Of a stretch of DNA of 64,000 nucleotides, positions 1 through 64,000 are shown one piece after another; the first letter of the stretch is position 1, and each line of letters opens with the position of its first letter. A model generated the notes under the pieces. That model had not been told where the DNA came from. It made no database searches and saw only the letters and a list, made by a program, of their open reading frames with translations. This stretch comes from Streptomyces peucetius. Its GTDB lineage: Bacteria > Actinomycetota > Actinomycetes > Streptomycetales > Streptomycetaceae. Made by a program: the position numbers and the translations under genes. The DNA lies in NCBI RefSeq assembly GCF_025854275.1, contig NZ_CP107567.1, positions 7,068,001-7,132,000 on the forward strand, read 5' to 3'.

Positions 1-1
1 C

Positions 2-2752
2 GACGCCGCCTTTGACGAACTCGACCGGGACGACCTCCAGCTCGTCATCGAGGAACTGCTGAAGGTCCTCACCAAGGCCGGCCTGGTCAAGGAGGTCTCC
101 GAGGCCCCGCAGCGCGCCGGCCGCTTCCGCCGCCCCACCGGCCCCGCCCCGACCGGCTACCGGGTGGCCGCACAGTCCCTCATCTGGCGCGCCGGTAAGG
201 GTGAGACCGGCGCCCACGACCCGCTGACCCGCACCTATCAGAGCGGCGACGGCCCGCGCGTCAACACCTTCTTCCAGCAGCTCTACAAGGACGCCGCGAA
301 CGAACTCGCCGGCCTGTTCGCCCGTGAGCACACCGCGCAGGTCTCCCCGGAGGAGCGGCAGAAGCGCGAGGACGCCTTCCGCGACGCCGAACTGAAGCTG
401 CTGTACTGCTCGCCGACGATGGAGCTCGGCGTCGACATCTCCTCCCTCAACGCGGTCATGATGCGCAACGTGCCGCCGACGCCCGCCAACTACGCCCAAA
501 GGTCCGGTCGAGCGGGCCGCAGCGGCCAGCCGGCCCTCGTCACCACGTACTGCGCCACCGGCAACAGCCACGACCAGTACTACTTCCGCCGCTCCGAACG
601 CATGGTCGCCGGCGCCGTCGCCCCGCCGCGCCTGGACCTCGCCAACGAGGACCTGGTCCTCTCCCACCTCCAGGGCATCTGGATCGCGGAGGCCGGGCTC
701 AAACTGGGCCGCGCCATCCCCGAGGTGCTGGACGTCTCCTACCCGGACACCGGTGACCGGCCGCAGCCCGCCCTGGGTCTCCAGCCCGACATCCGCGACG
801 CCTCCCTCGACGGCGACGCCCAGCGCCGCACCGTCGACGCAGCGCTGCGCGTACTCGCCCCGCTGATCCCGCAGTTCGCGGAGACGACATGGTGGTACGA
901 CGACTGGATCCAGGACCGCGTCCGCACCGTGCCCGTCCGCTTCGACGCCGCGTTCGACCGCTGGCGCGACCTGTTCCGGTCCGCCCTGGACGACCAGTAC
1001 ATCCAGAACAAGCGCCGCCTCGACTACAGCCTCACCGAAGGCGACCGGATGCGTGCCAACGCCCGCCGCCGCGAGGCCGAGACACAGCTCAACCTGCTGA
1101 TGAACGAGAGCGTCGACAGCAAGTCCGTGCTCTCCGACTTCAACCCGTACCGCTACCTCGCCTCCGAGGGCTTCCTGCCGGGGTACTCCTTCCCCCGCCT
1201 GCCGCTGGCCGCCTACATCCCGACCGTCGGCCGACGGCGCGGCGACGGCGACTACCTCCAGCGCCCCCGCTTCCTCGCCATCCGCGAATTCGGCCCCGGC
1301 TCGCTCATCTACCACGAGGGCGCCCGCTACCAGGTGACCCGCATTCAGCTCCCGCCGGACGCCTCGGGTGACCTCGCCACCACCGAGTCCCGCCGGTGCG
1401 CCCAGTGCGGCTACCACCACGACCCCAAGGAACGCGCCGACCGCTGCGAGATGTGCGACGAGCCGCTGGGCTCGGCCACGTACGGCCTGCTGCACCTGCA
1501 CACCGTCTACACCACCCGCCGCGAGCGGATCTCCTCCGACGAGGAGGAACGCCGCCGCGCCGGGTTCCGCCTGGAGACCTCCTACCGCTTCCAGGACCAC
1601 GGCACCCGCAAGGGCCGCCAGGACGCCAAGGTCACCGACGCGTCCGGCGAGCAGCTCGCCGTCGTCGCCTACGGTGACTCGGCCACCGTCCGCATCACCA
1701 ACAACGGACGCGTCCGCGCCAAGAAGGACGAACCGGCCGGCTACTGGCTCGACCTCGCCGACGGGCGCTGGATGAACGACCGCGACGCCGCCGACGCCTC
1801 CGGCGACTCCGGCGAACTGCCCGTCATCGACGACGACGGCAACGAACGCCGCCGCAAGAAGCGCGTCATCCCCTTCGTCGAGGACCGCCGCAACATCCTC
1901 GTCGTCACCCTCGACGAGCCGCTGCACGAGCCGGTCGCCCTGTCCCTGATGTACGCGCTGGAGCGCGGCATCGAAGCGGCCTACGAGCTGGAGGACTCCG
2001 AACTCGGCAGCGAACTCCTCCCGCCGGACGACGGACCGCGCAACCGCGTCCTCTTCATGGAGGCCGCCGAAGGCGGAGCGGGCGTGCTGCGCCGCCTCCA
2101 GGCAGAGCCGGGCGGCCTCGCCAAAGCGGCCCTGCGCGCACTGGAGATCTGCCACTTCGACGCCGACGGCAACGACCTCGCCCAGCCCGCATCCGAACGG
2201 CCCTGCGCCCGCGGCTGCTACGACTGCCTGCTCACCTACGGCAACCAGTCCGACCACGCCCACATCAACCGGCACTCCATCAAGGACCTGCTGCTGCGCC
2301 TCGCCTCGGCGACCGCGGAGCGCGAGAAGCGCGGCGAGTCCCGCACCGAGCAGTTCCAGCGACTGCTAGGGGAGGCCGGCGCCACGCCGACCGCCGCCGA
2401 GGCGGCGGTGGGCGCCGCCGTGGCCGAGGGGGTGAGCGGGACCGTGACCGAGGCCGTCGCCCAAGACAACCTGCTCACCTGGCTCAAGGCCAAGGGCCTC
2501 AACCTTCCCGACGACGGCGAGACCCTCATCACCGAGGCCAACGCCCAGGCCGACTACGTCTACCGTCTCGGCAACCTCAACATCGCCGTCTTCGTCGACC
2601 TCCCCGGCACCGAGACGACCGCCCTGCGCGACGAGGACGCCGAGGAACGCCTCCTCGACGCCCGCTGGGACGTCGTCCGCTTCCCGCACGACGCCGACTG
2701 GGACACCATCGCCGCCGCGCACCCCCGCTACTTCGGCACTGCCGCCCACTGA
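2..2752 (+). CDS. DEAD/DEAH-type helicase with C-terminal DUF1998 domain (5' partial), DISARM-related
   Basis: The reading frame is open from base 2, so the gene starts outside the window and only the C-terminal half of the helicase is seen; a GTG at 164 is internal. The visible part starts in the second RecA lobe, with motif V (MELGVDISSLN) and motif VI (QRSGRAGRSGQ). A four-cysteine zinc-knuckle follows (CAQCGYH then CEMC), and then a DUF1998/MZB-type module with further cysteines (CARGCYDC). This architecture is that of the YprA/MrfA family and corresponds to the DrmA plus DrmB functions of DISARM in one chain. The gene ends 32 bases before the SNF2 gene on the same strand, so the two are probably one operon. 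Role inferred: ATP-driven DNA translocation in anti-phage defence. Confidence 0.85.
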   Translation, partial: DAAFDELDRDDLQLVIEELLKVLTKAGLVKEVSEAPQRAGRFRRPTGPAPTGYRVAAQSLIWRAGKGETGAHDPLTRTYQSGDGPRVNTFFQQLYKDAANELAGLFAREHTAQVSPEERQKREDAFRDAELKLLYCSPTMELGVDISSLNAVMMRNVPPTPANYAQRSGRAGRSGQPALVTTYCATGNSHDQYYFRRSERMVAGAVAPPRLDLANEDLVLSHLQGIWIAEAGLKLGRAIPEVLDVSYPDTGDRPQPALGLQPDIRDASLDGDAQRRTVDAALRVLAPLIPQFAETTWWYDDWIQDRVRTVPVRFDAAFDRWRDLFRSALDDQYIQNKRRLDYSLTEGDRMRANARRREAETQLNLLMNESVDSKSVLSDFNPYRYLASEGFLPGYSFPRLPLAAYIPTVGRRRGDGDYLQRPRFLAIREFGPGSLIYHEGARYQVTRIQLPPDASGDLATTESRRCAQCGYHHDPKERADRCEMCDEPLGSATYGLLHLHTVYTTRRERISSDEEERRRAGFRLETSYRFQDHGTRKGRQDAKVTDASGEQLAVVAYGDSATVRITNNGRVRAKKDEPAGYWLDLADGRWMNDRDAADASGDSGELPVIDDDGNERRRKKRVIPFVEDRRNILVVTLDEPLHEPVALSLMYALERGIEAAYELEDSELGSELLPPDDGPRNRVLFMEAAEGGAGVLRRLQAEPGGLAKAALRALEICHFDADGNDLAQPASERPCARGCYDCLLTYGNQSDHAHINRHSIKDLLLRLASATAEREKRGESRTEQFQRLLGEAGATPTAAEAAVGAAVAEGVSGTVTEAVAQDNLLTWLKAKGLNLPDDGETLITEANAQADYVYRLGNLNIAVFVDLPGTETTALRDEDAEERLLDARWDVVRFPHDADWDTIAAAHPRYFGTAAH

Positions 2753-2784
2753 CGCCTGCTCACCACAAGGACTTGATCACCGAC

Positions 2785-5727
2785 ATGGCACTCACATACT
2801 CCGCCGGTTCCCTGGTGACGGCGCGCGGCCGCGAATGGGTGGTGCTCCCCGAGAGCGCATCCGACATGCTCGTCCTGCGGCCCCTCGGCGGCTCCGACGA
2901 CGACATCGCCGCCGTCTTCCCCGCCTTCGAGGACGTCAGGGGCGCCGAGTTCGCCGCCCCCGAACCCTCCGACCTCGGCGACCAGCGAGCCGCCGGCCTG
3001 CTGCGCACCGCCCTGCGCATCGGCTTCCGCTCCGGCGCCGGCCCCTTCCGCTCCCTCGCCGGCATCGCCGTCGAACCCCGCGCCTACCAGCTCGTCCCGC
3101 TGCTGATGGCGCTGCGCCAGCAGACCGTCCGCATGCTCATCTCCGACGACGTCGGCATCGGCAAGACCGTCGAGGCGGGACTCGTCGCCTCCGAACTCCT
3201 TGCCCAGGGCGAGGCCACCGGCCTCGCCGTGCTGTGTTCGCCCGCGCTGGCCGAGCAGTGGCAGGGGGAGCTGCGCAGCAAGTTCGGCATCGACGCCGAA
3301 CTCGTGCTCTCCTCCACCGTCTCCCGACTGGAGCGCGGCCTGGACCTCGGCCAGTCCCTCTTCGACAAGTACCCGCACGTCATCGTCTCGACGGACTTCA
3401 TCAAGTCCACCCGCCACCGCGACGACTTCGTCCGCCACTGCCCCGACCTCGTCATCGTGGACGAGGCCCACACCTGCGTGGCCGCCGACGACGCGGCCGC
3501 CGGCGCCCAGAACCAGCTGCGCTACGAACTCCTCAAGCGCGTCGCGGCCGACACCGAGCGCCACCTGCTGCTGGTGACCGCCACCCCGCACTCCGGCAAG
3601 GAGTCCGCGTTCCGCAACCTGCTGGGCCTGGTCAAGCCCGAGTTGGCACGCGTCGACCTGGACAGCGAGGCCGGCCGCAGGCTCCTCGCCCAGCACTTCG
3701 TGGCGCGCAAGCGGGCCGACGTACGCCAGTACCTCACCAAGGAGGACGGCCTCAGCGACGACAGCCTTGCCGAGAAGACCGCCTTTCCCTCCGACCGGTA
3801 CTTCAAGGACGAGACGTACAAGCTCGCCCCCGCCTACCGGGCCCTGCTCGACGACGCCATCGCCTACGCGAGCGAACGCGTCGAGGCAGCGGGGGAGCAG
3901 GGCAAGCGGGAGGCCCGTATCGCCTGGTGGTCCGCGATCGCCCTGCTGCGCTCGCTCGTCTCCTCGCCGCGCGCCGCGTACCAGACCCTCCGTACCCGTT
4001 CGGCCGCCGCGGTTGCCGCCTCCGCCGAGGAGGCCGACCGGCTCGGCGCCCCGCTGACCAGCGACTCCGCCGACAACGATGCACTCGAAGGCATGGACGT
4101 CGCCCCCGGTGCCGAGACGGAGGAGTCCGACGAGAACGCGGGCAGCCGCCTCGCCGAACTCGCCGACCGAGCGAAGGCGCTGGAGGGACCGGAGGGCGAC
4201 CTGAAGCTGAAGGCGCTCATCAAGCACCTCAAGGGGCTTCTCGCCGACGGCCACAACCCCATCGTCTTCTGCCGCTACATCCCCACCGCCGAATACCTCG
4301 CCGACCAGCTGTCGAACGACCCGCAGACGAAGAAGCGCGGCCCGCTCGGCGCGAAGACCGTCGTCAAGGCCGTCACCGGCACGCTCTCCCCGCAGCAGCG
4401 CATCGAGCGCATCGAGGAACTGGCGGCCGAGGCCGGCCCGGACGCAGCCGCACGCCGCGTGCTCATCGCCACCGACTGCCTCTCCGAAGGCGTCAACCTC
4501 CAGCACCACTTCGACGCCGTCCTCCACTACGACCTGGCCTGGAACCCGACCCGTCACGACCAGCGCGAGGGCCGCGTCGACCGCTACGGGCAGAAGAAGG
4601 ACCAGGTCCGCGTCATCACCCTGTACGGCGACGACAACGGCATCGACGGCAAGGTCCTCGAAGTGCTCATCAAAAAGCACCGCCAGATCAAGAAGGACCT
4701 CGGCATCTCCGTGTCCGTACCGGACGAGATGTCGACCGGCGTCACCGACGCGATCGTGGAATGGCTGCTGCTGCGCGGCCGCGAGGGCGAACAGCAGACG
4801 CTGTTCGGTGCGGACTCCTTCCAGCAGAGCTTCGGCGACCTGGAGAAGGACTGGAACTCCGCCGCCGAGAGGGAGAAGGCCTCCCGCTCCCGGTTCGCCC
4901 AGCGTTCCATCCACCCGCAGGAGGTCGCCCGCGAGGTCGCCTCGGTGCGCGAGGCACTGGGCAGCGCGGGCGAGATCGAGACCTTCGTACGCGAGTCCCT
5001 GGGCGCACTCGGCGGCGTATTGCTTGACGCCGGCTCCGACTTCACCGCCGAGGTGGGCGGCACACCCGCCGGCCTGCGCGACGCGCTCGCCCCGGTCGTC
5101 GGCGCGGAGGTCGTGGAGAAGGACCGCCCGATCCCGTTCCGCCACGACCCGGCGGTGGCGCGCGGCGAGGCCGCGCTGGTGCGCACGGACCCGGTGGTCG
5201 GCGCGCTCGCGGGACATGTCCTGAACGCCGCGCTGGACAAGGACGCGGAGGGTGTCCGCCCGGCCCGCCGTTGCGGCGTCATCACGACGGATGCGGTCGA
5301 CACCCGTACGACGCTGCTGCTGGTCCGCTACCGCTTCCACCTGACGCTGCCGTCGCGGAGTGGCGAGAAGCAGCTCGTCGCGGAGGACGCCCGGCTCCTC
5401 GCCTTCCGGGGCGCGCCGAAGAACGCGGAGTGGCTGACGCAGGAGGAGGCGGTGGCGCTGCTGGACGCGACGGCGTCCGATAACACGCCCGCGGACTTCG
5501 GTGAGCGCACCATGACCCGTATTCTCGGCCAACTCGACGTGGTGACCGAGCATTTGGAGTCGTACGCCGACGAGCTCGCCGTTGAACTGGACGCCTCCCA
5601 CCGCCGGGTACGCGCCGCGTCAGGCGAGATCGTCCGCGGCCTGACCGTAACACCGCAGAAGCCCGCCGACGTCCTCGGCGCCTACGTCTACATGCCCGCC
5701 GCCGTGTCCGGAGAGGCCGCCGCCTGA
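2785..5727 (+). CDS. SNF2/RapA-type helicase, DrmD-like
   Basis: A 980-residue superfamily 2 ATPase. Walker A is SDDVGIGKT (about residues 120-128), the DEAH box is near residue 226 (VIVDEAHTC) and motif III is LLVTATPHSGK. The second RecA lobe holds IATDCLSEGVNLQ and the arginine finger motif DQREGRVDRYGQ. These are typical of SNF2-like helicases such as DISARM DrmD. The long C-terminal part (about 700-980) is unassigned. ATG at 2785 is preferred because an AAGG lies 14 bases upstream, but a TTG at 2773 in the same frame is possible. The stop overlaps the next start (TGATG), so translation is coupled with the methylase. Inferred role: nucleic-acid translocase of a restriction-like defence complex. 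Confidence 0.88.
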   Translation: MALTYSAGSLVTARGREWVVLPESASDMLVLRPLGGSDDDIAAVFPAFEDVRGAEFAAPEPSDLGDQRAAGLLRTALRIGFRSGAGPFRSLAGIAVEPRAYQLVPLLMALRQQTVRMLISDDVGIGKTVEAGLVASELLAQGEATGLAVLCSPALAEQWQGELRSKFGIDAELVLSSTVSRLERGLDLGQSLFDKYPHVIVSTDFIKSTRHRDDFVRHCPDLVIVDEAHTCVAADDAAAGAQNQLRYELLKRVAADTERHLLLVTATPHSGKESAFRNLLGLVKPELARVDLDSEAGRRLLAQHFVARKRADVRQYLTKEDGLSDDSLAEKTAFPSDRYFKDETYKLAPAYRALLDDAIAYASERVEAAGEQGKREARIAWWSAIALLRSLVSSPRAAYQTLRTRSAAAVAASAEEADRLGAPLTSDSADNDALEGMDVAPGAETEESDENAGSRLAELADRAKALEGPEGDLKLKALIKHLKGLLADGHNPIVFCRYIPTAEYLADQLSNDPQTKKRGPLGAKTVVKAVTGTLSPQQRIERIEELAAEAGPDAAARRVLIATDCLSEGVNLQHHFDAVLHYDLAWNPTRHDQREGRVDRYGQKKDQVRVITLYGDDNGIDGKVLEVLIKKHRQIKKDLGISVSVPDEMSTGVTDAIVEWLLLRGREGEQQTLFGADSFQQSFGDLEKDWNSAAEREKASRSRFAQRSIHPQEVAREVASVREALGSAGEIETFVRESLGALGGVLLDAGSDFTAEVGGTPAGLRDALAPVVGAEVVEKDRPIPFRHDPAVARGEAALVRTDPVVGALAGHVLNAALDKDAEGVRPARRCGVITTDAVDTRTTLLLVRYRFHLTLPSRSGEKQLVAEDARLLAFRGAPKNAEWLTQEEAVALLDATASDNTPADFGERTMTRILGQLDVVTEHLESYADELAVELDASHRRVRAASGEIVRGLTVTPQKPADVLGAYVYMPAAVSGEAAA

Positions 5728-8700
5728 TGTCTGCCACCACCCGCAACCAGGTCTTCTCCGCCGTCCAGACCGTCGGCGCGCTGCTGCCGGCCGACATGCT
5801 GGTCCGCATTTCCGAGGCCAAGGCGTCCAAGGGCCTTGGGGGCCTCGCCCCCGCGGACTACCGCATCGCGGGCTCCCGGTCGGTTCGCGACGAGGCCGAG
5901 CGCCACTGGGACCATCTCAAGTCGCTGTGGCGGGAGCTGCGCGAGAAGCTCCCCGCCGAGCCCGAGGTGTCGGTACGCCCGGACAGCACCGGCTACGCCC
6001 GCGCCAACTGGGTGGAGCCCCTGTTCGAGGCGCTGGGATTCGGTCATCTCAGCCAGGTCGGGGCGGAAGGTATCGCGGCCTCGGACGGCAGCAAGACCTT
6101 CCCGGTGAGCCACCGCCGTGACTACACGCTCGTGCACATCACCGCCTGGAACGCTGCGCTGGACAAGCGCCTCGGCCCCGGTATCCCGGCACCCCAGTCG
6201 CTCCTCCAGGAAGCGCTGAACCGAACCGACCCGCACCTGTGGGCCCTGCTGACGAACGGCCGTCGGCTCCGCCTGCTGCGCGACTCCAGCGCCCTGGCCA
6301 CCACGTCGTACGTCGAGTTCGACTTGGAAGCGATCTTCGACGGCGAACTGTTCAGCGAGTTCGTGCTCCTGTACCGGCTCTTGCACGCCTCACGGTTCAG
6401 TGCCCCGGACGGCGCCCCCTCGCAGTGGAACTGTTGGCTGGAGGTGTGGCGGGACGCCGCGATCCGCCTCGGCGCACGCTTCCTGGACGACATCAGCGAA
6501 GGCGTGCGGCTGGCCCTCAAGGAGCTCGGGACGGGCTTCCTGAAGCACCCGGCCAACACGGCCCTGCGGGAGAGCCTCGACGCCGACGCCTACCATGCCG
6601 CCCTGCTGCGCCTCGTCTACCGCCTCCTCTTCATCTTCGTCGCCGAGGACCGCAACGCCTTGCACCCGGACGGCGCTGGACTGGAGGCGCGGCAGCGGTA
6701 CGCGGCGTACTTTTCCACCTCCCGGCTGCGCGAACACTCGCGCCGCCGACGTGGCACTTCCCACTCCGACCGGTACCAGGCCCTGTCCCTGGTCCTGGAC
6801 GCCCTCGGCCACGAGGGGGGACGCCCCGAGCTCGGCCTGCCGGGCCTTGGCGGCCTCTTCGACGTGACGGATGCGGACGCACCTCTGCGCGGGCTGAGCC
6901 TCTCCAACGAGCACCTGCTCGCTGCCGTGCGCCACCTCTCCGTCGTACGGGACTCGGAGGCCGGCCGGCTGCGGAAGGTGGACTACCAGACCCTGGACGC
7001 CGAAGAGCTGGGCGCCATCTACGAGTCGCTGCTCGCTCTTGTCCCCAAGTACAGTGCCCGCAACCGCTCGTTCGAGCTGGTCGTACGAGCAGGCAACGAG
7101 CGCAAAAAGACCGGCTCGTACTACACCCCCAGCTCACTCGTCGACGTCCTGCTCGACTCGACGCTGGATCCGGTGATCGACACGGCCCAGGAGCGCGGCG
7201 AGAAGCGCGCCACCGAGAAGCGGCAGACAGGCGCGGAAGCAGCCAAGACGGTGGTCGACGAGCTGCTGTCCCTGACCGTCTGCGACCCGGCATGCGGGTC
7301 GGGCCACTTCCTGGTGGCGGCAGCGCGACGCATCGCGAAGCGGGTGGCTGCCGTCCGGGACAACACTCCGGAACCGACGCCGGACAGCGTGCGGCATGCC
7401 TTGCACGAGGTCGTTGCGAGGTGCGTGTACGGAGTCGACCTCAACCCGATGGCCGTGGAGCTGGCCAAGGTGTCCCTGTGGATGGAGGCTCTGGAGCCGG
7501 GCAAGGCCCTGGGCTTCCTCGACGCACACGTCAAGCTCGGCAACGGACTCATTGGTGCGACACCGGCGCTCCTGCGCGGCGGCATCCCCGACGAGGCGTT
7601 CAAGGCCGTGGAGGGCGACGACACGGCGGTCGCCCGCAGGTGGCAGCGAGAGAACAAGGAGCAGCACAAGGGCGTCTTCACCTTCGACGCCGAGGCCGAC
7701 GCGATGATGAGCGTGACGAACGCGAAGTTCGCCTCCGAGCTGCGCACGCTCGTGGACAGCTCTCCCACGGACGAGCTGGGCCAGGTTCGGGCGCTGGCGG
7801 CGCGCTACCACGCGTGGGTCGAGTCCCCTGCGTACGTCAACGCGCTCCACGTTGCGGACGCCTGGTGCGCGGCCTTCATGTGGAAGAAGACGGACGCGGC
7901 GCCGGCCGCAGTCATGCAGGGCGTCTTCAAGTCGCTCCAGAACGAGGAGGGTTCGGGTGCAGGCGCGCTGGAGGAGACCCACCGCGAGATCGTCCGGCTG
8001 AGCCAGGAGTACCGCTTCTTCCACTGGCACCTGGAGTTCCCGGAGGTCTTCCAGGTGCCGGAGGACCCGGCGGCGGAGGAAGTCGACCCGGTGACAGGGT
8101 GGGCGGGGGGCTTCAGCTGTGTGCTGGGGAACCCGCCATGGGACAAGGTCGACTTCGAGGACAAGAAGTACTTCAGCGTGGTCGAGCCGTCGCTGGCAGA
8201 GATTTCGGGGACTGCTCGGCGCACGGCCATCGCGAAGTGGGCGGCGGAGAACCCGGAGGAGGGCGAGCGGTACACGGCTGCACGGCGGCGGGTGAAGTCG
8301 TCGTTCCTGTTCCTGGGGTCGTCGGGGGCGTATCCGCAGCTGCGAAAGGGACTGTCCGTCAAGGGCGTCAATTCCCTCCAGACGGACCAGCTGTTCACGG
8401 AACGGTTCGTGTCCGTGACGGCTCCGGACGGGCGCTGCGGGACGGTCGTACCCACGCAGATCGCCACAGGCGCGGGGGCGCAGTTCCTGTTCCAGGACTT
8501 GACGCGGCGTGGTGCGGTGAAGCACCTGTACGACTTCGAGAACGGCAAGCGGGAGAAGCTGTTCCCGGCGGTTCACTCCAGCTACCAGTTCGCGCTGATC
8601 TCGCTGACCGGTCGCGGCATGAGAGAGGAGGCTGCGCAGTTCGCATTCTTCCTGGGGCATCCGGACGAGCTTGCCGACGGTGGCGCTGTTTTTGCCCTGT

Positions 8701-9872
8701 CGCCCGAGGAGATCGCGCTCATCAATCCGAATACGGGGACGCTGCCGGTCTTCCGGACCCGGAGGGACGCGGACCTGACGGCTGCGATTCAGCGGCGGAT
8801 TCCGGTGCTGGTGAAGGAGGGGGATGAGGGCGGCGATCCTTGGAGTATTACCTTTAGGCGTCTCTTCGACATGACCGACGACTCCGACCTGTTCCGTGGC
8901 CGAGTCGCGCTGGAGGCGGAGGGCTGGACTTTGGATGGGAACGTCTTCACAAGGGACGGAGAGCGGATGCTGCCCCTGTATGAAGGCAAGATGGCTCATC
9001 TATTCGACCACCGCTGGAACTGCTACTACGGACTGGAAAACGACGACTACGAATCCGTGCTGCTGGAGGATAAGAGGGATGCGTATGGGGTGGCGCTCCC
9101 TCGCTACTGGATCCGGGAGAGTCGTCGCGTCCGCACGGACCGCAACCGTAGAGAGGTGGACGTCCCCGGTGTGAACCTCCGCCTGGAGGCGCTTGAATGG
9201 GAGCGGGAGTGGCTGCTTGGCTGGCGCGATGTCGCTCGGACAACAGATGAACGGACCGCTATTCCGGCTTTCCTGCCGAAGGCGGGCGTCGGTCACACCT
9301 TCCCGCTGATGTTCCCCGCCGGCTCCGTCGAGCTGACCACGGCACTGGTCGCCGCCCAGAGTTCGCTGGTCTTCGACTTCGTGGCCCGCCAGAAGGTCGG
9401 CGGCATCCACATGGCCTTGATGACCTGGAAACAGCTTCCCGTCCCGCATCCGGACGACCTAGCTCCCCACACTGCCTTCATTACCCCGCGCGTGTTGGAA
9501 CTCGTCTACTCGGCCTGGGAGATGGAGCCTCTGGCCCTCGACCTCGGCGACACCGACGCGCCCTTCACCTGGAACGAAGACCGCCGCGCTCAGCTCCGCG
9601 CCGAGCTCGACGCGTACTTCTTCCACCTCTACGGAGTTTCCCGCGAGGACGCCGACTACATCCTGGAGTCCTTCCAGACCGAGAACGGCGGTCTGAAGAA
9701 CAACGAGATCGGCAAGTACGGCGAGTTCCGCACCAAGCGCCTCGTCCTCGCCGAGTACGACCGCATGGCGGCGGCCGGCGTCAGCCTGATCAACCCCCTC
9801 GTGGACGGCGAGAACTACACCTCCACGCTCATTCCGCCCCCGGGCCACGGCCCCCGCCACCCGGCAGCCTGA
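5727..9872 (+). CDS. Large Eco57I-type N6-adenine DNA methylase, DrmMI/PglX-like
   Basis: A 1381-residue gamma-class adenine methyltransferase. Motif I is DPACGSGHF (D520) and motif IV is GNPPW (N802), with VYGVDLNPMAVELAK between them. The roughly 500-residue N-terminal region resembles the helical/receiver part of Eco57I-like enzymes. No convincing PD-(D/E)xK nuclease motif was seen there, so it may be a methylase only. The region after 1000 is the likely target recognition part. It overlaps the SNF2 gene by one base and is the third gene of a helicase-DUF1998, SNF2, methylase operon. In DISARM the methylase marks host DNA while the helicase genes block foreign DNA; the same role is inferred here. 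Codon use between about 8640 and 9260 is less GC-biased than in the rest of the gene. Confidence 0.88.
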   Translation: MSATTRNQVFSAVQTVGALLPADMLVRISEAKASKGLGGLAPADYRIAGSRSVRDEAERHWDHLKSLWRELREKLPAEPEVSVRPDSTGYARANWVEPLFEALGFGHLSQVGAEGIAASDGSKTFPVSHRRDYTLVHITAWNAALDKRLGPGIPAPQSLLQEALNRTDPHLWALLTNGRRLRLLRDSSALATTSYVEFDLEAIFDGELFSEFVLLYRLLHASRFSAPDGAPSQWNCWLEVWRDAAIRLGARFLDDISEGVRLALKELGTGFLKHPANTALRESLDADAYHAALLRLVYRLLFIFVAEDRNALHPDGAGLEARQRYAAYFSTSRLREHSRRRRGTSHSDRYQALSLVLDALGHEGGRPELGLPGLGGLFDVTDADAPLRGLSLSNEHLLAAVRHLSVVRDSEAGRLRKVDYQTLDAEELGAIYESLLALVPKYSARNRSFELVVRAGNERKKTGSYYTPSSLVDVLLDSTLDPVIDTAQERGEKRATEKRQTGAEAAKTVVDELLSLTVCDPACGSGHFLVAAARRIAKRVAAVRDNTPEPTPDSVRHALHEVVARCVYGVDLNPMAVELAKVSLWMEALEPGKALGFLDAHVKLGNGLIGATPALLRGGIPDEAFKAVEGDDTAVARRWQRENKEQHKGVFTFDAEADAMMSVTNAKFASELRTLVDSSPTDELGQVRALAARYHAWVESPAYVNALHVADAWCAAFMWKKTDAAPAAVMQGVFKSLQNEEGSGAGALEETHREIVRLSQEYRFFHWHLEFPEVFQVPEDPAAEEVDPVTGWAGGFSCVLGNPPWDKVDFEDKKYFSVVEPSLAEISGTARRTAIAKWAAENPEEGERYTAARRRVKSSFLFLGSSGAYPQLRKGLSVKGVNSLQTDQLFTERFVSVTAPDGRCGTVVPTQIATGAGAQFLFQDLTRRGAVKHLYDFENGKREKLFPAVHSSYQFALISLTGRGMREEAAQFAFFLGHPDELADGGAVFALSPEEIALINPNTGTLPVFRTRRDADLTAAIQRRIPVLVKEGDEGGDPWSITFRRLFDMTDDSDLFRGRVALEAEGWTLDGNVFTRDGERMLPLYEGKMAHLFDHRWNCYYGLENDDYESVLLEDKRDAYGVALPRYWIRESRRVRTDRNRREVDVPGVNLRLEALEWEREWLLGWRDVARTTDERTAIPAFLPKAGVGHTFPLMFPAGSVELTTALVAAQSSLVFDFVARQKVGGIHMALMTWKQLPVPHPDDLAPHTAFITPRVLELVYSAWEMEPLALDLGDTDAPFTWNEDRRAQLRAELDAYFFHLYGVSREDADYILESFQTENGGLKNNEIGKYGEFRTKRLVLAEYDRMAAAGVSLINPLVDGENYTSTLIPPPGHGPRHPAA

Positions 9873-9888
9873 CATCCACCACGCCTGC

Positions 9889-9925
9889 GCGGCCCGGTTC
9901 GGGGGAGAGCCCCGGCCCGGGCCGC
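9889..9925 (+). terminator. GC-rich hairpin between the methylase and the next gene
   Basis: GCGGCCCGG (9889-9897) pairs perfectly with CCGGGCCGC (9917-9925). The 19-base loop contains a second GGGG/CCCC pairing. There is no U-tract. It lies 17 bases after the methylase stop and 19 bases before the following start, so it could end or attenuate the defence operon transcript. Confidence 0.5.
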
Positions 9926-9944
9926 GACCGGAAAGGACTCGACC

Positions 9945-11198
9945 ATGGATGACGAGATACAGCTGTTCAGAGACGGTGATGGCCTGGCGGTCATCGGAGA
10001 CCCGGCGGCGGTCGAACGCTTCCTCGTCTCGGAAGGACTGCCGACGAAGGGCTCCGGAACGCGGCGGTTCGGGTCTGTCCTCGGCGACGCGGCCGGGTTC
10101 GTGCAGGCGGGTTCCGACATCGCCGCCGGCTCGGGGCGCTGGGTGAAGCTGAGCAAGGAGTCCGCGCAGCGGATCGACAAGATCGGGCTGAGGAAGAGCG
10201 CCAAGACAGGTTTCGAAACAGGCGTGCTGAAGGGGCCCAAGGGCCAGAGTAAGGGGTTCGTCGAGTTCGCGAAGGGGTCGGGACCGCTCCGGGGCAACCC
10301 GGCGCAGCTGGCCAACATCGCGACGGTCATGGCACAGCTGGCGATGCAGCAGGCCATGGACGAGATCGCCGACTACCTCGCCACGATCGACGAGAAGGTC
10401 GACGACGTGATCCGCGCCCAGCAGGACCAGGCAGTGGCGCAGATGATCGCAGTGGACTTCGTGATCAAGGATGCCATTACCATCCGGGAGCAGGTGGGCC
10501 GGGTCTCCGAGGTCACGTGGTCGAAGGTGCAGGAGTCGCCGACGACGATCGCGTACACCCAGGCGTACGCGTTGCGTCAGCTCGACGCACTCGCGGAGAA
10601 GACGGAGCGCAAGAGCAAGATCGGTGATCTCGCCAAGGCGTCCAAGGAGATCGAGACGAAGGCTCGGCAGTGGCTCGCCGTTCTGGCGCACTGCTTCCAT
10701 CTCCAGGACGCCTTTGCCGTGCTCGAACTCGACCGGGTGCGGGAAACGGATCCGGATGAGCTGGACTCGCATCGCCTCGGGCTTCGGGCCGCCCGGAAGA
10801 ACCGGATGGATCTCATCGCAGAGAGCACTGAGCGTCTGGTGGACAGGATGCACACGGCCGCCGGCACGGCCAACGCGAAGGTGCTGCTGCACCCGACCAC
10901 GTCTCGGGAGGTGGTGTACGCGCGCAATCACGTCGAGGTGGCCGTCGTCGACTTCCACGGGCGGCTCGGGATCGAGCGCGATCAGGAATCGCTGGAGGCG
11001 CGACGCTGGAAGGACGCGGCCGTGGAAGTGAGGGACAAGGCGCTGGAGAAGGGCGCGGAGAACGTCGATGCCGCCTGGCGCCTCGGCACCGAGACCCTCG
11101 ACCGGGCCAGATCGGCGACGGGCAAGCTCTCCAGCGGGATCGCCGAGCGAGCGCGCCGCCAACGCGGGGACGAGGAGGAACGCGTCGCGGAAGGCTGA
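9945..11198 (+). CDS. Predicted coiled-coil protein of unknown function
   Basis: A 417-residue protein that I cannot assign to a characterised family, although similar sequences occur in actinomycetes. GAAAGGA lies 8 bases upstream of the ATG. The N-terminal 40 residues are a compact acidic segment. Residues about 125-160 (MAQLAMQQAMDEIADYLA) and 190-270 are long amphipathic helices that could form coiled coils. The C-terminal quarter is charged and ends in an Arg/Glu-rich tail. No signal peptide, clear membrane segment or catalytic motif is visible. It follows the defence operon on the same strand after a 72-base gap holding a hairpin, so it may be an accessory part of that operon or simply a neighbour. 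Confidence 0.75.
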   Translation: MDDEIQLFRDGDGLAVIGDPAAVERFLVSEGLPTKGSGTRRFGSVLGDAAGFVQAGSDIAAGSGRWVKLSKESAQRIDKIGLRKSAKTGFETGVLKGPKGQSKGFVEFAKGSGPLRGNPAQLANIATVMAQLAMQQAMDEIADYLATIDEKVDDVIRAQQDQAVAQMIAVDFVIKDAITIREQVGRVSEVTWSKVQESPTTIAYTQAYALRQLDALAEKTERKSKIGDLAKASKEIETKARQWLAVLAHCFHLQDAFAVLELDRVRETDPDELDSHRLGLRAARKNRMDLIAESTERLVDRMHTAAGTANAKVLLHPTTSREVVYARNHVEVAVVDFHGRLGIERDQESLEARRWKDAAVEVRDKALEKGAENVDAAWRLGTETLDRARSATGKLSSGIAERARRQRGDEEERVAEG

Positions 11199-11429
11199 GA
11201 GAGCGGAGACCGTGAGCCAGGTGGGCCCTCGAGGTCTGCCGCGAGCCGGGCCTCACGTGGGCTGCTCCGGCCTTGTCAGCGGCCTCCTCCTCTGAGATCC
11301 ATGCGCCGACGGTGAGTGGTCGCTGCTGGAGCCAGCGGACTGAGGCCCCACCAGCACCCTCGACTGCGATGAGCCCCGAAACAGCCCAGCCCGCCCCCGG
11401 ACGGGCCCGCATCTCAGGAGTCTTCTGCC

Positions 11430-12164
11430 ATGATCCCGCCCAAGCCCGCCGATGAGCCCACGCTCCCTGCCGCTACTGTCGCCGCGCCCGCCAGAGTCCG
11501 ACCGTCCAGCCGCGCCGCTGTACTGGCGGCCGTTTGGACGGTGCTCGTCGCCGGGGTGTCCTCCGGCGTCACCGTCGCCATCGTGGGCGGCGACGACCCA
11601 GGCGGGACTTCCGCGCCCGCGTCCAGCCCGTCGGTATGGCAGGACACGCGCACGTACCCCGACGATGCCGCGCAGGGTCCGGAGGAGCAGCCCAGTCCGT
11701 CTCCCACCGCTGACAGCTACGCCATGGGGGAGAAGGCGGAGAGCGGCGGCGCGACCGTGGTCGTCAAGAAGGTCCGCGAGTCCGCGACAGTGACCATCGA
11801 CGACTTCGAGACGACCAAGACGCTCAAGGCCGGCGCGGGCGCAAAGTACGTCATCGTGGAGACCACCGTCTACAACGACGGCACCAAGTCCTTCGATCCC
11901 GTATGCGGCGGTGGGATCTCGCAGGGTCTCATCGACGCCAAGGGCCGGACGTTCGACGTCATCGAGGACGTGTATCTGGTCGAGGAGAACGCCAAGGCCA
12001 AGGCATGCGGTGAAGAGGTACAGCCTGGGTTCAAGCGCGACGCGTTCTTCGTCTACAAGCTTCCCGCCGACGCGCGCCCTGCCCAGTGGGCGTTCTCCGG
12101 CTCGCGGGGCCAGGTTGAGGAAGACCAGGCGGTCGTGACGATCGCCGGTACTGCCGCAAACTGA
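11430..12164 (+). CDS. Membrane-anchored DUF4352-like protein
   Basis: A 244-residue protein with one membrane segment (about residues 30-52, AAVLAAVWTVLVAGVSSGVT), a Pro/Ser-rich linker, and an outer beta-rich domain from about 105 (GGATVVVKKV, KYVIVETTVYNDG, GFKRDAFFVYKLP). This pattern fits the DUF4352/telokin-like fold of secreted actinobacterial proteins. An AGGAG at 11416-11420 sits 9 bases before the ATG. Two cysteines (in PVCGGG and KACGE) may form a disulfide outside the cell. The 231 bases before it contain no convincing gene. Substrate or partner unknown. Confidence 0.72.
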   Translation: MIPPKPADEPTLPAATVAAPARVRPSSRAAVLAAVWTVLVAGVSSGVTVAIVGGDDPGGTSAPASSPSVWQDTRTYPDDAAQGPEEQPSPSPTADSYAMGEKAESGGATVVVKKVRESATVTIDDFETTKTLKAGAGAKYVIVETTVYNDGTKSFDPVCGGGISQGLIDAKGRTFDVIEDVYLVEENAKAKACGEEVQPGFKRDAFFVYKLPADARPAQWAFSGSRGQVEEDQAVVTIAGTAAN

Positions 12165-12223
12165 CGCCCCACCGCCGTGACACCTGGACGCGATCGCTCA
12201 TCACCAGAGGGCGGTTCACCAAC

Positions 12224-12322
12224 TGACCTCCGCGGAGGGAGAGCCTGGCTGCGGATGCCTCCGTAACGCACGGCGAGCATCCGCTCGGCGGCTGCATGGT
12301 CCGCGGCCGTCCGGAGCCGGTT
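12224..12322 (-). pseudogene. Remnant of a DUF5753 regulator C-terminus
   Basis: Directly after the TAG stop of the DUF397 gene, in the same frame, 33 codons read NRLRTAADHAAAERMLAVRY and onward through GGIRSQALPPRRS. This aligns with the tail of the intact neighbour (NRLITDPEEVRILAARYGCV, RGQALSPHES). It has no start and no helix-turn-helix part. It looks like the relic of a duplicated or recombined DUF5753/DUF397 pair. Confidence 0.6.
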
Positions 12323-12529
12323 CTATCGGGCGGCGGTGAACTGCACGAAACAAGCCCAACCAGCAGGGCCCACCGCAATATGGGGCAGGCCCACGTTCTT
12401 GGAATCGCGTACGAGCACCGCGCCATCGGCAGCGGCGACCTCAACGCACTCGCCCCCGTCCCCCGCGCTGTAGCTGCTCTTGAACCACTTGAGTGCAGGA
12501 ACGCTGTATGAGTTCGGCTCGACGTTCAT
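12323..12529 (-). CDS. DUF397 domain protein
   Basis: A 68-residue protein with the DUF397 signature: ALKWFKSSYSAGDGGECVEV, then VLVRDSKN and WACFVQFTA. DUF397 proteins are small partners of DUF5753 helix-turn-helix regulators in streptomycetes, and several such pairs affect development. Its ATG overlaps the stop of the upstream regulator by four bases (ATGA), so the two are translated together. Function inferred from the pairing only. Confidence 0.9.
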   Translation of the reverse strand: MNVEPNSYSVPALKWFKSSYSAGDGGECVEVAAADGAVLVRDSKNVGLPHIAVGPAGWACFVQFTAAR

Positions 12530-13404
12530 GAGTCTCCCAGCATCTTCTCGATCAGGACCAAGGACTCGTGAGGGCTGAGTGCTTGGCCACGGACGCAGCC
12601 GTACCGCGCCGCCAGGATACGTACTTCCTCGGGGTCAGTGATGAGCCGATTGACGCTCTGAACCTCAACGTACGCCACAGGCGGCTTGCCCTTCGGAGCG
12701 AGAAGGATGAACGGACCTTCCAGAGCAGCGTGGTCCTCGCAGCTCATCGGAAGCACCTGGACTGTCGTGCTGCGCAATCGGCCGAGTCGGAGGAGCTGAC
12801 GCAGCTGCTCTCGCCGGACAGCATCGCCTCCTGTCATGCGGCGCAGCACGGATTCGTCGATGACGGCGCTGACCATAGGGGAGGGCCAGAGCGTGAGTAT
12901 TTCCTGCCGCGCAAGCCGGGCAGCGACTCGTTGCTCAATCGTCGCTTCGTCAAGAAGCGGCTGCCGAACGAGGAAAGTTGTCCGTGCGTATGCCTCGGTT
13001 TGTAGCAAGCCAGGCACGGTCACGGTGCTGAAGAAACTGATCTCGACAGCTTTGCTCTCCAACTGGGCGTAGTCCCGAAACCACGCCGGATGCTTCACCC
13101 TCGCCCGCGCCTTCGCCCGCTGTACGTCCTCCGTAGCCGCCCGCAGCAACCCACCCGCGCCCAGCAAATCGTCCGCCGCAGCCAGGAACTCCGGTTGCGG
13201 CGTACGCCGTCCCCGCTCCAGCGAGGAGATCAGGTCCTCCCCGTACCCCAACCGGTCGCCCAACTCCCGTTGCGTCAGCCCTGCCCGCTCCCGAAGCAGC
13301 CGCACCTGCCGGCCGATCGCGCGGAAGAGGTCCGACGCGCCGTCGCCGTCCTCGTCCTCCGGTGGCTCGGGCCGCCGCCCGTTTCCCGCGTCCGACATCG
13401 ACAT
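12526..13404 (-). CDS. Xre-type helix-turn-helix regulator with DUF5753 domain
   Basis: A 292-residue regulator. An N-terminal Xre-type HTH (QVRLLRERAGLTQRELGDRL, then LISSLERGRRTP) is followed by the DUF5753 ligand or partner domain (ISFFSTVTVPGLLQTEAYAR, VIDESVLRRM). ATG at 13404 is chosen because a GGGGG lies about 7 bases upstream; a second ATG at 13398 is possible and the open frame extends further upstream without a better start. It is coupled to the DUF397 gene. It is divergent from the REase-fold toxin gene, with about 350 bases between them, so it may control that promoter; this is inference. Confidence 0.88.
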   Translation of the reverse strand: MSMSDAGNGRRPEPPEDEDGDGASDLFRAIGRQVRLLRERAGLTQRELGDRLGYGEDLISSLERGRRTPQPEFLAAADDLLGAGGLLRAATEDVQRAKARARVKHPAWFRDYAQLESKAVEISFFSTVTVPGLLQTEAYARTTFLVRQPLLDEATIEQRVAARLARQEILTLWPSPMVSAVIDESVLRRMTGGDAVRREQLRQLLRLGRLRSTTVQVLPMSCEDHAALEGPFILLAPKGKPPVAYVEVQSVNRLITDPEEVRILAARYGCVRGQALSPHESLVLIEKMLGDS

Positions 13405-13756
13405 TCCACGACCCCCGTCCGTCCGACACCCGGTCCGCACACCACCCGCGGCGCCCGCCCGTACGGCATTCTCCGTACCGAAACCAGCGGCCCTCACCAG
13501 GCTAGAACGCCCGTCCCCACCTCCCGCCCCTCGAGCCTTCAATTCACCCGAACCAGTCCCACCGCTCCAAGACCGTGTGCCGTTGGCAGCGCCTCCGCCG
13601 GGCGTGCTTCGCCCCGAGAAGCGTTTTCGAAGGAAGGGGCCAACACGGAACAGCGTTCTCCTCCTACCGGTCGGACAGTCGGCCGATACCCGTGCAGACG
13701 TGCCAACGCACTCGTACTAAGTTGATCACCACGTCTGCAACGGGGGAGGCAGCACA
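13405..13756. promoter_or_regulatory. Divergent promoter region with a 10-bp perfect inverted repeat
   Basis: This 352-base gap separates the HTH regulator (minus) from the toxin gene (plus). It contains TGCAGACGTG at 13693-13702 and its exact inverse CACGTCTGCA at 13730-13739, with a 27-base centre that includes a TACTAA stretch at 13715-13720. A GGGGGAGG at 13741-13748 is the ribosome site of the toxin gene. The inverted repeat is well placed to be an operator. No other gene was seen in the gap. Confidence 0.5.
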
Positions 13757-15400
13757 GTGAGCGGGCTCGCACCTGACCTGAAGTTCATTGCCGAAGGAAT
13801 GATCCGCGGCTCCATGGGACTCATCGAGTCCATGCGCGGTGCCCGCGACACCGCCATCGCGCTCGGGCACGAGCTCGCACGGCAGCATGGCATGGCCGGT
13901 GACGACGACGCGGGGCGGGCGTTCGCCAAGGTGTACGTGTCCGCTGCCTCAGCCACTTTGAATCAGATGGGATTCAGCTCCTATGTCCTTGGGGAAACGA
14001 GCCGCGGCCTCATGCGCACCGCGCGCGAGTTCATGTCCCAGGAGAGCAAGCTGGTGTCCCAATTCCTGGGGAAGCAGGTCGACCTGACCGTAGGGATGGG
14101 CGACCCGGGGGCCGACTGCACCGAGAACTATCTGGGGCTCGGCCGCGAGCTCCCCGAGGTGGTCGGCGAGACGGCCTGGCACGACCAGTACGCCCCCATG
14201 GGAAGGAGCGACCGGTTCCGGGGCTCGCAGGAGAAGATCCGGGACGTCGCCGGGTCCTGGCGCCAGGCCGGCACTCTGATGCAGCGTTTCCTGGAAGACG
14301 CGCAGACCTATTCCGGCACCGCCGGGAAGGCCCACTCCGGTGAGGCCGCCGACGCCTTCCGCGCCTACGTGAAGCACTTCGTCGGTCTCACCTGTCCTCC
14401 GGCGAAGGCGGAGGTCGACGAGCCGCTGGTGACCAATCTGGTCGCCGCCTGTTCTCAGCTGGCAAAGGCATGCGACCGGTACGCGGACCACGTCGAGGCG
14501 GCCAAGGAGAAGATCCAGCACCACCAGAACGACCTGTTCACCGTCGACATGCCTTGGGACCAGCCGATGTTCGGCGCGAACGGGTACGACGGAGGGCTGC
14601 GCGACGCGGTGCTCAGCGACCCGTGGATACAGGACCTGGGGAACGTGGCGCATGCGCTGGATTCCTCGGCCGAGCGTGTCAAGCTGCCGCAGCCCGACGG
14701 CCCGACCCCTCCCGGCCTTCCAAGCGTGCCGTTCTTGCCCCCTCCCATCCGCCTTCCCATACCGGTGCCGATCCGACTGGCGGCCTTCACAGGGAGCGCC
14801 CCCGCGCTGCTCCCCACCGTCAATCCCGTTGACCCGGCAATACCCTTCGCCGACCCGATACCGCCCGCTCCGGGCACCAGCCGTCTGCTCAACGCCTCGG
14901 AGCAGCAGCAGTTCCGCGCCTGGGCGAACTCGCTCACACCGGGCGGACTGGCCGGCGGCGGCGGACCGCACAGCCCGGACAACGCCTACCAGCTGCGCAT
15001 CGCGGGCTACCCCGAACGTGAGGTCCCGCTGGCGGGCCGAAAGCGTGGGCTGATGGTGGACGGCGTACGTCCGGCCGACGGCCACCTCGTCGAGGCGAAG
15101 CACGTACGGGACCCGGACTGCAAAAAGAAGAGTTTCAGGTCCCTGGACAGAGTTGAAGACACGCTGACCAAGCCAGTGAGGGTCAACGACAAGGGAAAGA
15201 TCGCTTGGGACCCTGTCGTGGACTCCATGTACGCCGGTGACGAGAAGGAACTCGTCCGGTACAAGCAAGCCATGGCCAACCCGGCGAACAGCGAGATACG
15301 TGGTTTGGAGATCGTCACCAACGGCCGCGACAACGCAGCCTACTGGCAGTCCATGATGGCCATGACGGGTACGCCCGGTTCAACGCGATACGTGCCGTGA
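13757..15400 (+). CDS. Polymorphic toxin with C-terminal restriction-endonuclease fold (Tox-REase-2-like)
   Basis: A 547-residue protein without signal peptide, starting at GTG with GGGGGAGG 8 bases upstream. The N-terminal 290 residues are helical with WXG100-like features (ENYLGLG, SGEAADAFRAYVKHF), as in toxins exported by type VII-like systems. A Pro-rich linker (about 310-375) follows. The C-terminal 170 residues resemble the restriction endonuclease fold toxin family: SEQQQFRAWANSL, GLMVDGVRPADGHLVEAKHV (a D...ExK arrangement) and YWQSMMAM. Inferred activity: nuclease used in competition. The immunity gene starts 14 bases downstream. No secretion apparatus genes lie in the window. Confidence 0.8.
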   Translation: MSGLAPDLKFIAEGMIRGSMGLIESMRGARDTAIALGHELARQHGMAGDDDAGRAFAKVYVSAASATLNQMGFSSYVLGETSRGLMRTAREFMSQESKLVSQFLGKQVDLTVGMGDPGADCTENYLGLGRELPEVVGETAWHDQYAPMGRSDRFRGSQEKIRDVAGSWRQAGTLMQRFLEDAQTYSGTAGKAHSGEAADAFRAYVKHFVGLTCPPAKAEVDEPLVTNLVAACSQLAKACDRYADHVEAAKEKIQHHQNDLFTVDMPWDQPMFGANGYDGGLRDAVLSDPWIQDLGNVAHALDSSAERVKLPQPDGPTPPGLPSVPFLPPPIRLPIPVPIRLAAFTGSAPALLPTVNPVDPAIPFADPIPPAPGTSRLLNASEQQQFRAWANSLTPGGLAGGGGPHSPDNAYQLRIAGYPEREVPLAGRKRGLMVDGVRPADGHLVEAKHVRDPDCKKKSFRSLDRVEDTLTKPVRVNDKGKIAWDPVVDSMYAGDEKELVRYKQAMANPANSEIRGLEIVTNGRDNAAYWQSMMAMTGTPGSTRYVP

Positions 15401-15414
15401 CACGAAGGAACACA

Positions 15415-15870
15415 GTGCCGACCGAACGAAACATCCGCACCAACTTCGCCTTCTACCCGCCTGCGGAGGCCAAGGACGCCTGGCAGTCCACACTCCTGTC
15501 CCTCGAGCGGGCCCTGCGACAGGCGTTCCCCGAGCCCACCGTGGAATACCGGACCTCCGGCATCCACCACATCAAGGTGCTCGACTTCGAGATCGAACTC
15601 GCACCTGACGTGTGGATCGACGGCACCGCGGCGATGGAAGCGCCGGACTACGCGTACATCACGCTCACCGACGTGACCGCCGACGAGGCCGCCGTCTTCG
15701 CCCAGTGGCTCCGCGACTCCTTCGCACCCGCGCCGCACCTCGTCCGTTTCTCCAGCAGTCTCGCGATGGCGAACGGAGAACAAGAGCCGTGGCCTGTGCC
15801 GGCAGAGGGCGATGGCGACGGCATTCTGGCGGAGATGCGCAGGCACATCGAAGCCTTGGACGGACTGTAG
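15415..15870 (+). CDS. Probable immunity protein for the REase-fold toxin
   Basis: A 151-residue acidic cytoplasmic protein with no recognised domain. GTG at 15415 is chosen because GAAGGA lies 5 bases upstream; a GTG at 15397 overlapping the toxin stop would add six residues but has no ribosome site. Position directly after the toxin gene, small size and net negative charge fit an immunity protein. Assignment rests on context only. Confidence 0.68.
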   Translation: MPTERNIRTNFAFYPPAEAKDAWQSTLLSLERALRQAFPEPTVEYRTSGIHHIKVLDFEIELAPDVWIDGTAAMEAPDYAYITLTDVTADEAAVFAQWLRDSFAPAPHLVRFSSSLAMANGEQEPWPVPAEGDGDGILAEMRRHIEALDGL

Positions 15871-15877
15871 ACACACA

Positions 15878-16113
15878 ATGGGCACCGAACCGGACATACG
15901 GGTATGTCTGCCGTGGGTCCTCGGTGTGCCGCTGGTGGGTCTTCACGTCGTCGCGGGGTGGTTCTGCCGGACCGCGCTTACCGCCCGGCTTTCGGGACCG
16001 TGGGACGACGACGCCCGCGCCGGGTCTCCTTGTCCTGCCTGCTGACCATCGCCGCCGCGGGCCTCGCTCTGCTGATCACCCGCACCCCGTCGGCGCGAGG
16101 TCGGCCGCAGTGA
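15878..16113 (+). pseudogene. Small two-helix membrane protein, apparently frameshifted
   Basis: An ATG at 15878 opens a frame with one hydrophobic stretch (PWVLGVPLVGLHVVAGWF) that ends early at 16045. The overlapping frame continues with a second membrane-like stretch (SLSCLLTIAAAGLALLIT) and a basic tail to the TGA at 16113. Adding one G to the GGG near 15999 joins them into a 78-residue two-segment membrane protein. Either the gene is broken or the assembly lacks a base. It is also possible that neither frame is a gene. Confidence 0.4.
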
Positions 16114-16158
16114 CCTCCACACCTGTCCGGGCGATCCCCTGTCGTGGTCAGGTCGTCA

Positions 16159-16491
16159 TCACGGCACCGTGAACCAGCAGATGTCACCGGAGTCGGGCAG
16201 GCGGGAATGCTCCTCGACATCTGCTGTGATTCGCGCCAGAACCTGAGTTTTGTCCCCTGGCCAGGGCGCAAAGGGGTCCTTCGTCGACTCCGTCAGATCG
16301 CCGGCTCGTGCTCCTGCGTCGTACAAGTCGCCGACGATCCGTAGGAGCAACGCCAGCTGCTCCTGGAACGACGCGCCGCGCCCGAGGAGGGTGCCTACGG
16401 AGCCGCTGATGACAGAGAATCCCAGCCAGTCGTCCTCGGCGTACTGGGCCAAATAATCCAGCTCGCGGCGGTATGCATCCTGGTTCACCAT
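16159..16491 (-). CDS. Probable immunity protein for the RHS toxin
   Basis: A 110-residue acidic protein (LDYLAQYAEDDWLGFSVISG, DPFAPWPGDK) with no recognised motif. It starts 3 bases after the RHS stop, with GGGGAC 8 bases upstream of its ATG inside the RHS gene. A short acidic gene directly after a toxin tip is the usual position for an immunity protein. Function inferred from context. Confidence 0.68.
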   Translation of the reverse strand: MVNQDAYRRELDYLAQYAEDDWLGFSVISGSVGTLLGRGASFQEQLALLLRIVGDLYDAGARAGDLTESTKDPFAPWPGDKTQVLARITADVEEHSRLPDSGDICWFTVP

Positions 16492-16494
16492 GAA

Positions 16495-19400
16495 TCAGTC
16501 CCCGTGTTGCGGTATGTGGAAGCGTTTCATGTCCAGGCCGTCCACGCCGTTGTAGTCGATGGTTGCTCCACCGGATTTGCTGAACGGTCGATAGGTGACG
16601 GTCGCCTTCGGGTCGTCCGACAACTGCCACACCTCGATGTTTCCCTTCGGCGTGGTCTTGACATCGGGCTCGCCCAGTTTGGCATGCAGATCCAGGCGGA
16701 TCCTCTCCAGCTGCACGTCATCGATCATTCTGACCCCGGGGCTGTCTTCCTCTCCCATCATATTGCCGTCGCCGTCGACGGCCGTCTCGCGAGCGGAATC
16801 ATGACGAACCTGGTCGTCGGGGTCGAGGCATTTCAGTCCGAGTGGGTCCAACCAGCCGAACGGGTTGGGCACGAACGCATGATGGTTGGGTGCGGCACTC
16901 AAGCCCAGCGGATCGGCTGAGAGATAGGCGGCGACTTCGTCGTCGTAATAGCGGAAGTAGTTGTAGTTGAGGTCGGTTTCCGAGTCGCGGTACTGGCCCG
17001 GAAAACGGATAGGGCAGTCGGCCGACGACGAGCCGGGCGGTGCCGGCAGGCGGGTGCCCCATACGGTGGTGCGTTGTTGCCAGGCTATGCGTCCGTCCGG
17101 TGTCACCAGCTCCGTGGGGGTCCCGACGACGTCCGTGATCACCGCGTGGAAGCGCGCTTCGCATTCCGTCGGGGCGTCACGGTCTACTTGGGCCAGAGGA
17201 CGATGAGTGCCTGGGGCGTAGTCCCAGGTAGTTGTACGCCCCTCCATCGTGGTCTGCTCGACGAGCCGGGTGCCGTCCCAGGTGAATGTGATGCGCTCCG
17301 TGATCGTGCCGTCGTCTGCCCGGCGGTGTTTGGCAGTACGGCGGCCCAGCGGGTCGTAGATGTACTGCCAGTGGTCGCCGTCGGGTGTGGTCGCGTCGGT
17401 GAGGCGGTCTTCCGAGTTCCACGCGAAGGTCCACGTGCGCTGCTGCCCGTTCAGCAGCTTGCGCGTGCGGCGGACGAGGCGGCCTTGGGCATCGTGTTCG
17501 TACACCGTACGCCCGGCCCGGCGGATCAGGGTTCCGCCGAAATCACGGTCGCCGGTGGAGGGGTGGTGCGGGGCGGTGGCGTGTGCGAGGTTGCCGAGGT
17601 CGTCGTAGGCGTACTTCTCGGTCCAGCCGTGCGCGTGGACGGCGGTGATCCGACCGGTCGGATCGAGGTCGTAGCGTCGGGTGCCGGTGGTCAGTTCCCG
17701 GATCTCGGTGACGTGGTTGTCTGCACGGTAGGCGTAGGTACGGTGTTGGAGGAGATCTTCGCCGGCCTCCGGACCGCGGGTGAGCGACTGTACCGTGAGG
17801 CGGTCGACGGAGTCCCAGATCTGCACAAGGCTGATGCCGTCGCCGAAGGAGCGAGAGGTCTCGCGGCCGGCTGCGTCGTACTCGAAGTCCAGCCTGTGTC
17901 CGGTAGCTGTCAGTCGGGTGGGGCGGCCTTCGGCGTCATAGGCCCATTCGGACAGGGTGCCGGCAGGCGTGCGGCGCGAGATGCGGTGGCCTCGTGGGTC
18001 CAGTGTGTAAAGGCTGGTGCGGCCGCCGACCGACTCGGCGACGAGGCGGCCGACGGCGTCGTACTCGCGGTGAAGGTCCACGTCGGGATTGGCGGCATGG
18101 ATCAGGCGGCCCGCAGGGTCGTAGGCGTGGACGGTTTCCGTGCCGTCGTCGGCGCGCGTGGTCACCGTCCGGCCGAGTGCGTCACGAGTGAAACGGAGTG
18201 TTTCGCCCGCCCCGTTGGTTCGGGAGGACAGTCGCCCTGCTGCGTCGTAGGTGTAGGCGAGGGATCGGCCGTTGAAGTCGGTTTCGGATGTCAGACGGCC
18301 GGCAGGGTCGTACTCGTAGCTCCACGTCAGGCCCTGAGGGTTGGTCACCTGCTTCAGCCGTAGCTCGGTGTCGTACGAGAAGGCGTAGCGCGCGCCGTCC
18401 GCGTCGGTACGGGTGGCGGGCAGGTCGAAGTGGGTGTGGGTGTGCCGTGAGGTGTTGCCGGCGAAGTCTGTGTGTGCGACGAGGTTGCCCTCCCCGTCCC
18501 ACGCCCACGTCTCGCGCGTGCCGTCCGGACGCTCGCGCCAGGCGGGCCTGCCGTCGATGGTCCATCCCTGCCTGGTGGTGTTCCCGAGGGGGTCAGTCAT
18601 CGCCGTGATACGCCCGTGCGGGCCGCGGCGAACAGACGTAGTGTTGCCGAAGGGGTCGGTGACCGCCATGGGAAGACCCGTCTCGTCGGTGGCGATGACG
18701 GTGGTGTGCCCCAGTGCGTCGGTGACGGCGCTCAAATGGCCGTGGTCGTCGTACGCGTATTGGGTCAGGGCGCCCGCAGGGTCGGTGGCTGAAGTGCGAT
18801 TCCCGCGTGTGTCGTACGTGTATCGCCAGAGGGCGCCGTCCGGCTCCCGTACCTCTACCGGCAGGGCCAGTTCGTTGTACTTGGCAGACCCCGTCGTGCC
18901 ATCCGGGCGTTCCGCGCGCTGGAGTCGACCGGAGTCGTCGTACGCGTAGCGTGTTGTGTTGCCGAGCGGGTCGGTCACGGCGAGACGCAGCCGGTTGGTC
19001 TTGTCCCACTCCGTGTGGGTGGTGTTGCCGAGAGGGTCTGTCACTGCAACCACTTTGTACGCCTCGTTGTAGACGTAGGTGGTCCTGTGACCGAGGGAGT
19101 CGGTGTAGACCGTGGTGCGGGCCGCATCATCGTAGTGAAGGCGGCCGGTCATCATGCCGTCCGAGCCGACGGTCCGCAGGACGCGCCCGCGCCGGTCGTA
19201 GACGTAGCCGAACTTGGTACCGTTGCGGTCGGTCCACGCGGTGATTCGGTGTTCGGCGTCGTACGTGTAGCGCAGGGCCTCACCGGTGGAGTTGACGACC
19301 TCTGTGAGGTCACCTACTGCGTTGTAGACGAAGGTGGCCAGCGATACACCCTGCTCCCTCGTGCCCGTTCCAGAGCCGAGGAGTCGCAGGCCGGTGACAC

Positions 19401-20910
19401 GCATCTGGGCGGGATCGGTGTCGATGGCGATGCGGTATCCGCCGGAGTGGGCGATCTCTACGGGAAGCCCTTCAGGGCTGTATCCGACGGTGATGCGGTG
19501 TTCGTTGCGGTCGGTGATGGCGTGGAGAGCGAGTTCGGTCGCCTCAGCCACGGGCAGAGGCGCGAAGTGGAGGGTCCGGTCACGCTCCGGCATGTGGATC
19601 GTCATCGCGCCGCCGGGCTCGCCGTCCCAGTTCAACGGCCAGTGCGGGCCGCTGATGGGGAGGGTCTCCATATCGGGGCGAGGAATGGGATACCGCAGCA
19701 GCATGCCGTCGTCGGCGATGTAGACGACGCCCTTGTCGTCCATTTCGAGTCGTTGGTCGAGGGTGGCGGCCCACGTGCGGCCGAACCAGCCTCCGCATGT
19801 GTGCCCGGAAACGTAGCTGCGTTCGAGAACGAGGGGAAGGGCCCCAGGGAGGGAGACGTCGGTGGCGAGGATGACCATTTCGCCGGTTGCTACGTCGATC
19901 GGCTCGCCGGTAGTGCATTTCTCACTACCGCACTTGTCATGCTTCCCCGGTTCGCCGTCTGCCCGGTCACCGGCGCTTCCGTCGCGGCCAAGGGCGTTCT
20001 GGCGATCAGTCAGACGTTTCAGAGCACTTCTGGCCGCGCTGCCGCCGCGCACCACTGCGCCGCCACCGCCTGTGGCGAGGGCCAACAGCAGGTCAGGGGT
20101 TAGTTGTCCGGCGGCCCGCCATGGGTTTCGCGACCACTCGTCCCAGTTCGCGACGGCCTTGGCGAACTCCTTCGGGTTCTGCACAGCGTAGGCCGCCCCA
20201 TCGGCCATGCCGGCAAGTTGCATGGCGAAGCCGTTGACGTCACCGTCGGCCAGCGGTTCCACGATGCCGAAGAGGTTGTCCACGCCGTCCGTGAAGCCAC
20301 CCCAGAAGTCGCCTCCCTTCTCCTTCGCAGCCGCCAACCCCTTGGGCTTGTCCGGTGCGTCCTTGGCGCTCTTGTTCAGTTTGCGCTGTGAGTCGGCGAC
20401 GACTGTTTGGAGCTCTTCAATAAGCTTGTCGAGCCGTTCTATGCACTTGGTCATGGCAACGGCGCCGGGGTCGCTCTCCGGCGGGCGCTCGGGCAGTGGA
20501 TCGTCGCTGCGCTCCACGGCAGGGTTGTACGCCTCGACGTCCTCCCAGTGACGCTTGGATGTCGCCCGAGCCTCGTCAGCGCCCTCAATTATCGGGGTGC
20601 AGCGCTTCTGCACAGAGCGAAGTTTGTCAGCGTATGCATCGAGGGCGGAGGCCGCGAGGAGGAAGTGCTTGTTGGCCGAGCTGAGCTCCTTGGGCAGACT
20701 CTCGATCGCCTCCTCGAAGGCGCTCGCCCCTTCGCCTGCCCACTCCTTGAGCGACAGCACTTGCAGCTGATCACGCCCGTCGTAGAAGGCTCCGGCGTAG
20801 GCGCGCAGTTCGATGACCAGGTCGTCGACCTTGTCCGGATCGCCGTAGATCAGGTCCTTCGGCGTACAGCCGGCCGGTATCCGCTCCGGTGCCGGCCTGT
20901 CGTCCAGCAT
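16495..20910 (-). CDS. RHS-repeat polymorphic toxin with WXG-type N-terminal secretion domain
   Basis: A 1471-residue protein. ATG at 20910 has AGAGGTGAG upstream. Residues 1-120 form a helical T7SS-like leader with a W-x-G turn (LKEWAGEGASAFEEAI). A DUF6531 cap follows near residue 345 (GEPIDVATGEMVILATDVSL), then about 25 YD repeats (TYDAAGRLSSRTN style) that build the RHS shell. The core ends with YFRYYDDEVAAYLSADPLGL and GWLDPLGL. The last about 100 residues after this are the toxin tip: it ends with GGATIDYNGVDGLDMKRFHI, reminiscent of small RNase-type tips, but I cannot name the family. It overlaps the upstream gene by one base (TAATG) and is followed 3 bases later by the immunity gene. 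Confidence 0.9.
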   Translation of the reverse strand: MLDDRPAPERIPAGCTPKDLIYGDPDKVDDLVIELRAYAGAFYDGRDQLQVLSLKEWAGEGASAFEEAIESLPKELSSANKHFLLAASALDAYADKLRSVQKRCTPIIEGADEARATSKRHWEDVEAYNPAVERSDDPLPERPPESDPGAVAMTKCIERLDKLIEELQTVVADSQRKLNKSAKDAPDKPKGLAAAKEKGGDFWGGFTDGVDNLFGIVEPLADGDVNGFAMQLAGMADGAAYAVQNPKEFAKAVANWDEWSRNPWRAAGQLTPDLLLALATGGGGAVVRGGSAARSALKRLTDRQNALGRDGSAGDRADGEPGKHDKCGSEKCTTGEPIDVATGEMVILATDVSLPGALPLVLERSYVSGHTCGGWFGRTWAATLDQRLEMDDKGVVYIADDGMLLRYPIPRPDMETLPISGPHWPLNWDGEPGGAMTIHMPERDRTLHFAPLPVAEATELALHAITDRNEHRITVGYSPEGLPVEIAHSGGYRIAIDTDPAQMRVTGLRLLGSGTGTREQGVSLATFVYNAVGDLTEVVNSTGEALRYTYDAEHRITAWTDRNGTKFGYVYDRRGRVLRTVGSDGMMTGRLHYDDAARTTVYTDSLGHRTTYVYNEAYKVVAVTDPLGNTTHTEWDKTNRLRLAVTDPLGNTTRYAYDDSGRLQRAERPDGTTGSAKYNELALPVEVREPDGALWRYTYDTRGNRTSATDPAGALTQYAYDDHGHLSAVTDALGHTTVIATDETGLPMAVTDPFGNTTSVRRGPHGRITAMTDPLGNTTRQGWTIDGRPAWRERPDGTRETWAWDGEGNLVAHTDFAGNTSRHTHTHFDLPATRTDADGARYAFSYDTELRLKQVTNPQGLTWSYEYDPAGRLTSETDFNGRSLAYTYDAAGRLSSRTNGAGETLRFTRDALGRTVTTRADDGTETVHAYDPAGRLIHAANPDVDLHREYDAVGRLVAESVGGRTSLYTLDPRGHRISRRTPAGTLSEWAYDAEGRPTRLTATGHRLDFEYDAAGRETSRSFGDGISLVQIWDSVDRLTVQSLTRGPEAGEDLLQHRTYAYRADNHVTEIRELTTGTRRYDLDPTGRITAVHAHGWTEKYAYDDLGNLAHATAPHHPSTGDRDFGGTLIRRAGRTVYEHDAQGRLVRRTRKLLNGQQRTWTFAWNSEDRLTDATTPDGDHWQYIYDPLGRRTAKHRRADDGTITERITFTWDGTRLVEQTTMEGRTTTWDYAPGTHRPLAQVDRDAPTECEARFHAVITDVVGTPTELVTPDGRIAWQQRTTVWGTRLPAPPGSSSADCPIRFPGQYRDSETDLNYNYFRYYDDEVAAYLSADPLGLSAAPNHHAFVPNPFGWLDPLGLKCLDPDDQVRHDSARETAVDGDGNMMGEEDSPGVRMIDDVQLERIRLDLHAKLGEPDVKTTPKGNIEVWQLSDDPKATVTYRPFSKSGGATIDYNGVDGLDMKRFHIPQHGD

Positions 20911-21347
20911 TATGCGCTCACCTCTGTGGGGTCTGGCGGCCATTCCTCCTGGAGGAACTGCTTCGGAGGGTCGAACGTGGGCTTCCCGACGTTGTCCCAT
21001 GTCCACTTGCCGAAATCGCCGATGGGCAGTTTGGAGATGTTGTCCGCTGTGGGGGAGAAGTTCTGGACGCCCAGCAACTCCGCCAGCATGTAGGCGGCGA
21101 TCACCTCATGGAGGCGCGCAGCGACCTCGGTGGCGTGGTCGGCGACTTGGCCCATGCCAAAGCCCCAGGCCGTCAGGAAGCCTTTTCCGGAGTCCAGGAT
21201 CTCGAACGTTGCGTTGCCCTGGAGATGCGCGGCCAGCCTGTCCCTGTGGTCCTTGACATTGCGAGCGGCGACGACCGACTCTTCCAAAGGGTCGATCATC
21301 TTCCGCACCGAGGTCCACTCGATCCTGTAACCCTCGCCGGGCTTCAT
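20910..21347 (-). CDS. Small helical WXG100-like partner of the RHS toxin
   Basis: A 145-residue helical protein (MKPGEGYRIEWTSVRKMIDP, then VVAARNVKDHRDRLAAHLQG) ending in an aromatic, Pro-rich tail (KQFLQEEWPPDPTEVSA). It lacks a signal peptide. Length and helical pattern fit the chaperone or co-secreted partner often found before T7SS-linked RHS toxins; the family is not certain. The stop overlaps the RHS start. ATG at 21347 is preferred; ATG at 21374 is an alternative. Confidence 0.65.
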   Translation of the reverse strand: MKPGEGYRIEWTSVRKMIDPLEESVVAARNVKDHRDRLAAHLQGNATFEILDSGKGFLTAWGFGMGQVADHATEVAARLHEVIAAYMLAELLGVQNFSPTADNISKLPIGDFGKWTWDNVGKPTFDPPKQFLQEEWPPDPTEVSA

Positions 21348-21378
21348 ACCGTCACCACTTTGGCGTCCGTGCATGGCG

Positions 21379-21801
21379 TCATGACTCGTCAAGGCGCAGG
21401 TCCCCCTGGATGTCTTGTCGGTTCCGGTCGCGGGCGGCCGCCGGTTCCAGCAGCGCGTCCACATCCAGCAGGAACGGTTGCTCACTGAGGGGGTCCACCA
21501 GGGCCCGGACGCCTTCGGGGAGGAGCTCTGCGATGTCGCCGGCGGTGGTGAACGCCCATGCACACGCACCGGCGAAGAGGGCCAGGTGCTTCACCGACGT
21601 GAACAGAGGCACCACTGGCCCCAGCTCAGTTTCGCAGACCAAGAAACCCGGCTGGTCGGGCCGTTGGAAGTACAGGCGCGTCGCTCGCGCCGCAGCAATC
21701 TTCTCGCCATCCGACATGCTCGTAGCCGCTTCTCGCCGCGCCTGATCCGCCAGCATCTGCAGGCCGCTGGATTGATGCACGCCACCCCCACCCGTGTTCA
21801 T
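21379..21801 (-). CDS. SseB-domain-like protein
   Basis: A 140-residue protein with the SseB N-terminal pattern: TRLYFQRPDQPGFLVCETEL, VVPLFTSVKHLALFAG, LPEGVRALVDPLSEQPFLLD. SseB-like proteins in actinomycetes are common beside T7SS effectors and may act as loading or regulatory factors. It is the first gene of the RHS operon. Starts at 21825 or 21801 are both possible and neither has a strong ribosome site. It lies 42 bases downstream of the IMPase gene on the same strand, so read-through from that operon is possible. Confidence 0.7.
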   Translation of the reverse strand: MNTGGGGVHQSSGLQMLADQARREAATSMSDGEKIAAARATRLYFQRPDQPGFLVCETELGPVVPLFTSVKHLALFAGACAWAFTTAGDIAELLPEGVRALVDPLSEQPFLLDVDALLEPAAARDRNRQDIQGDLRLDES

Positions 21802-21843
21802 GCCAAGAATGATCACATGGGGCATATTGCTGGCGCAATCGAG

Positions 21844-22620
21844 CTATGGGCACGTCAATGCCGTGGTGGTCCACAGCCCGGCCAGTGCATGCGCCACGTC
21901 TACCGCACCTGCCACCAGCACCGGCGAGTTGAACGAGAACGCGCGCCCGTCCGCGTCGAGCACCGCCCGGCCCCGGTCCCGGCAGAGCGCCACTCCCGCC
22001 GCGACGTCCCATGGCTTGGGCGCGATGCACACGCATGCGTCGAGCCAGCCCTCCGCCACGCCCACCAGGTCGAGGGCCATGGAGCCCTGCATCCGGACCC
22101 GGTAGGCCTCGTCCTGGACGCGGTCGAGGAACCGGCGGGGCCCGCCGTGGGCCGAGCCGGTGCCGGAGACGCCCACGACAGCGCGGGCCAGGTCGTCGGC
22201 CGAGGGTACGGGTGCCTTCGGGAGCGGTGTCGTCCAGCGCCGGCCGAGAGCGGGGGCGTGCACCACGCCCACCAGCGGTTCGCCGTCCTGCACGTAGGCG
22301 AGCGATACGGCGTACATCGGCCCGCCCCGCGCGAAGTTCATCGTGCCGTCGATCGGGTCCAGCAGCCAGCACCGCGCGGGCAGTGGCAGTGGCTGCCCCG
22401 CCGCCGACGATTCCTCACCGACGACCGGGATGTCCGGTGTACGTGCCGCCAGCACCTGCGTCACCCGGGCTTCCACCTCGACGTCGGCCGCCGTCACCTC
22501 CTCGCCCGACGCTTTGAAGCGTGCGGTGGACCATTCCCGGCCCGCCGTCGACAGCCAGTCGACCGCAGCGTCGACTGCCTCCTCGGCGACGGGCAGCAGC
22601 TTGCCGCTCAAGTCAATCAC
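21844..22620 (-). CDS. Inositol monophosphatase / CysQ-like phosphatase
   Basis: A 258-residue member of the Mg-dependent, Li-sensitive phosphatase family. All metal-site motifs are present: GEESSA, LLDPIDGTMNFARG and KPWDVAAGVAL. Family members act on inositol phosphates, 3'(2'),5'-bisphosphate nucleotides or sugar phosphates; the sequence alone does not tell which. The GTG start overlaps the 2H phosphoesterase stop (GTGA). Last gene of a four-gene coupled unit, which favours a nucleotide or cyclic phosphate product as substrate (inference). Confidence 0.88.
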   Translation of the reverse strand: MIDLSGKLLPVAEEAVDAAVDWLSTAGREWSTARFKASGEEVTAADVEVEARVTQVLAARTPDIPVVGEESSAAGQPLPLPARCWLLDPIDGTMNFARGGPMYAVSLAYVQDGEPLVGVVHAPALGRRWTTPLPKAPVPSADDLARAVVGVSGTGSAHGGPRRFLDRVQDEAYRVRMQGSMALDLVGVAEGWLDACVCIAPKPWDVAAGVALCRDRGRAVLDADGRAFSFNSPVLVAGAVDVAHALAGLWTTTALTCP

Positions 22621-23252
22621 GCCGGGACCAGAGGGAGTTCCAGCAGCGTCTCGGCGTGGGCGCCGTGCTGCCCCATGACGTAGAAACTGAGCCGGTCGAA
22701 GACCCACTCCTTGGGCAGAGCGACCCGGTCCTGCGCGGTGCGGACCAGCTCCAGGGCGGTTTCCTCCTCGGCACGGCCCAGCGTGATGTGCGGGGCGTAG
22801 GCGTCCCCCGTGTAGCGGTAGCCGTAACGCTCGTAGCTGGTCCGCTCGTTCTCCGTGAAGCGGGAGACGTCCTTGTCGCCGTCGAAGGCCGCCCGGTCGA
22901 GGTGCGGGTCCAGTGCCGCCAGTGCGGCCTTCTGCAGTGCTTCGAGCCGTGGCGGACGCTCCAGGGAGAGGAACAGCCAGCCGATCGGCTGGTAGACCAC
23001 GCCCGTGCTGGACAGCGACACCTCGCCCCGCAGTCCGCCTCCGGCCGCCGACCCACCGATCGACTCCAGCGCCTGCGCCGGATCGAGCGAGCCCGCGAAC
23101 GGGCCCTGGAAGACGGTGACATGGGGCAGGTTGCCGTCCGGATGCAGGGGAGGTTGCAGAGCGGTCTCACCGCCTATGTCCCGCTGCAGTTGTACGGCGG
23201 CACGCAGATGGTCCGCTCGTGGAAGCAGTGCGACACCGAGCCATCTCGTCAC
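22617..23252 (-). CDS. 2H phosphoesterase (2'-5' RNA ligase-like)
   Basis: A 211-residue protein with both HxT signatures: HVTVFQG (H44) and HITLGRA (H155). 2H enzymes open 2',3'-cyclic phosphates or 2'-5' linkages in RNA, nucleotides or ADP-ribose 1'',2''-cyclic phosphate. GTG at 23252 has AGGAG 8 bases upstream and overlaps the stop of the kinase gene (GTGA). Its own stop overlaps the phosphatase start. Coupling on both sides with a sugar/nucleoside kinase and a phosphatase points to stepwise processing of one phosphorylated compound. Confidence 0.86.
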   Translation of the reverse strand: MTRWLGVALLPRADHLRAAVQLQRDIGGETALQPPLHPDGNLPHVTVFQGPFAGSLDPAQALESIGGSAAGGGLRGEVSLSSTGVVYQPIGWLFLSLERPPRLEALQKAALAALDPHLDRAAFDGDKDVSRFTENERTSYERYGYRYTGDAYAPHITLGRAEEETALELVRTAQDRVALPKEWVFDRLSFYVMGQHGAHAETLLELPLVPA

Positions 23253-24112
23253 GGGTGAGCTCCTATTTTCTTGATCACGTGCAGCGCCGCGTCCAGTCCG
23301 CGCCGCATGCAGGCCGCCGGGGACTCGCCGTGCAGCCACCCCGCGACGACGCCTGCGTCGAACGCGTCGCCTCCGCCCGTCCTGTCCACGGGTTGCACGG
23401 GGACGGTCGGCTCGTGGATCAGTTCCCCGTCGGCAGTGGCCCACACGGCGCCCTCGGCGCCCATGGTCACTATCACATCACCCGCGACCGCTTCAGCGAT
23501 GCGTAGCGCCGTCCCGGCTGTGTCGGGTGCGCCGCGGGCGTACGGCAGGCGGGCAGCCTCATCGGCGTTCATGAAGTTGAGCGACGCTCCACGCGCGAGT
23601 GAGCGCATGTCCCTGCCGTTCCACTCGACGGAGACACTGCGTCCGGCCCGGTGCGCGAGGTCGACGACCCGTGCGAGCGAAGGGGTGGGCTCGCCCACGA
23701 CGTGTACGTGATCCGATCCGCGTATGTCGTCGTCCGTGACGGCGTCGAAGGCGAGACCACGGTCTGCGCCCGCGAACGTCAGCATCCGCTTGCCGCCGCC
23801 TGACGACAGGACGACGGCCATGCTCGTCAGTGATCCCGTCTGCACCTGCACGAGTGACGTGTCGACACCTTTCGCACGCAGCACCTCCAGGCACATCGCG
23901 CCGGCGGCGTCGTCACCCACGGCGGACACCAGCCGGGCGGAGCACCCCTGACGCACGAGCCCGACCGCCGTGTTCGATGCCGCGCCTCCCGGCAGCACAC
24001 GGCACTCTTTGCCCCGCAGCTTCTCGTGTTCCGCCGGCAGACGGTCGGCCTGGGCGATGACGTCGAAGTTCACACCGCCCACGACGAGCACACGCTTCGG
24101 CTGCCCGGTCAC
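23249..24112 (-). CDS. PfkB-family carbohydrate or nucleoside kinase
   Basis: A 287-residue kinase. It has the N-terminal GGVNFDV and PGGAASNTAVGLVRQG motifs and the PfkB signature DRTGGGDAFDAG with the catalytic Asp. It resembles ribokinase and adenosine-kinase-type members, but the substrate cannot be read from the sequence. The GTG start overlaps the stop of the upstream DUF4145-like gene and its stop overlaps the 2H gene, both as GTGA. One odd feature is DRTGGGD in place of the common DTxGAGD; the catalytic residue is kept. Confidence 0.87.
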   Translation of the reverse strand: MTGQPKRVLVVGGVNFDVIAQADRLPAEHEKLRGKECRVLPGGAASNTAVGLVRQGCSARLVSAVGDDAAGAMCLEVLRAKGVDTSLVQVQTGSLTSMAVVLSSGGGKRMLTFAGADRGLAFDAVTDDDIRGSDHVHVVGEPTPSLARVVDLAHRAGRSVSVEWNGRDMRSLARGASLNFMNADEAARLPYARGAPDTAGTALRIAEAVAGDVIVTMGAEGAVWATADGELIHEPTVPVQPVDRTGGGDAFDAGVVAGWLHGESPAACMRRGLDAALHVIKKIGAHP

Positions 24113-25374
24113 GGCCGCCCCCAGCGGTAGCTTTCGAACAGCACGTGACGCACCAGCCGTTCGCGACTCTCCGGGACGCTCTCCGGCGGGAACGAGGCAT
24201 GGGTCACCAACTCGCGCACCAGACGCTCGTACGTCTCGTCGTCCGAACCGCACTCGTGGAACGACCGCATCAGCTCCCGATACAACTCTCCGGGACGCAT
24301 GTCCAGCTCCTCCAGCCATGCCCGGTTCGCGATGAACACGTTCGCGGCGGCGGAACGCAGTCGCGTCTGGGTCCGGGCGGGGAGCATGTCGGAGTTGAGC
24401 AGCTCGAAGTACGCGTCGTCCTCCTGCGCGTGCATACGCAGGTTCTGGCCGCCGACCGCCAGGACGTCCCTGTTCAGATGGAACAACTCCAGGCCGAGAT
24501 GGTGCGGTACGTCGAGGACCGTTACGCCCATGTCCGCCAGACCCGCCTCGTCGGTCGACAGGGCCGAGAGCAGGTTGGCGAACATGTCGCTGTGCTTGGG
24601 CACCGCGATCTGCGCACCTGCCGGATCGGCCAGGAACTCCTTCGCCGTCACGCCGCCCCACCGGCCGGCACGGGCGCCCAGCAGATAGAAGTTACGGCCG
24701 CCCATCGAATAGCCCACCCGTCCCACGGGCACCACCTGGTCGCGGATGGTCTGATCCGTCTCCAGAAGGTGCAGCACACGCTGCTCGTTGTACACCGCTG
24801 CGTCGAGAAGCCGGGCAGAGACGTCCCGCACGAGATTGTCCGACCAGGGGAGCTGGACCGGCACCACATGGTGGCCGCGCTGCGCCAGCGTCCGCTCCAG
24901 GCCGCAGGCGAGCAGTACGGCCTTCACCACGATCAGGGTCGAGTCGGCGAGGCGGGTCGTGCCGGTACCGCGCCGGCGGTCGGAGAGTTCGTGCCGGACG
25001 GCGTCCTCTTCGAGGGATCGGCTGGTCTGCCCGTACCAGACCGCCAGTTGGGTCAGGGCGTTGAGACACGGCCGGACGTCCTCGGCGGAGATCTCCTCGG
25101 TCGGTGAATCCTGCGCATGACTGCCGTAGTTGCCGTAGTTCTGGATCGTACGCACGGCCAGAACGACCTTGGGAGGCACCAGATTCTTCGCCGACAGCAC
25201 GGTCAGCAGGGACTCGAGCGTCGGCTTCGAGCCGATGGCCTCGCGAATGGCGATGTCCAACAGGATCGACTCCGCTGCTCTCCTCGCCGTGCCGAGGAAG
25301 ACCTCGGGGTCCGATTGGGCGTACCTCAGAGCCTTTCTGTACAGCCGGAGCGGCTCCCCCTCGTTGCCCGTCAC
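24109..25374 (-). CDS. Protein with N-terminal DUF4145-like domain, unknown function
   Basis: A 421-residue protein. Residues about 10-110 resemble DUF4145 (VFLGTARRAAESILLDIAIR, KNLVPPKVVLAVRTIQNYGN), a domain found in several restriction and defence proteins. The remaining 300 residues are unassigned; they include LNRDVLAVGGQNLRMHAQED and an acidic, helical C-terminus. No membrane segment. Start is GTG at 25374, with GAGGAT 13 bases upstream, so the start is not certain. It is the first gene of the coupled kinase, 2H phosphoesterase and phosphatase unit, and may be the sensor or substrate-binding part (inference). Confidence 0.72.
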   Translation of the reverse strand: MTGNEGEPLRLYRKALRYAQSDPEVFLGTARRAAESILLDIAIREAIGSKPTLESLLTVLSAKNLVPPKVVLAVRTIQNYGNYGSHAQDSPTEEISAEDVRPCLNALTQLAVWYGQTSRSLEEDAVRHELSDRRRGTGTTRLADSTLIVVKAVLLACGLERTLAQRGHHVVPVQLPWSDNLVRDVSARLLDAAVYNEQRVLHLLETDQTIRDQVVPVGRVGYSMGGRNFYLLGARAGRWGGVTAKEFLADPAGAQIAVPKHSDMFANLLSALSTDEAGLADMGVTVLDVPHHLGLELFHLNRDVLAVGGQNLRMHAQEDDAYFELLNSDMLPARTQTRLRSAAANVFIANRAWLEELDMRPGELYRELMRSFHECGSDDETYERLVRELVTHASFPPESVPESRERLVRHVLFESYRWGRP

Positions 25375-25494
25375 CCCGTGCCCGCATCCTCTTCTCTCAG
25401 GTCCGCGGACAGAAACCTAACAGCGTGATCAAGGCCGGGTACAGGCAGTATCCGGTCGCTGTGCCGACGATACGTCGTCCTGCCGTGAGGGCGA

Positions 25495-26724
25495 TCAGCG
25501 AATGTCGCTCGAGTCCCTGCCGCGCAGGGAGGACAGCACAAGACGTCCGTAACGTGTGGTGAGGACCAGGGCGGTGGCGGCCAAGGCGGCAACGAGCGCG
25601 GCGACGACGGCGGTCGCGCCTTTAACGCCGAGCACTTGGAGAACGCTCAGCGCCGTGCCCACGGGCAGTCCCAGGATGGTGAGGACACCGAGGGCACCGG
25701 CGATCTGCTGACTCTCCTGGGTCTGGACGAGCCGCGCGTAATCGGCAGCTTCGGCGAGGATCTCGCTGAAACGCTCGGGCAGGCGGTGCTGGGCCTGGAA
25801 GCTCAGCAGCAGTTCGTTTGCGGGGCCGTGGGCGGTGAGGTGTTGGCGCCAGTAGGTGCTGCGGAAGGCGGCGATGTGGCGCTCGAGGGCGGACACCCGG
25901 CGCGCGAGTTTCGGGCCGTCGAAGACACCCGAGAGCCCGTCCGTGAGCTCGTCGATGTGGTCGCGCTGGACAGTACCGAGGAGGAGGGCGTCCAGGTAGA
26001 CGGTGCGGCAGTGAAGTTGTGCGAAGCCGTAGAAGTCGCCGTCGCCGGGGTCGGCGCGGTGCCCGAGGAACGCGGCACCGTGGCGCAGCACCAGGGCGCT
26101 CCAGTCGGCGGATATCCGCAGGGCGTGCGCTGTGCGATCGGGCCACTGTTCGAGTGGTGTGGGGAAGTCGGCGTCCGTGGAGCGCGAGGCGAGGTGCCAG
26201 AGCCATCGGTCTGCCGTCTCCGGCAGCCGGCCGTCCTGACGCAGAGCGGGCGTATGGTGCGCGTCGGGGGTGAGGAAGGCGACCGTGTACGGGCGGGCGA
26301 TGGCGAACGGGGCCGTGGCGCCGCGTGGCTGGGCGACACCCTCGAGCAGCACAGCGGGGGAGAGCGGCCCGTCGAGCGGGTCGGGGGCGGCGGGGCTGCG
26401 GTGGCCGATGGCGCGCAGCGTCTCCAGCAGGGCAGGTCCCTCGACATCGAAGTGCAGTACGGCGAGGGCGAGGTGGGGGTGCCGAGCTGTGGCGGTACGC
26501 AGTAACTCGATTCCGCGCAGGTGCAGCGACTGGTGTCGCATCTCCATGAACCGGTGCCAGCGACAGGGCCGTTCCGGAGTGCCGTAGAGGGCTCGGGCGG
26601 CGGCCGGGGTGAAGTACGTCTGCCGGGTGGCCGTGTCCGTGCGGCGGGAGCCGAGGTCGAACGGTATCGGCCCGGTCGGCCAGTCGGGCGGAGCGGTCAG
26701 CCGCACGGGCACCACGACGGCCAT
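25495..26724 (-). CDS. Membrane protein with CorA-like topology, unknown function
   Basis: A 409-residue protein with a large soluble N-terminal part, a long helical stretch (about 300-340), and two membrane helices at the C-terminus (IAGALGVLTILGLPVGTALS and TAVVAALVAALAATALVLTT) ending in a basic tail. This order recalls CorA-like channels, but no GMN motif is present. Start is uncertain: ATG at 26724 is used here, and a TTG at 26799 in the same frame is possible. The 120 bases after its stop hold the upstream region of the DUF4145 operon. Function unknown. Confidence 0.68.
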   Translation of the reverse strand: MAVVVPVRLTAPPDWPTGPIPFDLGSRRTDTATRQTYFTPAAARALYGTPERPCRWHRFMEMRHQSLHLRGIELLRTATARHPHLALAVLHFDVEGPALLETLRAIGHRSPAAPDPLDGPLSPAVLLEGVAQPRGATAPFAIARPYTVAFLTPDAHHTPALRQDGRLPETADRWLWHLASRSTDADFPTPLEQWPDRTAHALRISADWSALVLRHGAAFLGHRADPGDGDFYGFAQLHCRTVYLDALLLGTVQRDHIDELTDGLSGVFDGPKLARRVSALERHIAAFRSTYWRQHLTAHGPANELLLSFQAQHRLPERFSEILAEAADYARLVQTQESQQIAGALGVLTILGLPVGTALSVLQVLGVKGATAVVAALVAALAATALVLTTRYGRLVLSSLRGRDSSDIR

Positions 26725-26977
26725 TGCCTGCCGGACGCCGGTGACGGAGCTGAGGTCCGTGGTCAACGGGTGTGCCTCCGATGCGCAACCGATGGTCAAG
26801 TGCCGGACGGTCCTCAGGATACGGATCTTCGCGGGAGGGGCGCTCTGGGCTTCGAGCGATCGCGCGTTTCGCCACGCACGACGGGCGGTACTGAGGGTGG
26901 CGGCCTTCCGTACAGGCCGTCGCCGTACCGACTGCCCGGCTGGTCAGCCGCGTGTGCGCCCCGCCACGCTGAGTGAC

Positions 26978-27493
26978 ATGAACGCATCTCATCATCAGCT
27001 CGTCACCCCGCAGCAGCCCGAACGTCCCGCCCCCGACGGCCGCCGTTTCACCGTGCTGCTTTCGCCTACACGGCGCGGAGCACGCCTCGCTCGCCGACTG
27101 ACGGGACGCCAACTCGCCGACTGGCAGGTGCCGTCCGAGGACGCCGAGCACATCGTCGCGGAGCTCGCCGCCAACGCGGCCCAGCACGGCCGCGTACCTG
27201 GACGTGACTTCCGGCTCTACCTCGCCCTCGACAGTGCCGGCATCCTGCGGATCGAGGTCACCGACGTACGCGCCGAGCGGATTCCCGGCACTGCGACGGC
27301 GCCGGAGGCCGAGCAGGAGAGTGGACGCGGCCTGCTGATCGTCGACGCGCTCGCGGACGACTGGGGCGTCGACATCAGTCCGGAGCCGCCGGCCCGCAAG
27401 ACCGTCTGGGCGACACTTGCGCCGCCTACCGCGCCCTCGTCACCGAGCGTTGAGCGACGTCATGCCGCGGCGGGGCTCAACCAGCGCACGTGA
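26978..27493 (+). CDS. HATPase_c_2-type ATP-binding protein (anti-sigma-like)
   Basis: A 171-residue GHKL-type protein: N-box AEHIVAELAANAAQHGR, then RIEVTDVRAER and ESGRGLLIVDALADDWGV. Such proteins in streptomycetes resemble RsbW/SpoIIAB anti-sigma kinases, but most have no assigned partner. No anti-anti-sigma gene is next to it. ATG at 26978 has only a weak ribosome site. The 3' end overlaps the convergent gene by 34 bases. Confidence 0.85.
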   Translation: MNASHHQLVTPQQPERPAPDGRRFTVLLSPTRRGARLARRLTGRQLADWQVPSEDAEHIVAELAANAAQHGRVPGRDFRLYLALDSAGILRIEVTDVRAERIPGTATAPEAEQESGRGLLIVDALADDWGVDISPEPPARKTVWATLAPPTAPSSPSVERRHAAAGLNQRT

Positions 27494-28062
27494 CGGAGAA
27501 CGGGGATCACCCTGAGGTGCGCGAAGGCGATCACGGGTGTCTCGTCGTCCTCGGCCGGGAAGTGCACGGCGTGCCGGAACCTCTCGTCTTCCTGTGGAGC
27601 CTTGAGGTCGCAGGCATGGCCCTCGAGGCTGCCGGACTCCGCGCGCACGGAGACGCCTCGCCGGGCTGCGAGGGACCGCAGCTGCTCGTGGCCGAAGCGG
27701 TCGGCCAGTTCCGCCGTGGTGAAGGATTTCTTGATCCGGGGCCGCTCCCCGTCCACCCAGACGGTATAGGCCATGATCCGCAGGGCGGCTGTGCCCGACG
27801 GGCGAGCGATGCCCACGCGCAGCCGGTTGTGCAGGTTCGACAGGGCCGCGGGAATGGCGGGGACCACAGCAGGCTGGTAGAGCACCAAGTCACGCTCCTC
27901 GTTGTTCCACCGGGTGTCGTGAACCACCAGCGCCGGGCGGCCTGACAGCTGCAGTGTCCACTCCGTTGCTGTACCGGTCGCCGCCACACCGCTGCATGTC
28001 GTGCCCGATTTCCGGGGCAGGGTGGCACCGCGTTCCAACAGGAGACCGCTCACGAGCATCAT
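27460..28062 (-). CDS. Hypothetical protein
   Basis: A 200-residue soluble protein that I do not recognise. It contains WTLQLSGRPALVVHDTRWNN and SFTTAELADRFGHEQLRSLA and ends in an acidic, then basic region. GGAGG lies 13 bases before the first ATG. The 3' end overlaps the convergent HATPase gene. It is upstream of nothing on its strand within 30 bases, so it is probably transcribed alone. No function assigned. Confidence 0.6.
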   Translation of the reverse strand: MMLVSGLLLERGATLPRKSGTTCSGVAATGTATEWTLQLSGRPALVVHDTRWNNEERDLVLYQPAVVPAIPAALSNLHNRLRVGIARPSGTAALRIMAYTVWVDGERPRIKKSFTTAELADRFGHEQLRSLAARRGVSVRAESGSLEGHACDLKAPQEDERFRHAVHFPAEDDETPVIAFAHLRVIPVLRHVRWLSPAAA

Positions 28063-28137
28063 GATCGGCGATCAACCTCCGTAGATGATGGGAATTGCCG
28101 GCTGTAAGCAGGCATCGGAAGCCCGGCATTGGCGCAT

Positions 28138-28656
28138 TCAATTCACCTGCGCCGTCCATGGCTTGCAGCCCGAGGTGGTGAAGAACTCGCCCTCGTTCAA
28201 CGTCACGAGGGCCCGCCCCTCGGTCATGTCGTTGGTGAGGACGGAACCGCTGTCTCCCGAGGCGTCGCTCATTCGGGCCCAGTAGCAGCCGCCGGAGACG
28301 TCGGCCGGACCCTTGGCCGTGTAGGTGCCGGGAACGAGGAACTCGTCGTCGAGCGAATCGAGGGCGTCCTCGTAGTCCGGAGCGTCGTCCGTCACCTCGT
28401 ACGTGCCCGGGTGGACTCACAGTGTCTCTCCCAAGGCATCGTCGATGTCCGCGAGGGCTGCTTCGAACTCGCGCCGGGCGTCTTCGGCTGCCTGGTCGTC
28501 TGCTGCCTGAGTGGCGGCGGGCGGGGACGGCGACGGTGCCGATGTCTCGGTGACCGGGGTGCTCGGCGTTGCCTTGGCTGCGGAGCCGGAGCCTGCGCAG
28601 CCGGTGAGACCGAGGGCCACCAGAACCGTGGCGGCCACGACGGGTCTGCCGTTCAT
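28138..28656 (-). pseudogene. Lipoprotein gene interrupted by an in-frame TGA
   Basis: The ATG at 28656 (GGAG 6-7 bases upstream) starts a lipoprotein signal (ATVLVALGLTGCAGSG, lipobox LTGC) that stops at a TGA at 28419-28417 after 79 residues. The same frame continues without a break: VHPGTYEV, LVPGTYTAKGPADVSGGCYW and the C-terminal SGCKPW. That is the usual outer domain of this lipoprotein family. A TGG to TGA change (Trp) would explain it. A GTG at 28395 could start the second half but without a signal peptide. It lies 24 bases after the kinase gene, probably in its operon. Confidence 0.65.
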
Positions 28657-28680
28657 GGGTGCTCCGCTTCGTGATGTGTG

Positions 28681-30741
28681 TCAACGTGTCCCGGTCGATG
28701 CGCAGCTGCCCGAACCGACGATCACGGGCATTCCGTCGTCCGTCCGGTAGACGGCAACGGACCAGCGCGTGTAGTTCCACTTCTCGTTGCTGCCGAATTC
28801 CGTCATGAACTTCCTGCAGCCGGTCTTGGAGACGATGCTCAGGAGGTGTGACTGCTGGGCCCGTCCGACGAGGCTGCCGGAGCTGTCCCAGGCCCACACG
28901 TACGCGGCGTTCTCGACGGGGTCGAAGCCCAGGGTGACGTCACCGGAGGTGAAGGGGTCGAGGCCGTGTCCTTCGGCGGCACGCTTGTTCCATGCAGCGG
29001 TCACCGCCTTGACCGTGGCATCAGCGACACGTATCTCGGCTTGGTCGCTGCTCGGTATACCCGCGGTGGTCAGGCCGGCCTCAGAGCCGTGCCATTGGCC
29101 GGCGATCTCGGTGAAGCAACCCCCGGTGGCCCGCCCGAATCCGAGGAACGGCGGGTCGAACTGCACCTCGGCGTCCTTCCACAGCACGTAATAGCGACCG
29201 TACAGCCATGTGGTGGGGCTCTCCTCGAGGCGGCGCGCCAGTACCGTGCACGCCGCCATTTCGCCTGCCCTGCGGAACACCTCCTGGTTTTCGAGGGGCA
29301 ACTGGGGTACGGGGCCGCCGGTGACCATCACAGTCTGCGCACGCTTGTTGAAGGTGACAGTGGCATCCATGTAGTCCATGCCCTTGGTTGCGAGCATCGA
29401 CGTCACCAGGCTGCGGATCTGCTGGGCGGCCTCCTTCTCCTCCGGGCTCCTCGCGGACGTGCTGGCCCTCCATTCCGAGGTGTGCGGCTGGTTCTCCTCC
29501 ACACGTGTGAAAGCGGGATCGAGCACTCCGGCCAGCGGGTCGTGAGGGACATCCACGGTGCGTGGATCGACCGGCCGTTCGTTCCTACCATCGTCGGATT
29601 CGGCCGGGCCGGTTTGCGTGGGGACGGCGGACGGGACGACCGGGTCCTCGGTGGTGGTGCGGCTGTCGGCGGAGGCGCCGGCGGTACTCTTCGCGAGACC
29701 TGACGGAAAGGCCAGGGCACCACCCGTGATGCCGCCGACGACGACCGCGGCGATGAGAACGGACACGACGGTGCGCCTTCGGTGGAAAGGCCGGGGGAAG
29801 TGCCACGCGGGATCGTCCAGGTCAGGCATCTCCCACTGTGCCGCGACCAGTTCACCGACACGCGTCGGCTCGAGTCCGACTCCGTCCGCGAGGACCTGCG
29901 TGGCCTGGGATGCGAGGAGGTGTGAGCACCTCTCTTCCGCCGAGGATGCGGTTATGCGGTCGGCGGGCTCCTTGGACAGTGCCTCGGTGACGATCGCTCG
30001 CAGGTCGGCGGGTATCCCTTCGAGATCGGGGTCGCCCGACATGACACGGAAGGCCACGACGTCCGGGGCCCCACCGCCGAACGGCAGGCGGCCGGTGGCG
30101 GCGTAGGCGATGAGCGCACCCCACGCGAACATGTCGCCTTCCGAGCCCGCGGTGCCGCTGCGATAGTGCTCAGGGCTGATCCAGCCTGGCGTGCCTGTCA
30201 TGACGCCGGTGCGGGTGACGCTGGTGCCGTCGACGGCGTGGGCGATACCGAAGTCCAGGAGCCGTGGGCCGGCGGGGGCGAGGATGACGTTCTGGGGCTT
30301 CACGTCCCGGTGAACGACGCCGGCGGCATGGATGGCGGCCAGCGCTTGAGCGGTACCGGTGGCGAAGGCGTAGAGGGTGCCACCGGTGAGCGGGCCGTGC
30401 TCGGCCAGATGACGGCCGAGAGAGGGGCCAGGGGCGTACTCGGTCGCCAGCCACGGGGGGTCGGCCTCGGTGTCGGCTGCCAGGAGAGGGAGAAGACAAG
30501 GACCCTGCACCCGGGCCGAGAGCAGGACCTCGCGTCGGAAGCGGGCGAGGAACTCGGGGTTCTCGCACTGCGCTTGGTGCACGACCTTGACCGCGACCCG
30601 GTGTCCGTCGGGCGTCAGACCTGCGTAGACGGTGCCCATGCCACCGACCCCCAGACGACCGGTGATCCGGAACCGGCCGATGCGGGACGGATCGCCGGGG
30701 CGGGGCGGCTGGACTCGTCCACCGGAGCCGGCAGCACTCAC
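28681..30741 (-). CDS. Transmembrane serine/threonine protein kinase (PknB type)
   Basis: A 686-residue receptor kinase. The kinase domain (about 20-275) is complete: glycine loop GRLGVGGMGTVY, Lys in VAVKVV (K52), catalytic loop VVHRDVKPQN, DFG in LLDFGIAH and APE-like WISPEH. A membrane helix follows at about 325-347 (VVSVLIAAVVVGGITGGALA), then a Pro/Thr linker and an outer domain of about 270 residues with paired cysteines (ATGGCFTE, KTGCRKF, GSCAS). No PASTA repeats. GTG start with a poor ribosome site. The broken lipoprotein lies 24 bases downstream; such lipoproteins may be partners of the sensor domain (inference). Confidence 0.92.
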   Translation of the reverse strand: MSAAGSGGRVQPPRPGDPSRIGRFRITGRLGVGGMGTVYAGLTPDGHRVAVKVVHQAQCENPEFLARFRREVLLSARVQGPCLLPLLAADTEADPPWLATEYAPGPSLGRHLAEHGPLTGGTLYAFATGTAQALAAIHAAGVVHRDVKPQNVILAPAGPRLLDFGIAHAVDGTSVTRTGVMTGTPGWISPEHYRSGTAGSEGDMFAWGALIAYAATGRLPFGGGAPDVVAFRVMSGDPDLEGIPADLRAIVTEALSKEPADRITASSAEERCSHLLASQATQVLADGVGLEPTRVGELVAAQWEMPDLDDPAWHFPRPFHRRRTVVSVLIAAVVVGGITGGALAFPSGLAKSTAGASADSRTTTEDPVVPSAVPTQTGPAESDDGRNERPVDPRTVDVPHDPLAGVLDPAFTRVEENQPHTSEWRASTSARSPEEKEAAQQIRSLVTSMLATKGMDYMDATVTFNKRAQTVMVTGGPVPQLPLENQEVFRRAGEMAACTVLARRLEESPTTWLYGRYYVLWKDAEVQFDPPFLGFGRATGGCFTEIAGQWHGSEAGLTTAGIPSSDQAEIRVADATVKAVTAAWNKRAAEGHGLDPFTSGDVTLGFDPVENAAYVWAWDSSGSLVGRAQQSHLLSIVSKTGCRKFMTEFGSNEKWNYTRWSVAVYRTDDGMPVIVGSGSCASTGTR

Positions 30742-30920
30742 AGGAAGTCCGTTTCTGGTGTGCGGTCGAGTGACCGGCGGCTGAAGAGAGAGCGAGCAGA
30801 GGTTCCCGGCGTCGCACTGCGGTGGCGGCTCGGGCCGGGACGCGGGCGGCCGCCGTCCCGGAAAGCGGATTCGCAGCGCAGACTGTACACGGGTGCGAGG
30901 AGTCGCGACTAGAGTGTTGC

Positions 30921-30936
30921 GTTGGCGATGTAAACG
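30921..30936 (+). repeat. 16-bp direct repeat, left copy, before the McrBC cassette
   Basis: GTTGGCGATGTAAACG matches the copy at 38597-38612 (GTTGGCGTTGTAAACG) at 15 of 16 bases in the same orientation. The two copies enclose the small gene, mcrB, mcrC, the helicase and the methylase. It lies 98 bases before the first ATG, inside a 293-base gap with no gene, so it may be a promoter or operator instead of an integration footprint. Confidence 0.45.
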
Positions 30937-31034
30937 GGTGTTTCCTGAGTTCAGGTTGGCCGATGCCGACCCCGTGAGGACGTCGTGTGAGGCCGACGCA
31001 CTTGCGTGCCTGGACGCGAGCAGTGGAGGGGCGT

Positions 31035-31583
31035 ATGCGCATCATCGAGGGAACGCCGCGAGAGATCGCCGAGTACCTGCAGCTCACCGGTCAAGGAAGG
31101 GGCGGGGCAGTTGGCGTCGAGGGTGTCGTGGCCGAGGAGACCGTCGTCGAGTCCGTTCACGTCGAGACGGACATTGCTTGGCCCGACATCGAGCGGCTGG
31201 TGCACGACCGGGCGCGGACGACGAGTATCGCGACACGCGTGCTCGACTACCTGCGCAGCGCGGTGGCGTTGGGCGATGTCGAGATCGGGCCGGGGGTGTC
31301 GGAGCGCACGCACGACGGCCTCACCGACTACATCATGGTGCGGGACGCAGGGCCCAAGCCCCAGCGGTACGGGGCTGTCGTCTACGTGAAGGCGACGAAC
31401 GGCGGGCTCACTCTGCGGCTCACCGAGGAAGATGTGACAGATCTGGACGACGACCCCCACATCGGCTTCCGGGACGTGCGCGACGGCCATCAGTACGTGG
31501 TGAACTGCCCGCTGCGCAGCGAGAGCGCGATGAAGCTGGCGCTGTCGCTCACCGAGCGTGCCCTGGCCAAGGTGCGGGCGTAG
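31035..31583 (+). CDS. Hypothetical protein preceding McrB
   Basis: A 182-residue soluble protein that I do not recognise. The ATG at 31035 has GGAGGGG 4-5 bases upstream. It has an N-terminal helix (IIEGTPREIAEYLQL), a central Asp/Glu-rich part and a C-terminal HQYVVNCPLRSESAMKLALS helix that recalls modification- or nucleic-acid-binding add-on domains, without certainty. It ends 51 bases before mcrB on the same strand. Context suggests an accessory or regulatory part of the type IV restriction cassette. Confidence 0.68.
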   Translation: MRIIEGTPREIAEYLQLTGQGRGGAVGVEGVVAEETVVESVHVETDIAWPDIERLVHDRARTTSIATRVLDYLRSAVALGDVEIGPGVSERTHDGLTDYIMVRDAGPKPQRYGAVVYVKATNGGLTLRLTEEDVTDLDDDPHIGFRDVRDGHQYVVNCPLRSESAMKLALSLTERALAKVRA

Positions 31584-31634
31584 CCGCAGCGCGCGCCGGT
31601 AGGGTCCGTAGAACGTGATGGTTGAGGAGTGAGT

Positions 31635-33485
31635 GTGAGCGAGCAGCCGGGCGGGGCTCCCGAGCGCGTGCAGTACCCGGAGTTCCTGCTGCGGTTGCCG
31701 GGCGGGGGGCCGCAGGCACGTGGCCGCCTGCTGGCCGAGAAGGGGACGAACGGAAGCCAGAAGTTCGTCGTCCTGGCGGGCGCTCCGGCCAGGCCCGAGG
31801 TCGTCCCCTCCTTTCCTGGCCGTATGCAGTCGTCGCACCGCCTTCGCGAGTCACTGATCGCGGAGGGGTTGATCACGGAGTCGACGACTTGGCCCGGGTG
31901 GCTGGAGACGGTCCGCGACATCGAGTGCAACTCGCCTTCGGCCGCCGCGGAGATCCTTGTCGGTCGCAGCGCCAACGGCTGGGTGGAGTGGAAGACCGCC
32001 GACGGGCATCCGCTGGCCGACTTCCTCAGCAACGCGTGGTGGGGCCCCAACAGGGCATGGCTGGTGCGTGGCTCCAACGTCTCCGGAGTCGACCTGGTGC
32101 AGCGCATGTGGCTGCCTGCGCAGCAGGTTTCCGTCCCGGCCGGCCGGTTGCGGCAGGGTGTCGAGCCCGGTATGGCGAAGGACCGGCTCCGCGCCATGGT
32201 GGAGGAGGATTACGACGCCGCCGCCACGTACAACCAGAAACGGGAGCTCGTCGAGGAACTGCATGCCTTCGTCTCCCGAATGAGGCCGGGCGACGTGGTG
32301 TGCACGATCTCCGCCGGGCGGCTCCATGTCGGTGAGATCACCGGCTCCGTCGAACAGATCGCCTCCGACGACGGCCGGTCCAATCTGCGGCGCCCGGTCG
32401 AGTGGCAGGCTGCCGGCTATCCGTACGAGGAGCTCCCGGAGGAGCTCCAGCAGAAGCTGTCCGTGCAGCATGACGTGGTCGACCTGACCGTCGTCAAACC
32501 GTTGCTCGAAGGGCTCGGGCTCTCCGACGCCGAGCTGGCCATCGAGGCCGAGGCGACCGCCGACGCCGACGCGAGCGCCGAGATCGCCGCTATCACCGAA
32601 CGCCGCCGGGAGCTGGAGCTGCCCGAGCCCGGCCAGGAGCTCGCCGACGAGCTCCTTGTGCACGACGTGGCGTGGCTGCGAGAGGTGCGCGACCTGCTCT
32701 GGGACGAGCGTCAGCTCGTCCTGTACGGGCCGCCCGGGACCGGGAAGACCTACCTCGCGCTCAAGCTCGCCGAGTTCCTCGGAAGCGGTCCCGAGCAGGT
32801 GAAGCTTGTGCAGTTTCACCCCTCCTACTCGTACGAGGACTTCTTCGAGGGCTTCCGGCCCCGAGAGGATCCCGAGACGCGGGAGGTGGCGTTCCGACTC
32901 ACTGCCGGGCCGCTGCGTGAGCTCGCCGACCTCGCGTCCCGCGAGGGCAACCGGCACATCCCGCACTTCCTGATCATCGACGAGCTCAACCGGGCCAACC
33001 TGGCGAAGGTCTTCGGCGAGCTGTACTTCCTGCTGGAGTACCGCAACAAGTCCGTGCGTCTGACCTACTCCGGGGACGATTTCGCGCTGCCACCGAACCT
33101 TTTCGTCATCGGCACCATGAACACCGCCGACCGCTCCATCGCGCTCGTCGATGCCGCCATGCGCCGCCGTTTCGCGTTCGTCGAACTCTCCCCGCGCGCG
33201 GAGCCGACCAACGGATTGCTGCGTCGTTGGCTCGCCGACCGGAAACTGGGCGCCGAGCCCGCCGACCTGCTCGACGCCCTGAACGCACGCATCGACGACC
33301 CGGACTTCCGCATCGGACCGTCGTACCTCATGAAGAAGGGGGTGTACCGGGACGGGGGCCTGGAGCGGACGTGGCGCACGAAGGTCCTGCCGTTGCTGGA
33401 GGAGCACCACTACGGCGACGGCATCGACGTCAGGGCACGCTACGGACTCGAGGCCCTTCGCAAGCAGTTGGAGTCCGGGGCGTGA
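31635..33485 (+). CDS. mcrB: McrB-type GTPase of a type IV restriction system, with N-terminal DUF4357-like region
   Basis: A 616-residue AAA+ protein. Walker A GPPGTGKTY is near residue 365, Walker B FLIIDELNRAN near 445, and the McrB signature NTADRSIALVDAAMRRRFAF follows; these define the GTP-driven motor of McrBC. The N-terminal part (KFVVLAGAPARPEVVPSF, RESLIAEGLI) resembles DUF4357, and the middle region probably reads the modified base. GTG at 31635 fits GAGGAG 5 bases upstream; GTG at 31629 is too close. The stop overlaps the mcrC start as GTGA. With McrC it should cut DNA carrying modified cytosines. Confidence 0.93.
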   Translation: MSEQPGGAPERVQYPEFLLRLPGGGPQARGRLLAEKGTNGSQKFVVLAGAPARPEVVPSFPGRMQSSHRLRESLIAEGLITESTTWPGWLETVRDIECNSPSAAAEILVGRSANGWVEWKTADGHPLADFLSNAWWGPNRAWLVRGSNVSGVDLVQRMWLPAQQVSVPAGRLRQGVEPGMAKDRLRAMVEEDYDAAATYNQKRELVEELHAFVSRMRPGDVVCTISAGRLHVGEITGSVEQIASDDGRSNLRRPVEWQAAGYPYEELPEELQQKLSVQHDVVDLTVVKPLLEGLGLSDAELAIEAEATADADASAEIAAITERRRELELPEPGQELADELLVHDVAWLREVRDLLWDERQLVLYGPPGTGKTYLALKLAEFLGSGPEQVKLVQFHPSYSYEDFFEGFRPREDPETREVAFRLTAGPLRELADLASREGNRHIPHFLIIDELNRANLAKVFGELYFLLEYRNKSVRLTYSGDDFALPPNLFVIGTMNTADRSIALVDAAMRRRFAFVELSPRAEPTNGLLRRWLADRKLGAEPADLLDALNARIDDPDFRIGPSYLMKKGVYRDGGLERTWRTKVLPLLEEHHYGDGIDVRARYGLEALRKQLESGA

Positions 33486-34690
33486 CCACCATCGATCTCG
33501 TCGAGCACGCACCGCCCGAGCCGCACCGCTTGGCGGACGCCGTCGGCCGGGCGCTCGCCGCCTCCGGCGTGGTCGATGCCAGTCCCGACCCGTACCTCGC
33601 CGGGCACTGGCGGCTGCGCGCCGGCAGCAAGGTAGGCGCGCTGACCCTGACCGCCCCCGGAGCCGGGCCCGTCACCCTGCGCATCGCACCCAAGGTGCCG
33701 ATCGCCCGGCTGTTCTTCCTCCTCGGTTACGCGCTCTCTCCGAATCTGGCACCCGAGGGCGACCCGGTGGACGTCGCCGAACACTCCGGGGTCCTCCCCG
33801 CGTTCGCGCACGCCTTCGAACGGCAGACGGCACGAGCGCTCGCACAAGGGCTCGTCCAGGGCTATCGCACCATCGAGGAGAGCGCCTTCGTCGTACGCGG
33901 CCGCATCAGGGAGGCCGATCAGATACGGCGCCGCTTCGGCAGTACGCTTCCCGCGGAGATCGTGCACGACGAGTACACCACCGACATCGCCGAGAACCGC
34001 ATCCTGCGAGCCGCTGTGGAACGCCTGATGCGTCTACCAGAAATTCCTGCAGATGTGCGCCGGCGTCTCGCGCACCATCGGGCGCGACTGGCGGACGTCG
34101 CCTGTCACGTAAGCGGACGTCCTCTGCCCTCCTGGCGCGCCACCCGCCTCAATACGCGCTACCACCACGCACTCCGCCTGGCCGAGAGCCTCCTGCGCGA
34201 TGCCTCGGCCGAGCACGGCGCGGGCGGGCTGCACATCGACGGTTACCTCTTCGACATGAACAAGCTGTTCGAGGACTTCGTCTGCACCGCGCTGCGTGAA
34301 GCCCTCGTCCCTTACGGTGGCCGCGGTGAACTCCAGGCCCGCGGCGTGCATCTAGACCGGGACGCCGCCGTCCGCATGCGCCCGGACCTCGTCTGGTACG
34401 CCGATGACGGTACGCCCCGCGCGGTCGTCGACGCCAAGTACAAGGCGGAGAGGCCCCAAGGGTTCCCCGACGCCGACCTGTACCAGATGCTGGCCTACTG
34501 CACCGCGCTCGGCCTGTTCGAGGGGCATCTTGTCTACGCCAAGGGCAACGTCGGGCACGCGTCACACCGGATCCGCAACGCCGGCATCACCATCCACCAG
34601 CACGCGCTGGATCTGGACCAGTCGCCGACGGTGCTCCTGGCCCAGGTGCAGGCCCTCGCAGGGCGGCTGGCCGGGACCACCCCCGTATGA
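33482..34690 (+). CDS. mcrC: McrC-type nuclease subunit
   Basis: A 402-residue protein of the McrBC 5-methylcytosine restriction component family. It has the family motif DEYTTDIAENRILRAAVERL and a C-terminal PD-(D/E)xK nuclease core: MRPDLVWYADDGTPRAVVDA followed by KYK. The GTG start overlaps the mcrB stop by four bases, as usual for this pair. It is followed after 39 bases by the helicase gene. Full length for the family. Confidence 0.93.
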   Translation: MTTIDLVEHAPPEPHRLADAVGRALAASGVVDASPDPYLAGHWRLRAGSKVGALTLTAPGAGPVTLRIAPKVPIARLFFLLGYALSPNLAPEGDPVDVAEHSGVLPAFAHAFERQTARALAQGLVQGYRTIEESAFVVRGRIREADQIRRRFGSTLPAEIVHDEYTTDIAENRILRAAVERLMRLPEIPADVRRRLAHHRARLADVACHVSGRPLPSWRATRLNTRYHHALRLAESLLRDASAEHGAGGLHIDGYLFDMNKLFEDFVCTALREALVPYGGRGELQARGVHLDRDAAVRMRPDLVWYADDGTPRAVVDAKYKAERPQGFPDADLYQMLAYCTALGLFEGHLVYAKGNVGHASHRIRNAGITIHQHALDLDQSPTVLLAQVQALAGRLAGTTPV

Positions 34691-34729
34691 TCTTCATTCA
34701 TGCTCCAGCGGCGCAAAGGAGTCCGTTCC

Positions 34730-36865
34730 GTGCCTCAGCTCGCCTTGGCGAACACGTTCTGGGAAAGCTTCGACGCCCTGGAGAAGCACGTCAAAGCCGG
34801 TGTGCGCAAGGCGATGGACAAGTTCCAGAAGCTGAGCGTCGCCGAACTGCACGCCGACAAGGGGCTCCACCTGGAGTCGGTCGACAAGGCGCGCGACCCC
34901 AGGATGCGGACCATCCGCATCAACGACTTCTGGCGCGGAGTCGTCCTCGCCCCCGACGACGGCAGTGACACCTTCCTGCTGCTGAACGTCGTGCCGCACG
35001 ACGACGCGTACACCTGGGCGGCGAAGCGCCTCTACACCGTCAACATTGCAACCCGCGGACTCGAGGTGCGCAACGTCGCCGCCATCGAGCAGCTCACCCC
35101 GGCGCTGGAGAAGGCGGCGAGCGCGGCGCCGGCGCTGTTGTTCGCGCAGTACAAGGACAGCGTCCTACGGGACCTCGGCATCGACGACCAAGTGCTCAAG
35201 GCCGTGCGCACCATCATCGACCGGCCTCAGCTGGACGCGTTCGGGACACTGCTGCCCGAGGACCAGTTCGAGGTACTAACGTTCCTTGCCGAGGGGTTCA
35301 AGCCCGCCGAGGTCTACCGCGACGTCGTCGCCGTCCGGCGTCCGGCGCAGGCAACGGCCGAGCCGACCGAGGACCTGGCCACCGCCATCGCCAACACCAG
35401 CAGCCGGATCACACTGATCACCGAACCCGACGAACTCGCGGACATCCTGGAGAAGCCCTTCGCCGCCTGGCGGGTCTTCCTCCATCCGTCGCAGCGGCGA
35501 CTCGCCTACCGGGTCTCGTACAACGGCCCGGCACAGGTCTCGGGTGGGCCGGGCACCGGCAAGACCGTCGTCGCGCTGCACCGGGTCAAGCACCTGCTGT
35601 CACGCTCGCCCGATTCACGGGTACTCCTCACCACCTACACGAACGCGCTGGCCGCCGCTCTGAGGGAGAACCTGGCGCTGCTCCTGGACGACGAGGCGCA
35701 GCTGGCACGGGTGGATGTGACCACCGTCAACGCCTACGCCCACCGGATCGTCCGGCAACTCGGCGGGCGGTCACCGTCCCCCATCGGTGACCAGGAAGAG
35801 CGCCGGATCTGGCAGAAAGTGGGCAAGCAGCTCGGTCTGCCGTGGACCGAGCAGTTCCTGGCACAGGAGTACCGGCATGTGATCCTCGCTCAGGGCGTGC
35901 GGTCGGCAGAGGAGTACCTGGCCGCCACACGCAAGGGCCGTGGCACGGCGCTCGGACCGCTGAAGCGGGCACAACTCTGGAGGGGGGTCGAGTCCTTCCA
36001 CTCCGCGCTGGCGGAGAAGGGGGACAGCACCCACCTCCAGGTGTGCGACGAGGCGGCACGCCTGCTGGATCGTGCCGACCGGTCCGTTCACGGTTACGCC
36101 CACATCGTCGTCGACGAGGCGCAGGACCTGCATCCTGCCCAGTGGCGTGTACTGAGGGCAGCGGCCGAGGCGGGGCCCGACGACCTGTTCATCACCGGCG
36201 ACCCGCACCAGAGGATCTACGACTCGAGGGTTTCACTCGGTTCGCTGGGAATCTCCGTGACCGGCCGCTCCAGCCGACTGCGAGTCAACTACCGCAGTAC
36301 GGAGGAGATCCTTCTGTGGTCGACCCGCATCCTCGCCGACGTGCCGGTCGACGACCTCGGCGGTGACGGCGGCGACAGCCTGAGCGGCTACCGGTCGCTG
36401 CTGCACGGTCGCAGGCCGCACGTCGACGGACACCCGTCCGAGCAGGCAGAGGTGACCGCGCTGGTCGAGCGGGTGCAGGAATGGATCGAGCAGGGGATCC
36501 GGCCGGCCGAGATCGCGGTGTGCGCGAGGTTCAACGTGCTGCTGGACAAGGTGCGCGACCGTTTGGACGCTGCCGGCGTTCCCATGGTGAAGGTCAAGGA
36601 CAGTCCGCCCGCGGACGCCGACGGCGTGCGACTGGCGACGATGCACGCCATGAAAGGGCTCGAGTTCCGTTGCGTCGCAGTGGTGGGAGTGACCGCCGGA
36701 GCCGTTCCGTTCGCGCGCGAGATCACCCCGACCGAGGTCGACCGGCTGCAGCACGAGTCGGACATGCTGCGGGAGCGGTGCGTGCTGTTCGTGGCCTGCA
36801 CCAGGGCACGGGAAGCTCTGCACGTGTCGTGGAGCGGTTCCGCGAGCCCGTTCCTGCCGGCGTGA
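34730..36865 (+). CDS. UvrD/REP-type helicase with N-terminal RelE/ParE-like domain
   Basis: A 711-residue protein. GTG at 34730 is chosen for AAAGGAG 8 bases upstream. Residues about 1-105 look like a RelE/ParE fold (FWESFDALEKHVKAGVRKAM, DPRMRTIRINDFWRGVV, LLNVVPHDDAYTWAAKR). The rest is a superfamily 1A helicase: Walker A GGPGTGKT near residue 272, motif II VVDEAQDLHP near 462, QRIYDSR, NYRSTEEI and LATMHAMKGLEF. It lies 39 bases after mcrC on the same strand, so it is probably part of the restriction cassette. The N-terminal domain may bind nucleic acid; whether it retains RNase activity cannot be told. Confidence 0.88.
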   Translation: MPQLALANTFWESFDALEKHVKAGVRKAMDKFQKLSVAELHADKGLHLESVDKARDPRMRTIRINDFWRGVVLAPDDGSDTFLLLNVVPHDDAYTWAAKRLYTVNIATRGLEVRNVAAIEQLTPALEKAASAAPALLFAQYKDSVLRDLGIDDQVLKAVRTIIDRPQLDAFGTLLPEDQFEVLTFLAEGFKPAEVYRDVVAVRRPAQATAEPTEDLATAIANTSSRITLITEPDELADILEKPFAAWRVFLHPSQRRLAYRVSYNGPAQVSGGPGTGKTVVALHRVKHLLSRSPDSRVLLTTYTNALAAALRENLALLLDDEAQLARVDVTTVNAYAHRIVRQLGGRSPSPIGDQEERRIWQKVGKQLGLPWTEQFLAQEYRHVILAQGVRSAEEYLAATRKGRGTALGPLKRAQLWRGVESFHSALAEKGDSTHLQVCDEAARLLDRADRSVHGYAHIVVDEAQDLHPAQWRVLRAAAEAGPDDLFITGDPHQRIYDSRVSLGSLGISVTGRSSRLRVNYRSTEEILLWSTRILADVPVDDLGGDGGDSLSGYRSLLHGRRPHVDGHPSEQAEVTALVERVQEWIEQGIRPAEIAVCARFNVLLDKVRDRLDAAGVPMVKVKDSPPADADGVRLATMHAMKGLEFRCVAVVGVTAGAVPFAREITPTEVDRLQHESDMLRERCVLFVACTRAREALHVSWSGSASPFLPA

Positions 36866-36880
36866 GGCCCGGCGCCTCGG

Positions 36881-38548
36881 TCATCCGTCCGCCGGTGGCG
36901 GTGCCAGCGCACCGCCCGTGAGGCCGTCGCGTGCCAGGGACGCGGCACGCTCGCTGAGCTCGGCGAGCTTCTTCACATGCTCCTCGAACTCCGAGAGCGC
37001 GCGGAAAGCGGCCCCGTAACGGCGTTGCTCGTCGATGCCCATCTGTGGGATGCGTGCTCCTCGGGCGTCCGTGCGAAACGTTCCGCTGGCGCTGGTCGAG
37101 CGCCGGTTGTTGGCGGCGCTCCTGAGAAACCCGTTGAGATAGTCGGTGTCGAGTTGCTCGCTGGTCGACACCGCAGAGTCCGCGGACGTCTCGATCAGCC
37201 CGGCGCGCGCCAGGTCGGAGAGGCTGACCGTGGCGCCATCCTGCAAGGTGCCGGTAGCTCCGGCCTCGAGGACGGGGAGAAGATCACTCAGCACGGCCAG
37301 TTGCTCGCCGATCGCGCGCCGGGTGGCCGCGTACTCGGCGGCGAAATCGGTGAGCCTTGCGGCGATGTGCGCGGTCGGCGTCAGATCGACCGTGTCGTCG
37401 AGCAGATCGATCCGTGACACCTCGGCGCTCTGGTCGGCACGTGGTTCGAACGGCTCCGAGGGATCGTTCTCGGTGAGATCCGTCATGCGCACGAAGTCGG
37501 TGCCGGCACCGGTGTCGGAGCCCGTGGGCCGCTTGAGCAGCCACAGGTGGACCGACAGCGCGTGTGCTGCGGCCAGGCCCGGCGGCAGAGCGACGACGTG
37601 GGTGAGGAGTCCCCGGCGCACGATCTCGGCACGGATACGGCGACCCGCCTTGCGATACGCCACGGAGGCCGGCATCACCATGACCACCACGCCGCCGGGG
37701 GCGGTGTGGAAGTAGCAGTGCTGAAGCCAGGCCAGTTCACTCTCGGCACGCGAAGGGACACCGAATTCCCAGCGCGGGTCCAGCAGAAGGTCCTCCCGGC
37801 CCCAGTCGGCCACACCGACGGGCGGCTCGCACACCACGAGGTCCGCCTTCAGGCCGCGGTGTGCGTCCGCGCGCAGGGAGTCGCCCGTGCTGACAGTGAC
37901 GTCGAGGATGCCGGTCAGGCCGGCACGCAGGGCCGCATAGCGGGCGTTGACCGGGTCGATGTCCTGACCGACGAGCGCACGCGCGCGGGGCCCGAAGGCG
38001 AACAGCAGCGAACCGATACCGCAGGCCGGATCGAAGACGGTTCCCTGCTGATCACCCGCGAAATGCTGAATGGCCCGGATGAGTTGCGGTGAGGTGATCC
38101 CGTCCGACCCGGCCCGGCCGGAGGCTTCGATATAGCGTGCTGTGAGGTCGGTCAGCAGGTCCGCCGGTGACATGCCGGCGGTCAGCTCGTCGATGAGCGC
38201 GTCGAGGGCGGGATCGCTTTCGGCTCGACTCGTGTCGTCTTCGTCGCTGAGGATCTCCGCGACCGTGGTGAGCCCCCGGATCACGTCTTCACCGTGCGCG
38301 CCTCTCAGGAACTCCCACAGTCGGACCTCGGCGGACAGCTCCTGCCCCTTGCGCTGCTGTTCGAGCCAGGCCCGGACCTCGGTCAGTGAGAAGAGCGGGC
38401 TGCTCGAGCTCCCGGCGGCGGGCGCCGGGAAGTTCCCGTGACGCCTGCGCCAATTGGACACAGCGGCACGCGTGACTCCCGCGAGCCGGGCGATCTCAGC
38501 TGCGGTGACGAGGGGCTCTGTGGGGGGCCGCACGGCGTCATCCTTCAT
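36881..38548 (-). CDS. HTH domain fused to N6-adenine methylase-like domain with altered catalytic motif
   Basis: A 555-residue protein. An N-terminal helix-turn-helix (AEIARLAGVTRAAVSNWRRR, residues 17-36) precedes a type I HsdM-like fold. The SAM site is FDPACGIGSLL (172-182), close to the consensus. Motif IV, normally NPPY/F/W, reads VCEPPVG with Glu at residue 241, so methyl transfer to adenine is doubtful. The C-terminal 200 residues include a helical part like HsdS/HsdM tails. ATG at 38548 has TGAGG upstream; GTG at 38557 is possible. It converges on the helicase gene with 15 bases between stops. It may be a DNA-binding regulator or an inactive partner of the McrBC cassette (inference). 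Confidence 0.82.
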   Translation of the reverse strand: MKDDAVRPPTEPLVTAAEIARLAGVTRAAVSNWRRRHGNFPAPAAGSSSSPLFSLTEVRAWLEQQRKGQELSAEVRLWEFLRGAHGEDVIRGLTTVAEILSDEDDTSRAESDPALDALIDELTAGMSPADLLTDLTARYIEASGRAGSDGITSPQLIRAIQHFAGDQQGTVFDPACGIGSLLFAFGPRARALVGQDIDPVNARYAALRAGLTGILDVTVSTGDSLRADAHRGLKADLVVCEPPVGVADWGREDLLLDPRWEFGVPSRAESELAWLQHCYFHTAPGGVVVMVMPASVAYRKAGRRIRAEIVRRGLLTHVVALPPGLAAAHALSVHLWLLKRPTGSDTGAGTDFVRMTDLTENDPSEPFEPRADQSAEVSRIDLLDDTVDLTPTAHIAARLTDFAAEYAATRRAIGEQLAVLSDLLPVLEAGATGTLQDGATVSLSDLARAGLIETSADSAVSTSEQLDTDYLNGFLRSAANNRRSTSASGTFRTDARGARIPQMGIDEQRRYGAAFRALSEFEEHVKKLAELSERAASLARDGLTGGALAPPPADG

Positions 38549-38596
38549 GGTCCTCACGGTACACGGTGGGTTCGGGAAAGTGAGTGGAGCGCGTGT

Positions 38597-38612
38597 GTTG
38601 GCGTTGTAAACG
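38597..38612 (+). repeat. 16-bp direct repeat, right copy, after the McrBC cassette
   Basis: GTTGGCGTTGTAAACG, one mismatch from the copy at 30921-30936. It lies 49 bases upstream of the methylase start, in the gap between that gene and the small membrane protein gene at 38828. The GAACTCAG that follows appears inverted as CTGAGTTC near the left copy. Confidence 0.45.
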
Positions 38613-38827
38613 AACTCAGAGTGACGGAGTGAGTGCGGCGGAGGGTGCTGTGGCGTCGTTGCTCGCCTCGGGTGGCGGCCTGGTCGGAACGGGTCTGCAC
38701 AGAGGGCAGGCGGCGATCTCTCATCGAGAGAGTGAATCTGTTGGCATGGCTTTCGCGATAATACTTACCTTGAGGGGTATTCGTTGGGGCGGTGTCCCGC
38801 GTTTTTTGCTGGGACAGGAGAAGTGTC

Positions 38828-39306
38828 GTGAGGAACCCCCATCAGCCCCACCGACCGGTTTGGTCCGAGGGCCAGTGGCCGTACGGCCCGCCCCCGCTGC
38901 CGCCCGCCCACCTGCGGAAGAGGCCGTCCCGCGCCAAGGCGTGGCTGACGCACGGCGGTACGGCGTTCGCCGCCCTGATTGCCGGCGCCCTTGTCGCCGC
39001 CGTAGGGATCTGCGGCAGCGGCGAGGTGGAGGCGGGCACGGACACCGGGGCCGCCGTGCCAACGCCCACCGCGACGGCGACCGGGACCGCGAAGGCGGCG
39101 CCGGCGCCGGCCGTGACACGACGGTCACGGCCGAGCCTGCGCCGCTCCTGACGACCGCGGTGCCGGGCCGGGTGACCTTCCCACAGGGGGAGCACTTCCG
39201 GACGGAGGGCTGCGCGCAGTGGGCGGGTCGGGTGACCGACCGCCTCCGCCTCGAGGTGACGGGCCGGCAGGCGTACATCACCTGGCGCTTTCGCCCGTCC
39301 CGGTAG
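38828..39306 (+). pseudogene. Small membrane protein gene, apparently frameshifted
   Basis: GTG at 38828 with AGGAG 7 bases upstream starts a protein with a Pro-rich head (QWPYGPPPLPP), a membrane segment (GGTAFAALIAGALVAAVGIC) and a Thr/Ala stalk. The frame stops at 39151. The neighbouring frame then reads TVTAEPAPLLTTAVPG and on to the TGA at 39306. One missing base near 39115 (after GTGACACG) would give VTRTVTAEPAP, the usual stalk repeat of such proteins, and a 159-residue product. Either a real mutation or a sequencing error. Function unknown. Confidence 0.5.
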
Positions 39307-39445
39307 GGGAGGCCGGGTGCGCGGCGGCACCAGCCGTCTCGCCCGTGCGGCGGAGGCGGCCGCGACCCGGGAACGACGCGTGGGCCCGGGATCGCCCGGG
39401 ACGATCGACGGGTTGGTCTTCACACGCCCGGATCGGAGCATCACC

Positions 39446-40172
39446 ATGTTGAAGCAGACCCTGCGCACCGCTGCCGTTGTCGCCCTCGTGGCCGCCGTGG
39501 CCGCACCCGTTGCCGTCGCGGCACCCGCCTCCGCCCCGCTGGCCGCACGTCCCCCTGCCGCGGTCGCCGCGCTCGTGCCCGGAGCAGCCCCCGCCGCCCA
39601 GGCGGCCGTTGCCCGCACCTCAGTCCTCGAGGGGGAAGCACGGCTGGGTTACGAGGTCGCCGAGGAGGCGGTGCGAGTCACTGTCGACGCCCGATCGACC
39701 TACGCCGTGGGCAGCATCCCCACGCGCTCCTGGGGTACGTTCCGCATCTCCCACGCCATCGACGGCCGTGACTACTGGGGCGACTTCGAGGTCGACTGCC
39801 TGACCACCGGCGGGCCCACCGCCACCGTGACCGGCCGGCTCGTCCGTACCAGCGCGGACCACCTGTGGCAGACGCACCTGGATCCCGGCACACGCATGGG
39901 TCTGAGCTTCTACGTTCCGAGGGACAAAGAGGCCCGTGTCGGGCTGTCCGGCGCGACGGCGAGGGGTGCGCCGCTGCTGACCCGGTGCATGGCGCCCGCC
40001 GCCGACATGGCGGTCGTCGACGGGGGTTACACGTTGCGGGACAGGGAGACGAAGGGGCCGGGCGACCGTCGAGGGTGACGTCCGGGGGCACATCGGGCGT
40101 GCCATCGGCGCGTTGCCGGCGCTGCCGTGGGCGGCGATGAGTTCCGGCGACGTCACCGGTCTGCTCTTCTGA
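39446..40172 (+). pseudogene. Secreted protein gene with a single-base frame change near its 3' end
   Basis: ATG at 39446 (GGAG 8 bases upstream) starts a protein with a clear signal peptide (TAAVVALVAAVAAPVAVAAP) and a secreted domain of about 150 residues (VRVTVDARSTYAVGS, GTFRISHAIDGRDYWGDFEV). As assembled it stops at 40078 (210 residues). Removing one G from the GGGG near 40053 continues the frame as KGRATVEGDVRGHIGRAIGA to a TGA at 40172, giving 241 residues. The continuation ends 24 bases before the next gene and reads like real coding sequence. Function unknown. The gene may be intact with an assembly error. Confidence 0.62.
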
Positions 40173-40196
40173 CGGCACAGACATGAGGAGACGACC

Positions 40197-41081
40197 ATGA
40201 CCGAGTTCGAGACCCGCACGCTGGACACGACCGGTGCCACGATCCGGTACGACGTGCGGAGCGGCCCGACCGCGGGCGGGGGTGCCGGCGAGCCCGCCCT
40301 GCTCCTGGTCGGGTCACCGATGGACGCCGCCGGGTTCGCCACGCTGGCGTCGCACTTCACGGACCGGACCGTGGTCACCTACGACCCGCGAGGCGCCGGC
40401 CGGAGTGTCCGGACGGACGGGGCGGCGGAGACCCTGCCCGAGGAGCACGCCGACGATCTGCGGCGGGTGATCGAGGATCTCGGGGCCGGCTCGGTGGACA
40501 TGTTCGCGAGCAGCGGCGGTGCCGTCAACGCGCTCGCCCTGGTGACGCGTCACCCGGACCTGGTACGGACGCTCGTCGCACACGAGCCGCCGGCGGCGCC
40601 CGTTCTGCCGGACCGGGAAGCGGCGTTGGCAATCTGCGCCGACATCCACGCCACGTATCTGCGCGACGGCACGGGGCCCGCGATGGCGAAGTTCATCTCG
40701 ATCGTCAGTCGCAAGGGCCCCTTCCCGGACAACTGGGCGGACGAGCCCGCCCCCGACCCCGCCGCCTTCGGACTGCCGACCGACGACGACGGCTCCCGCG
40801 ACGACCCGCTGCTGGGCCAGAACATGCGTGGCTGCACCTCCTACCAGCCCGACTTCAGCGCCCTGCGCGCCGCCTCCACGCGCATCGTCGTCGCCGCGGG
40901 CATGGAGTCTGAGGGCGAGTTCTGCGCCCGCGCGGCCACGGAGATCGCAGCCGGACTCGGCACCGAGCTGGTGGTCTTCCCCAGCGACCACGGCGGCTAC
41001 TTGGGCGGCAAGTACGGACAGCACGGCGCGCCTGCCGAGTTCGCGCAGACTCTCCACGAGGTGCTGGACACCGCCCACTGA
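40197..41081 (+). CDS. Alpha/beta-fold hydrolase
   Basis: A 294-residue cytoplasmic hydrolase. AGGAG lies 8-9 bases before the ATG. The nucleophile elbow is FASSGGAVNA; the usual Gly before it is Ala. An oxyanion-side motif (LLLVGSPMDAAGF), an Asp region after strand 6 (VAAGMESEGEF) and a C-terminal FPSDHGGYLGG with the likely catalytic His are present. Substrate unknown. It follows the secreted protein gene closely. Confidence 0.85.
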   Translation: MTEFETRTLDTTGATIRYDVRSGPTAGGGAGEPALLLVGSPMDAAGFATLASHFTDRTVVTYDPRGAGRSVRTDGAAETLPEEHADDLRRVIEDLGAGSVDMFASSGGAVNALALVTRHPDLVRTLVAHEPPAAPVLPDREAALAICADIHATYLRDGTGPAMAKFISIVSRKGPFPDNWADEPAPDPAAFGLPTDDDGSRDDPLLGQNMRGCTSYQPDFSALRAASTRIVVAAGMESEGEFCARAATEIAAGLGTELVVFPSDHGGYLGGKYGQHGAPAEFAQTLHEVLDTAH

Positions 41082-41146
41082 CCGGCGCGGACCCATCCGT
41101 GCGAGTACGAGCCGGCAGCCGCGCCTCTGCGAGGTGCCAGGGCGTG

Positions 41147-41245
41147 TCAGCGGTGGCCGGTCACCGGGTCCATCCAGGCAGGGACCAGCACACCGGCACG
41201 GTCGTAGAACTGCAGGGTGCTGATGCTCAGGGCCCTTGACCAGGT
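41147..41245 (-). pseudogene. MerR-type regulator remnant
   Basis: On the minus strand the stretch SRALSISTLQFYDRAGVLVP followed by AWMDPVTGHR matches the recognition helix and wing of MerR regulators of the kind that continue TGYRWY; here a TGA follows at 41149-41147. No start or dimerisation part is present upstream or downstream. The rest of this 282-base gap between the two plus-strand genes shows no gene. Confidence 0.5.
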
Positions 41246-41363
41246 CGAGGGTCGATTCCGTTCGAGTGCGACCACGTGTCGCGCGATCCGAGCGACCAGC
41301 GGTGCTTACTGTCTTCTTGGCTTTGTCCCCGATACGCGATCCACCGCACTCGAGGAGAGCAGC

Positions 41364-41942
41364 ATGACCGCTACCTACACCTTCGATGTCTTTTCCAGTC
41401 TCGACGGCTTCGGCGCCGCCGGCGGCAACTGGACCGGCTACTGGGGCAAGCAGGGCCCCGAGCTCCTCGATCACCGCCTCGCCCTGTACCGCGAGGAGCA
41501 GCGGATGGTCTTCGGAGCCAACACGTATCGGGCGTTCGCGCGGATGCTGGCTGCGAGCACCGAGGAGTCCGAAGTGCGTGACCCATGGGTCACACGGATG
41601 AGGGGCCTGCCGGCAACGGTGGTGTCGACCACATTGGAGGGATCCCTCGACTGGCCGGATGCGAAGGTCGTGAGCGGCGACGCCGTCGACGTCGTCGCTC
41701 GGCTCAAGGAGGAGTCCGAGGTGCCGTTGCGCTCGCACGGCAGCCTGTCGATGAACCGGGCGCTGATGGCCGCCGGCCTGGTCGACCGCGTCCAGGTGAC
41801 GCTGTTCCCCGCGATCACCGGCCGGACCGGGCTGGATCCGATCTTCCAGGGTGCGGCCGACTTCGACCTCGAGTTGATCGAGCACCGGACGCTCGACGGC
41901 CACATCCAAGAACTCATCTACCGGCCCACCCTGCATGTGTGA
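41364..41942 (+). CDS. Dihydrofolate reductase / RibD C-terminal family protein
   Basis: A 192-residue protein of the RibD-C/DHFR-like family: N-terminal TYTFDVFSSLDGFGAAGGNW, MVFGANTYRAFARML, and C-terminal LVDRVQVTLFPAITGRTGLD. GAGGAGAG sits 5-8 bases before the ATG. Such small stand-alone members are NADPH-binding oxidoreductases with unknown substrates. They are often beside MerR or GNAT genes; here a MerR relic is upstream. Confidence 0.87.
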   Translation: MTATYTFDVFSSLDGFGAAGGNWTGYWGKQGPELLDHRLALYREEQRMVFGANTYRAFARMLAASTEESEVRDPWVTRMRGLPATVVSTTLEGSLDWPDAKVVSGDAVDVVARLKEESEVPLRSHGSLSMNRALMAAGLVDRVQVTLFPAITGRTGLDPIFQGAADFDLELIEHRTLDGHIQELIYRPTLHV

Positions 41943-42095
41943 CGTTCCTTTTTCCGTCCCCAGTCGAGCTCCCGGTCGACCGTCCACTCGACGTGGTACT
42001 CGCCGCCGGGCTTTTCACGAGGTCGACCAGCACCGTTCTTCACGGATGAGGCACGGATGCGGCCCAGCGGCGGGGAGTTCGTCACTCGCGTCATG

Positions 42096-42761
42096 TCATG
42101 AGCGGCCGCCCGGCCCGGTGGCCGGCTCGTGCTCGGTGGTGCCGGGGTCGGTGGCGCCGGGAGCGGGGCGTTCCGCCGGGGTGGCCGAGGGCGAGGCGGT
42201 GGCCGCCAGGCGGAGGAGTTCGTCGACCGGCCATTGGTCGTAGACGTGCTCGCCGTACTTGGCGGCGAGCACGCGGCCCTCGCTCGCGATCAGGAAGTCC
42301 GCGGGCAGGCCGAGCCGGCCGCCGTTCGGTGTGCGTGAGGGGAGACGTTCGCGGCCGCGCAGGACGTGCCGCAGGCCGCTCGTCACCGCCCGGACGATCG
42401 GCCACCAGGCCCGCGGGCTGAGCAGTGCGCGCGGCGTGGACTCCACTCCGAACTGGGCGTAGAGCCGTTTGGCGGGGTCCGCGACGACGGCGAACGGCAG
42501 GTCCTCGACGTGCCGGCGCAACTCCTCGGCGGGCGAATGGAACACCACCACCTCACGGATCCCGGCGGCCTCGATCTCGTCGTGTCTGCGCACCACCGAC
42601 CGCAGATGCAGGTTGCAGACAGGGCAGCCCGCGAACCGCCGGAACTGGAGGTGGACCAGCCGGTCCGGGGCGGGAAGCTCCACCTCGGCGCCGGAGACGG
42701 CCGTGAGACGACGCGCGGAGACGGTGTCGCCGGGCCTCGTCGTCGTGCGGGGCATGCGCAT
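42096..42761 (-). CDS. Peroxiredoxin-like (AhpC/TSA) protein
   Basis: A 221-residue thioredoxin-fold protein with a CPVC redox motif (RFAGCPVCNLHLR), then VVVFHSPAEELRRH and LPFAVVADPAKRLYAQFGV. This is the peroxiredoxin-like family with a long C-terminal extension; the last 35 residues are Pro/Thr/Glu-rich and probably disordered. ATG at 42761 has GGGAGGA 6-9 bases upstream. It is divergent from the TetR gene with an inverted repeat between them, so it is probably the regulator's target. Confidence 0.85.
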   Translation of the reverse strand: MRMPRTTTRPGDTVSARRLTAVSGAEVELPAPDRLVHLQFRRFAGCPVCNLHLRSVVRRHDEIEAAGIREVVVFHSPAEELRRHVEDLPFAVVADPAKRLYAQFGVESTPRALLSPRAWWPIVRAVTSGLRHVLRGRERLPSRTPNGGRLGLPADFLIASEGRVLAAKYGEHVYDQWPVDELLRLAATASPSATPAERPAPGATDPGTTEHEPATGPGGRS

Positions 42762-42801
42762 GGGCGGTCCTCCCGTTGGTGCGACCGGTGAGTGTACGAC
42801 G

Positions 42802-42823
42802 TACGCCTACAAGCGTAGGCGTA
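42802..42823. promoter_or_regulatory. Palindromic operator between the peroxiredoxin-like gene and tetR
   Basis: TACGCCTA (42802-42809) and TAGGCGTA (42816-42823) form a perfect 8-bp inverted repeat with a 6-base centre. A TACGCT at 42829-42834 is a possible -10 box for the TetR gene; transcription would then start at or just before its ATG, giving a leaderless message. Placement in the divergent promoter is typical for TetR autoregulation. Confidence 0.7.
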
Positions 42824-42844
42824 TCCCGTACGCTGTCAACCGTC

Positions 42845-43471
42845 ATGCCGCGCCCCCGTTCACTCACCCACGCCCAGCTGGCCTCCGCCGCCCTCGCCGT
42901 CATCGACCGCGACGGGCTCGCCGGACTGTCGATGCGTGCCGTCGCGAAGGAACTCGGCATGAGCACCATGGCGCTCTACCGGTACGTGGACGACCGGGAG
43001 GAACTCGAGCAGCTCGTCGTCGAGCTCGTGCACAGCACCGTCGACACCCGGGCCCCGGATCCCGACGCGCCATGGCGCGAGCGGGTCGAGACCATGGTGC
43101 GGCGCCTGCGGGACGCCATGAGCGCCCACCCGGCCGTCGTGCCTCTGACGCTCGCCCACCGGCATCGGACGCCCAGCGGGCTGCGCTGGTCGGAGACGGT
43201 GCTCACCGTCCTCACGGAGGCGGGCATCGACGGCGAACGGCGGGTCGTCGCCCTGCGGGGTCTGCTCAGCTACGTCATCGGGGCGATCCAGCTGGAGCAC
43301 CTCGGCCCCTTGTCCGGCGCGGGCACGCGCGCCATCACCGAACTGCCGCCGTCCGCCTACCCGCTCATGACCGAGACCGCCCGGTACGCAGGCAACGTCG
43401 GCGCGGACCGGGAGTTCTTCGAAGGCCTCGCCATGGTGTTGCGTGGCATGGAAACGGCGCGCGAGGCGTGA
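42845..43471 (+). CDS. TetR-family transcriptional regulator
   Basis: A 208-residue regulator. The HTH is LAGLSMRAVAKELGMSTMAL followed by YRYVDDREEL. The C-terminal ligand domain (VVALRGLLSYVIGAIQLEHL) resembles the TetR_C subfamily. The ATG at 42845 is preferred because the conserved region starts there; an upstream in-frame start at 42776 would cover the operator. Likely represses itself and the divergent peroxiredoxin-like gene. Confidence 0.9.
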   Translation: MPRPRSLTHAQLASAALAVIDRDGLAGLSMRAVAKELGMSTMALYRYVDDREELEQLVVELVHSTVDTRAPDPDAPWRERVETMVRRLRDAMSAHPAVVPLTLAHRHRTPSGLRWSETVLTVLTEAGIDGERRVVALRGLLSYVIGAIQLEHLGPLSGAGTRAITELPPSAYPLMTETARYAGNVGADREFFEGLAMVLRGMETAREA

Positions 43472-43516
43472 GCGCGCCCGGGCCGCCGGCCGGCGGCCCC
43501 GCCAAGTGCCGTCACG

Positions 43517-43666
43517 TCACCAGGGGATGACGGCAAAAGCCTCCACCTCGACCAGCAGCTCCGGCCGCACGAGGGCGGCGACCTGTACCGCTGTGTTCGC
43601 CGGCGGGCGCGTCGTGTCGATGCAGGCGTCCCGGGCGGACCGCGCCTGAGGCAGGACGGAGATGTC
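43517..43666 (-). pseudogene. RidA-family C-terminal fragment
   Basis: The minus strand encodes DACIDTTRPPANTAVQVAAL then VRPELLVEVEAFAVIPW and a stop. This is the C-terminal third of a RidA/YjgF protein with the RP..T.V.V..L..PE.LVEVEA pattern. The N-terminal two thirds are absent and the frame runs upstream into a GC-rich hexamer repeat, so this is a truncated relic. Confidence 0.6.
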
Positions 43667-43698
43667 GGTGACCCAACGATAGGGCGCAGAAGCCTTGT

Positions 43699-43734
43699 TG
43701 CCGGTGCCGGTGCCGGTGCCGGTTGCGGTTGCGG
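43699..43734. repeat. Tandem hexamer repeat
   Basis: Four copies of TGCCGG followed by two of TTGCGG, six units in all, between the RidA fragment and the isochorismatase-like gene. It may mark the point where the RidA gene was lost. Confidence 0.75.
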
Positions 43735-43752
43735 ATTCGAGAGACGTGGAGG

Positions 43753-44370
43753 GTGTGCCCGGCCCGACGTCATGATGGCGGCATTTGCGATGACACACCT
43801 GCCGCAGAGGCGCTGATCGTGGTGGACGTCCAGTCGGCCTTCGTCACTGGTGGCGGGGCGGTGCCGGACGCGGCCCGGCTCGTGGAGCGGACGACGGACC
43901 TGATCGCGCGGGCGCGGCGGAGCGGGGCGCTCGTCGTCCACCTGCAGAACGACGGGGCCCCGGGGTCGGACGACGAGCCGCACACGCCTGGCTGGGAGCT
44001 CCACCACGCCGTCGAGGCCGGCCCCGCAGAGGTTGTCGTCCGCAAGCCCCGGGACGACGGCTTCGAAGGGACGCCGCTGGGTGACCTGCTCGCCGCTTCG
44101 GGGGTGAAGGCGCTCGCCGTCTGCGGTGTGATGTCGGAGATGTGTGTCCAGGCGACCGCCCGTACGGCTGCGGCGCGCGGGTACCGGGTCGTGCTGCCGT
44201 ACGACGCGCACGCGACGCAGGACATCCCCGCGGCGCCGGGGATCAGCGACCGGATACCGGCGGCCACAGTCTCGCGTGTCGTCGCATGGGCCCTCGGGGG
44301 CGGCGGTGTCGAGACCACCGTTCGCGCGTCGGACGTCGCGTTCACCGCCGCACTGGCAGGGTCCGCCTGA
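43753..44370 (+). CDS. Isochorismatase-like cysteine hydrolase, 5' end uncertain
   Basis: A cysteine hydrolase with the family triad: Asp in ALIVVDVQSAF, Lys in VVRKPRDDGF and Cys in GVMSEMCVQATARTAAARGY. The start is doubtful. GTG at 43753 is the nearest in-frame start, but it abuts a GGAGGG with no spacing. Three ATGs (43772, 43775, 43790) are in another frame; one extra C in the CACCTG near 43796 would give MTHPAAEALIVVDVQ from the ATG at 43790, which looks natural. The stop lies inside a 9-bp tandem repeat. Substrate unknown. Confidence 0.8.
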   Translation: MCPARRHDGGICDDTPAAEALIVVDVQSAFVTGGGAVPDAARLVERTTDLIARARRSGALVVHLQNDGAPGSDDEPHTPGWELHHAVEAGPAEVVVRKPRDDGFEGTPLGDLLAASGVKALAVCGVMSEMCVQATARTAAARGYRVVLPYDAHATQDIPAAPGISDRIPAATVSRVVAWALGGGGVETTVRASDVAFTAALAGSA

Positions 44371-44416
44371 ACCGCCTGAACCGCCTGAACCGCCTGAACC
44401 GCCTGAACCGCCTGAA
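44363..44416. repeat. Nine-base tandem repeat, six copies
   Basis: Six perfect copies of CCGCCTGAA. The first copy contains the stop codon of the isochorismatase-like gene; each unit repeats TGA in that frame. Copy number could vary by slippage without changing the protein. Confidence 0.9.
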
Positions 44417-44466
44417 CCGCCCGGCCCTGTGCTCGGCGGCTCGCCCAGCGCCCGGCCAGGTCTATG

Positions 44467-44518
44467 TGCAACTCACGGGTTGCGGGTGTGTTCAGTGATA
44501 TGCAACTCTGGAGTTGCA
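44467..44518. promoter_or_regulatory. Two operator-like palindromes before the SRPBCC-ArsR operon
   Basis: Site 2 (44501-44518) is a perfect 8-2-8 palindrome, TGCAACTC TG GAGTTGCA. Site 1 (44467-44484), TGCAACTC AC GGGTTGCG, has the same layout with two mismatched pairs. Centres are 34 bases apart. Site 2 is 29 bases before the SRPBCC start, where it would block transcription. The ArsR-type regulator encoded downstream is the likely binder. GAAGGAG at 44535-44541 is the ribosome site. Confidence 0.7.
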
Positions 44519-44547
44519 CTCAATGGTGACGGACGAAGGAGCCCCTC

Positions 44548-44994
44548 ATGAGCGAGGACCGGATCGAACGCGAAACCCTGATCGCCGCCCCTCTGGAGCG
44601 GGTCTGGTCGCTGGTGGCCGCACCCGGGTTCTGGGTGGACGACACGGCGGCCCTGTCGGGCGCGGTGGCGGAGGAAGGCGCGTCGATGGTGGCGAAGAAC
44701 GCCGAGTACGGCGACTTCCCGGTGCGCGTGGAGAAGGTCGAGCCGCCTGCCTACCTGGCCTATCGCTGGGCCAGCGCCTTCCCGGGAGAGGAACTGCGCG
44801 AGGACAACAGCACCCTCGTCGAGTTCACGCTGACCGCGGAGGGCGACAAGACGCGGCTGCGCGTCGTCGAGAGCGGATTCGCGGCGCTGGCCGGGTCCGA
44901 GGAACTGCGCGGCAAGGCGATGGAGGACAACTCCGGCGGCTGGCCGCAGGTGCTCGACGCGCTCAGGAAGCGCGCGGAACAGCCGTCCGCGTGA
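44548..44994 (+). CDS. SRPBCC (AHSA1-type) domain protein
   Basis: A 148-residue START/Bet v1-like protein: ERETLIAAPLERVWSLVAAP, PPAYLAYRWASAFPGE and the C-terminal helix GGWPQVLDALRKRAEQ. ATG with GAAGGAG 6-7 bases upstream. Such proteins bind hydrophobic ligands and are often coupled to ArsR regulators, as here: the stop overlaps the regulator start by GTGA. Ligand unknown. Confidence 0.9.
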   Translation: MSEDRIERETLIAAPLERVWSLVAAPGFWVDDTAALSGAVAEEGASMVAKNAEYGDFPVRVEKVEPPAYLAYRWASAFPGEELREDNSTLVEFTLTAEGDKTRLRVVESGFAALAGSEELRGKAMEDNSGGWPQVLDALRKRAEQPSA

Positions 44995-45479
44995 CGGACG
45001 AGCAGCGGCGCGACGCGGCGGCCGAGGACGTCGACAGCGTCCTGGCCGCGCTCGCCGACCCGACGCGACGCCGACTGCTCGACGTACTCGCCGCGCAGGG
45101 CGAACTCACCGCGACGAAGCTCGCCGAACGGCTTCCCGTCTCCCGGCAGGCGGTCGTCAAGCACCTCGCCGTCCTGGATGCCGCCGGTCTGGTCTCCGGC
45201 GACCGGGTGGGGCGCGAGGTGCGGTTCGCGGTACGGCCTGCGGCGCTGAACCTGACGGCACGGTGGATGGCCGCACTCGCGGCCGACTGGGACCGGCGGC
45301 TGGCCAGGATCAAGCGCGTCGCCGAGGCGCCGGAGCGGGAGGCCGACCCCCACCGGGCGCGGGACGGGGGAGCGGAACAGGACCGGGGCGAGGGCCGGGA
45401 ACACGACCGGCACCAGGGGCGGGACGACCGCCGGGAAGGGGGCCAGCGCCAGAGGCGTGACCAGAGCCGGGACCGCTGA
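44991..45479 (+). CDS. ArsR-family transcriptional regulator
   Basis: A 162-residue regulator with a winged helix (LADPTRRRLLDVLAAQGELT, RLPVSRQAVVKHLAVLDAAG). No metal-binding Cys motif is present, so it is of the SRPBCC-coupled type. The last about 45 residues are an unusual low-complexity tail rich in Arg, Asp, Glu, Gly and Gln. The GTG start is coupled to the SRPBCC gene. Expected to bind the paired palindromes upstream of the operon. Confidence 0.9.
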   Translation: MTDEQRRDAAAEDVDSVLAALADPTRRRLLDVLAAQGELTATKLAERLPVSRQAVVKHLAVLDAAGLVSGDRVGREVRFAVRPAALNLTARWMAALAADWDRRLARIKRVAEAPEREADPHRARDGGAEQDRGEGREHDRHQGRDDRREGGQRQRRDQSRDR

Positions 45480-45606
45480 GGCCGGCAGGTCTGTCCGTGC
45501 GGGAGCGTCCTGCGCGGACAGGCGGCCGGCCGGGGGCACGGAGGAGCGGTGTTCGCCCGCCGCCCGGGGACCCGGAGGGGGAGAGGGTGTGGTTAGGGTC
45601 TGTGGC

Positions 45607-46104
45607 ATGTCTGCCGGTCCTGATTCCATGTCCGCCGCTCTCACGCTGCGCCCCGCGGCCCGCGCCGACCTGCGGGCGGTGCTCGCCCTGCTCGCGGACG
45701 AGGAGCGCGTGGTGGACCCGGCGACGGTCGCGGTCACGGAGGCGTACGAGCGGGCCTTCGCGGCGATCGACGCCGACCCGCGCAACGAGATGCTGGCTCT
45801 GGTCGAAGACGCCGACGGCCGGGGGAACGGCGGCACGGTGGTGGGCTGCCTGCAGGTGACGTACATCCCCGGGCTCGGCAAAGGCGGTGCCGAGCGGGCT
45901 CTGATCGAGGCGGTACGGATCCGCGCGGACCGGCGCGGCGGCGGGCTGGGCCGGACCCTGATGGAGCGCGCGGTCTCCCGCGCCCGCGAGCGGGGATGCG
46001 CGCTCGTCCAGCTGACCAGCAACAAGCAGCGCGAGGACGCGCACCGCTTCTATGCCGCGTTGGGTTTCTCCCCCAGCCATGAAGGGTTCAAGCTCGCACT
46101 CTAG
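45607..46104 (+). CDS. GNAT-family N-acetyltransferase
   Basis: A 165-residue acetyltransferase. The acetyl-CoA loop is RADRRGGGLGRTLMERAV, followed by LVQLTSNKQREDAHRFYAAL and GFSPSHEGFKL. ATG at 45607 is chosen because homology starts there. Substrate unknown. The 127 bases before it show no gene. Confidence 0.9.
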   Translation: MSAGPDSMSAALTLRPAARADLRAVLALLADEERVVDPATVAVTEAYERAFAAIDADPRNEMLALVEDADGRGNGGTVVGCLQVTYIPGLGKGGAERALIEAVRIRADRRGGGLGRTLMERAVSRARERGCALVQLTSNKQREDAHRFYAALGFSPSHEGFKLAL

Positions 46105-46220
46105 GATCGGCCGCCCGTCGTGATCGTCCGGGGCGCAGGCCGCAGCGCGGGCTCCTGGGCTCCTTCCTCCGGACTCGCGATGCACGGCACCGGGCGCCCC
46201 GCTCACTGATCCGGCCCGAC

Positions 46221-46904
46221 TCAGACGGAAGACCTCTGGTGCTGCGGTGTTCCGGCCGGCGTCGGCACCGGCATGTCCAGTGCGCGGGCCAGGGCGGCGG
46301 TGACGGGGGCCGCGTGGTCGGGGAGATGGGCAGCCGCCCAGTCGGCGGCCAGTCGGAGGAAGCAGGCCAGGTCGCGCTCGGCGCCGTTGAGCAGGCGGCG
46401 CAGTTCGGGGACGGGCAGTTCGATGACCGGGCTGTCGTCCTGCTCCGCGTCGACCGTCAACCGGACAGCGTCCCCTGCGCGTTCGAGCATCGGGGTCGGG
46501 TCGTGACCGAACCAGCCCCGGCCCCCGGCACCGTCACCTCCGCTGTGGCCGTCGACCGCGTCGAACCATTCGCGCCAGTCCTCCAGCCCGTTGCAGCAGC
46601 CGGGCACCAGCGTCGCGCCGTTGACTGTGTCGGTGACCCGCAGCCCGCCGGGCGCGAAGAGCGGGGCCATGGTGAGCAGTCCGTGCAGAAAGCTTCCGAG
46701 GGGATCGACGGGACGGGACGGGCGGTAGTCGTGGTCCGGGTCGACGTCGTTGCACGCGGCGATCCGCATCACCGCCGTGCCGACCTGAGCGGGGTCGAGC
46801 GCGCCGTTCAGCGGCAGGAAGCCGTGCGGCCCAGGGTCGGCCACCGGCCACAGATCGAAACCGGCGGGTGCGTACGTCTCCAGGACGGGCTGTAAAACGA
46901 TCAC
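46221..46904 (-). CDS. Hypothetical protein
   Basis: A 227-residue soluble protein that I do not recognise. It contains FDLWPVADPGPHGFLPLNGA, VNGATLVPGCCNGLEDWREW and an acidic region with MLERAGDAVRLTVDAEQDDS; the CCNGLEDW stretch is distinctive. GTG at 46904 is used; GTG at 46940 is possible and neither has a good ribosome site. It faces the GNAT gene and probably forms its own transcript. Confidence 0.65.
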   Translation of the reverse strand: MIVLQPVLETYAPAGFDLWPVADPGPHGFLPLNGALDPAQVGTAVMRIAACNDVDPDHDYRPSRPVDPLGSFLHGLLTMAPLFAPGGLRVTDTVNGATLVPGCCNGLEDWREWFDAVDGHSGGDGAGGRGWFGHDPTPMLERAGDAVRLTVDAEQDDSPVIELPVPELRRLLNGAERDLACFLRLAADWAAAHLPDHAAPVTAALARALDMPVPTPAGTPQHQRSSV

Positions 46905-47025
46905 CCGGAGAGTGTGCGGCAGAGCGGGCCCTGATCGCACTCGGATTTCGGTGCCGGCGCCCGAGCAGGCGTCGGCCGGGTACGCGCCTCCCGCCGGCCT
47001 CTGCGGTGGCCGCGCGTGGGCGGGG

Positions 47026-48171
47026 TCACGCGTCCGCCGCGTACCGCCAGAGGTCCCGCATCGGCTCGGGGAACGACGGGCTCGACATCTGCAGTTGGGT
47101 GAGCAGGATGGTGACCGCGCCCGTGGACGGCGTGATGTGCGCGGCGGTGCCGGTGCCGCCGACCCAGCCGTAGCGGCCGGGGACGCTCCACGGCTCGACC
47201 GCCTCGATGTCGACGGCGCCGCCGAAGCCCCAGCCCATTCCCTCCAGGAACAGGCCGCCGGCCTTGCGCTGGGCCGGGGTCAAGTAGTTGGTGGTCATGC
47301 GCCGTACCGACTCCGGGGTGAGCAGGCGTCGGCCGCCGCCCGCGGTCCCCTCGGCGAGGAGCATGCGCGCGAAGGCGTGGTAGTCGTCGACGGTCGACAC
47401 GAGACCGCCCGCTCCGGACGGGAACGCGGGCGGGGTGCTCCACTGGCCGTCCGGGGCGTCCGCCAACTCGGGCGTGCCCGCAGGGCCGGGCACGTAGTAA
47501 CTGGTGAACCGGTCCAGCTTGGCGCGAGGGACGTGGAAGGCCGTGTCGGTCATGCCGAGCGGTTCGAAGAGGCGCTCCGCGAGGAAGTCGGGCAGGGGAA
47601 GGCCGGAGGCCCGGGCGACGAGCATGCCCTGGATGTCGGAGCAGATGTTGTACAGCCAGGCCTCGCCCGGCTGGTGCAGCAGCGGGATCCGGGACAGTGC
47701 CGCCATCCAGGCGTCCGGCGCCGGGACGCTCCGGGGCTGCGGCGGGCCCTGCTTCAGCTCGCTGACCAACGGCGCGACCGCCGGCAGGGAGAAGTCGGAG
47801 GGGAAGCCGTGTCCGGCGCGGGAGGTCAGCAGGTCGAACACGGTGATCGGCCGCACCGCCGGCACCACGTCGTCCACGGGACTCTCCGGCGTACGGACGA
47901 CCATCGGCGACGCCAGCTCCGGCAGCCAGGTGCCGACCGGGTCGTCCAGCGCGATCCTGCCGTCCTCGACGAGCATCATGACCGCCGCGGCGACGACGGG
48001 CTTGGTGATGGAGGCGATACGGAAGATCGAGTCCCTCACCATCGGGGCCGTGCCCGCCACGTCGACGTGGCCGACGGCCGCCACGTCCACCTGATCACCG
48101 CGGCCGACGAGAGCCACCGCACCCGGCACCGAGCCGTTGTCGACGTGCCGGCTCAAAAGTTTGTGCAGCAT
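47026..48171 (-). CDS. Class C beta-lactamase-related serine hydrolase
   Basis: A 381-residue protein of the beta-lactamase/esterase family. The SxxK motif with the catalytic Ser is IASITKPVV and the YxN motif is WLYNICS; GGLVSTVDDYHAFARML and YGWVGGTGTAA are typical of family VIII esterases. No signal peptide, so it is probably a cytoplasmic esterase rather than an antibiotic-degrading lactamase. ATG at 48171 has GAAGGTGG 5-8 bases upstream. Confidence 0.9.
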   Translation of the reverse strand: MLHKLLSRHVDNGSVPGAVALVGRGDQVDVAAVGHVDVAGTAPMVRDSIFRIASITKPVVAAAVMMLVEDGRIALDDPVGTWLPELASPMVVRTPESPVDDVVPAVRPITVFDLLTSRAGHGFPSDFSLPAVAPLVSELKQGPPQPRSVPAPDAWMAALSRIPLLHQPGEAWLYNICSDIQGMLVARASGLPLPDFLAERLFEPLGMTDTAFHVPRAKLDRFTSYYVPGPAGTPELADAPDGQWSTPPAFPSGAGGLVSTVDDYHAFARMLLAEGTAGGGRRLLTPESVRRMTTNYLTPAQRKAGGLFLEGMGWGFGGAVDIEAVEPWSVPGRYGWVGGTGTAAHITPSTGAVTILLTQLQMSSPSFPEPMRDLWRYAADA

Positions 48172-48332
48172 GGGGCCACCTTCTCGCGCTGGACGGACGT
48201 GAAGAAGGACCGCCACAGCGACGAGAACTCATCGGTCGGCGACACGCGCATCAGGCACGCCGCCTCACCAGCCGGGGTGCCGCCTCGATCAGCCGCTGCC
48301 AGTGCCGGTGCGCCGGTGCCGTGACGCCGCGC

Positions 48333-48376
48333 CGCAGGTCGGCGGCGGCCGCCTCGCGTGCCGCCGCCGACCTGCG
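48333..48376 (-). terminator. Strong hairpin after the double hydrolase gene
   Basis: A perfect 16-bp inverted repeat, CGCAGGTCGGCGGCGG (48333-48348) and its complement at 48361-48376, with a 12-base loop. It starts 9 bases after the stop of the minus-strand hydrolase gene, as expected for a terminator, though without a U-tract. The 48217-48384 gap also holds a minus-strand open stretch (HWQRLIEAAPRLVRRRA) that I do not take as a gene. Confidence 0.7.
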
Positions 48377-48384
48377 GGCGCCTC

Positions 48385-49893
48385 TCAGCCCCGCAGATGC
48401 CCCAGCACGGAGGCCACCGCCCGGGTCACCGCCTCGCGTGCCGGTTCGGTGTGATCGATCGTCTCGAACCCGTGGTGGCCGCCCGGTACGTCGACGATCT
48501 CGACGTCGGCCCCGCACTGCTCGGCGGCCGTCAGGAACTCCTCCACCGTGACCGCGATCTCCGCCATCTCCAGTTCCACCCGGGTCAGCACGACCGGCAG
48601 CCGTCCCGCGGACCGCACGGCGGTCGCGGGCCGCAGGCGCTCGTCGGAGATTCCCCAGCTCGGCAGCGGCGCAAGGACGGGGTAGGTCACGGCCACGCAC
48701 CGCAGCCACGCCGGAGGCGACGCCAGGTACGCCGCGGACAGCAGTCCGCCGGCGGAGAAGAACCAGATCGCGACGCGCTCCCCGTCGACGCGCGGATCGG
48801 CTCGTACGAGGTCGACCGCCGCCGCGACGTCCTCGGCGGCACGGCCGTAGTCGGCGAGGCTGTGCAGCCCGTGGTCCAGGGTCACGCCGACCGCGCCCAG
48901 GCTCGCCAGGTACTGGGCGCAGCCGACGAGGCCAGGCCAGTCACGTGGTGTCGGACGCACCTCGGCCGGTACGGGACCGCCGTGGACGAGGACCACGGCC
49001 GGTCGCGGCCCGTCGGCGTCCGGCAGGTGGAGGTCGACCTTTCCCAGCCGCTCGCGGCGCCGCTCGGGCACGTCCAGCAGGAACGGGCGCAGATGCGCGG
49101 GCGGTTCGCCGGCCGTCCCGGTCAGACGGTGCCCCTCGTCGGCGGCCGCCCGGAGCAGCACCTCGGCCAGTTCGCCGGGGGAGGAAAGCATCGGCCAGTG
49201 GCCGGTGTGGAGTTCGAAGAACGTCACCCGCGGGTCCGTCAGGGCCTCCAGGCGGGGATCGCCCAGTCCCACCAGTGCCTCGACCATGGCGATGCTCGAC
49301 CCGTTCGCCGTGCACAGGACTCCCGTCGACGGCAGCTCCAACACCGCGTCGGTCAGCCGGAGCGGCTGGGTGAGGGTGGCCCGCGGCTGCGGCGCGGCAA
49401 GTTCGGAGAGCCGGGCCAGCGCCTCTTCGGAAAGACCGGCGGTGCTGCCCCAGCGCTGCCATCCGTCGGCCGCCGGCGGCGGGATGCGCCAGTCGTCGTC
49501 GGGGCCGGCGACGGACTGCGACAGGCGGTCGCGGACCGCCGGGTCGGTCACCGAATGGAGGGCCGGCTCGCCGTCCTGCGGCATGCCCGCGTCCAGATGG
49601 ACGATCCGGGCGATCCGCTCCGCGCGCCGGCCGGCGGCCCCGAGCACCGGATGGATGCCGTAGTCGTGACCGACGATCACCACCTTGGGCGTGTCCACCT
49701 CGTCGATCAGCCGCACCACGTCCTCGATGTGCGTCTCCAGATCCGTGTCGGCGCCCGCCAGGTGCCGGCGGTCGCCCATGCCGGTGAGCGTCACCGGATA
49801 CGTCCGTGCCCCCGACTTCCGCAGCTGATCAGCCACCTCCTGCCAGACCCGGTCACCGGTGAACGTGCCCGACACCAGGATGAATGCCGTCAT
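48385..49893 (-). CDS. Two-domain alpha/beta hydrolase
   Basis: A 502-residue protein with two hydrolase units. The first (about 1-240) begins FILVSGTFTGDRVWQEVADQ and has its nucleophile elbow as VIVGHDYGI, with Asp (residue 77) where Ser is usual, as in epoxide hydrolases and haloalkane dehalogenases; its His is likely in ELHTGHWPM. The second (about 265-500) has LVHGGPVPAE, nucleophile FFSAGGLLSA and His in VPGGHHGFETI, like dienelactone-type hydrolases. GAGGAGAC lies 7 bases before the ATG. It is divergent from a MerR regulator and has a MerR-type promoter. Confidence 0.85.
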   Translation of the reverse strand: MTAFILVSGTFTGDRVWQEVADQLRKSGARTYPVTLTGMGDRRHLAGADTDLETHIEDVVRLIDEVDTPKVVIVGHDYGIHPVLGAAGRRAERIARIVHLDAGMPQDGEPALHSVTDPAVRDRLSQSVAGPDDDWRIPPPAADGWQRWGSTAGLSEEALARLSELAAPQPRATLTQPLRLTDAVLELPSTGVLCTANGSSIAMVEALVGLGDPRLEALTDPRVTFFELHTGHWPMLSSPGELAEVLLRAAADEGHRLTGTAGEPPAHLRPFLLDVPERRRERLGKVDLHLPDADGPRPAVVLVHGGPVPAEVRPTPRDWPGLVGCAQYLASLGAVGVTLDHGLHSLADYGRAAEDVAAAVDLVRADPRVDGERVAIWFFSAGGLLSAAYLASPPAWLRCVAVTYPVLAPLPSWGISDERLRPATAVRSAGRLPVVLTRVELEMAEIAVTVEEFLTAAEQCGADVEIVDVPGGHHGFETIDHTEPAREAVTRAVASVLGHLRG

Positions 49894-49956
49894 GAAAGTC
49901 TCCTCGCACACCTCGGTCCCCGCGGTTGGCCGCAGAGGCCGTCCGCCGTGGCAGGT

Positions 49957-49987
49957 ACGGTAGGAACTCCCCCTGAGGGAGGTTCAA
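49957..49987 (-). promoter_or_regulatory. MerR-type promoter of the double hydrolase gene
   Basis: Reading the minus strand, TTGAAC (49987-49982) and TACCGT (49962-49957) are good -35 and -10 boxes separated by 19 bases instead of 17. The spacer holds an imperfect inverted repeat (GAAC..CCC / GGG..GTTC, 49964-49985). A stretched spacer with the operator between the boxes is the hallmark of MerR-activated promoters. The MerR gene begins 4 bases away in the other direction. Confidence 0.75.
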
Positions 49988-49990
49988 GCC

Positions 49991-50959
49991 TTGTCCGACG
50001 ACGGCTCTCTGCGTGATGTCGTGCCGCCTTTCGGCACGGCCTCGCCCGACGGCATGTGGAGCATCGGAGAACTCGCCGAGCAGGCCGGCGTCACCGTCAA
50101 GACGGTCCGCTTCTACTCCGACCGGGGCCTGCTTCCCGAAGCCGCCCGCAGCAGTGGAGGACACCGCCGCTACGGCCACGAGGCGGTCGACCGGCTCCGG
50201 CTGATCCGTTCGCTGCGCACCCTCGACCTGCCCGTCCCGGACGTGGGCCGGGTCCTCGACGAGGAGGACGCGCTGGAGGACGTCGTGGCGAAGCAGCTGC
50301 GGGAGGTCGGCTCCCGACTGGCCGCACTGCGCTGGCGGGAGGCCGCCCTCCAGCTCGTCCAGGACTGCGCCCCGCAGGAGCGTGTCGAACGGCTGCGCCT
50401 GATCGGCGCGGTCTCCGCCCCGCCGAGCACCGCCCCGGTGGCCCGCTTCTGGCGGCGCTGGCTGCTGCCCGCACGGCTCCCGTCCCGGCTGGTCTCCGCG
50501 ATCGTCGAAGCGGCGGTCCCGCAGCCTCCCGCCGACCCGGCTCCGGAGCAGGTACTGGCCTTCGCCCGGTTGCACGCCCTCACCTCCGGCGACTGCTCGG
50601 GCACCGGACCCTGCCAGCCCGCCGCACACCGGCCGGAGGCCGGCTTCCGCCCCGCGGTGCTCTACGACGGGCTCGTCGAGGCCTACGCGCTGGCGTCGGC
50701 GGAGTTGCGGTCGCGGCGGTCACCGCACGAGGGCGAAGCGCTGGACTGCTTCGTCTCCGCCTACGCCCACGCGTGCGGCGCCCGCGACACCCCCGCGTTC
50801 CGCCGCGGCCTCAGCGGGCAGCTCACGCAGGACCCGCGGATCGACCGCTACTGGGACCTCACCGCCGAGGTCCGGGGCGCGTCGGAGCCGACGGCGGGCG
50901 CCGCCCACGACTGGCTCTGCGCCGCCCTGGACACCGGGACGGCCCGGCCCCCCGCCTGA
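49991..50959 (+). CDS. MerR-family transcriptional regulator
   Basis: A 322-residue regulator. The HTH and wing are complete: MWSIGELAEQAGVTVKTVRF, YSDRGLLPEAARSSGGHRRY. A dimerisation helix follows (DVGRVLDEEDALEDVVAKQL), then a roughly 190-residue effector domain that I do not recognise. TTG at 49991 has GAGGGAGG 8 bases upstream; ATG at 50054 is an alternative that starts right at the HTH. It very likely controls the divergent hydrolase gene through the 19-base-spacer promoter. Confidence 0.88.
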   Translation: MSDDGSLRDVVPPFGTASPDGMWSIGELAEQAGVTVKTVRFYSDRGLLPEAARSSGGHRRYGHEAVDRLRLIRSLRTLDLPVPDVGRVLDEEDALEDVVAKQLREVGSRLAALRWREAALQLVQDCAPQERVERLRLIGAVSAPPSTAPVARFWRRWLLPARLPSRLVSAIVEAAVPQPPADPAPEQVLAFARLHALTSGDCSGTGPCQPAAHRPEAGFRPAVLYDGLVEAYALASAELRSRRSPHEGEALDCFVSAYAHACGARDTPAFRRGLSGQLTQDPRIDRYWDLTAEVRGASEPTAGAAHDWLCAALDTGTARPPA

Positions 50960-51148
50960 ACCCCGGGACCGTGCCCGCGGCCTGAACCCCGGATCGTGCC
51001 GCGGCCCGAACCGGCGCCCTGCGGCGCGGCGGTGGCTGAACTGCCTTGCCTCCGGCATCAGTTGCTTGCCGCGTCCGGTCCCCCCTGAGAAGATCACGGG
51101 ATCGTCCGCACCGCAGAGACCGGACGTCGAGCATCCAGGGAGCCTCGC

Positions 51149-51961
51149 ATGACCGGGACCGAGCCGGCCGCCACGCCGATCGACACGACCAGGCCGCACC
51201 CGGCCCGGGTCTACGACTGGTTCCTCGGCGGCAAGGACAACTACCCGGTCGACGAGGAACTCGGCCGGCACATCATGGGCGTGGACGGTACGGCCAAGCA
51301 TGTGGCCAGGACCAACCGCTGGTTCATGCAGCGCGTCACCCGCTGGCTCGCCCGCGAGGCCGGTGTCCGCCAGTACCTCGACATCGGCACCGGCATCCCC
51401 ACCGAGCCCAATCTGCACCAGGTGGCCCAGGCCGTCGCCCCCGAGTGCCGCGTCGTCTACACCGACAACGACCCGATCGTGCTGACGCACGCGGAGGCCC
51501 TGCTGCGCAGCACTCCCGAGGGCGTCACCGACTATGTGCAGGCCGACGTGCGCGACACAGGCCGCATCCTCGCGCAGGCCCGCGAGAGCCTTGACTTCAC
51601 GCGTCCGGTCGCCCTGTCCCTGGTGGCGCTGACGCACTTCCTCGGGGACGACGACGCGCCCCACGACCTGGTGGCCCGCCTCGTCGACGCGCTCCCGTCC
51701 GGCAGTTACCTCGTCCTGTCGCAGCTCACCGCCGACTTCGACCCCGTGGCCGTGCAGCGGGGTGTGGCCATGTACGCGGCAGGGGGTGTCACTCTCGCGC
51801 CGCGGACGCGGGCCGAGATCGCCCGGTTCTTCGACGGCCTGGAGACCGTGGAGCCCGGGATCGTCCAGCTGACCGACTGGCACCCCGAACTCGGTGTCGA
51901 CGAGACCGTCGACGAGGACGCCGTGATCTCGCTGTACGGCGCGGTGGCCCGGAAGCCGTAG
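51149..51961 (+). CDS. SAM-dependent methyltransferase, DUF574 family
   Basis: A 270-residue protein of the actinobacterial DUF574/PF04672 family: RVYDWFLGGKDNYPVDEELG at the N-terminus, SAM motif YLDIGTGIPTEPNLHQVA, and VVYTDNDPIVLTHAEALL. Such proteins are numerous in streptomycetes and their substrates are mostly unknown. AGGGAG lies about 6-9 bases before the ATG. The upstream 189 bases hold two near copies of a GCCTGAACCCCGG-type stretch and no gene. Confidence 0.92.
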   Translation: MTGTEPAATPIDTTRPHPARVYDWFLGGKDNYPVDEELGRHIMGVDGTAKHVARTNRWFMQRVTRWLAREAGVRQYLDIGTGIPTEPNLHQVAQAVAPECRVVYTDNDPIVLTHAEALLRSTPEGVTDYVQADVRDTGRILAQARESLDFTRPVALSLVALTHFLGDDDAPHDLVARLVDALPSGSYLVLSQLTADFDPVAVQRGVAMYAAGGVTLAPRTRAEIARFFDGLETVEPGIVQLTDWHPELGVDETVDEDAVISLYGAVARKP

Positions 51962-52051
51962 ACCGGGGCCGTTCCGTCCGGTCGGGCGAGGGGAGGCCGG
52001 GAGAAGCCGGGCAGGGCAGGGGAGTACCTCCACCGGCCCCCAAATTTCGCT

Positions 52052-52057
52052 TATGAT
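52052..52057 (+). promoter_or_regulatory. -10 box of the LysR gene, probably leaderless
   Basis: TATGAT lies 6 bases before the GTG start at 52064. Transcription would begin at or next to the start codon, so the message has no leader; accordingly no ribosome site is present. No clear -35 box is seen. Confidence 0.55.
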
Positions 52058-52063
52058 GCACCG

Positions 52064-52969
52064 GTGTTCGATTCCCGGCACATCATGACGTTCCATGAGG
52101 TGGTCAGGACCGGTTCGTACTCGGCCGCCGCCCGCGCCCTGGGCTACACCCAGCCGGCGATCACCCAGCAGATGAAGGCCCTCGAACGGGACGTCGGCAC
52201 ACCCCTGTTCGTCCGGGTGGGCCGCGGGATGCGGCTCACCGAGGCGGGGGAGGCGCTGGCCAGGCACGCGACGGCCATCCTCGACTCCATGTCGGCCGCC
52301 CAGGAGCAGATGAACGCGCTCACCCGGCTGCGGGCCGGCCGGGTCCGCGTCTGCGCCTTCCCGAGCGCCAACTCCACCCTCGTGCCCGAGACGCTGGCCC
52401 GGCTGACGGCCGCCCACCCGGCCATCCGCGTCGATCTGCTGGAGAACGAGCCGCCCGAGTCGCTGCGGCGCCTGGCGCGCGGCGAGTGCGACGTCTCGCT
52501 CGCCTTCACCTACCCCGGTCTGCACGAGCAGGTTCCCGATGACCTGGTGGAGATACCGCTCCTCGAGGACCAGTTGACCGTCCTGCTGCCCGCCGGGCAC
52601 CAGCTGGCCCGCCGGCGGGTCCTACGGCTCACCGACCTCGCGGGCGAGCGCTGGATAGCGGGCTGCCCGCGCTGCCGCGCCAACCTCCTGCACGAGTGCG
52701 CGGAGGCGGGCTTCGTGCCGGACATCGCCTTCATGACCGACGACAACCTCGCCGTGCAGAGCCTGGTCGCGGAAGGGCTCGGGGTCGCCATGATCCCGGC
52801 GCTCGTACTGAACTTCATGCGCCACGCGAAGGTGGCCGGGCGCCCGCTCCAGCCCGCCTCTCGGCGCAAGATCTCCGCGTACGTGCTGCGGGAGCACCTG
52901 CGCGTTCCCGCCACGGCGCTCGTGCTCGACGAGCTGAGGACGGTCGCCGCGAACAAGACCGGCTGCTGA
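52064..52969 (+). CDS. LysR-family transcriptional regulator
   Basis: A 301-residue regulator with the standard N-terminal winged HTH (TGSYSAAARALGYTQPAITQ, QMKALERDVGTPLFVR) and a substrate-binding-like effector domain (VRVCAFPSANSTLVPETLAR, MIPALVLNFM). The CPRCRAN stretch brings two cysteines together in the effector domain, possibly a redox or thiol sensor. It is followed by cysteine dioxygenase and a YeiH-type exporter on the same strand, which suggests control of sulfur oxidation or export. Confidence 0.92.
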   Translation: MFDSRHIMTFHEVVRTGSYSAAARALGYTQPAITQQMKALERDVGTPLFVRVGRGMRLTEAGEALARHATAILDSMSAAQEQMNALTRLRAGRVRVCAFPSANSTLVPETLARLTAAHPAIRVDLLENEPPESLRRLARGECDVSLAFTYPGLHEQVPDDLVEIPLLEDQLTVLLPAGHQLARRRVLRLTDLAGERWIAGCPRCRANLLHECAEAGFVPDIAFMTDDNLAVQSLVAEGLGVAMIPALVLNFMRHAKVAGRPLQPASRRKISAYVLREHLRVPATALVLDELRTVAANKTGC

Positions 52970-53006
52970 GCCGGCACCGCACCCCCGCACCGGACCGGAC
53001 CGACCC

Positions 53007-53062
53007 GCACCGCTCGCACCGCACCGCTCGCACCGCACCGCTCGCACCGCACCGCTCGCACC
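53007..53062. repeat. 14-base tandem repeat, four copies
   Basis: Four perfect copies of GCACCGCTCGCACC between the LysR gene and the cysteine dioxygenase gene. No gene lies in this 226-base gap. Confidence 0.9.
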
Positions 53063-53195
53063 GCCCGATCCGCATCGTCCGATCCGCACCGCCCGGACCC
53101 TCGCCCCGGACCGGCCCGTATCCATAAGCGCCGCTTGGGACGTGCGAAGAGAACGTCGTTGGACGTCATGGTTCCGCCGGTCCGACGCTGCCCGT

Positions 53196-53777
53196 ATGAC
53201 ACAGGCCTCCATCGCTCCGGGCGCCTTCACCGCCGCCCGCACCACCGAACGTCTCGACGCCCTGATCGCCGACGTCCGCGAGGCCGTCGGGCGCGGTCTG
53301 CCGCCCGACCTGACGGCGTATCTGGTCGGCGAGCGCCTCGCACCGCACCTCGGCGCCGCAGACCTGCTCACCGCCGAGCAGCGCGAGAGCGATCCCGCCC
53401 GCTACCGCCAGCACCTCCTGCACGCCGAGCACGACGGCAGCTTCTCCGTCGTCGCGCTCGTCTGGCTGCCCGGCCAGGGGACGTCCGTGCACGACCACGT
53501 CTCCTGGTGCACCACGGGCGTCCACGAGGGCCAGGAGCGCGAGCGGCGCTACCGGCTGGTCCCCGCCGCCGGCGCGGACGGCACCGCGCGGCTCGTCGCC
53601 ACCGCGGACGTGGTCAACGCACAGGGCGAGTTCTGCGGCTTCGCGCCGCCCGGGGACATCCACCGGGTGTGGAACGCCGGCCCCTCGGCGGCGATATCCC
53701 TGCACGTCTACGGGGCGGACATATCCCGCCTCGGCACCAGCGTCCGGCGGGTCTACGACCTGCCGGCCGACCGCTGA
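53196..53777 (+). CDS. Cysteine dioxygenase family protein
   Basis: A 193-residue cupin of the cysteine dioxygenase type I family. The iron ligands fit VHDHVSWCTTGVHEGQERER and the third His in PPGDIHRVWNAG; the Cys in SWC is near the position of the Cys-Tyr crosslink. It would oxidise cysteine or a related thiol to a sulfinate. ATG at 53196 is chosen because the frame before it is not conserved. The stop overlaps the next start by TGATG, so it is coupled to the exporter. Confidence 0.88.
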   Translation: MTQASIAPGAFTAARTTERLDALIADVREAVGRGLPPDLTAYLVGERLAPHLGAADLLTAEQRESDPARYRQHLLHAEHDGSFSVVALVWLPGQGTSVHDHVSWCTTGVHEGQERERRYRLVPAAGADGTARLVATADVVNAQGEFCGFAPPGDIHRVWNAGPSAAISLHVYGADISRLGTSVRRVYDLPADR

Positions 53778-54829
53778 TGGCGCTCCTGCGGGAGCGTCCG
53801 GCCGCCGCGGTCCGCCGCAGCGGCCCGCGGCGCACCCGGCGCCACGGGCTCGTGCTCGCGGTGGCCGGAGTCGCCCTCGCCTGGTCCGTGCACCGGCTGC
53901 TGCCCGCCGTTCCCATGCTCACCGCCGCCGTCGTGTTCGGTGTCGTCGCCGCCCATCTGCCCCGTCTGCGGGCGACCGTACGGGGAGCGGCGCGGCCGGG
54001 GCTGTCGTACGCCGCGAAGCGGCTGATGCGCGTCGGGATCGTGCTCCTCGGGCTGCAACTCGGCCTCGACGACGTACGCCGCCTGGGGTGGGCGACCGTG
54101 GCCATGGTGCTGGTCGTCGTGACGGCCACGCTGCTCGGGACCTGGTGGCTCGGGCGGCGGCTGGGCCTGCCGGGGGACCAGCCGCTGCTCGTGGCCACCG
54201 GGTACGCGATCTGCGGTGCCTCGGCGATCGGGGCGGTGAGCGAGGCGACGGACAGCGACGAGCGGGACGCGGCCACCGCCGTGGCGCTGGTGACCCTCTG
54301 CGGGACGCTCGCCATCGCGGTGCTTCCGCTGCTCCAGGGGCCGTTGGGGCTTGGCGACGCCGAGTTCGGCCGGTGGGCCGGGGCCAGCGTGCACGACGTC
54401 GGCCAGGTCGTCGCCACAGCGCAGACCGCCGGCGGCCCGGCGCTCGGCGAGGCCGTGCTGGTGAAGCTGATGCGGGTGGCGCTGCTCGCCCCGCTGGTCG
54501 CCGTCGTGGCGCTGTCCGTACGGCGCAGGCGCAGCGAGACGGCAGGGTCCCACGGCGCCGGGCGCGGGCGGACCCCGCTCGTGCCGCTGTTCGTCGTCGG
54601 CTTCCTCGCCGCGGTGGCCGTGCGCAGCACCGGGCTGCTGCCCGCCGCCGCGCTGGACGCCGCCCGCATCGCGCAGGAACTGCTGCTGGCCACCGCCCTG
54701 TTCGGGCTCGGCAGCGCCGTCCACCTGCCCTCGCTCGCCCGCACCGGCGGCCGTGTGGCCGCCCTCGGACTGGTCGCGTGGCTGGTGGTCGCGGGTGTGT
54801 CGTACGCCGGGGTACTGCTGACGGCCTGA
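53777..54829 (+). CDS. YeiH-family putative sulfate/sulfonate exporter
   Basis: A 350-residue membrane protein with about ten helices and the family motifs RVGIVLLGLQLGLDDVRRLG, ATGYAICGASAIGAVSEATD and WAGASVHDVGQVVATAQTAG. YeiH-type proteins are proposed to export sulfate or sulfonates. It overlaps the cysteine dioxygenase gene by one base. Together they suggest oxidation of cysteine sulfur followed by export of the oxidised product (inference). Confidence 0.9.
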   Translation: MALLRERPAAAVRRSGPRRTRRHGLVLAVAGVALAWSVHRLLPAVPMLTAAVVFGVVAAHLPRLRATVRGAARPGLSYAAKRLMRVGIVLLGLQLGLDDVRRLGWATVAMVLVVVTATLLGTWWLGRRLGLPGDQPLLVATGYAICGASAIGAVSEATDSDERDAATAVALVTLCGTLAIAVLPLLQGPLGLGDAEFGRWAGASVHDVGQVVATAQTAGGPALGEAVLVKLMRVALLAPLVAVVALSVRRRRSETAGSHGAGRGRTPLVPLFVVGFLAAVAVRSTGLLPAAALDAARIAQELLLATALFGLGSAVHLPSLARTGGRVAALGLVAWLVVAGVSYAGVLLTA

Positions 54830-54889
54830 TGAGCGCGACGTGAGCGCGGCCTCGCTGCGGTGCCCGGGACCGGGACTCCCATGGCTTCA

Positions 54890-54924
54890 CGATCACGGCC
54901 GTATGTGGGGTTGAGCCGTGATCG
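54890..54924. terminator. Terminator-like hairpin between convergent genes
   Basis: CGATCACGGC (54890-54899) and GCCGTGATCG (54915-54924) form a perfect 10-bp stem with a 15-base loop, between the exporter (plus) and the LuxR gene (minus). Likely a two-way terminator. The rest of this 245-base gap shows no gene. Confidence 0.7.
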
Positions 54925-55074
54925 GTCGGCATCCCGGCTGTCCCGGGCACGAGAGGGAAGTTAGGGCCGCCGGAGGGGCGCCGCCTATCCGGAACCGGAG
55001 ATGTACCTATACGCAAACAACCAGCCGGTGCGGACGACCACCGCCCCGCCCCTGCCCCGCACCCTCCCGCCGGG

Positions 55075-58062
55075 TCACTCCGGGCGCGGGGAGCGGGTGC
55101 GCGCAAGACTCTGCCGTGACTGCGACTCCAGCTTCCGCCGGGCCCTGGACACGTGCTGCTCCACCGTACGCGGCGACAGATGCAGCGTCGCCGCGATCTC
55201 CCGGTTGGTGAGGCCGGTCGCCGCAAGGTCGGCCACCTCCTGCTCGCGCGGCGACAGTTGGTCCCCGTAGCTGGGACGGCCGCGCGGCCGTTGCTCCTCG
55301 GAGGGCTGGTGCGACCGCAGCTCGGCCCGGATGCGGGCGGCGTCCCAGACCGCGCCCAGCTCGGTCAACTGCTCGACGCACGAGCTCAGTTCGGCGACAG
55401 CGGCAGCCGTGTCGGTCCCCGCCGCCAACCGGCAGCGGGCGGCCCCCTCGGTGGCCAGGACCGTCGCGTACGGGCGCGGGAGGCCCGCGTAGCGGATGGC
55501 CGCGCGGCGGTACAGCTCAGCGGCCTCCCGCTGGTCGCCGTCCGCCTCGGCGAGCAGCGCGCGGCACCAGTTCAGCGCCGCCGACGACGCGGGCGCCTGC
55601 CGCCCCTCGAGCCCCACCTCGTACTCGAGGACCATGCCGTGCGCCGTGTCCCGCCGGCCGGCGCGCAGCGTCGCGTCGACCGCCCAGGGCGCGAGTTCGG
55701 CAGCCCACACCCAGACGCCCTTGTCCCTGATCCTGTCCCATGCCATCGACGCCTCCGCCACGGCGGACTCGACGTCGTCGCGGACCAGCGCCATACGGAT
55801 CAGCGCACCCGAGGCGGTGGCCACATGCGGTACGGCGGAGCCGTTCGTCTCCCGCGTGCCCTCACCGGCCAGCCATGCCGTCGCCTGCTGCCACTCGCCC
55901 CTCGACAGTGCCATCAGCCCCAGCACCGTGCGGCCGTCGACGCCCTGGCCCGGCATGGTGTCGGCCTCCGCCACGAACGCGCGTGCCCGGGCGGGCAGTT
56001 CGGACCAGTTGCCCTCGGCCCAGTCGAGCAGCAGCAGGGTGCCCCGGGCGCCCTGTTCGACGTACGAGGCCCCGCTGCGGGTCGCCAGTTCCACACCTTC
56101 GGCGAGCAGCTCGCGCGCGGGGCCGAGCTGGCCGAGCCAGAGCGCGCCGTCCGCCGCGTTGCACAGGCCACGGGCGACGTGCTGACGGCAGGCGGGGTCC
56201 TCCGTCTCCCTCGGCAGCTGCTCCAGCACCTGCCAGGCCCCCGGATCCCCGATGTACATCAGCGTGCCGGCCCGGTTGGCGGCGACCGCCGTGGCCGCCT
56301 CCTCGTTGCCGCTGTCCGCGCCGGCCTTCTCCGCGCGCTCCAGCCAGTACATGTTCCGTTCCAGCGGGACCGTCGACAGCAGGGGCATGGCCAGCGCCGC
56401 CATGGCCCTGGCCGCCATCAGCGGGCGTTCCTGCAGCTCCTCCACCGCCTGCTGGAGCTCCAGCCAGCCCTGCATGCCGGCGACCGCCTGGTTGCAGAGC
56501 AGCAGCCCCAGGTCGAGCCGGATCTGGCCGCGCACGGCGGCGGGCAGGGACTGCTCGTCGAGAATCTGCCGCAGCACCGTCACCGTCTGGTCGCTGCGCA
56601 GTCCCAGTACCGCACTGTGCGCCAGCAGCGGCGCGAGCCTGGCCCGGGCGGCGAGCGGCACCGTGGGACGGGACAGGGTCCGCTCGAGAAGGTCGATCGC
56701 GGCCTGGTGATCGCCCTCGGCCGCGCACTGCAGCGCCGCGTGCTCGACGGCCCGCAGCCACGCCTTCACCTGGCCGCCGTGGCGGCGGTGCCGGGCCAGT
56801 GGCACCCACGGCACCGGATGCCGGCGGCCGAGCGCGGCGGCGGCCCTGCGGTGCATCTCCCGCCGGACCGGGCCGGGAACCTGCCCGTACACGGCCGCCG
56901 CCGCCATCGGGACGAAGAACCCGTACCGCCCCTCGCCGTCCTCCCGCAGCACACCCGCGCGCAGCGCGTCGACGAGGGCGTCCCGTCCCTCCTCGACGGT
57001 CAGGCCGGCCACGGCGGACAGTTCCTCGCTCTCCACCGGCTCGTCGAGCACGGCGGCGGCCCAGGCGACGGGCCGTATGCGCTCCCGCAGTGCCGCGGTC
57101 CGGCCGAGGGCCAGTTCCGCGAGGCGGGGCGGCACGCCCGCCGCGTCCAGGTCCCTGACCGAGAAGCGCTCCCGGCCGTCGCCCGACTCGCTCAGCAGCC
57201 CGACGACATCGGCGACGACCTGCGGCACTCCGCCGGAGCGTTCGACGATCCGCGTGATCAGGTCCGAGGGGCAGCGGCTCTCACCCAGCCCATCGGCCAC
57301 CAGCGCACGGACCTGCCCGGCGTCGAGCGGGGCGAGCCGCAGCCGCAGGACCGTGAGGCACGCGGGGAAGTGGGCGCCCCTGCCGAGCGCCAGACCGGGC
57401 TCCGGCAGCTCTTCGGGGCGGTACGTCACGACGGCGGTGAGCCCGTCCGGCGGCCGGTCCACGAGCCTGCGCAGCAGATCGAGCGCGGCGCCGTCGGCAC
57501 GGTGGGCGTCCTCCGCGACGAGGAGGAACCGCTCGCCCCTTTCGCCCCGTTCGAGCAGCGGGGCGAGGGCGGCGGACAGCCCGGCGGCCCGCGCGTCCGT
57601 GGCCGGCGGAGCTGTCGTCCGCGGATGGGCGGGCTGCGGACCGGCGGGCTGGGGACCGGCGGGCCGCTCGTCGGTGGCACGCTCGTCGAGGGCACGCTCG
57701 TCGGCGGCGTGCGGATCGGACGCGCGTGGATCATCGGCCTGCGCGGCCCGCGGATCCGTGGCGGCGGAGGAGGCCGGCGCCGCCGCACGGCGCGCCCGCG
57801 CGCCGCCCGTGGCCGGCGGCGCCGCGGCGGCCTGGGGGCGGCAGACCGTGACTCCGTACGACGAGAACGAGACGGTCACGCTGTGTACGGACTGGTTCAC
57901 GGCGGTCGCGACGAGCCGGCTCGCCAGCCGGGTCTTGCCCGTCCCCGCCGCCCCCTCGACCAGCAGCAGCGCGGGACCGCCCGGACCGGACCTTCGAGCG
58001 GGTGGCGCGGACAGTGCCCGCTGCAGCCATCGGTCCGCCGCCTCGTCACTCGACGTGTCCAC
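55075..58062 (-). CDS. Large ATP-binding LuxR-family (LAL) regulator
   Basis: A 995-residue regulator. Walker A is LLVEGAAGTGKTRLAS (about 34-49); a Walker-B-like FLLVAEDAHRADGAALDLL is near 185. A low-complexity insert rich in Asp, Glu, Pro and Ala (about 95-160) separates them. The middle is a helical TPR-like array. The C-terminal LuxR HTH is SPREQEVADLAATGLTNREI then HLSPRTVEQHVSRARRKL. GTG at 58062 has AGGAG 9 bases upstream. LAL regulators usually activate nearby secondary metabolite or sugar genes; the target here is unknown. The divergent HATPase gene is 205 bases away. Confidence 0.93.
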   Translation of the reverse strand: MDTSSDEAADRWLQRALSAPPARRSGPGGPALLLVEGAAGTGKTRLASRLVATAVNQSVHSVTVSFSSYGVTVCRPQAAAAPPATGGARARRAAAPASSAATDPRAAQADDPRASDPHAADERALDERATDERPAGPQPAGPQPAHPRTTAPPATDARAAGLSAALAPLLERGERGERFLLVAEDAHRADGAALDLLRRLVDRPPDGLTAVVTYRPEELPEPGLALGRGAHFPACLTVLRLRLAPLDAGQVRALVADGLGESRCPSDLITRIVERSGGVPQVVADVVGLLSESGDGRERFSVRDLDAAGVPPRLAELALGRTAALRERIRPVAWAAAVLDEPVESEELSAVAGLTVEEGRDALVDALRAGVLREDGEGRYGFFVPMAAAAVYGQVPGPVRREMHRRAAAALGRRHPVPWVPLARHRRHGGQVKAWLRAVEHAALQCAAEGDHQAAIDLLERTLSRPTVPLAARARLAPLLAHSAVLGLRSDQTVTVLRQILDEQSLPAAVRGQIRLDLGLLLCNQAVAGMQGWLELQQAVEELQERPLMAARAMAALAMPLLSTVPLERNMYWLERAEKAGADSGNEEAATAVAANRAGTLMYIGDPGAWQVLEQLPRETEDPACRQHVARGLCNAADGALWLGQLGPARELLAEGVELATRSGASYVEQGARGTLLLLDWAEGNWSELPARARAFVAEADTMPGQGVDGRTVLGLMALSRGEWQQATAWLAGEGTRETNGSAVPHVATASGALIRMALVRDDVESAVAEASMAWDRIRDKGVWVWAAELAPWAVDATLRAGRRDTAHGMVLEYEVGLEGRQAPASSAALNWCRALLAEADGDQREAAELYRRAAIRYAGLPRPYATVLATEGAARCRLAAGTDTAAAVAELSSCVEQLTELGAVWDAARIRAELRSHQPSEEQRPRGRPSYGDQLSPREQEVADLAATGLTNREIAATLHLSPRTVEQHVSRARRKLESQSRQSLARTRSPRPE

Positions 58063-58267
58063 CGAATCACTCTCCTAGGTGTTTCCCAGGCATTTCGATT
58101 CTTTGCGTATACGGGTTTCAGTGTCCCTGATTGAACGCGAGGTGTCCGAATACGAATGTTGAGGTGCCGCAGAAGATCTGCATGGCTTTCGACGGCCCGG
58201 TGAGACCAACGCTCGCGGCCGCTGGACCTGAGTCAGGGCGACACCGCCCGACCGAACAGGAGCCCAA

Positions 58268-58774
58268 GTGATTGCCATAGAACGTGCCCCGAGCCCCGCC
58301 CCCCGGCGGGCCGGGCCCACCTCCACGCTGCGAAGCCTGGCCCACTGCGCCATGCCGGCTTCGCCGGAGGCCGCGCGCGCACTACGGCGCTTCGCCCGGG
58401 CAGCCGCACGCCGATGGCGGCTGGCCGAGCACTTCGACGAGGCACTGTCCGTCATCGTCACCGAACTGGTCACCAATGTGGTGCTGCACAGCGGCAGCCC
58501 CTGGGTGTCCACGGTGATCAGCGTCCGTGAGGACGCGCTGACGGTCGAGGTCATGGACGGAGGCTGCTGGAAACACCGGGTGAGCCGCCGGCAGGAACCG
58601 CTCGACGCGGACGTCCCCTGCGGGCGTGGGCTGCGCCTGGTCGACGCCTACGCGACGCGAACCGTGACCCACCGGATGGAGCGGGGCAGCGCGGTGCTCG
58701 CGGAGATCGCGCTCCACGGAACGCCGCCGCCGGTCGTGCGCGACCCGATGCACGCGCTCGACCCGTATCTGTGA
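58268..58774 (+). CDS. HATPase_c_2-type ATP-binding protein (anti-sigma-like)
   Basis: A 168-residue GHKL protein: N-box FDEALSVIVTELVTNVVLHS, LTVEVMDGGCWKH and the ATP lid CGRGLRLVDAYATR. GTG with AGGAG about 5 bases upstream. It may act as an anti-sigma kinase; no partner is next to it. It is divergent from the LuxR gene. Confidence 0.87.
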   Translation: MIAIERAPSPAPRRAGPTSTLRSLAHCAMPASPEAARALRRFARAAARRWRLAEHFDEALSVIVTELVTNVVLHSGSPWVSTVISVREDALTVEVMDGGCWKHRVSRRQEPLDADVPCGRGLRLVDAYATRTVTHRMERGSAVLAEIALHGTPPPVVRDPMHALDPYL

Positions 58775-59087
58775 CTCCGCCGGAGCGGCCCGGCGCTACG
58801 GGGCGCTGGCCCCGTACCGGCCACGGGCCGTCGGGTCTTCCCGGCCAGGGACGGCCTGGACCGTCCGGCCAGGGACCGCCCGGCCTGTCCGGCCACGGGC
58901 CGTCCGGCCCGCCCCGGCGAGAGGATGCCGGGTACACCCAGCCAGTGACCGCCTGAGGCCGTCCGGCCGGGGATCGCCTTGCCCGTCCGGCCAGAGGCCG
59001 CCGGGCATGTGCCGTCGAGCCGCTCCGACCACGTCGGAGAGGAGCCGCCCCGACCACGTCGGAGCGGCCCCGCCGCGAGAGGACCGC
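58775..59087. repeat. GC-rich region of imperfect short repeats between convergent genes
   Basis: This 313-base gap between the HATPase gene and xylA has many imperfect copies of CCGTCCGGCCAGGGAC and GGCCACGGGCCGTC, in both orientations, and later two copies of CGACCACGTCGGAG. It can fold into several hairpins and may end both transcripts. No gene was seen. Confidence 0.6.
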
Positions 59088-60425
<1,338 letters not shown>

Positions 60426-61910
60426 ATGCCTGCGAACGCGGTCGTCATCGGGGTGGACAGCTCCACTCAGTCCACAAAGGCGGCGTTCACCGACGCCGCG
60501 ACCGGGCAGCTCCTCGCCGTCGGCAGGGCACCCCACCGGGTGACCGGCGAGGCGGGCGCGCGGGAGACCGACCCCGAGGTGTGGTGGGCGGCGCTCGCCG
60601 AGGCCGTCTCCGCCGGCCTCAAGGAACTGGACGGACTCGGCGTCAGGGCGACCGCCGTCACCGGCATCGCGGTCGCCGGACAGCAGCACGGGCTCGTCGT
60701 CCTCGACCGCGCCGGTGCGCCCCTGCGGCCGGCACTGCTGTGGAACGACACCCGCTCCGCCCCGCAGGCCGCCGCACTGACCGAGGCGCTCGGCGGCCCC
60801 GACGCCTGGACCGCCCGCACCGGCTCCGTGCCCGTCGCCTCCATGACGGCCGCCAAGTGGCAGTGGCTCCGGGAGAACGACCCCGCCGCCGCGGCCGCCG
60901 CCGCGGCGGTGCGTCTGCCGCACGACTTCCTCACCGAACGCCTCGCGGGCGTCGCCGCCACCGACCCCGGCGACGCGTCGGGCACCTGCTGGTACTCGAC
61001 CGCGACCGGCGCCTACGACCCCGAGCTGCTGGACCTCGTCGGCCTCGACGCCGCACTGCTGCCGCCCGTCGCCCCCACCGGCGGCGCGCGCGTCGGCTCG
61101 CTCACCGCCGCTGCCGCCGGGCGGCTCGGACTGCCCGCCGGGATCGCCGTCGCCGCCGGAACGGGCGACAACATGGCCGCGGCGGTCGGACTCGGCCTCG
61201 GCGGGGCGGGACTGCTCGACCATCCGGTGCTCAGCCTCGGCACGTCCGGGACGGTGTTCGCCGCGACCCGTACCCGACCCGCCTCCGCCGCGCTCGCCGG
61301 GTTCGCGGCGGCGGACGGCACGTACCTGCCGCTCGCCTGCACCCTCAACTGCACGCTCGCCGTCGACAAGGTCGCGTCCCTGCTGGGCCTGGACCGGGAG
61401 GCCGCAGAGGCGGGCGGCGAGGTGGTCCTGCTGCCGTACCTCGACGGCGAACGCACCCCGGACCTGCCGGGTGCCTCCGGCCTGCTCACCGGACTCCGGC
61501 ACTCGACGACCCGTCAGCAGATCCTCGGCGCGGCCTACGAGGGCGCCGCCGTGACCGTGCTGCGCGCCCTCGACGAAGTGCTGCGCGCCTGCGGCCAGGA
61601 CCCGGCCGCACCGGACACGGCGGCCCGCCCGCTCCGGCTCGTCGGCGGCGGGGCGAACGGCCGCCACTGGGTCGAGACCGTCCGCCGTCTCTCGGGCCGC
61701 CCGCTCCTCATCCCGTCCAGCGGCGAACTCGTGTCCCTGGGCGCGGCGGCACTCGCCGCTGCCGCGGCGACCGGGCACGACGCGGTGGCCCTGGCCGCCG
61801 GCTGGGGAGCGGCGGCGGGGACGGAGCTGCCGGCGGTGGAGCGCGACATGGAGACGTGGGAGCGGGTGTCCGCCGCGGTGGAGCGGGCGAGCGAGGCGCG
61901 GGTGGGTTGA
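60426..61910 (+). CDS. xylB: Xylulokinase
   Basis: A 494-residue FGGY-family kinase. N-terminal phosphate loop GVDSSTQSTKAAF, substrate part GIAVAGQQHGLVVLD and LLWNDTRS, catalytic Asp in AGTGDNMAAAVG and SLGTSGTVFA, and the C-terminal LVGGGANGRHWVETV. It phosphorylates xylulose made by xylA. ATG with GAGAGGTG about 6 bases upstream. The 3' end lies in a 42-base tandem repeat. Confidence 0.95.
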   Translation: MPANAVVIGVDSSTQSTKAAFTDAATGQLLAVGRAPHRVTGEAGARETDPEVWWAALAEAVSAGLKELDGLGVRATAVTGIAVAGQQHGLVVLDRAGAPLRPALLWNDTRSAPQAAALTEALGGPDAWTARTGSVPVASMTAAKWQWLRENDPAAAAAAAAVRLPHDFLTERLAGVAATDPGDASGTCWYSTATGAYDPELLDLVGLDAALLPPVAPTGGARVGSLTAAAAGRLGLPAGIAVAAGTGDNMAAAVGLGLGGAGLLDHPVLSLGTSGTVFAATRTRPASAALAGFAAADGTYLPLACTLNCTLAVDKVASLLGLDREAAEAGGEVVLLPYLDGERTPDLPGASGLLTGLRHSTTRQQILGAAYEGAAVTVLRALDEVLRACGQDPAAPDTAARPLRLVGGGANGRHWVETVRRLSGRPLLIPSSGELVSLGAAALAAAAATGHDAVALAAGWGAAAGTELPAVERDMETWERVSAAVERASEARVG

Positions 61911-61990
61911 GGAGGAGTGGCTGCGGCGGTCCGCGGGGCGCGGGTGGGTTGAGGAGGAGTGGCTGCGGCGGTCCGCGGGGCGCGGGTGGC
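61897..61990. repeat. 42-base tandem repeat across the xylB stop
   Basis: Two full copies (61897-61938 and 61939-61980) of a 42-base unit that starts CGCGGGTGGGTTGAGGAGG, plus a 10-base partial third. The first copy contains the xylB stop, so the copy number can change without altering the protein. The remainder of the gap to 62134 shows no gene. Confidence 0.85.
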
Positions 61991-62134
61991 TGTGGAGTTG
62001 AGCCAGTGGGGCGGTCCGCGAGGCGCGAGTTGAGCCGACGGGGCGCGGTTGGGCCGGCGCGGGGCGGGCGACGCCCGCGGCCCCTTCGCGTGACCGCGTG
62101 ACCGTGCGTACGCGCCGACGGAGGTCCCGCGGGG

Positions 62135-63409
62135 TCAGTGCGCGGCGCGCGGCGCGTAGGCCACCGGGTCCGTGAGCACGTCCTGGACGACGAGGGCCGC
62201 CGCACCGCGCGCCGCGTCGGCGGCCGGGGAGGACGCGCGCACCCGGGAGCCCGCCGCCGGCCAGAGACCGGAGACCACACGTGTCTCCAACTCCGCGCCC
62301 ACCGGCGGGGCCAGCCACGGCAGCAGCGGACGGTAGATGCCGCCGAGCACGACCGCGTCCGGGTCGAAGAGATTCACCGCACCGGACAGGGCACGGCCCA
62401 GCGCACGCCCGGCCCCGGCCAGCGCCGCCAGCGCGGCGGAGTCACCCTCGCGGGCACGGCGTTCCAGCTCGGCCACGCCGGAGGCGCCGGAGAGCTCGTC
62501 GAGGCCGGCCGCCCGCAGCAACGCCGACTGGCCCGCGTACTGCTCCAGGCAGCCGCGTGATCCGCAGCGGCAGCGGGGGCCGTCGTCGGAGACGGACACA
62601 TGGCCGATCTCGCCCGCGAACCCGTTCGCACCGCGCAGCAGTTCGCCGCCCAGCACCAGCGCGCCGCCGACCCCGATCTCACCCGTCAGGTACAGGAAGC
62701 TCCGTACGTCCCCGAGGCCGCCGAACCACAACTCGGCCAGCGCCGCCAGGTTCGCCTCGTTCTCCGAACGCACCGGCAGCGCCGGCTCCTCGGGCCGCAG
62801 CGCGGCCAGTGCCCGCTCGAACGGCGCCTCGGCGGGGACGGCCGTCCAGCCGAGGTTCGGCGCCTGGAGGACCGAACCGCCGGAGACCAGGCCCGGCAGG
62901 GCCAGCTCCGCGCCGACCGGCCACAGCTCCTGCTCCGCGGCCGACCCGAGCGCCCGGGCCGCGATCCGCGCGGCCCGGCCGAACACCTCGGCCGGTGCGG
63001 CGCCCCGGTTGTCCAGATGCTCCACGAGCCGCACCCGGTCGGTGCCGGCGAGGTCGACGACACACACCGACACATAGTCGACGTTGATCTCGACGCCGAT
63101 GCCCGCGACTCCCGTGCGGGCGATCTTCAGCACCGTACCCGGGCGGCCGGCCTGGCCGCTGAACGTCTTGCCCGACTCGGACAGGAAGCCGCTTTCGAGC
63201 AGCTGCTCGACCAGGGAGGAGACGGCGGCACGGGTCAGCCCCACGCGGGCGGCGACGCCGGCGCGCGTGGCCTCGACCTGGTCGTGGACCGCCCGCAGCA
63301 CCAGGCTGAGATTGTGCCGGCGCACCGTCTCGCGGTCGGCCTTCGTGCCCAGGGGGGCGCGTCGGGCCTCCGCGGGCGTGCGGGCGCTGCCTGATTGATT
63401 GCCGTTCAT
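62135..63409 (-). CDS. ROK-family transcriptional regulator (XylR-like)
   Basis: A 424-residue ROK regulator. The N-terminal winged HTH is VAARVGLTRAAVSSLVEQLL followed by LSESGKTFSGQAGRPG. The sugar-kinase-like domain has GIGVEINVDYVSV and the ROK zinc site with GFAGEIGHVSV and CRCGSRGCLEQYAG. Its place beside xylA and xylB and its family suggest the xylose repressor, released by xylose. The ATG at 63409 has only a weak GGCGG site. Confidence 0.9.
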   Translation of the reverse strand: MNGNQSGSARTPAEARRAPLGTKADRETVRRHNLSLVLRAVHDQVEATRAGVAARVGLTRAAVSSLVEQLLESGFLSESGKTFSGQAGRPGTVLKIARTGVAGIGVEINVDYVSVCVVDLAGTDRVRLVEHLDNRGAAPAEVFGRAARIAARALGSAAEQELWPVGAELALPGLVSGGSVLQAPNLGWTAVPAEAPFERALAALRPEEPALPVRSENEANLAALAELWFGGLGDVRSFLYLTGEIGVGGALVLGGELLRGANGFAGEIGHVSVSDDGPRCRCGSRGCLEQYAGQSALLRAAGLDELSGASGVAELERRAREGDSAALAALAGAGRALGRALSGAVNLFDPDAVVLGGIYRPLLPWLAPPVGAELETRVVSGLWPAAGSRVRASSPAADAARGAAALVVQDVLTDPVAYAPRAAH

Positions 63410-63539
63410 ATTGCCGCCGAGCCTATGGGATGGCGTCGGGCCGCATCGCTGCGGCTTCCCGAACCGGGGCACGTCCCGCGGCGGGGGACGGCGTCGCGGT
63501 GGTGCGGGCGGGCGGCGCCTGCGGCGGGCTTGTCCCCTC

Positions 63540-64000
63540 CCCGCCCCTTCCCGAAACCGGGGCTCCGCTCCGAGCCCCGGTCCGCCCTCTGGGCGGTGCG
63601 CGGGCTTCGCCCGAGCGGTGTCGCCCTCCGAGGGGTTTCGGGGCTCCGTCCGGGCCCCGGTCCGCCCTCTGGGCGGCGCGCTGGATTCGCCCACCTGTGC
63701 CGCCCTGCGGGGTGTTCGGGGCTCCGCCCCCCGTGCCCCGGTACGCGCTTCGCGTGGGGGCCACGATCTCCCCCTACGGCCTGGCGGCCGTGGGTGGGGG
63801 TGCCTCCCCGGCCGCCAGGCGTAGGGGGAGTGCCCCCGAGCCGGGCTGGATGTGCGGCTGCGCGGCACCCGGCTCGCCGGGCACGTCAAGCCTTGCCGGC
63901 GTTTGAGGCGCGGGGGTTTGGGGCGCAGCCCCGACCGGGCCGGCGACTTCAGCCCCGCCGGCGATTTAGGCGCAGGAGGTGCGGTGGGGCGGAGCCCCGA
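63540..64000. repeat. Streptomyces-type GC-rich dispersed repeat region, no gene
   Basis: From the ROK start to the right edge (about 590 bases) no gene is visible. The sequence has repeated pieces of the GGGGCTCCGCCCC and CCGGTCCGCCCTCTGGGCGG kind (copies near 63580 and 63658), a self-complementary CCCCCTACGGCCTGGCGGCC pair near 63771 and 63815, and the AGCCCCGCCGGCGAT stretch near 63952. Such pieces are scattered between streptomycete genes and form strong hairpins. Confidence 0.7.

Follow-up and report, generated by a model that had tools for sequence, protein, structure and literature searches.

A locus in Streptomyces peucetius raises the question of which function would bring together, in overlapping genes, a sensor-like protein, a kinase, a 2H phosphoesterase and a phosphatase. 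We addressed it within the stretch of 64,000 nucleotides that contains the locus (the window), whose preliminary description had proposed a four-gene cassette, here A-B-C-D, in a defence and toxin region. The cassette is real, with all four genes on the minus strand and a GTGA overlap at each junction. The four-gene reading held in that these genes form a single inherited unit, but it missed a fifth gene, X, located upstream of A. The features are as follows:

25495..26766, minus strand: gene X, 423 aa, CorA-like membrane protein (reading frame; TTG start preceded by GGAGG)
25576..26019, minus strand: X residues 250-397, long helices and membrane part (PADLOC CorA-like profile PDLC01043, E 1.9e-10)
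25375..25494, minus strand: X-A intergenic gap, 120 bp, ending in the leader AGGA[TC][GA]CGG
24109..25374, minus strand: gene A, 421 aa, DUF4145/HEPN-like domain plus binding-protein fold
25093..25335, minus strand: DUF4145 match, A residues 14-94 (canonical HEPN arginine out of place)
24121..24975, minus strand: type-2 periplasmic-binding-protein fold, A residues 134-418
23249..24112, minus strand: gene B, 287 aa, PfkB-family kinase
22617..23252, minus strand: gene C, 211 aa, 2H phosphoesterase
21844..22620, minus strand: gene D, 258 aa, inositol-monophosphatase-superfamily phosphatase

Five co-inherited genes

Across loci, the A>B overlap of 4 nt persists in 9/10 and those at B>C and C>D in 10/10, and dN/dS for A to D lies at 0.12-0.36 (five locus pairs per gene), which argues that the A-D cassette is not a product of chance. 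Chance adjacency is also ruled out by the persistence of gene order and by the way in which the B and D subfamilies track A: among 80 genomes, the B subfamily occurs in exactly the five that carry A, and the D subfamily in those five and one more. X lies upstream of, or beside, A in 11/11 loci, with a gap of 69-174 bp across ten of them. As read from the sequences, the leader AGGA[TC][GA]CGG precedes A in 10/10 loci, and translation of A probably starts from a ribosome-binding site of its own. X, A, B, C and D are five co-inherited genes.

Three phosphate-editing enzymes

By superfamily, B is assigned as a kinase of sugars or nucleosides, C as a 2H enzyme and D as a phosphatase, each with an intact active site, and residue conservation in 10/10 loci bears out the earlier statement that all three sets of motifs are intact. 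B matches PfkB with E 9.7e-46 (156.9 bits vs a Pfam cut-off of 25.8) and keeps its catalytic G248-D249 in 10/10 loci. Within NCBIfam it is closest in score to ribokinase and ribose-1-phosphate kinase, below the equivalog cut-off of each (120.5 vs 299.65 and 120.3 vs 500 bits, respectively). C matches 2_5_RNA_ligase2 (PF13563; E 1.8e-7, 31.8 bits vs a cut-off of 27) and is closest in score to a phosphonate-operon 2H protein. Both of its HxT motifs, H44-x-T46 and H155-x-T157, are kept in 10/10 loci, and among 22 C homologues of a broader set, one (P0085) has R instead of H44; a search of solved structures with the C profile gave no plausible match (best E 0.25, a designed protein). D matches Inositol_P with E 2.6e-42 (145.6 bits vs a Pfam cut-off of 27) and keeps GEE 68-70, D88, P89, D91, G92, T93 and D205 in 10/10 loci, with position I90 being V in one of the ten. 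It is closest in score to HisN and CysQ, below both equivalog cut-offs (107.4 vs 275.15 and 99.7 vs 228.8 bits), and its score of 65.4 bits against the NCBIfam inositol-1-monophosphatase does not reach the cut-off of 332.

A sensor-like protein and a CorA-like membrane protein

Gene A encodes a HEPN-like helical domain joined to a ligand-binding fold. The label "DUF4145-like" given to it earlier is right for residues 14-94, where DUF4145 (PF13643) matches with E 8.2e-7 (29.4 bits vs a cut-off of 23.1), but most of the protein has a binding-protein fold, two-lobed and of the type-2 periplasmic kind over the whole of residues 134-418. This fold is common to nutrient-binding proteins and to biosynthetic enzymes such as Thi5 and MqnD. 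The motif of HEPN RNases is R-x(4-6)-H. Residues R75, G81, N82 and H86 of A are kept in 10/10 loci with ten residues between R and H, and an active HEPN RNase was therefore rejected.

X has two hydrophobic stretches and, by profile, is classed as CorA-like. In addition to PDLC01043, the PADLOC CorA-effector profiles PDLC01174 (4.6e-8) and PDLC01178 (1.4e-7) match it, and such profiles match 31/31 X homologues scanned. In the fold comparison, the best nine rows are all CorA or MRS2; beyond these, helical bundles and other helical proteins alone ranked, and the absence of other folds is uninformative. Among the same 31 homologues, the Pfam CorA family had no match at E<=1, while ZIP was matched in 6/31 (best E 0.0083). 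GMN is the signature of CorA metal transporters, and it is absent from the consensus of the 31 sequences. A profile search of solved structures with X gave no plausible match (best E 0.15). The CorA-like nature of this membrane protein points to a membrane effector.

A rare cassette with a more widespread partner

A was found in 5/295 Streptomyces genomes, whereas X was matched in 42/295. The other partner set of X is a STAND-type NTPase operon, and in the X tree one group of 12 rows holds 6/8 STAND-linked X and no cassette X. Three loci that match just the DUF4145 part of A (L025-L027) were left out of the counts. Conservation of gene order beyond close relatives, on which the preliminary description hung, holds within Streptomyces (A down to 72% identity) but largely not outside it, where just a pair was seen: in locus L024, an A-type binding domain lies beside a 2H gene, adjoining an AbiP2-type reverse transcriptase. 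A wide family for A was rejected, since queries A4 and A2 each matched 1/346 sampled Actinomycetota genomes, the source genome itself. Cargo of plasmids or phages was likewise rejected, with no A match in 72,556 plasmid and 50,697 phage records (E<=1e-5), and viral contigs queried with A1 or A2, with few peptide patterns each, gave no confirmed relative. Partial loci also occur: L023 has X and a truncated A without B, C and D; in G288, C adjoins a B fragment of 46 residues, with D on a different contig; G171 has C but neither A nor X; and G066 and G021 have partial C matches only.

Regarding the setting, the defence and toxin neighbourhood described earlier is found in the window:

164-9872: DruE-like, DpdE and DrmMI-like profile matches
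13799-15400: Tox-REase-2
34730-36865: GajB-like helicase

Known defence genes lie near 5/10 cassette loci, and the outer neighbours of the X-A loci vary.

A predicted defence module and its alternatives

The five-gene set may constitute a defence module of a new kind, as predicted from its sequences. We consider it quite possible, if short of probable, that X-A-B-C-D forms a module of patchy distribution, frequently located among defence genes and predicted to guard via membrane damage. This reading draws on the CorA profiles of X, its place beside A in every locus and the binding fold of A; on the rarity of the set, the B and D subfamilies that track A and the defence neighbours; and on the X-STAND operon, the L024 pair and the precedent of the CRISPR CorA effector. 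We could speculate that the binding fold of A, taken as cytosolic, detects a small phosphorylated molecule whose level increases upon infection or RNA damage, candidates being a 2',3'-cyclic nucleotide, ADP-ribose cyclic phosphate or ribose phosphate. A would then trigger or release X, which would open or disrupt the membrane. The same molecule could be edited, with C opening the cyclic phosphate, D removing a phosphate and B restoring one; by analogy with NrN for the type III CRISPR CorA effector, this editing would set a threshold or shut the signal off.

An accessory salvage operon is unlikely, if chemically coherent: B, C and D would salvage an uncommon sugar or nucleotide in phosphorylated form by linearizing its cyclic phosphate, freeing the sugar or nucleoside and converting this to the 5'-phosphate, with A as a sensor-regulator and X as an ion or solute channel serving the pathway. 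The family chemistries of B, C and D form what we take to be a complete route of this kind, and the nearest scores of the three enzymes, together with a fold in A of the nutrient-binding, Thi5 and MqnD type, fit it, but the CorA-effector profiles on X, the rarity of the cassette, its defence neighbours and the X-STAND operon do not. The leading idea of the preliminary description was the clean-up of RNA ends or ADP-ribose cyclic phosphate, in which C would open 2',3'-cyclic ends or Appr>p, D dephosphorylate, B rephosphorylate and A read the damage. We regard it as decidedly unlikely. 2H enzymes are known for cyclic-end chemistry, according to the portion consulted of PMC9503650, and the source genome has a KptA-type PTS_2-RNA gene (C1:3981549-3982043) as a possible source of Appr>p; however, that gene lies ~3.1 Mb away, three other 2H genes in the genome are each a stronger PF13563 match than C, and X is left unexplained. 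No KptA, ligase or macro domain was found among the scanned cassette neighbours, and the missing ligase also counts against clean-up.

That A-B-C-D is one module and X a separate one merely alongside is very unlikely. X does occur without A-D, and X and A do not overlap, with A having its own leader; yet X stays beside A despite differing outer neighbours, X distances track A distances (r 0.97), and the 12-row group with 6/8 STAND-linked X contains no cassette X.

Going further than membrane defence as such, the module could represent bacterial immune signalling of a new class; as a whole, we find this proposal somewhat unlikely. Here, a sensor of the binding-protein kind, carrying a fused HEPN-like adaptor, would read a phosphorylated sugar or mononucleotide and gate a CRISPR-independent membrane effector of the CorA type. 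The level of the molecule would be set by three dedicated enzymes, the kinase, the 2H phosphodiesterase and the phosphatase. The effector could be swapped between the sensor cassette and one with a STAND NTPase, and the sensor N-terminus between DUF4145 and another domain. If true, CorA-type effectors also work in Streptomyces without CRISPR, while the parts of the literature consulted place them in type III CRISPR; the sensor would be of an intracellular binding-protein kind, for which literature searches found no defence description; and a five-gene unit with intact active sites would be a place to seek a new immune messenger.

Comparison with known systems

No described system with the A-B-C-D set was found in an open-access literature search, in agreement with the earlier claim. 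The nearest comparison for X comes from type III CRISPR, whose CorA effector acts together with a phosphodiesterase (PMC10600005, in the part consulted); in type III-B, the partners of this effector are an NrN or DEDD phosphodiesterase or a SAM-AMP lyase (PMC10600005, PMC11229360, in the parts consulted). As in the effector described there, X joins a soluble domain at the N-terminus to a CorA-like membrane part at the C-terminus, and an enzyme capable of cutting phosphodiesters is encoded nearby. In contrast to the accounts in those parts, the enzyme is a 2H protein, and the cassette adds a kinase, a phosphatase and a binding-protein sensor; Pfam matches in A-D are DUF4145, PfkB, 2H and Inositol_P only, without NrN, DEDD or SAM-AMP lyase. 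Also unlike the CorA effector, X has no CorA domain detected by Pfam. Membership of X in type III CRISPR was ruled out, as the Cas10 palm domain PF22335 (Cas10-Cmr2_palm2) was found in 0/26 X-bearing genomes, compared with 5/14 in the control. The cassette combines a 2H enzyme with a phosphatase that could act next, a PfkB kinase and a CorA-like protein.

The N-terminal domain of A resembles the DUF4145 branch of the HEPN superfamily, in which DUF4145 is fused to other domains of conflict systems (PMC3710099, in the part consulted). Its motif arginine is out of place, unlike in HEPN RNases, and its fusion to a binding-protein fold is not among the fusions found in that part of the source. Finally, in the consulted part of PMC7159879, NTP-dependent conflict systems with STAND NTPases carry an FGE-sulfatase domain mainly in cyanobacterial systems. 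Unlike these systems, the A-B-C-D cassette is without an NTPase; as in them, the other partner of X, from a multicellular bacterium, is an NTPase that carries an FGE-sulfatase domain.

A co-inherited five-gene unit

A CorA-like membrane protein (X), a binding-protein-like sensor (A) and three phosphate-editing enzymes (B, C and D) form a co-inherited five-gene unit that is rare and often lies near defence genes. The A-B-C-D core occupies window positions 21844-25374 on the minus strand, with a GTGA overlap at every junction, and Pfam matches above cut-offs assign A to DUF4145, B to PfkB, C to 2_5_RNA_ligase2 and D to Inositol_P, in agreement with the coordinates, four-base overlaps and families of the preliminary description.

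A search with an A alignment retrieved 14 loci (L014-L027): A is full length in nine (L014-L022), truncated in L023, represented by its binding domain only in L024 and matched only in its DUF4145 part in L025-L027. The conserved co-occurrence that the preliminary description had proposed to check was indeed found, as all nine full-length loci besides the window keep the A-B-C-D order, with identities to the window of 72-86% (A), 65-82% (B), 64-83% (C) and 57-76% (D). Across ten loci, window included, 4-nt overlaps join A to B in 9/10 (L019 has 7 nt, with a start picked by script) and B to C and C to D in 10/10 each, while X precedes A by 69-174 bp. The matched parts of the five genes contain no internal stops in these loci, and dN/dS over five locus pairs was 0.12-0.22 (A), 0.18-0.25 (B), 0.15-0.26 (C), 0.26-0.36 (D) and 0.08-0.23 (X). 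The pairwise distances of any two of these genes are correlated (r 0.90-0.97), and in none of the ten gene pairs did any of 1000 permutations reach the observed value; this is evidence of joint inheritance, not of joint function.

A was present in 5 of 295 Streptomyces genomes, that of S. peucetius included; this set overlaps the locus set, because contig coordinates identify the other four as L014, L015, L018 and L020. C occurred in nine: the five with A, two without it (G288 and G171) and two as partial matches (G066 and G021). In a linkage sample of 80 selected genomes (5 that carry A, 4 that lack A and match C, 20 more that lack A and have X, 51 others), B reached E<=1e-35 in exactly the five A-bearing genomes, and the S. 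peucetius genome alone has 19 PfkB-family places. At the same threshold D was found in six, the A-bearing five and G288. In G288, C and D are on different contigs, C adjoins a piece of B, and the D-type phosphatase (L088, 8216-9196, minus strand; 62% identical to D) has no A, B or C nearby. Among 346 sampled Actinomycetota genomes, the A-family queries A2 and A4 each matched one, that of S. peucetius.

Defence neighbourhood

The cassette had also been placed in a defence and toxin region, and the window genes uphold this:

164-9872, plus strand: three long genes, DruE-like SNF2, DpdE (E 0) and DrmMI-like (profile matches)
13799-15400, plus strand: WXG100-like protein with a Tox-REase-2 domain (domain match)
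16495-21825, minus strand: RHS-repeat-like protein, about 1470 aa (by eye)
31635-33485, plus strand: DUF4357-AAA_5 gene (domain match)
33482-34690, plus strand: unassigned gene between the DUF4357-AAA_5 gene and the helicase
34730-36865, plus strand: GajB-like UvrD-type helicase (profile match)

Judged by its profile matches, 164-9872 is a putative mixed Druantia/Dpd/DISARM-like defence operon, and the genes at 31635-33485 and 33482-34690 are presumably McrBC-like. Next to the RHS-repeat-like gene lies one that matches a type VII secretion-associated family below the threshold.

The defence scan covered ten large hand-picked proteins from six loci (L014, L015, L017-L019 and L022) and seven window genes besides X. 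Defence genes lie near 5 of the 10 loci, a plain count with no enrichment claimed: the window, L015 (DrmA and DrmB), L016 (the same two gene clusters, by cluster membership), L017 (a type IV restriction enzyme) and L018 (a DrmMI-like gene and a PDC-M68B candidate). Three L014 proteins gave one TAP-like CRISPR-associated profile match, left out of this count, and the single proteins scanned from L019 and L022 gave no match.

Interpretation

Our tentative reading of X-A-B-C-D is membrane-effector defence, in which A would sense a phosphorylated small molecule, B, C and D would set its level and X would act as the effector. The nearest precedent is the CorA-NrN pair of CRISPR, in which, according to PMC10600005, immunity requires both proteins and NrN lowers CorA toxicity; PMC11229360 suggests that different CorA families may answer different messengers. 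Counting against membrane-effector defence, there is no recognisable synthase, and the CorA fold match of X is weak.

The closest NCBIfam entries are ribokinase and ribose-1-phosphate kinase for B, a phosphonate-operon protein for C, and HisN and CysQ for D, all far under curated cut-offs, so no substrate can be named for these enzymes. A PADLOC scan of A, B, C and D at E<=1 matched no family. A salvage operon is a less likely but still plausible account of the set, clean-up of RNA or ADP-ribose cyclic phosphate is less likely still, and two independent units is the least probable.

Related arrangements

X matched 42 of 295 Streptomyces genomes, counting partial and distant matches, and a Cas10 palm domain search found none in 26 X-bearing genomes. 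Among 15 fetched loci with X at >=56% identity and no A (L069-L083), X follows a large NTPase gene and a gene for a small protein in seven (L071, L074, L075, L077, L078, L081 and L083), and two more have the small protein without the NTPase. The one NTPase scanned, from L075, matched FGE-sulfatase over the cut-off (E 4.1e-34), AAA, nSTAND1 and NACHT under theirs and, at its N-terminus, DUF4145 under the cut-off (E 0.0047); we therefore call it STAND-type. An RNRSTH motif is present in 8/8 copies of the NTPase, including that of L023. Similarity of the small protein to cold-shock domains is weak (E 0.015-0.027), and the first gene of the row is methyltransferase-like. The operon reads methyltransferase-like gene, STAND-type NTPase, small protein and X, and may be an undescribed system in its own right. 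The X tree (27 rows; bootstrap unsettled) has a 12-row group, supported at 84/99, that contains 6 of the 8 STAND-linked X and none of the cassette-linked ones; the ten cassette-linked X sit elsewhere, not as a single group, and the partner label needs 3 changes versus 6.2 in shuffles. Distant X relatives in L084-L086 (25-27% identical) have other shared neighbours, including, upstream in L085 and L086, a 203-aa gene that matches no known family.

A more distant pairing occurs in L024, from a Bifidobacteriaceae MAG:

L024, 2766-13267 (10.5 kb): AbiP2-type reverse transcriptase, binding-domain protein, 2H protein, weak-RyR protein, histidine phosphatase, isochorismatase-family gene

Here A's binding domain (26% identical over 306 residues, E 4e-29) is fused to an N-terminus other than DUF4145, which had no match in a Pfam scan and which looks TIR- or DUF4062-like. 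The reverse transcriptase (E 1.8e-146) precedes the binding-domain gene; 8 bases after the latter comes the 2H protein (28% identity, E 1e-30), followed by a protein that matches RyR below the threshold (E 0.046) and, as judged by eye, has membrane helices. Judging by this one locus, the binding domain and 2H protein may form the core, with N-terminus and output exchangeable. For two diverged metagenome A proteins (P0063 and P0064) and two C proteins (P0159 and P0160) alike, the source contigs are 4938 and 6721 long, which hints at A-C pairing there too.
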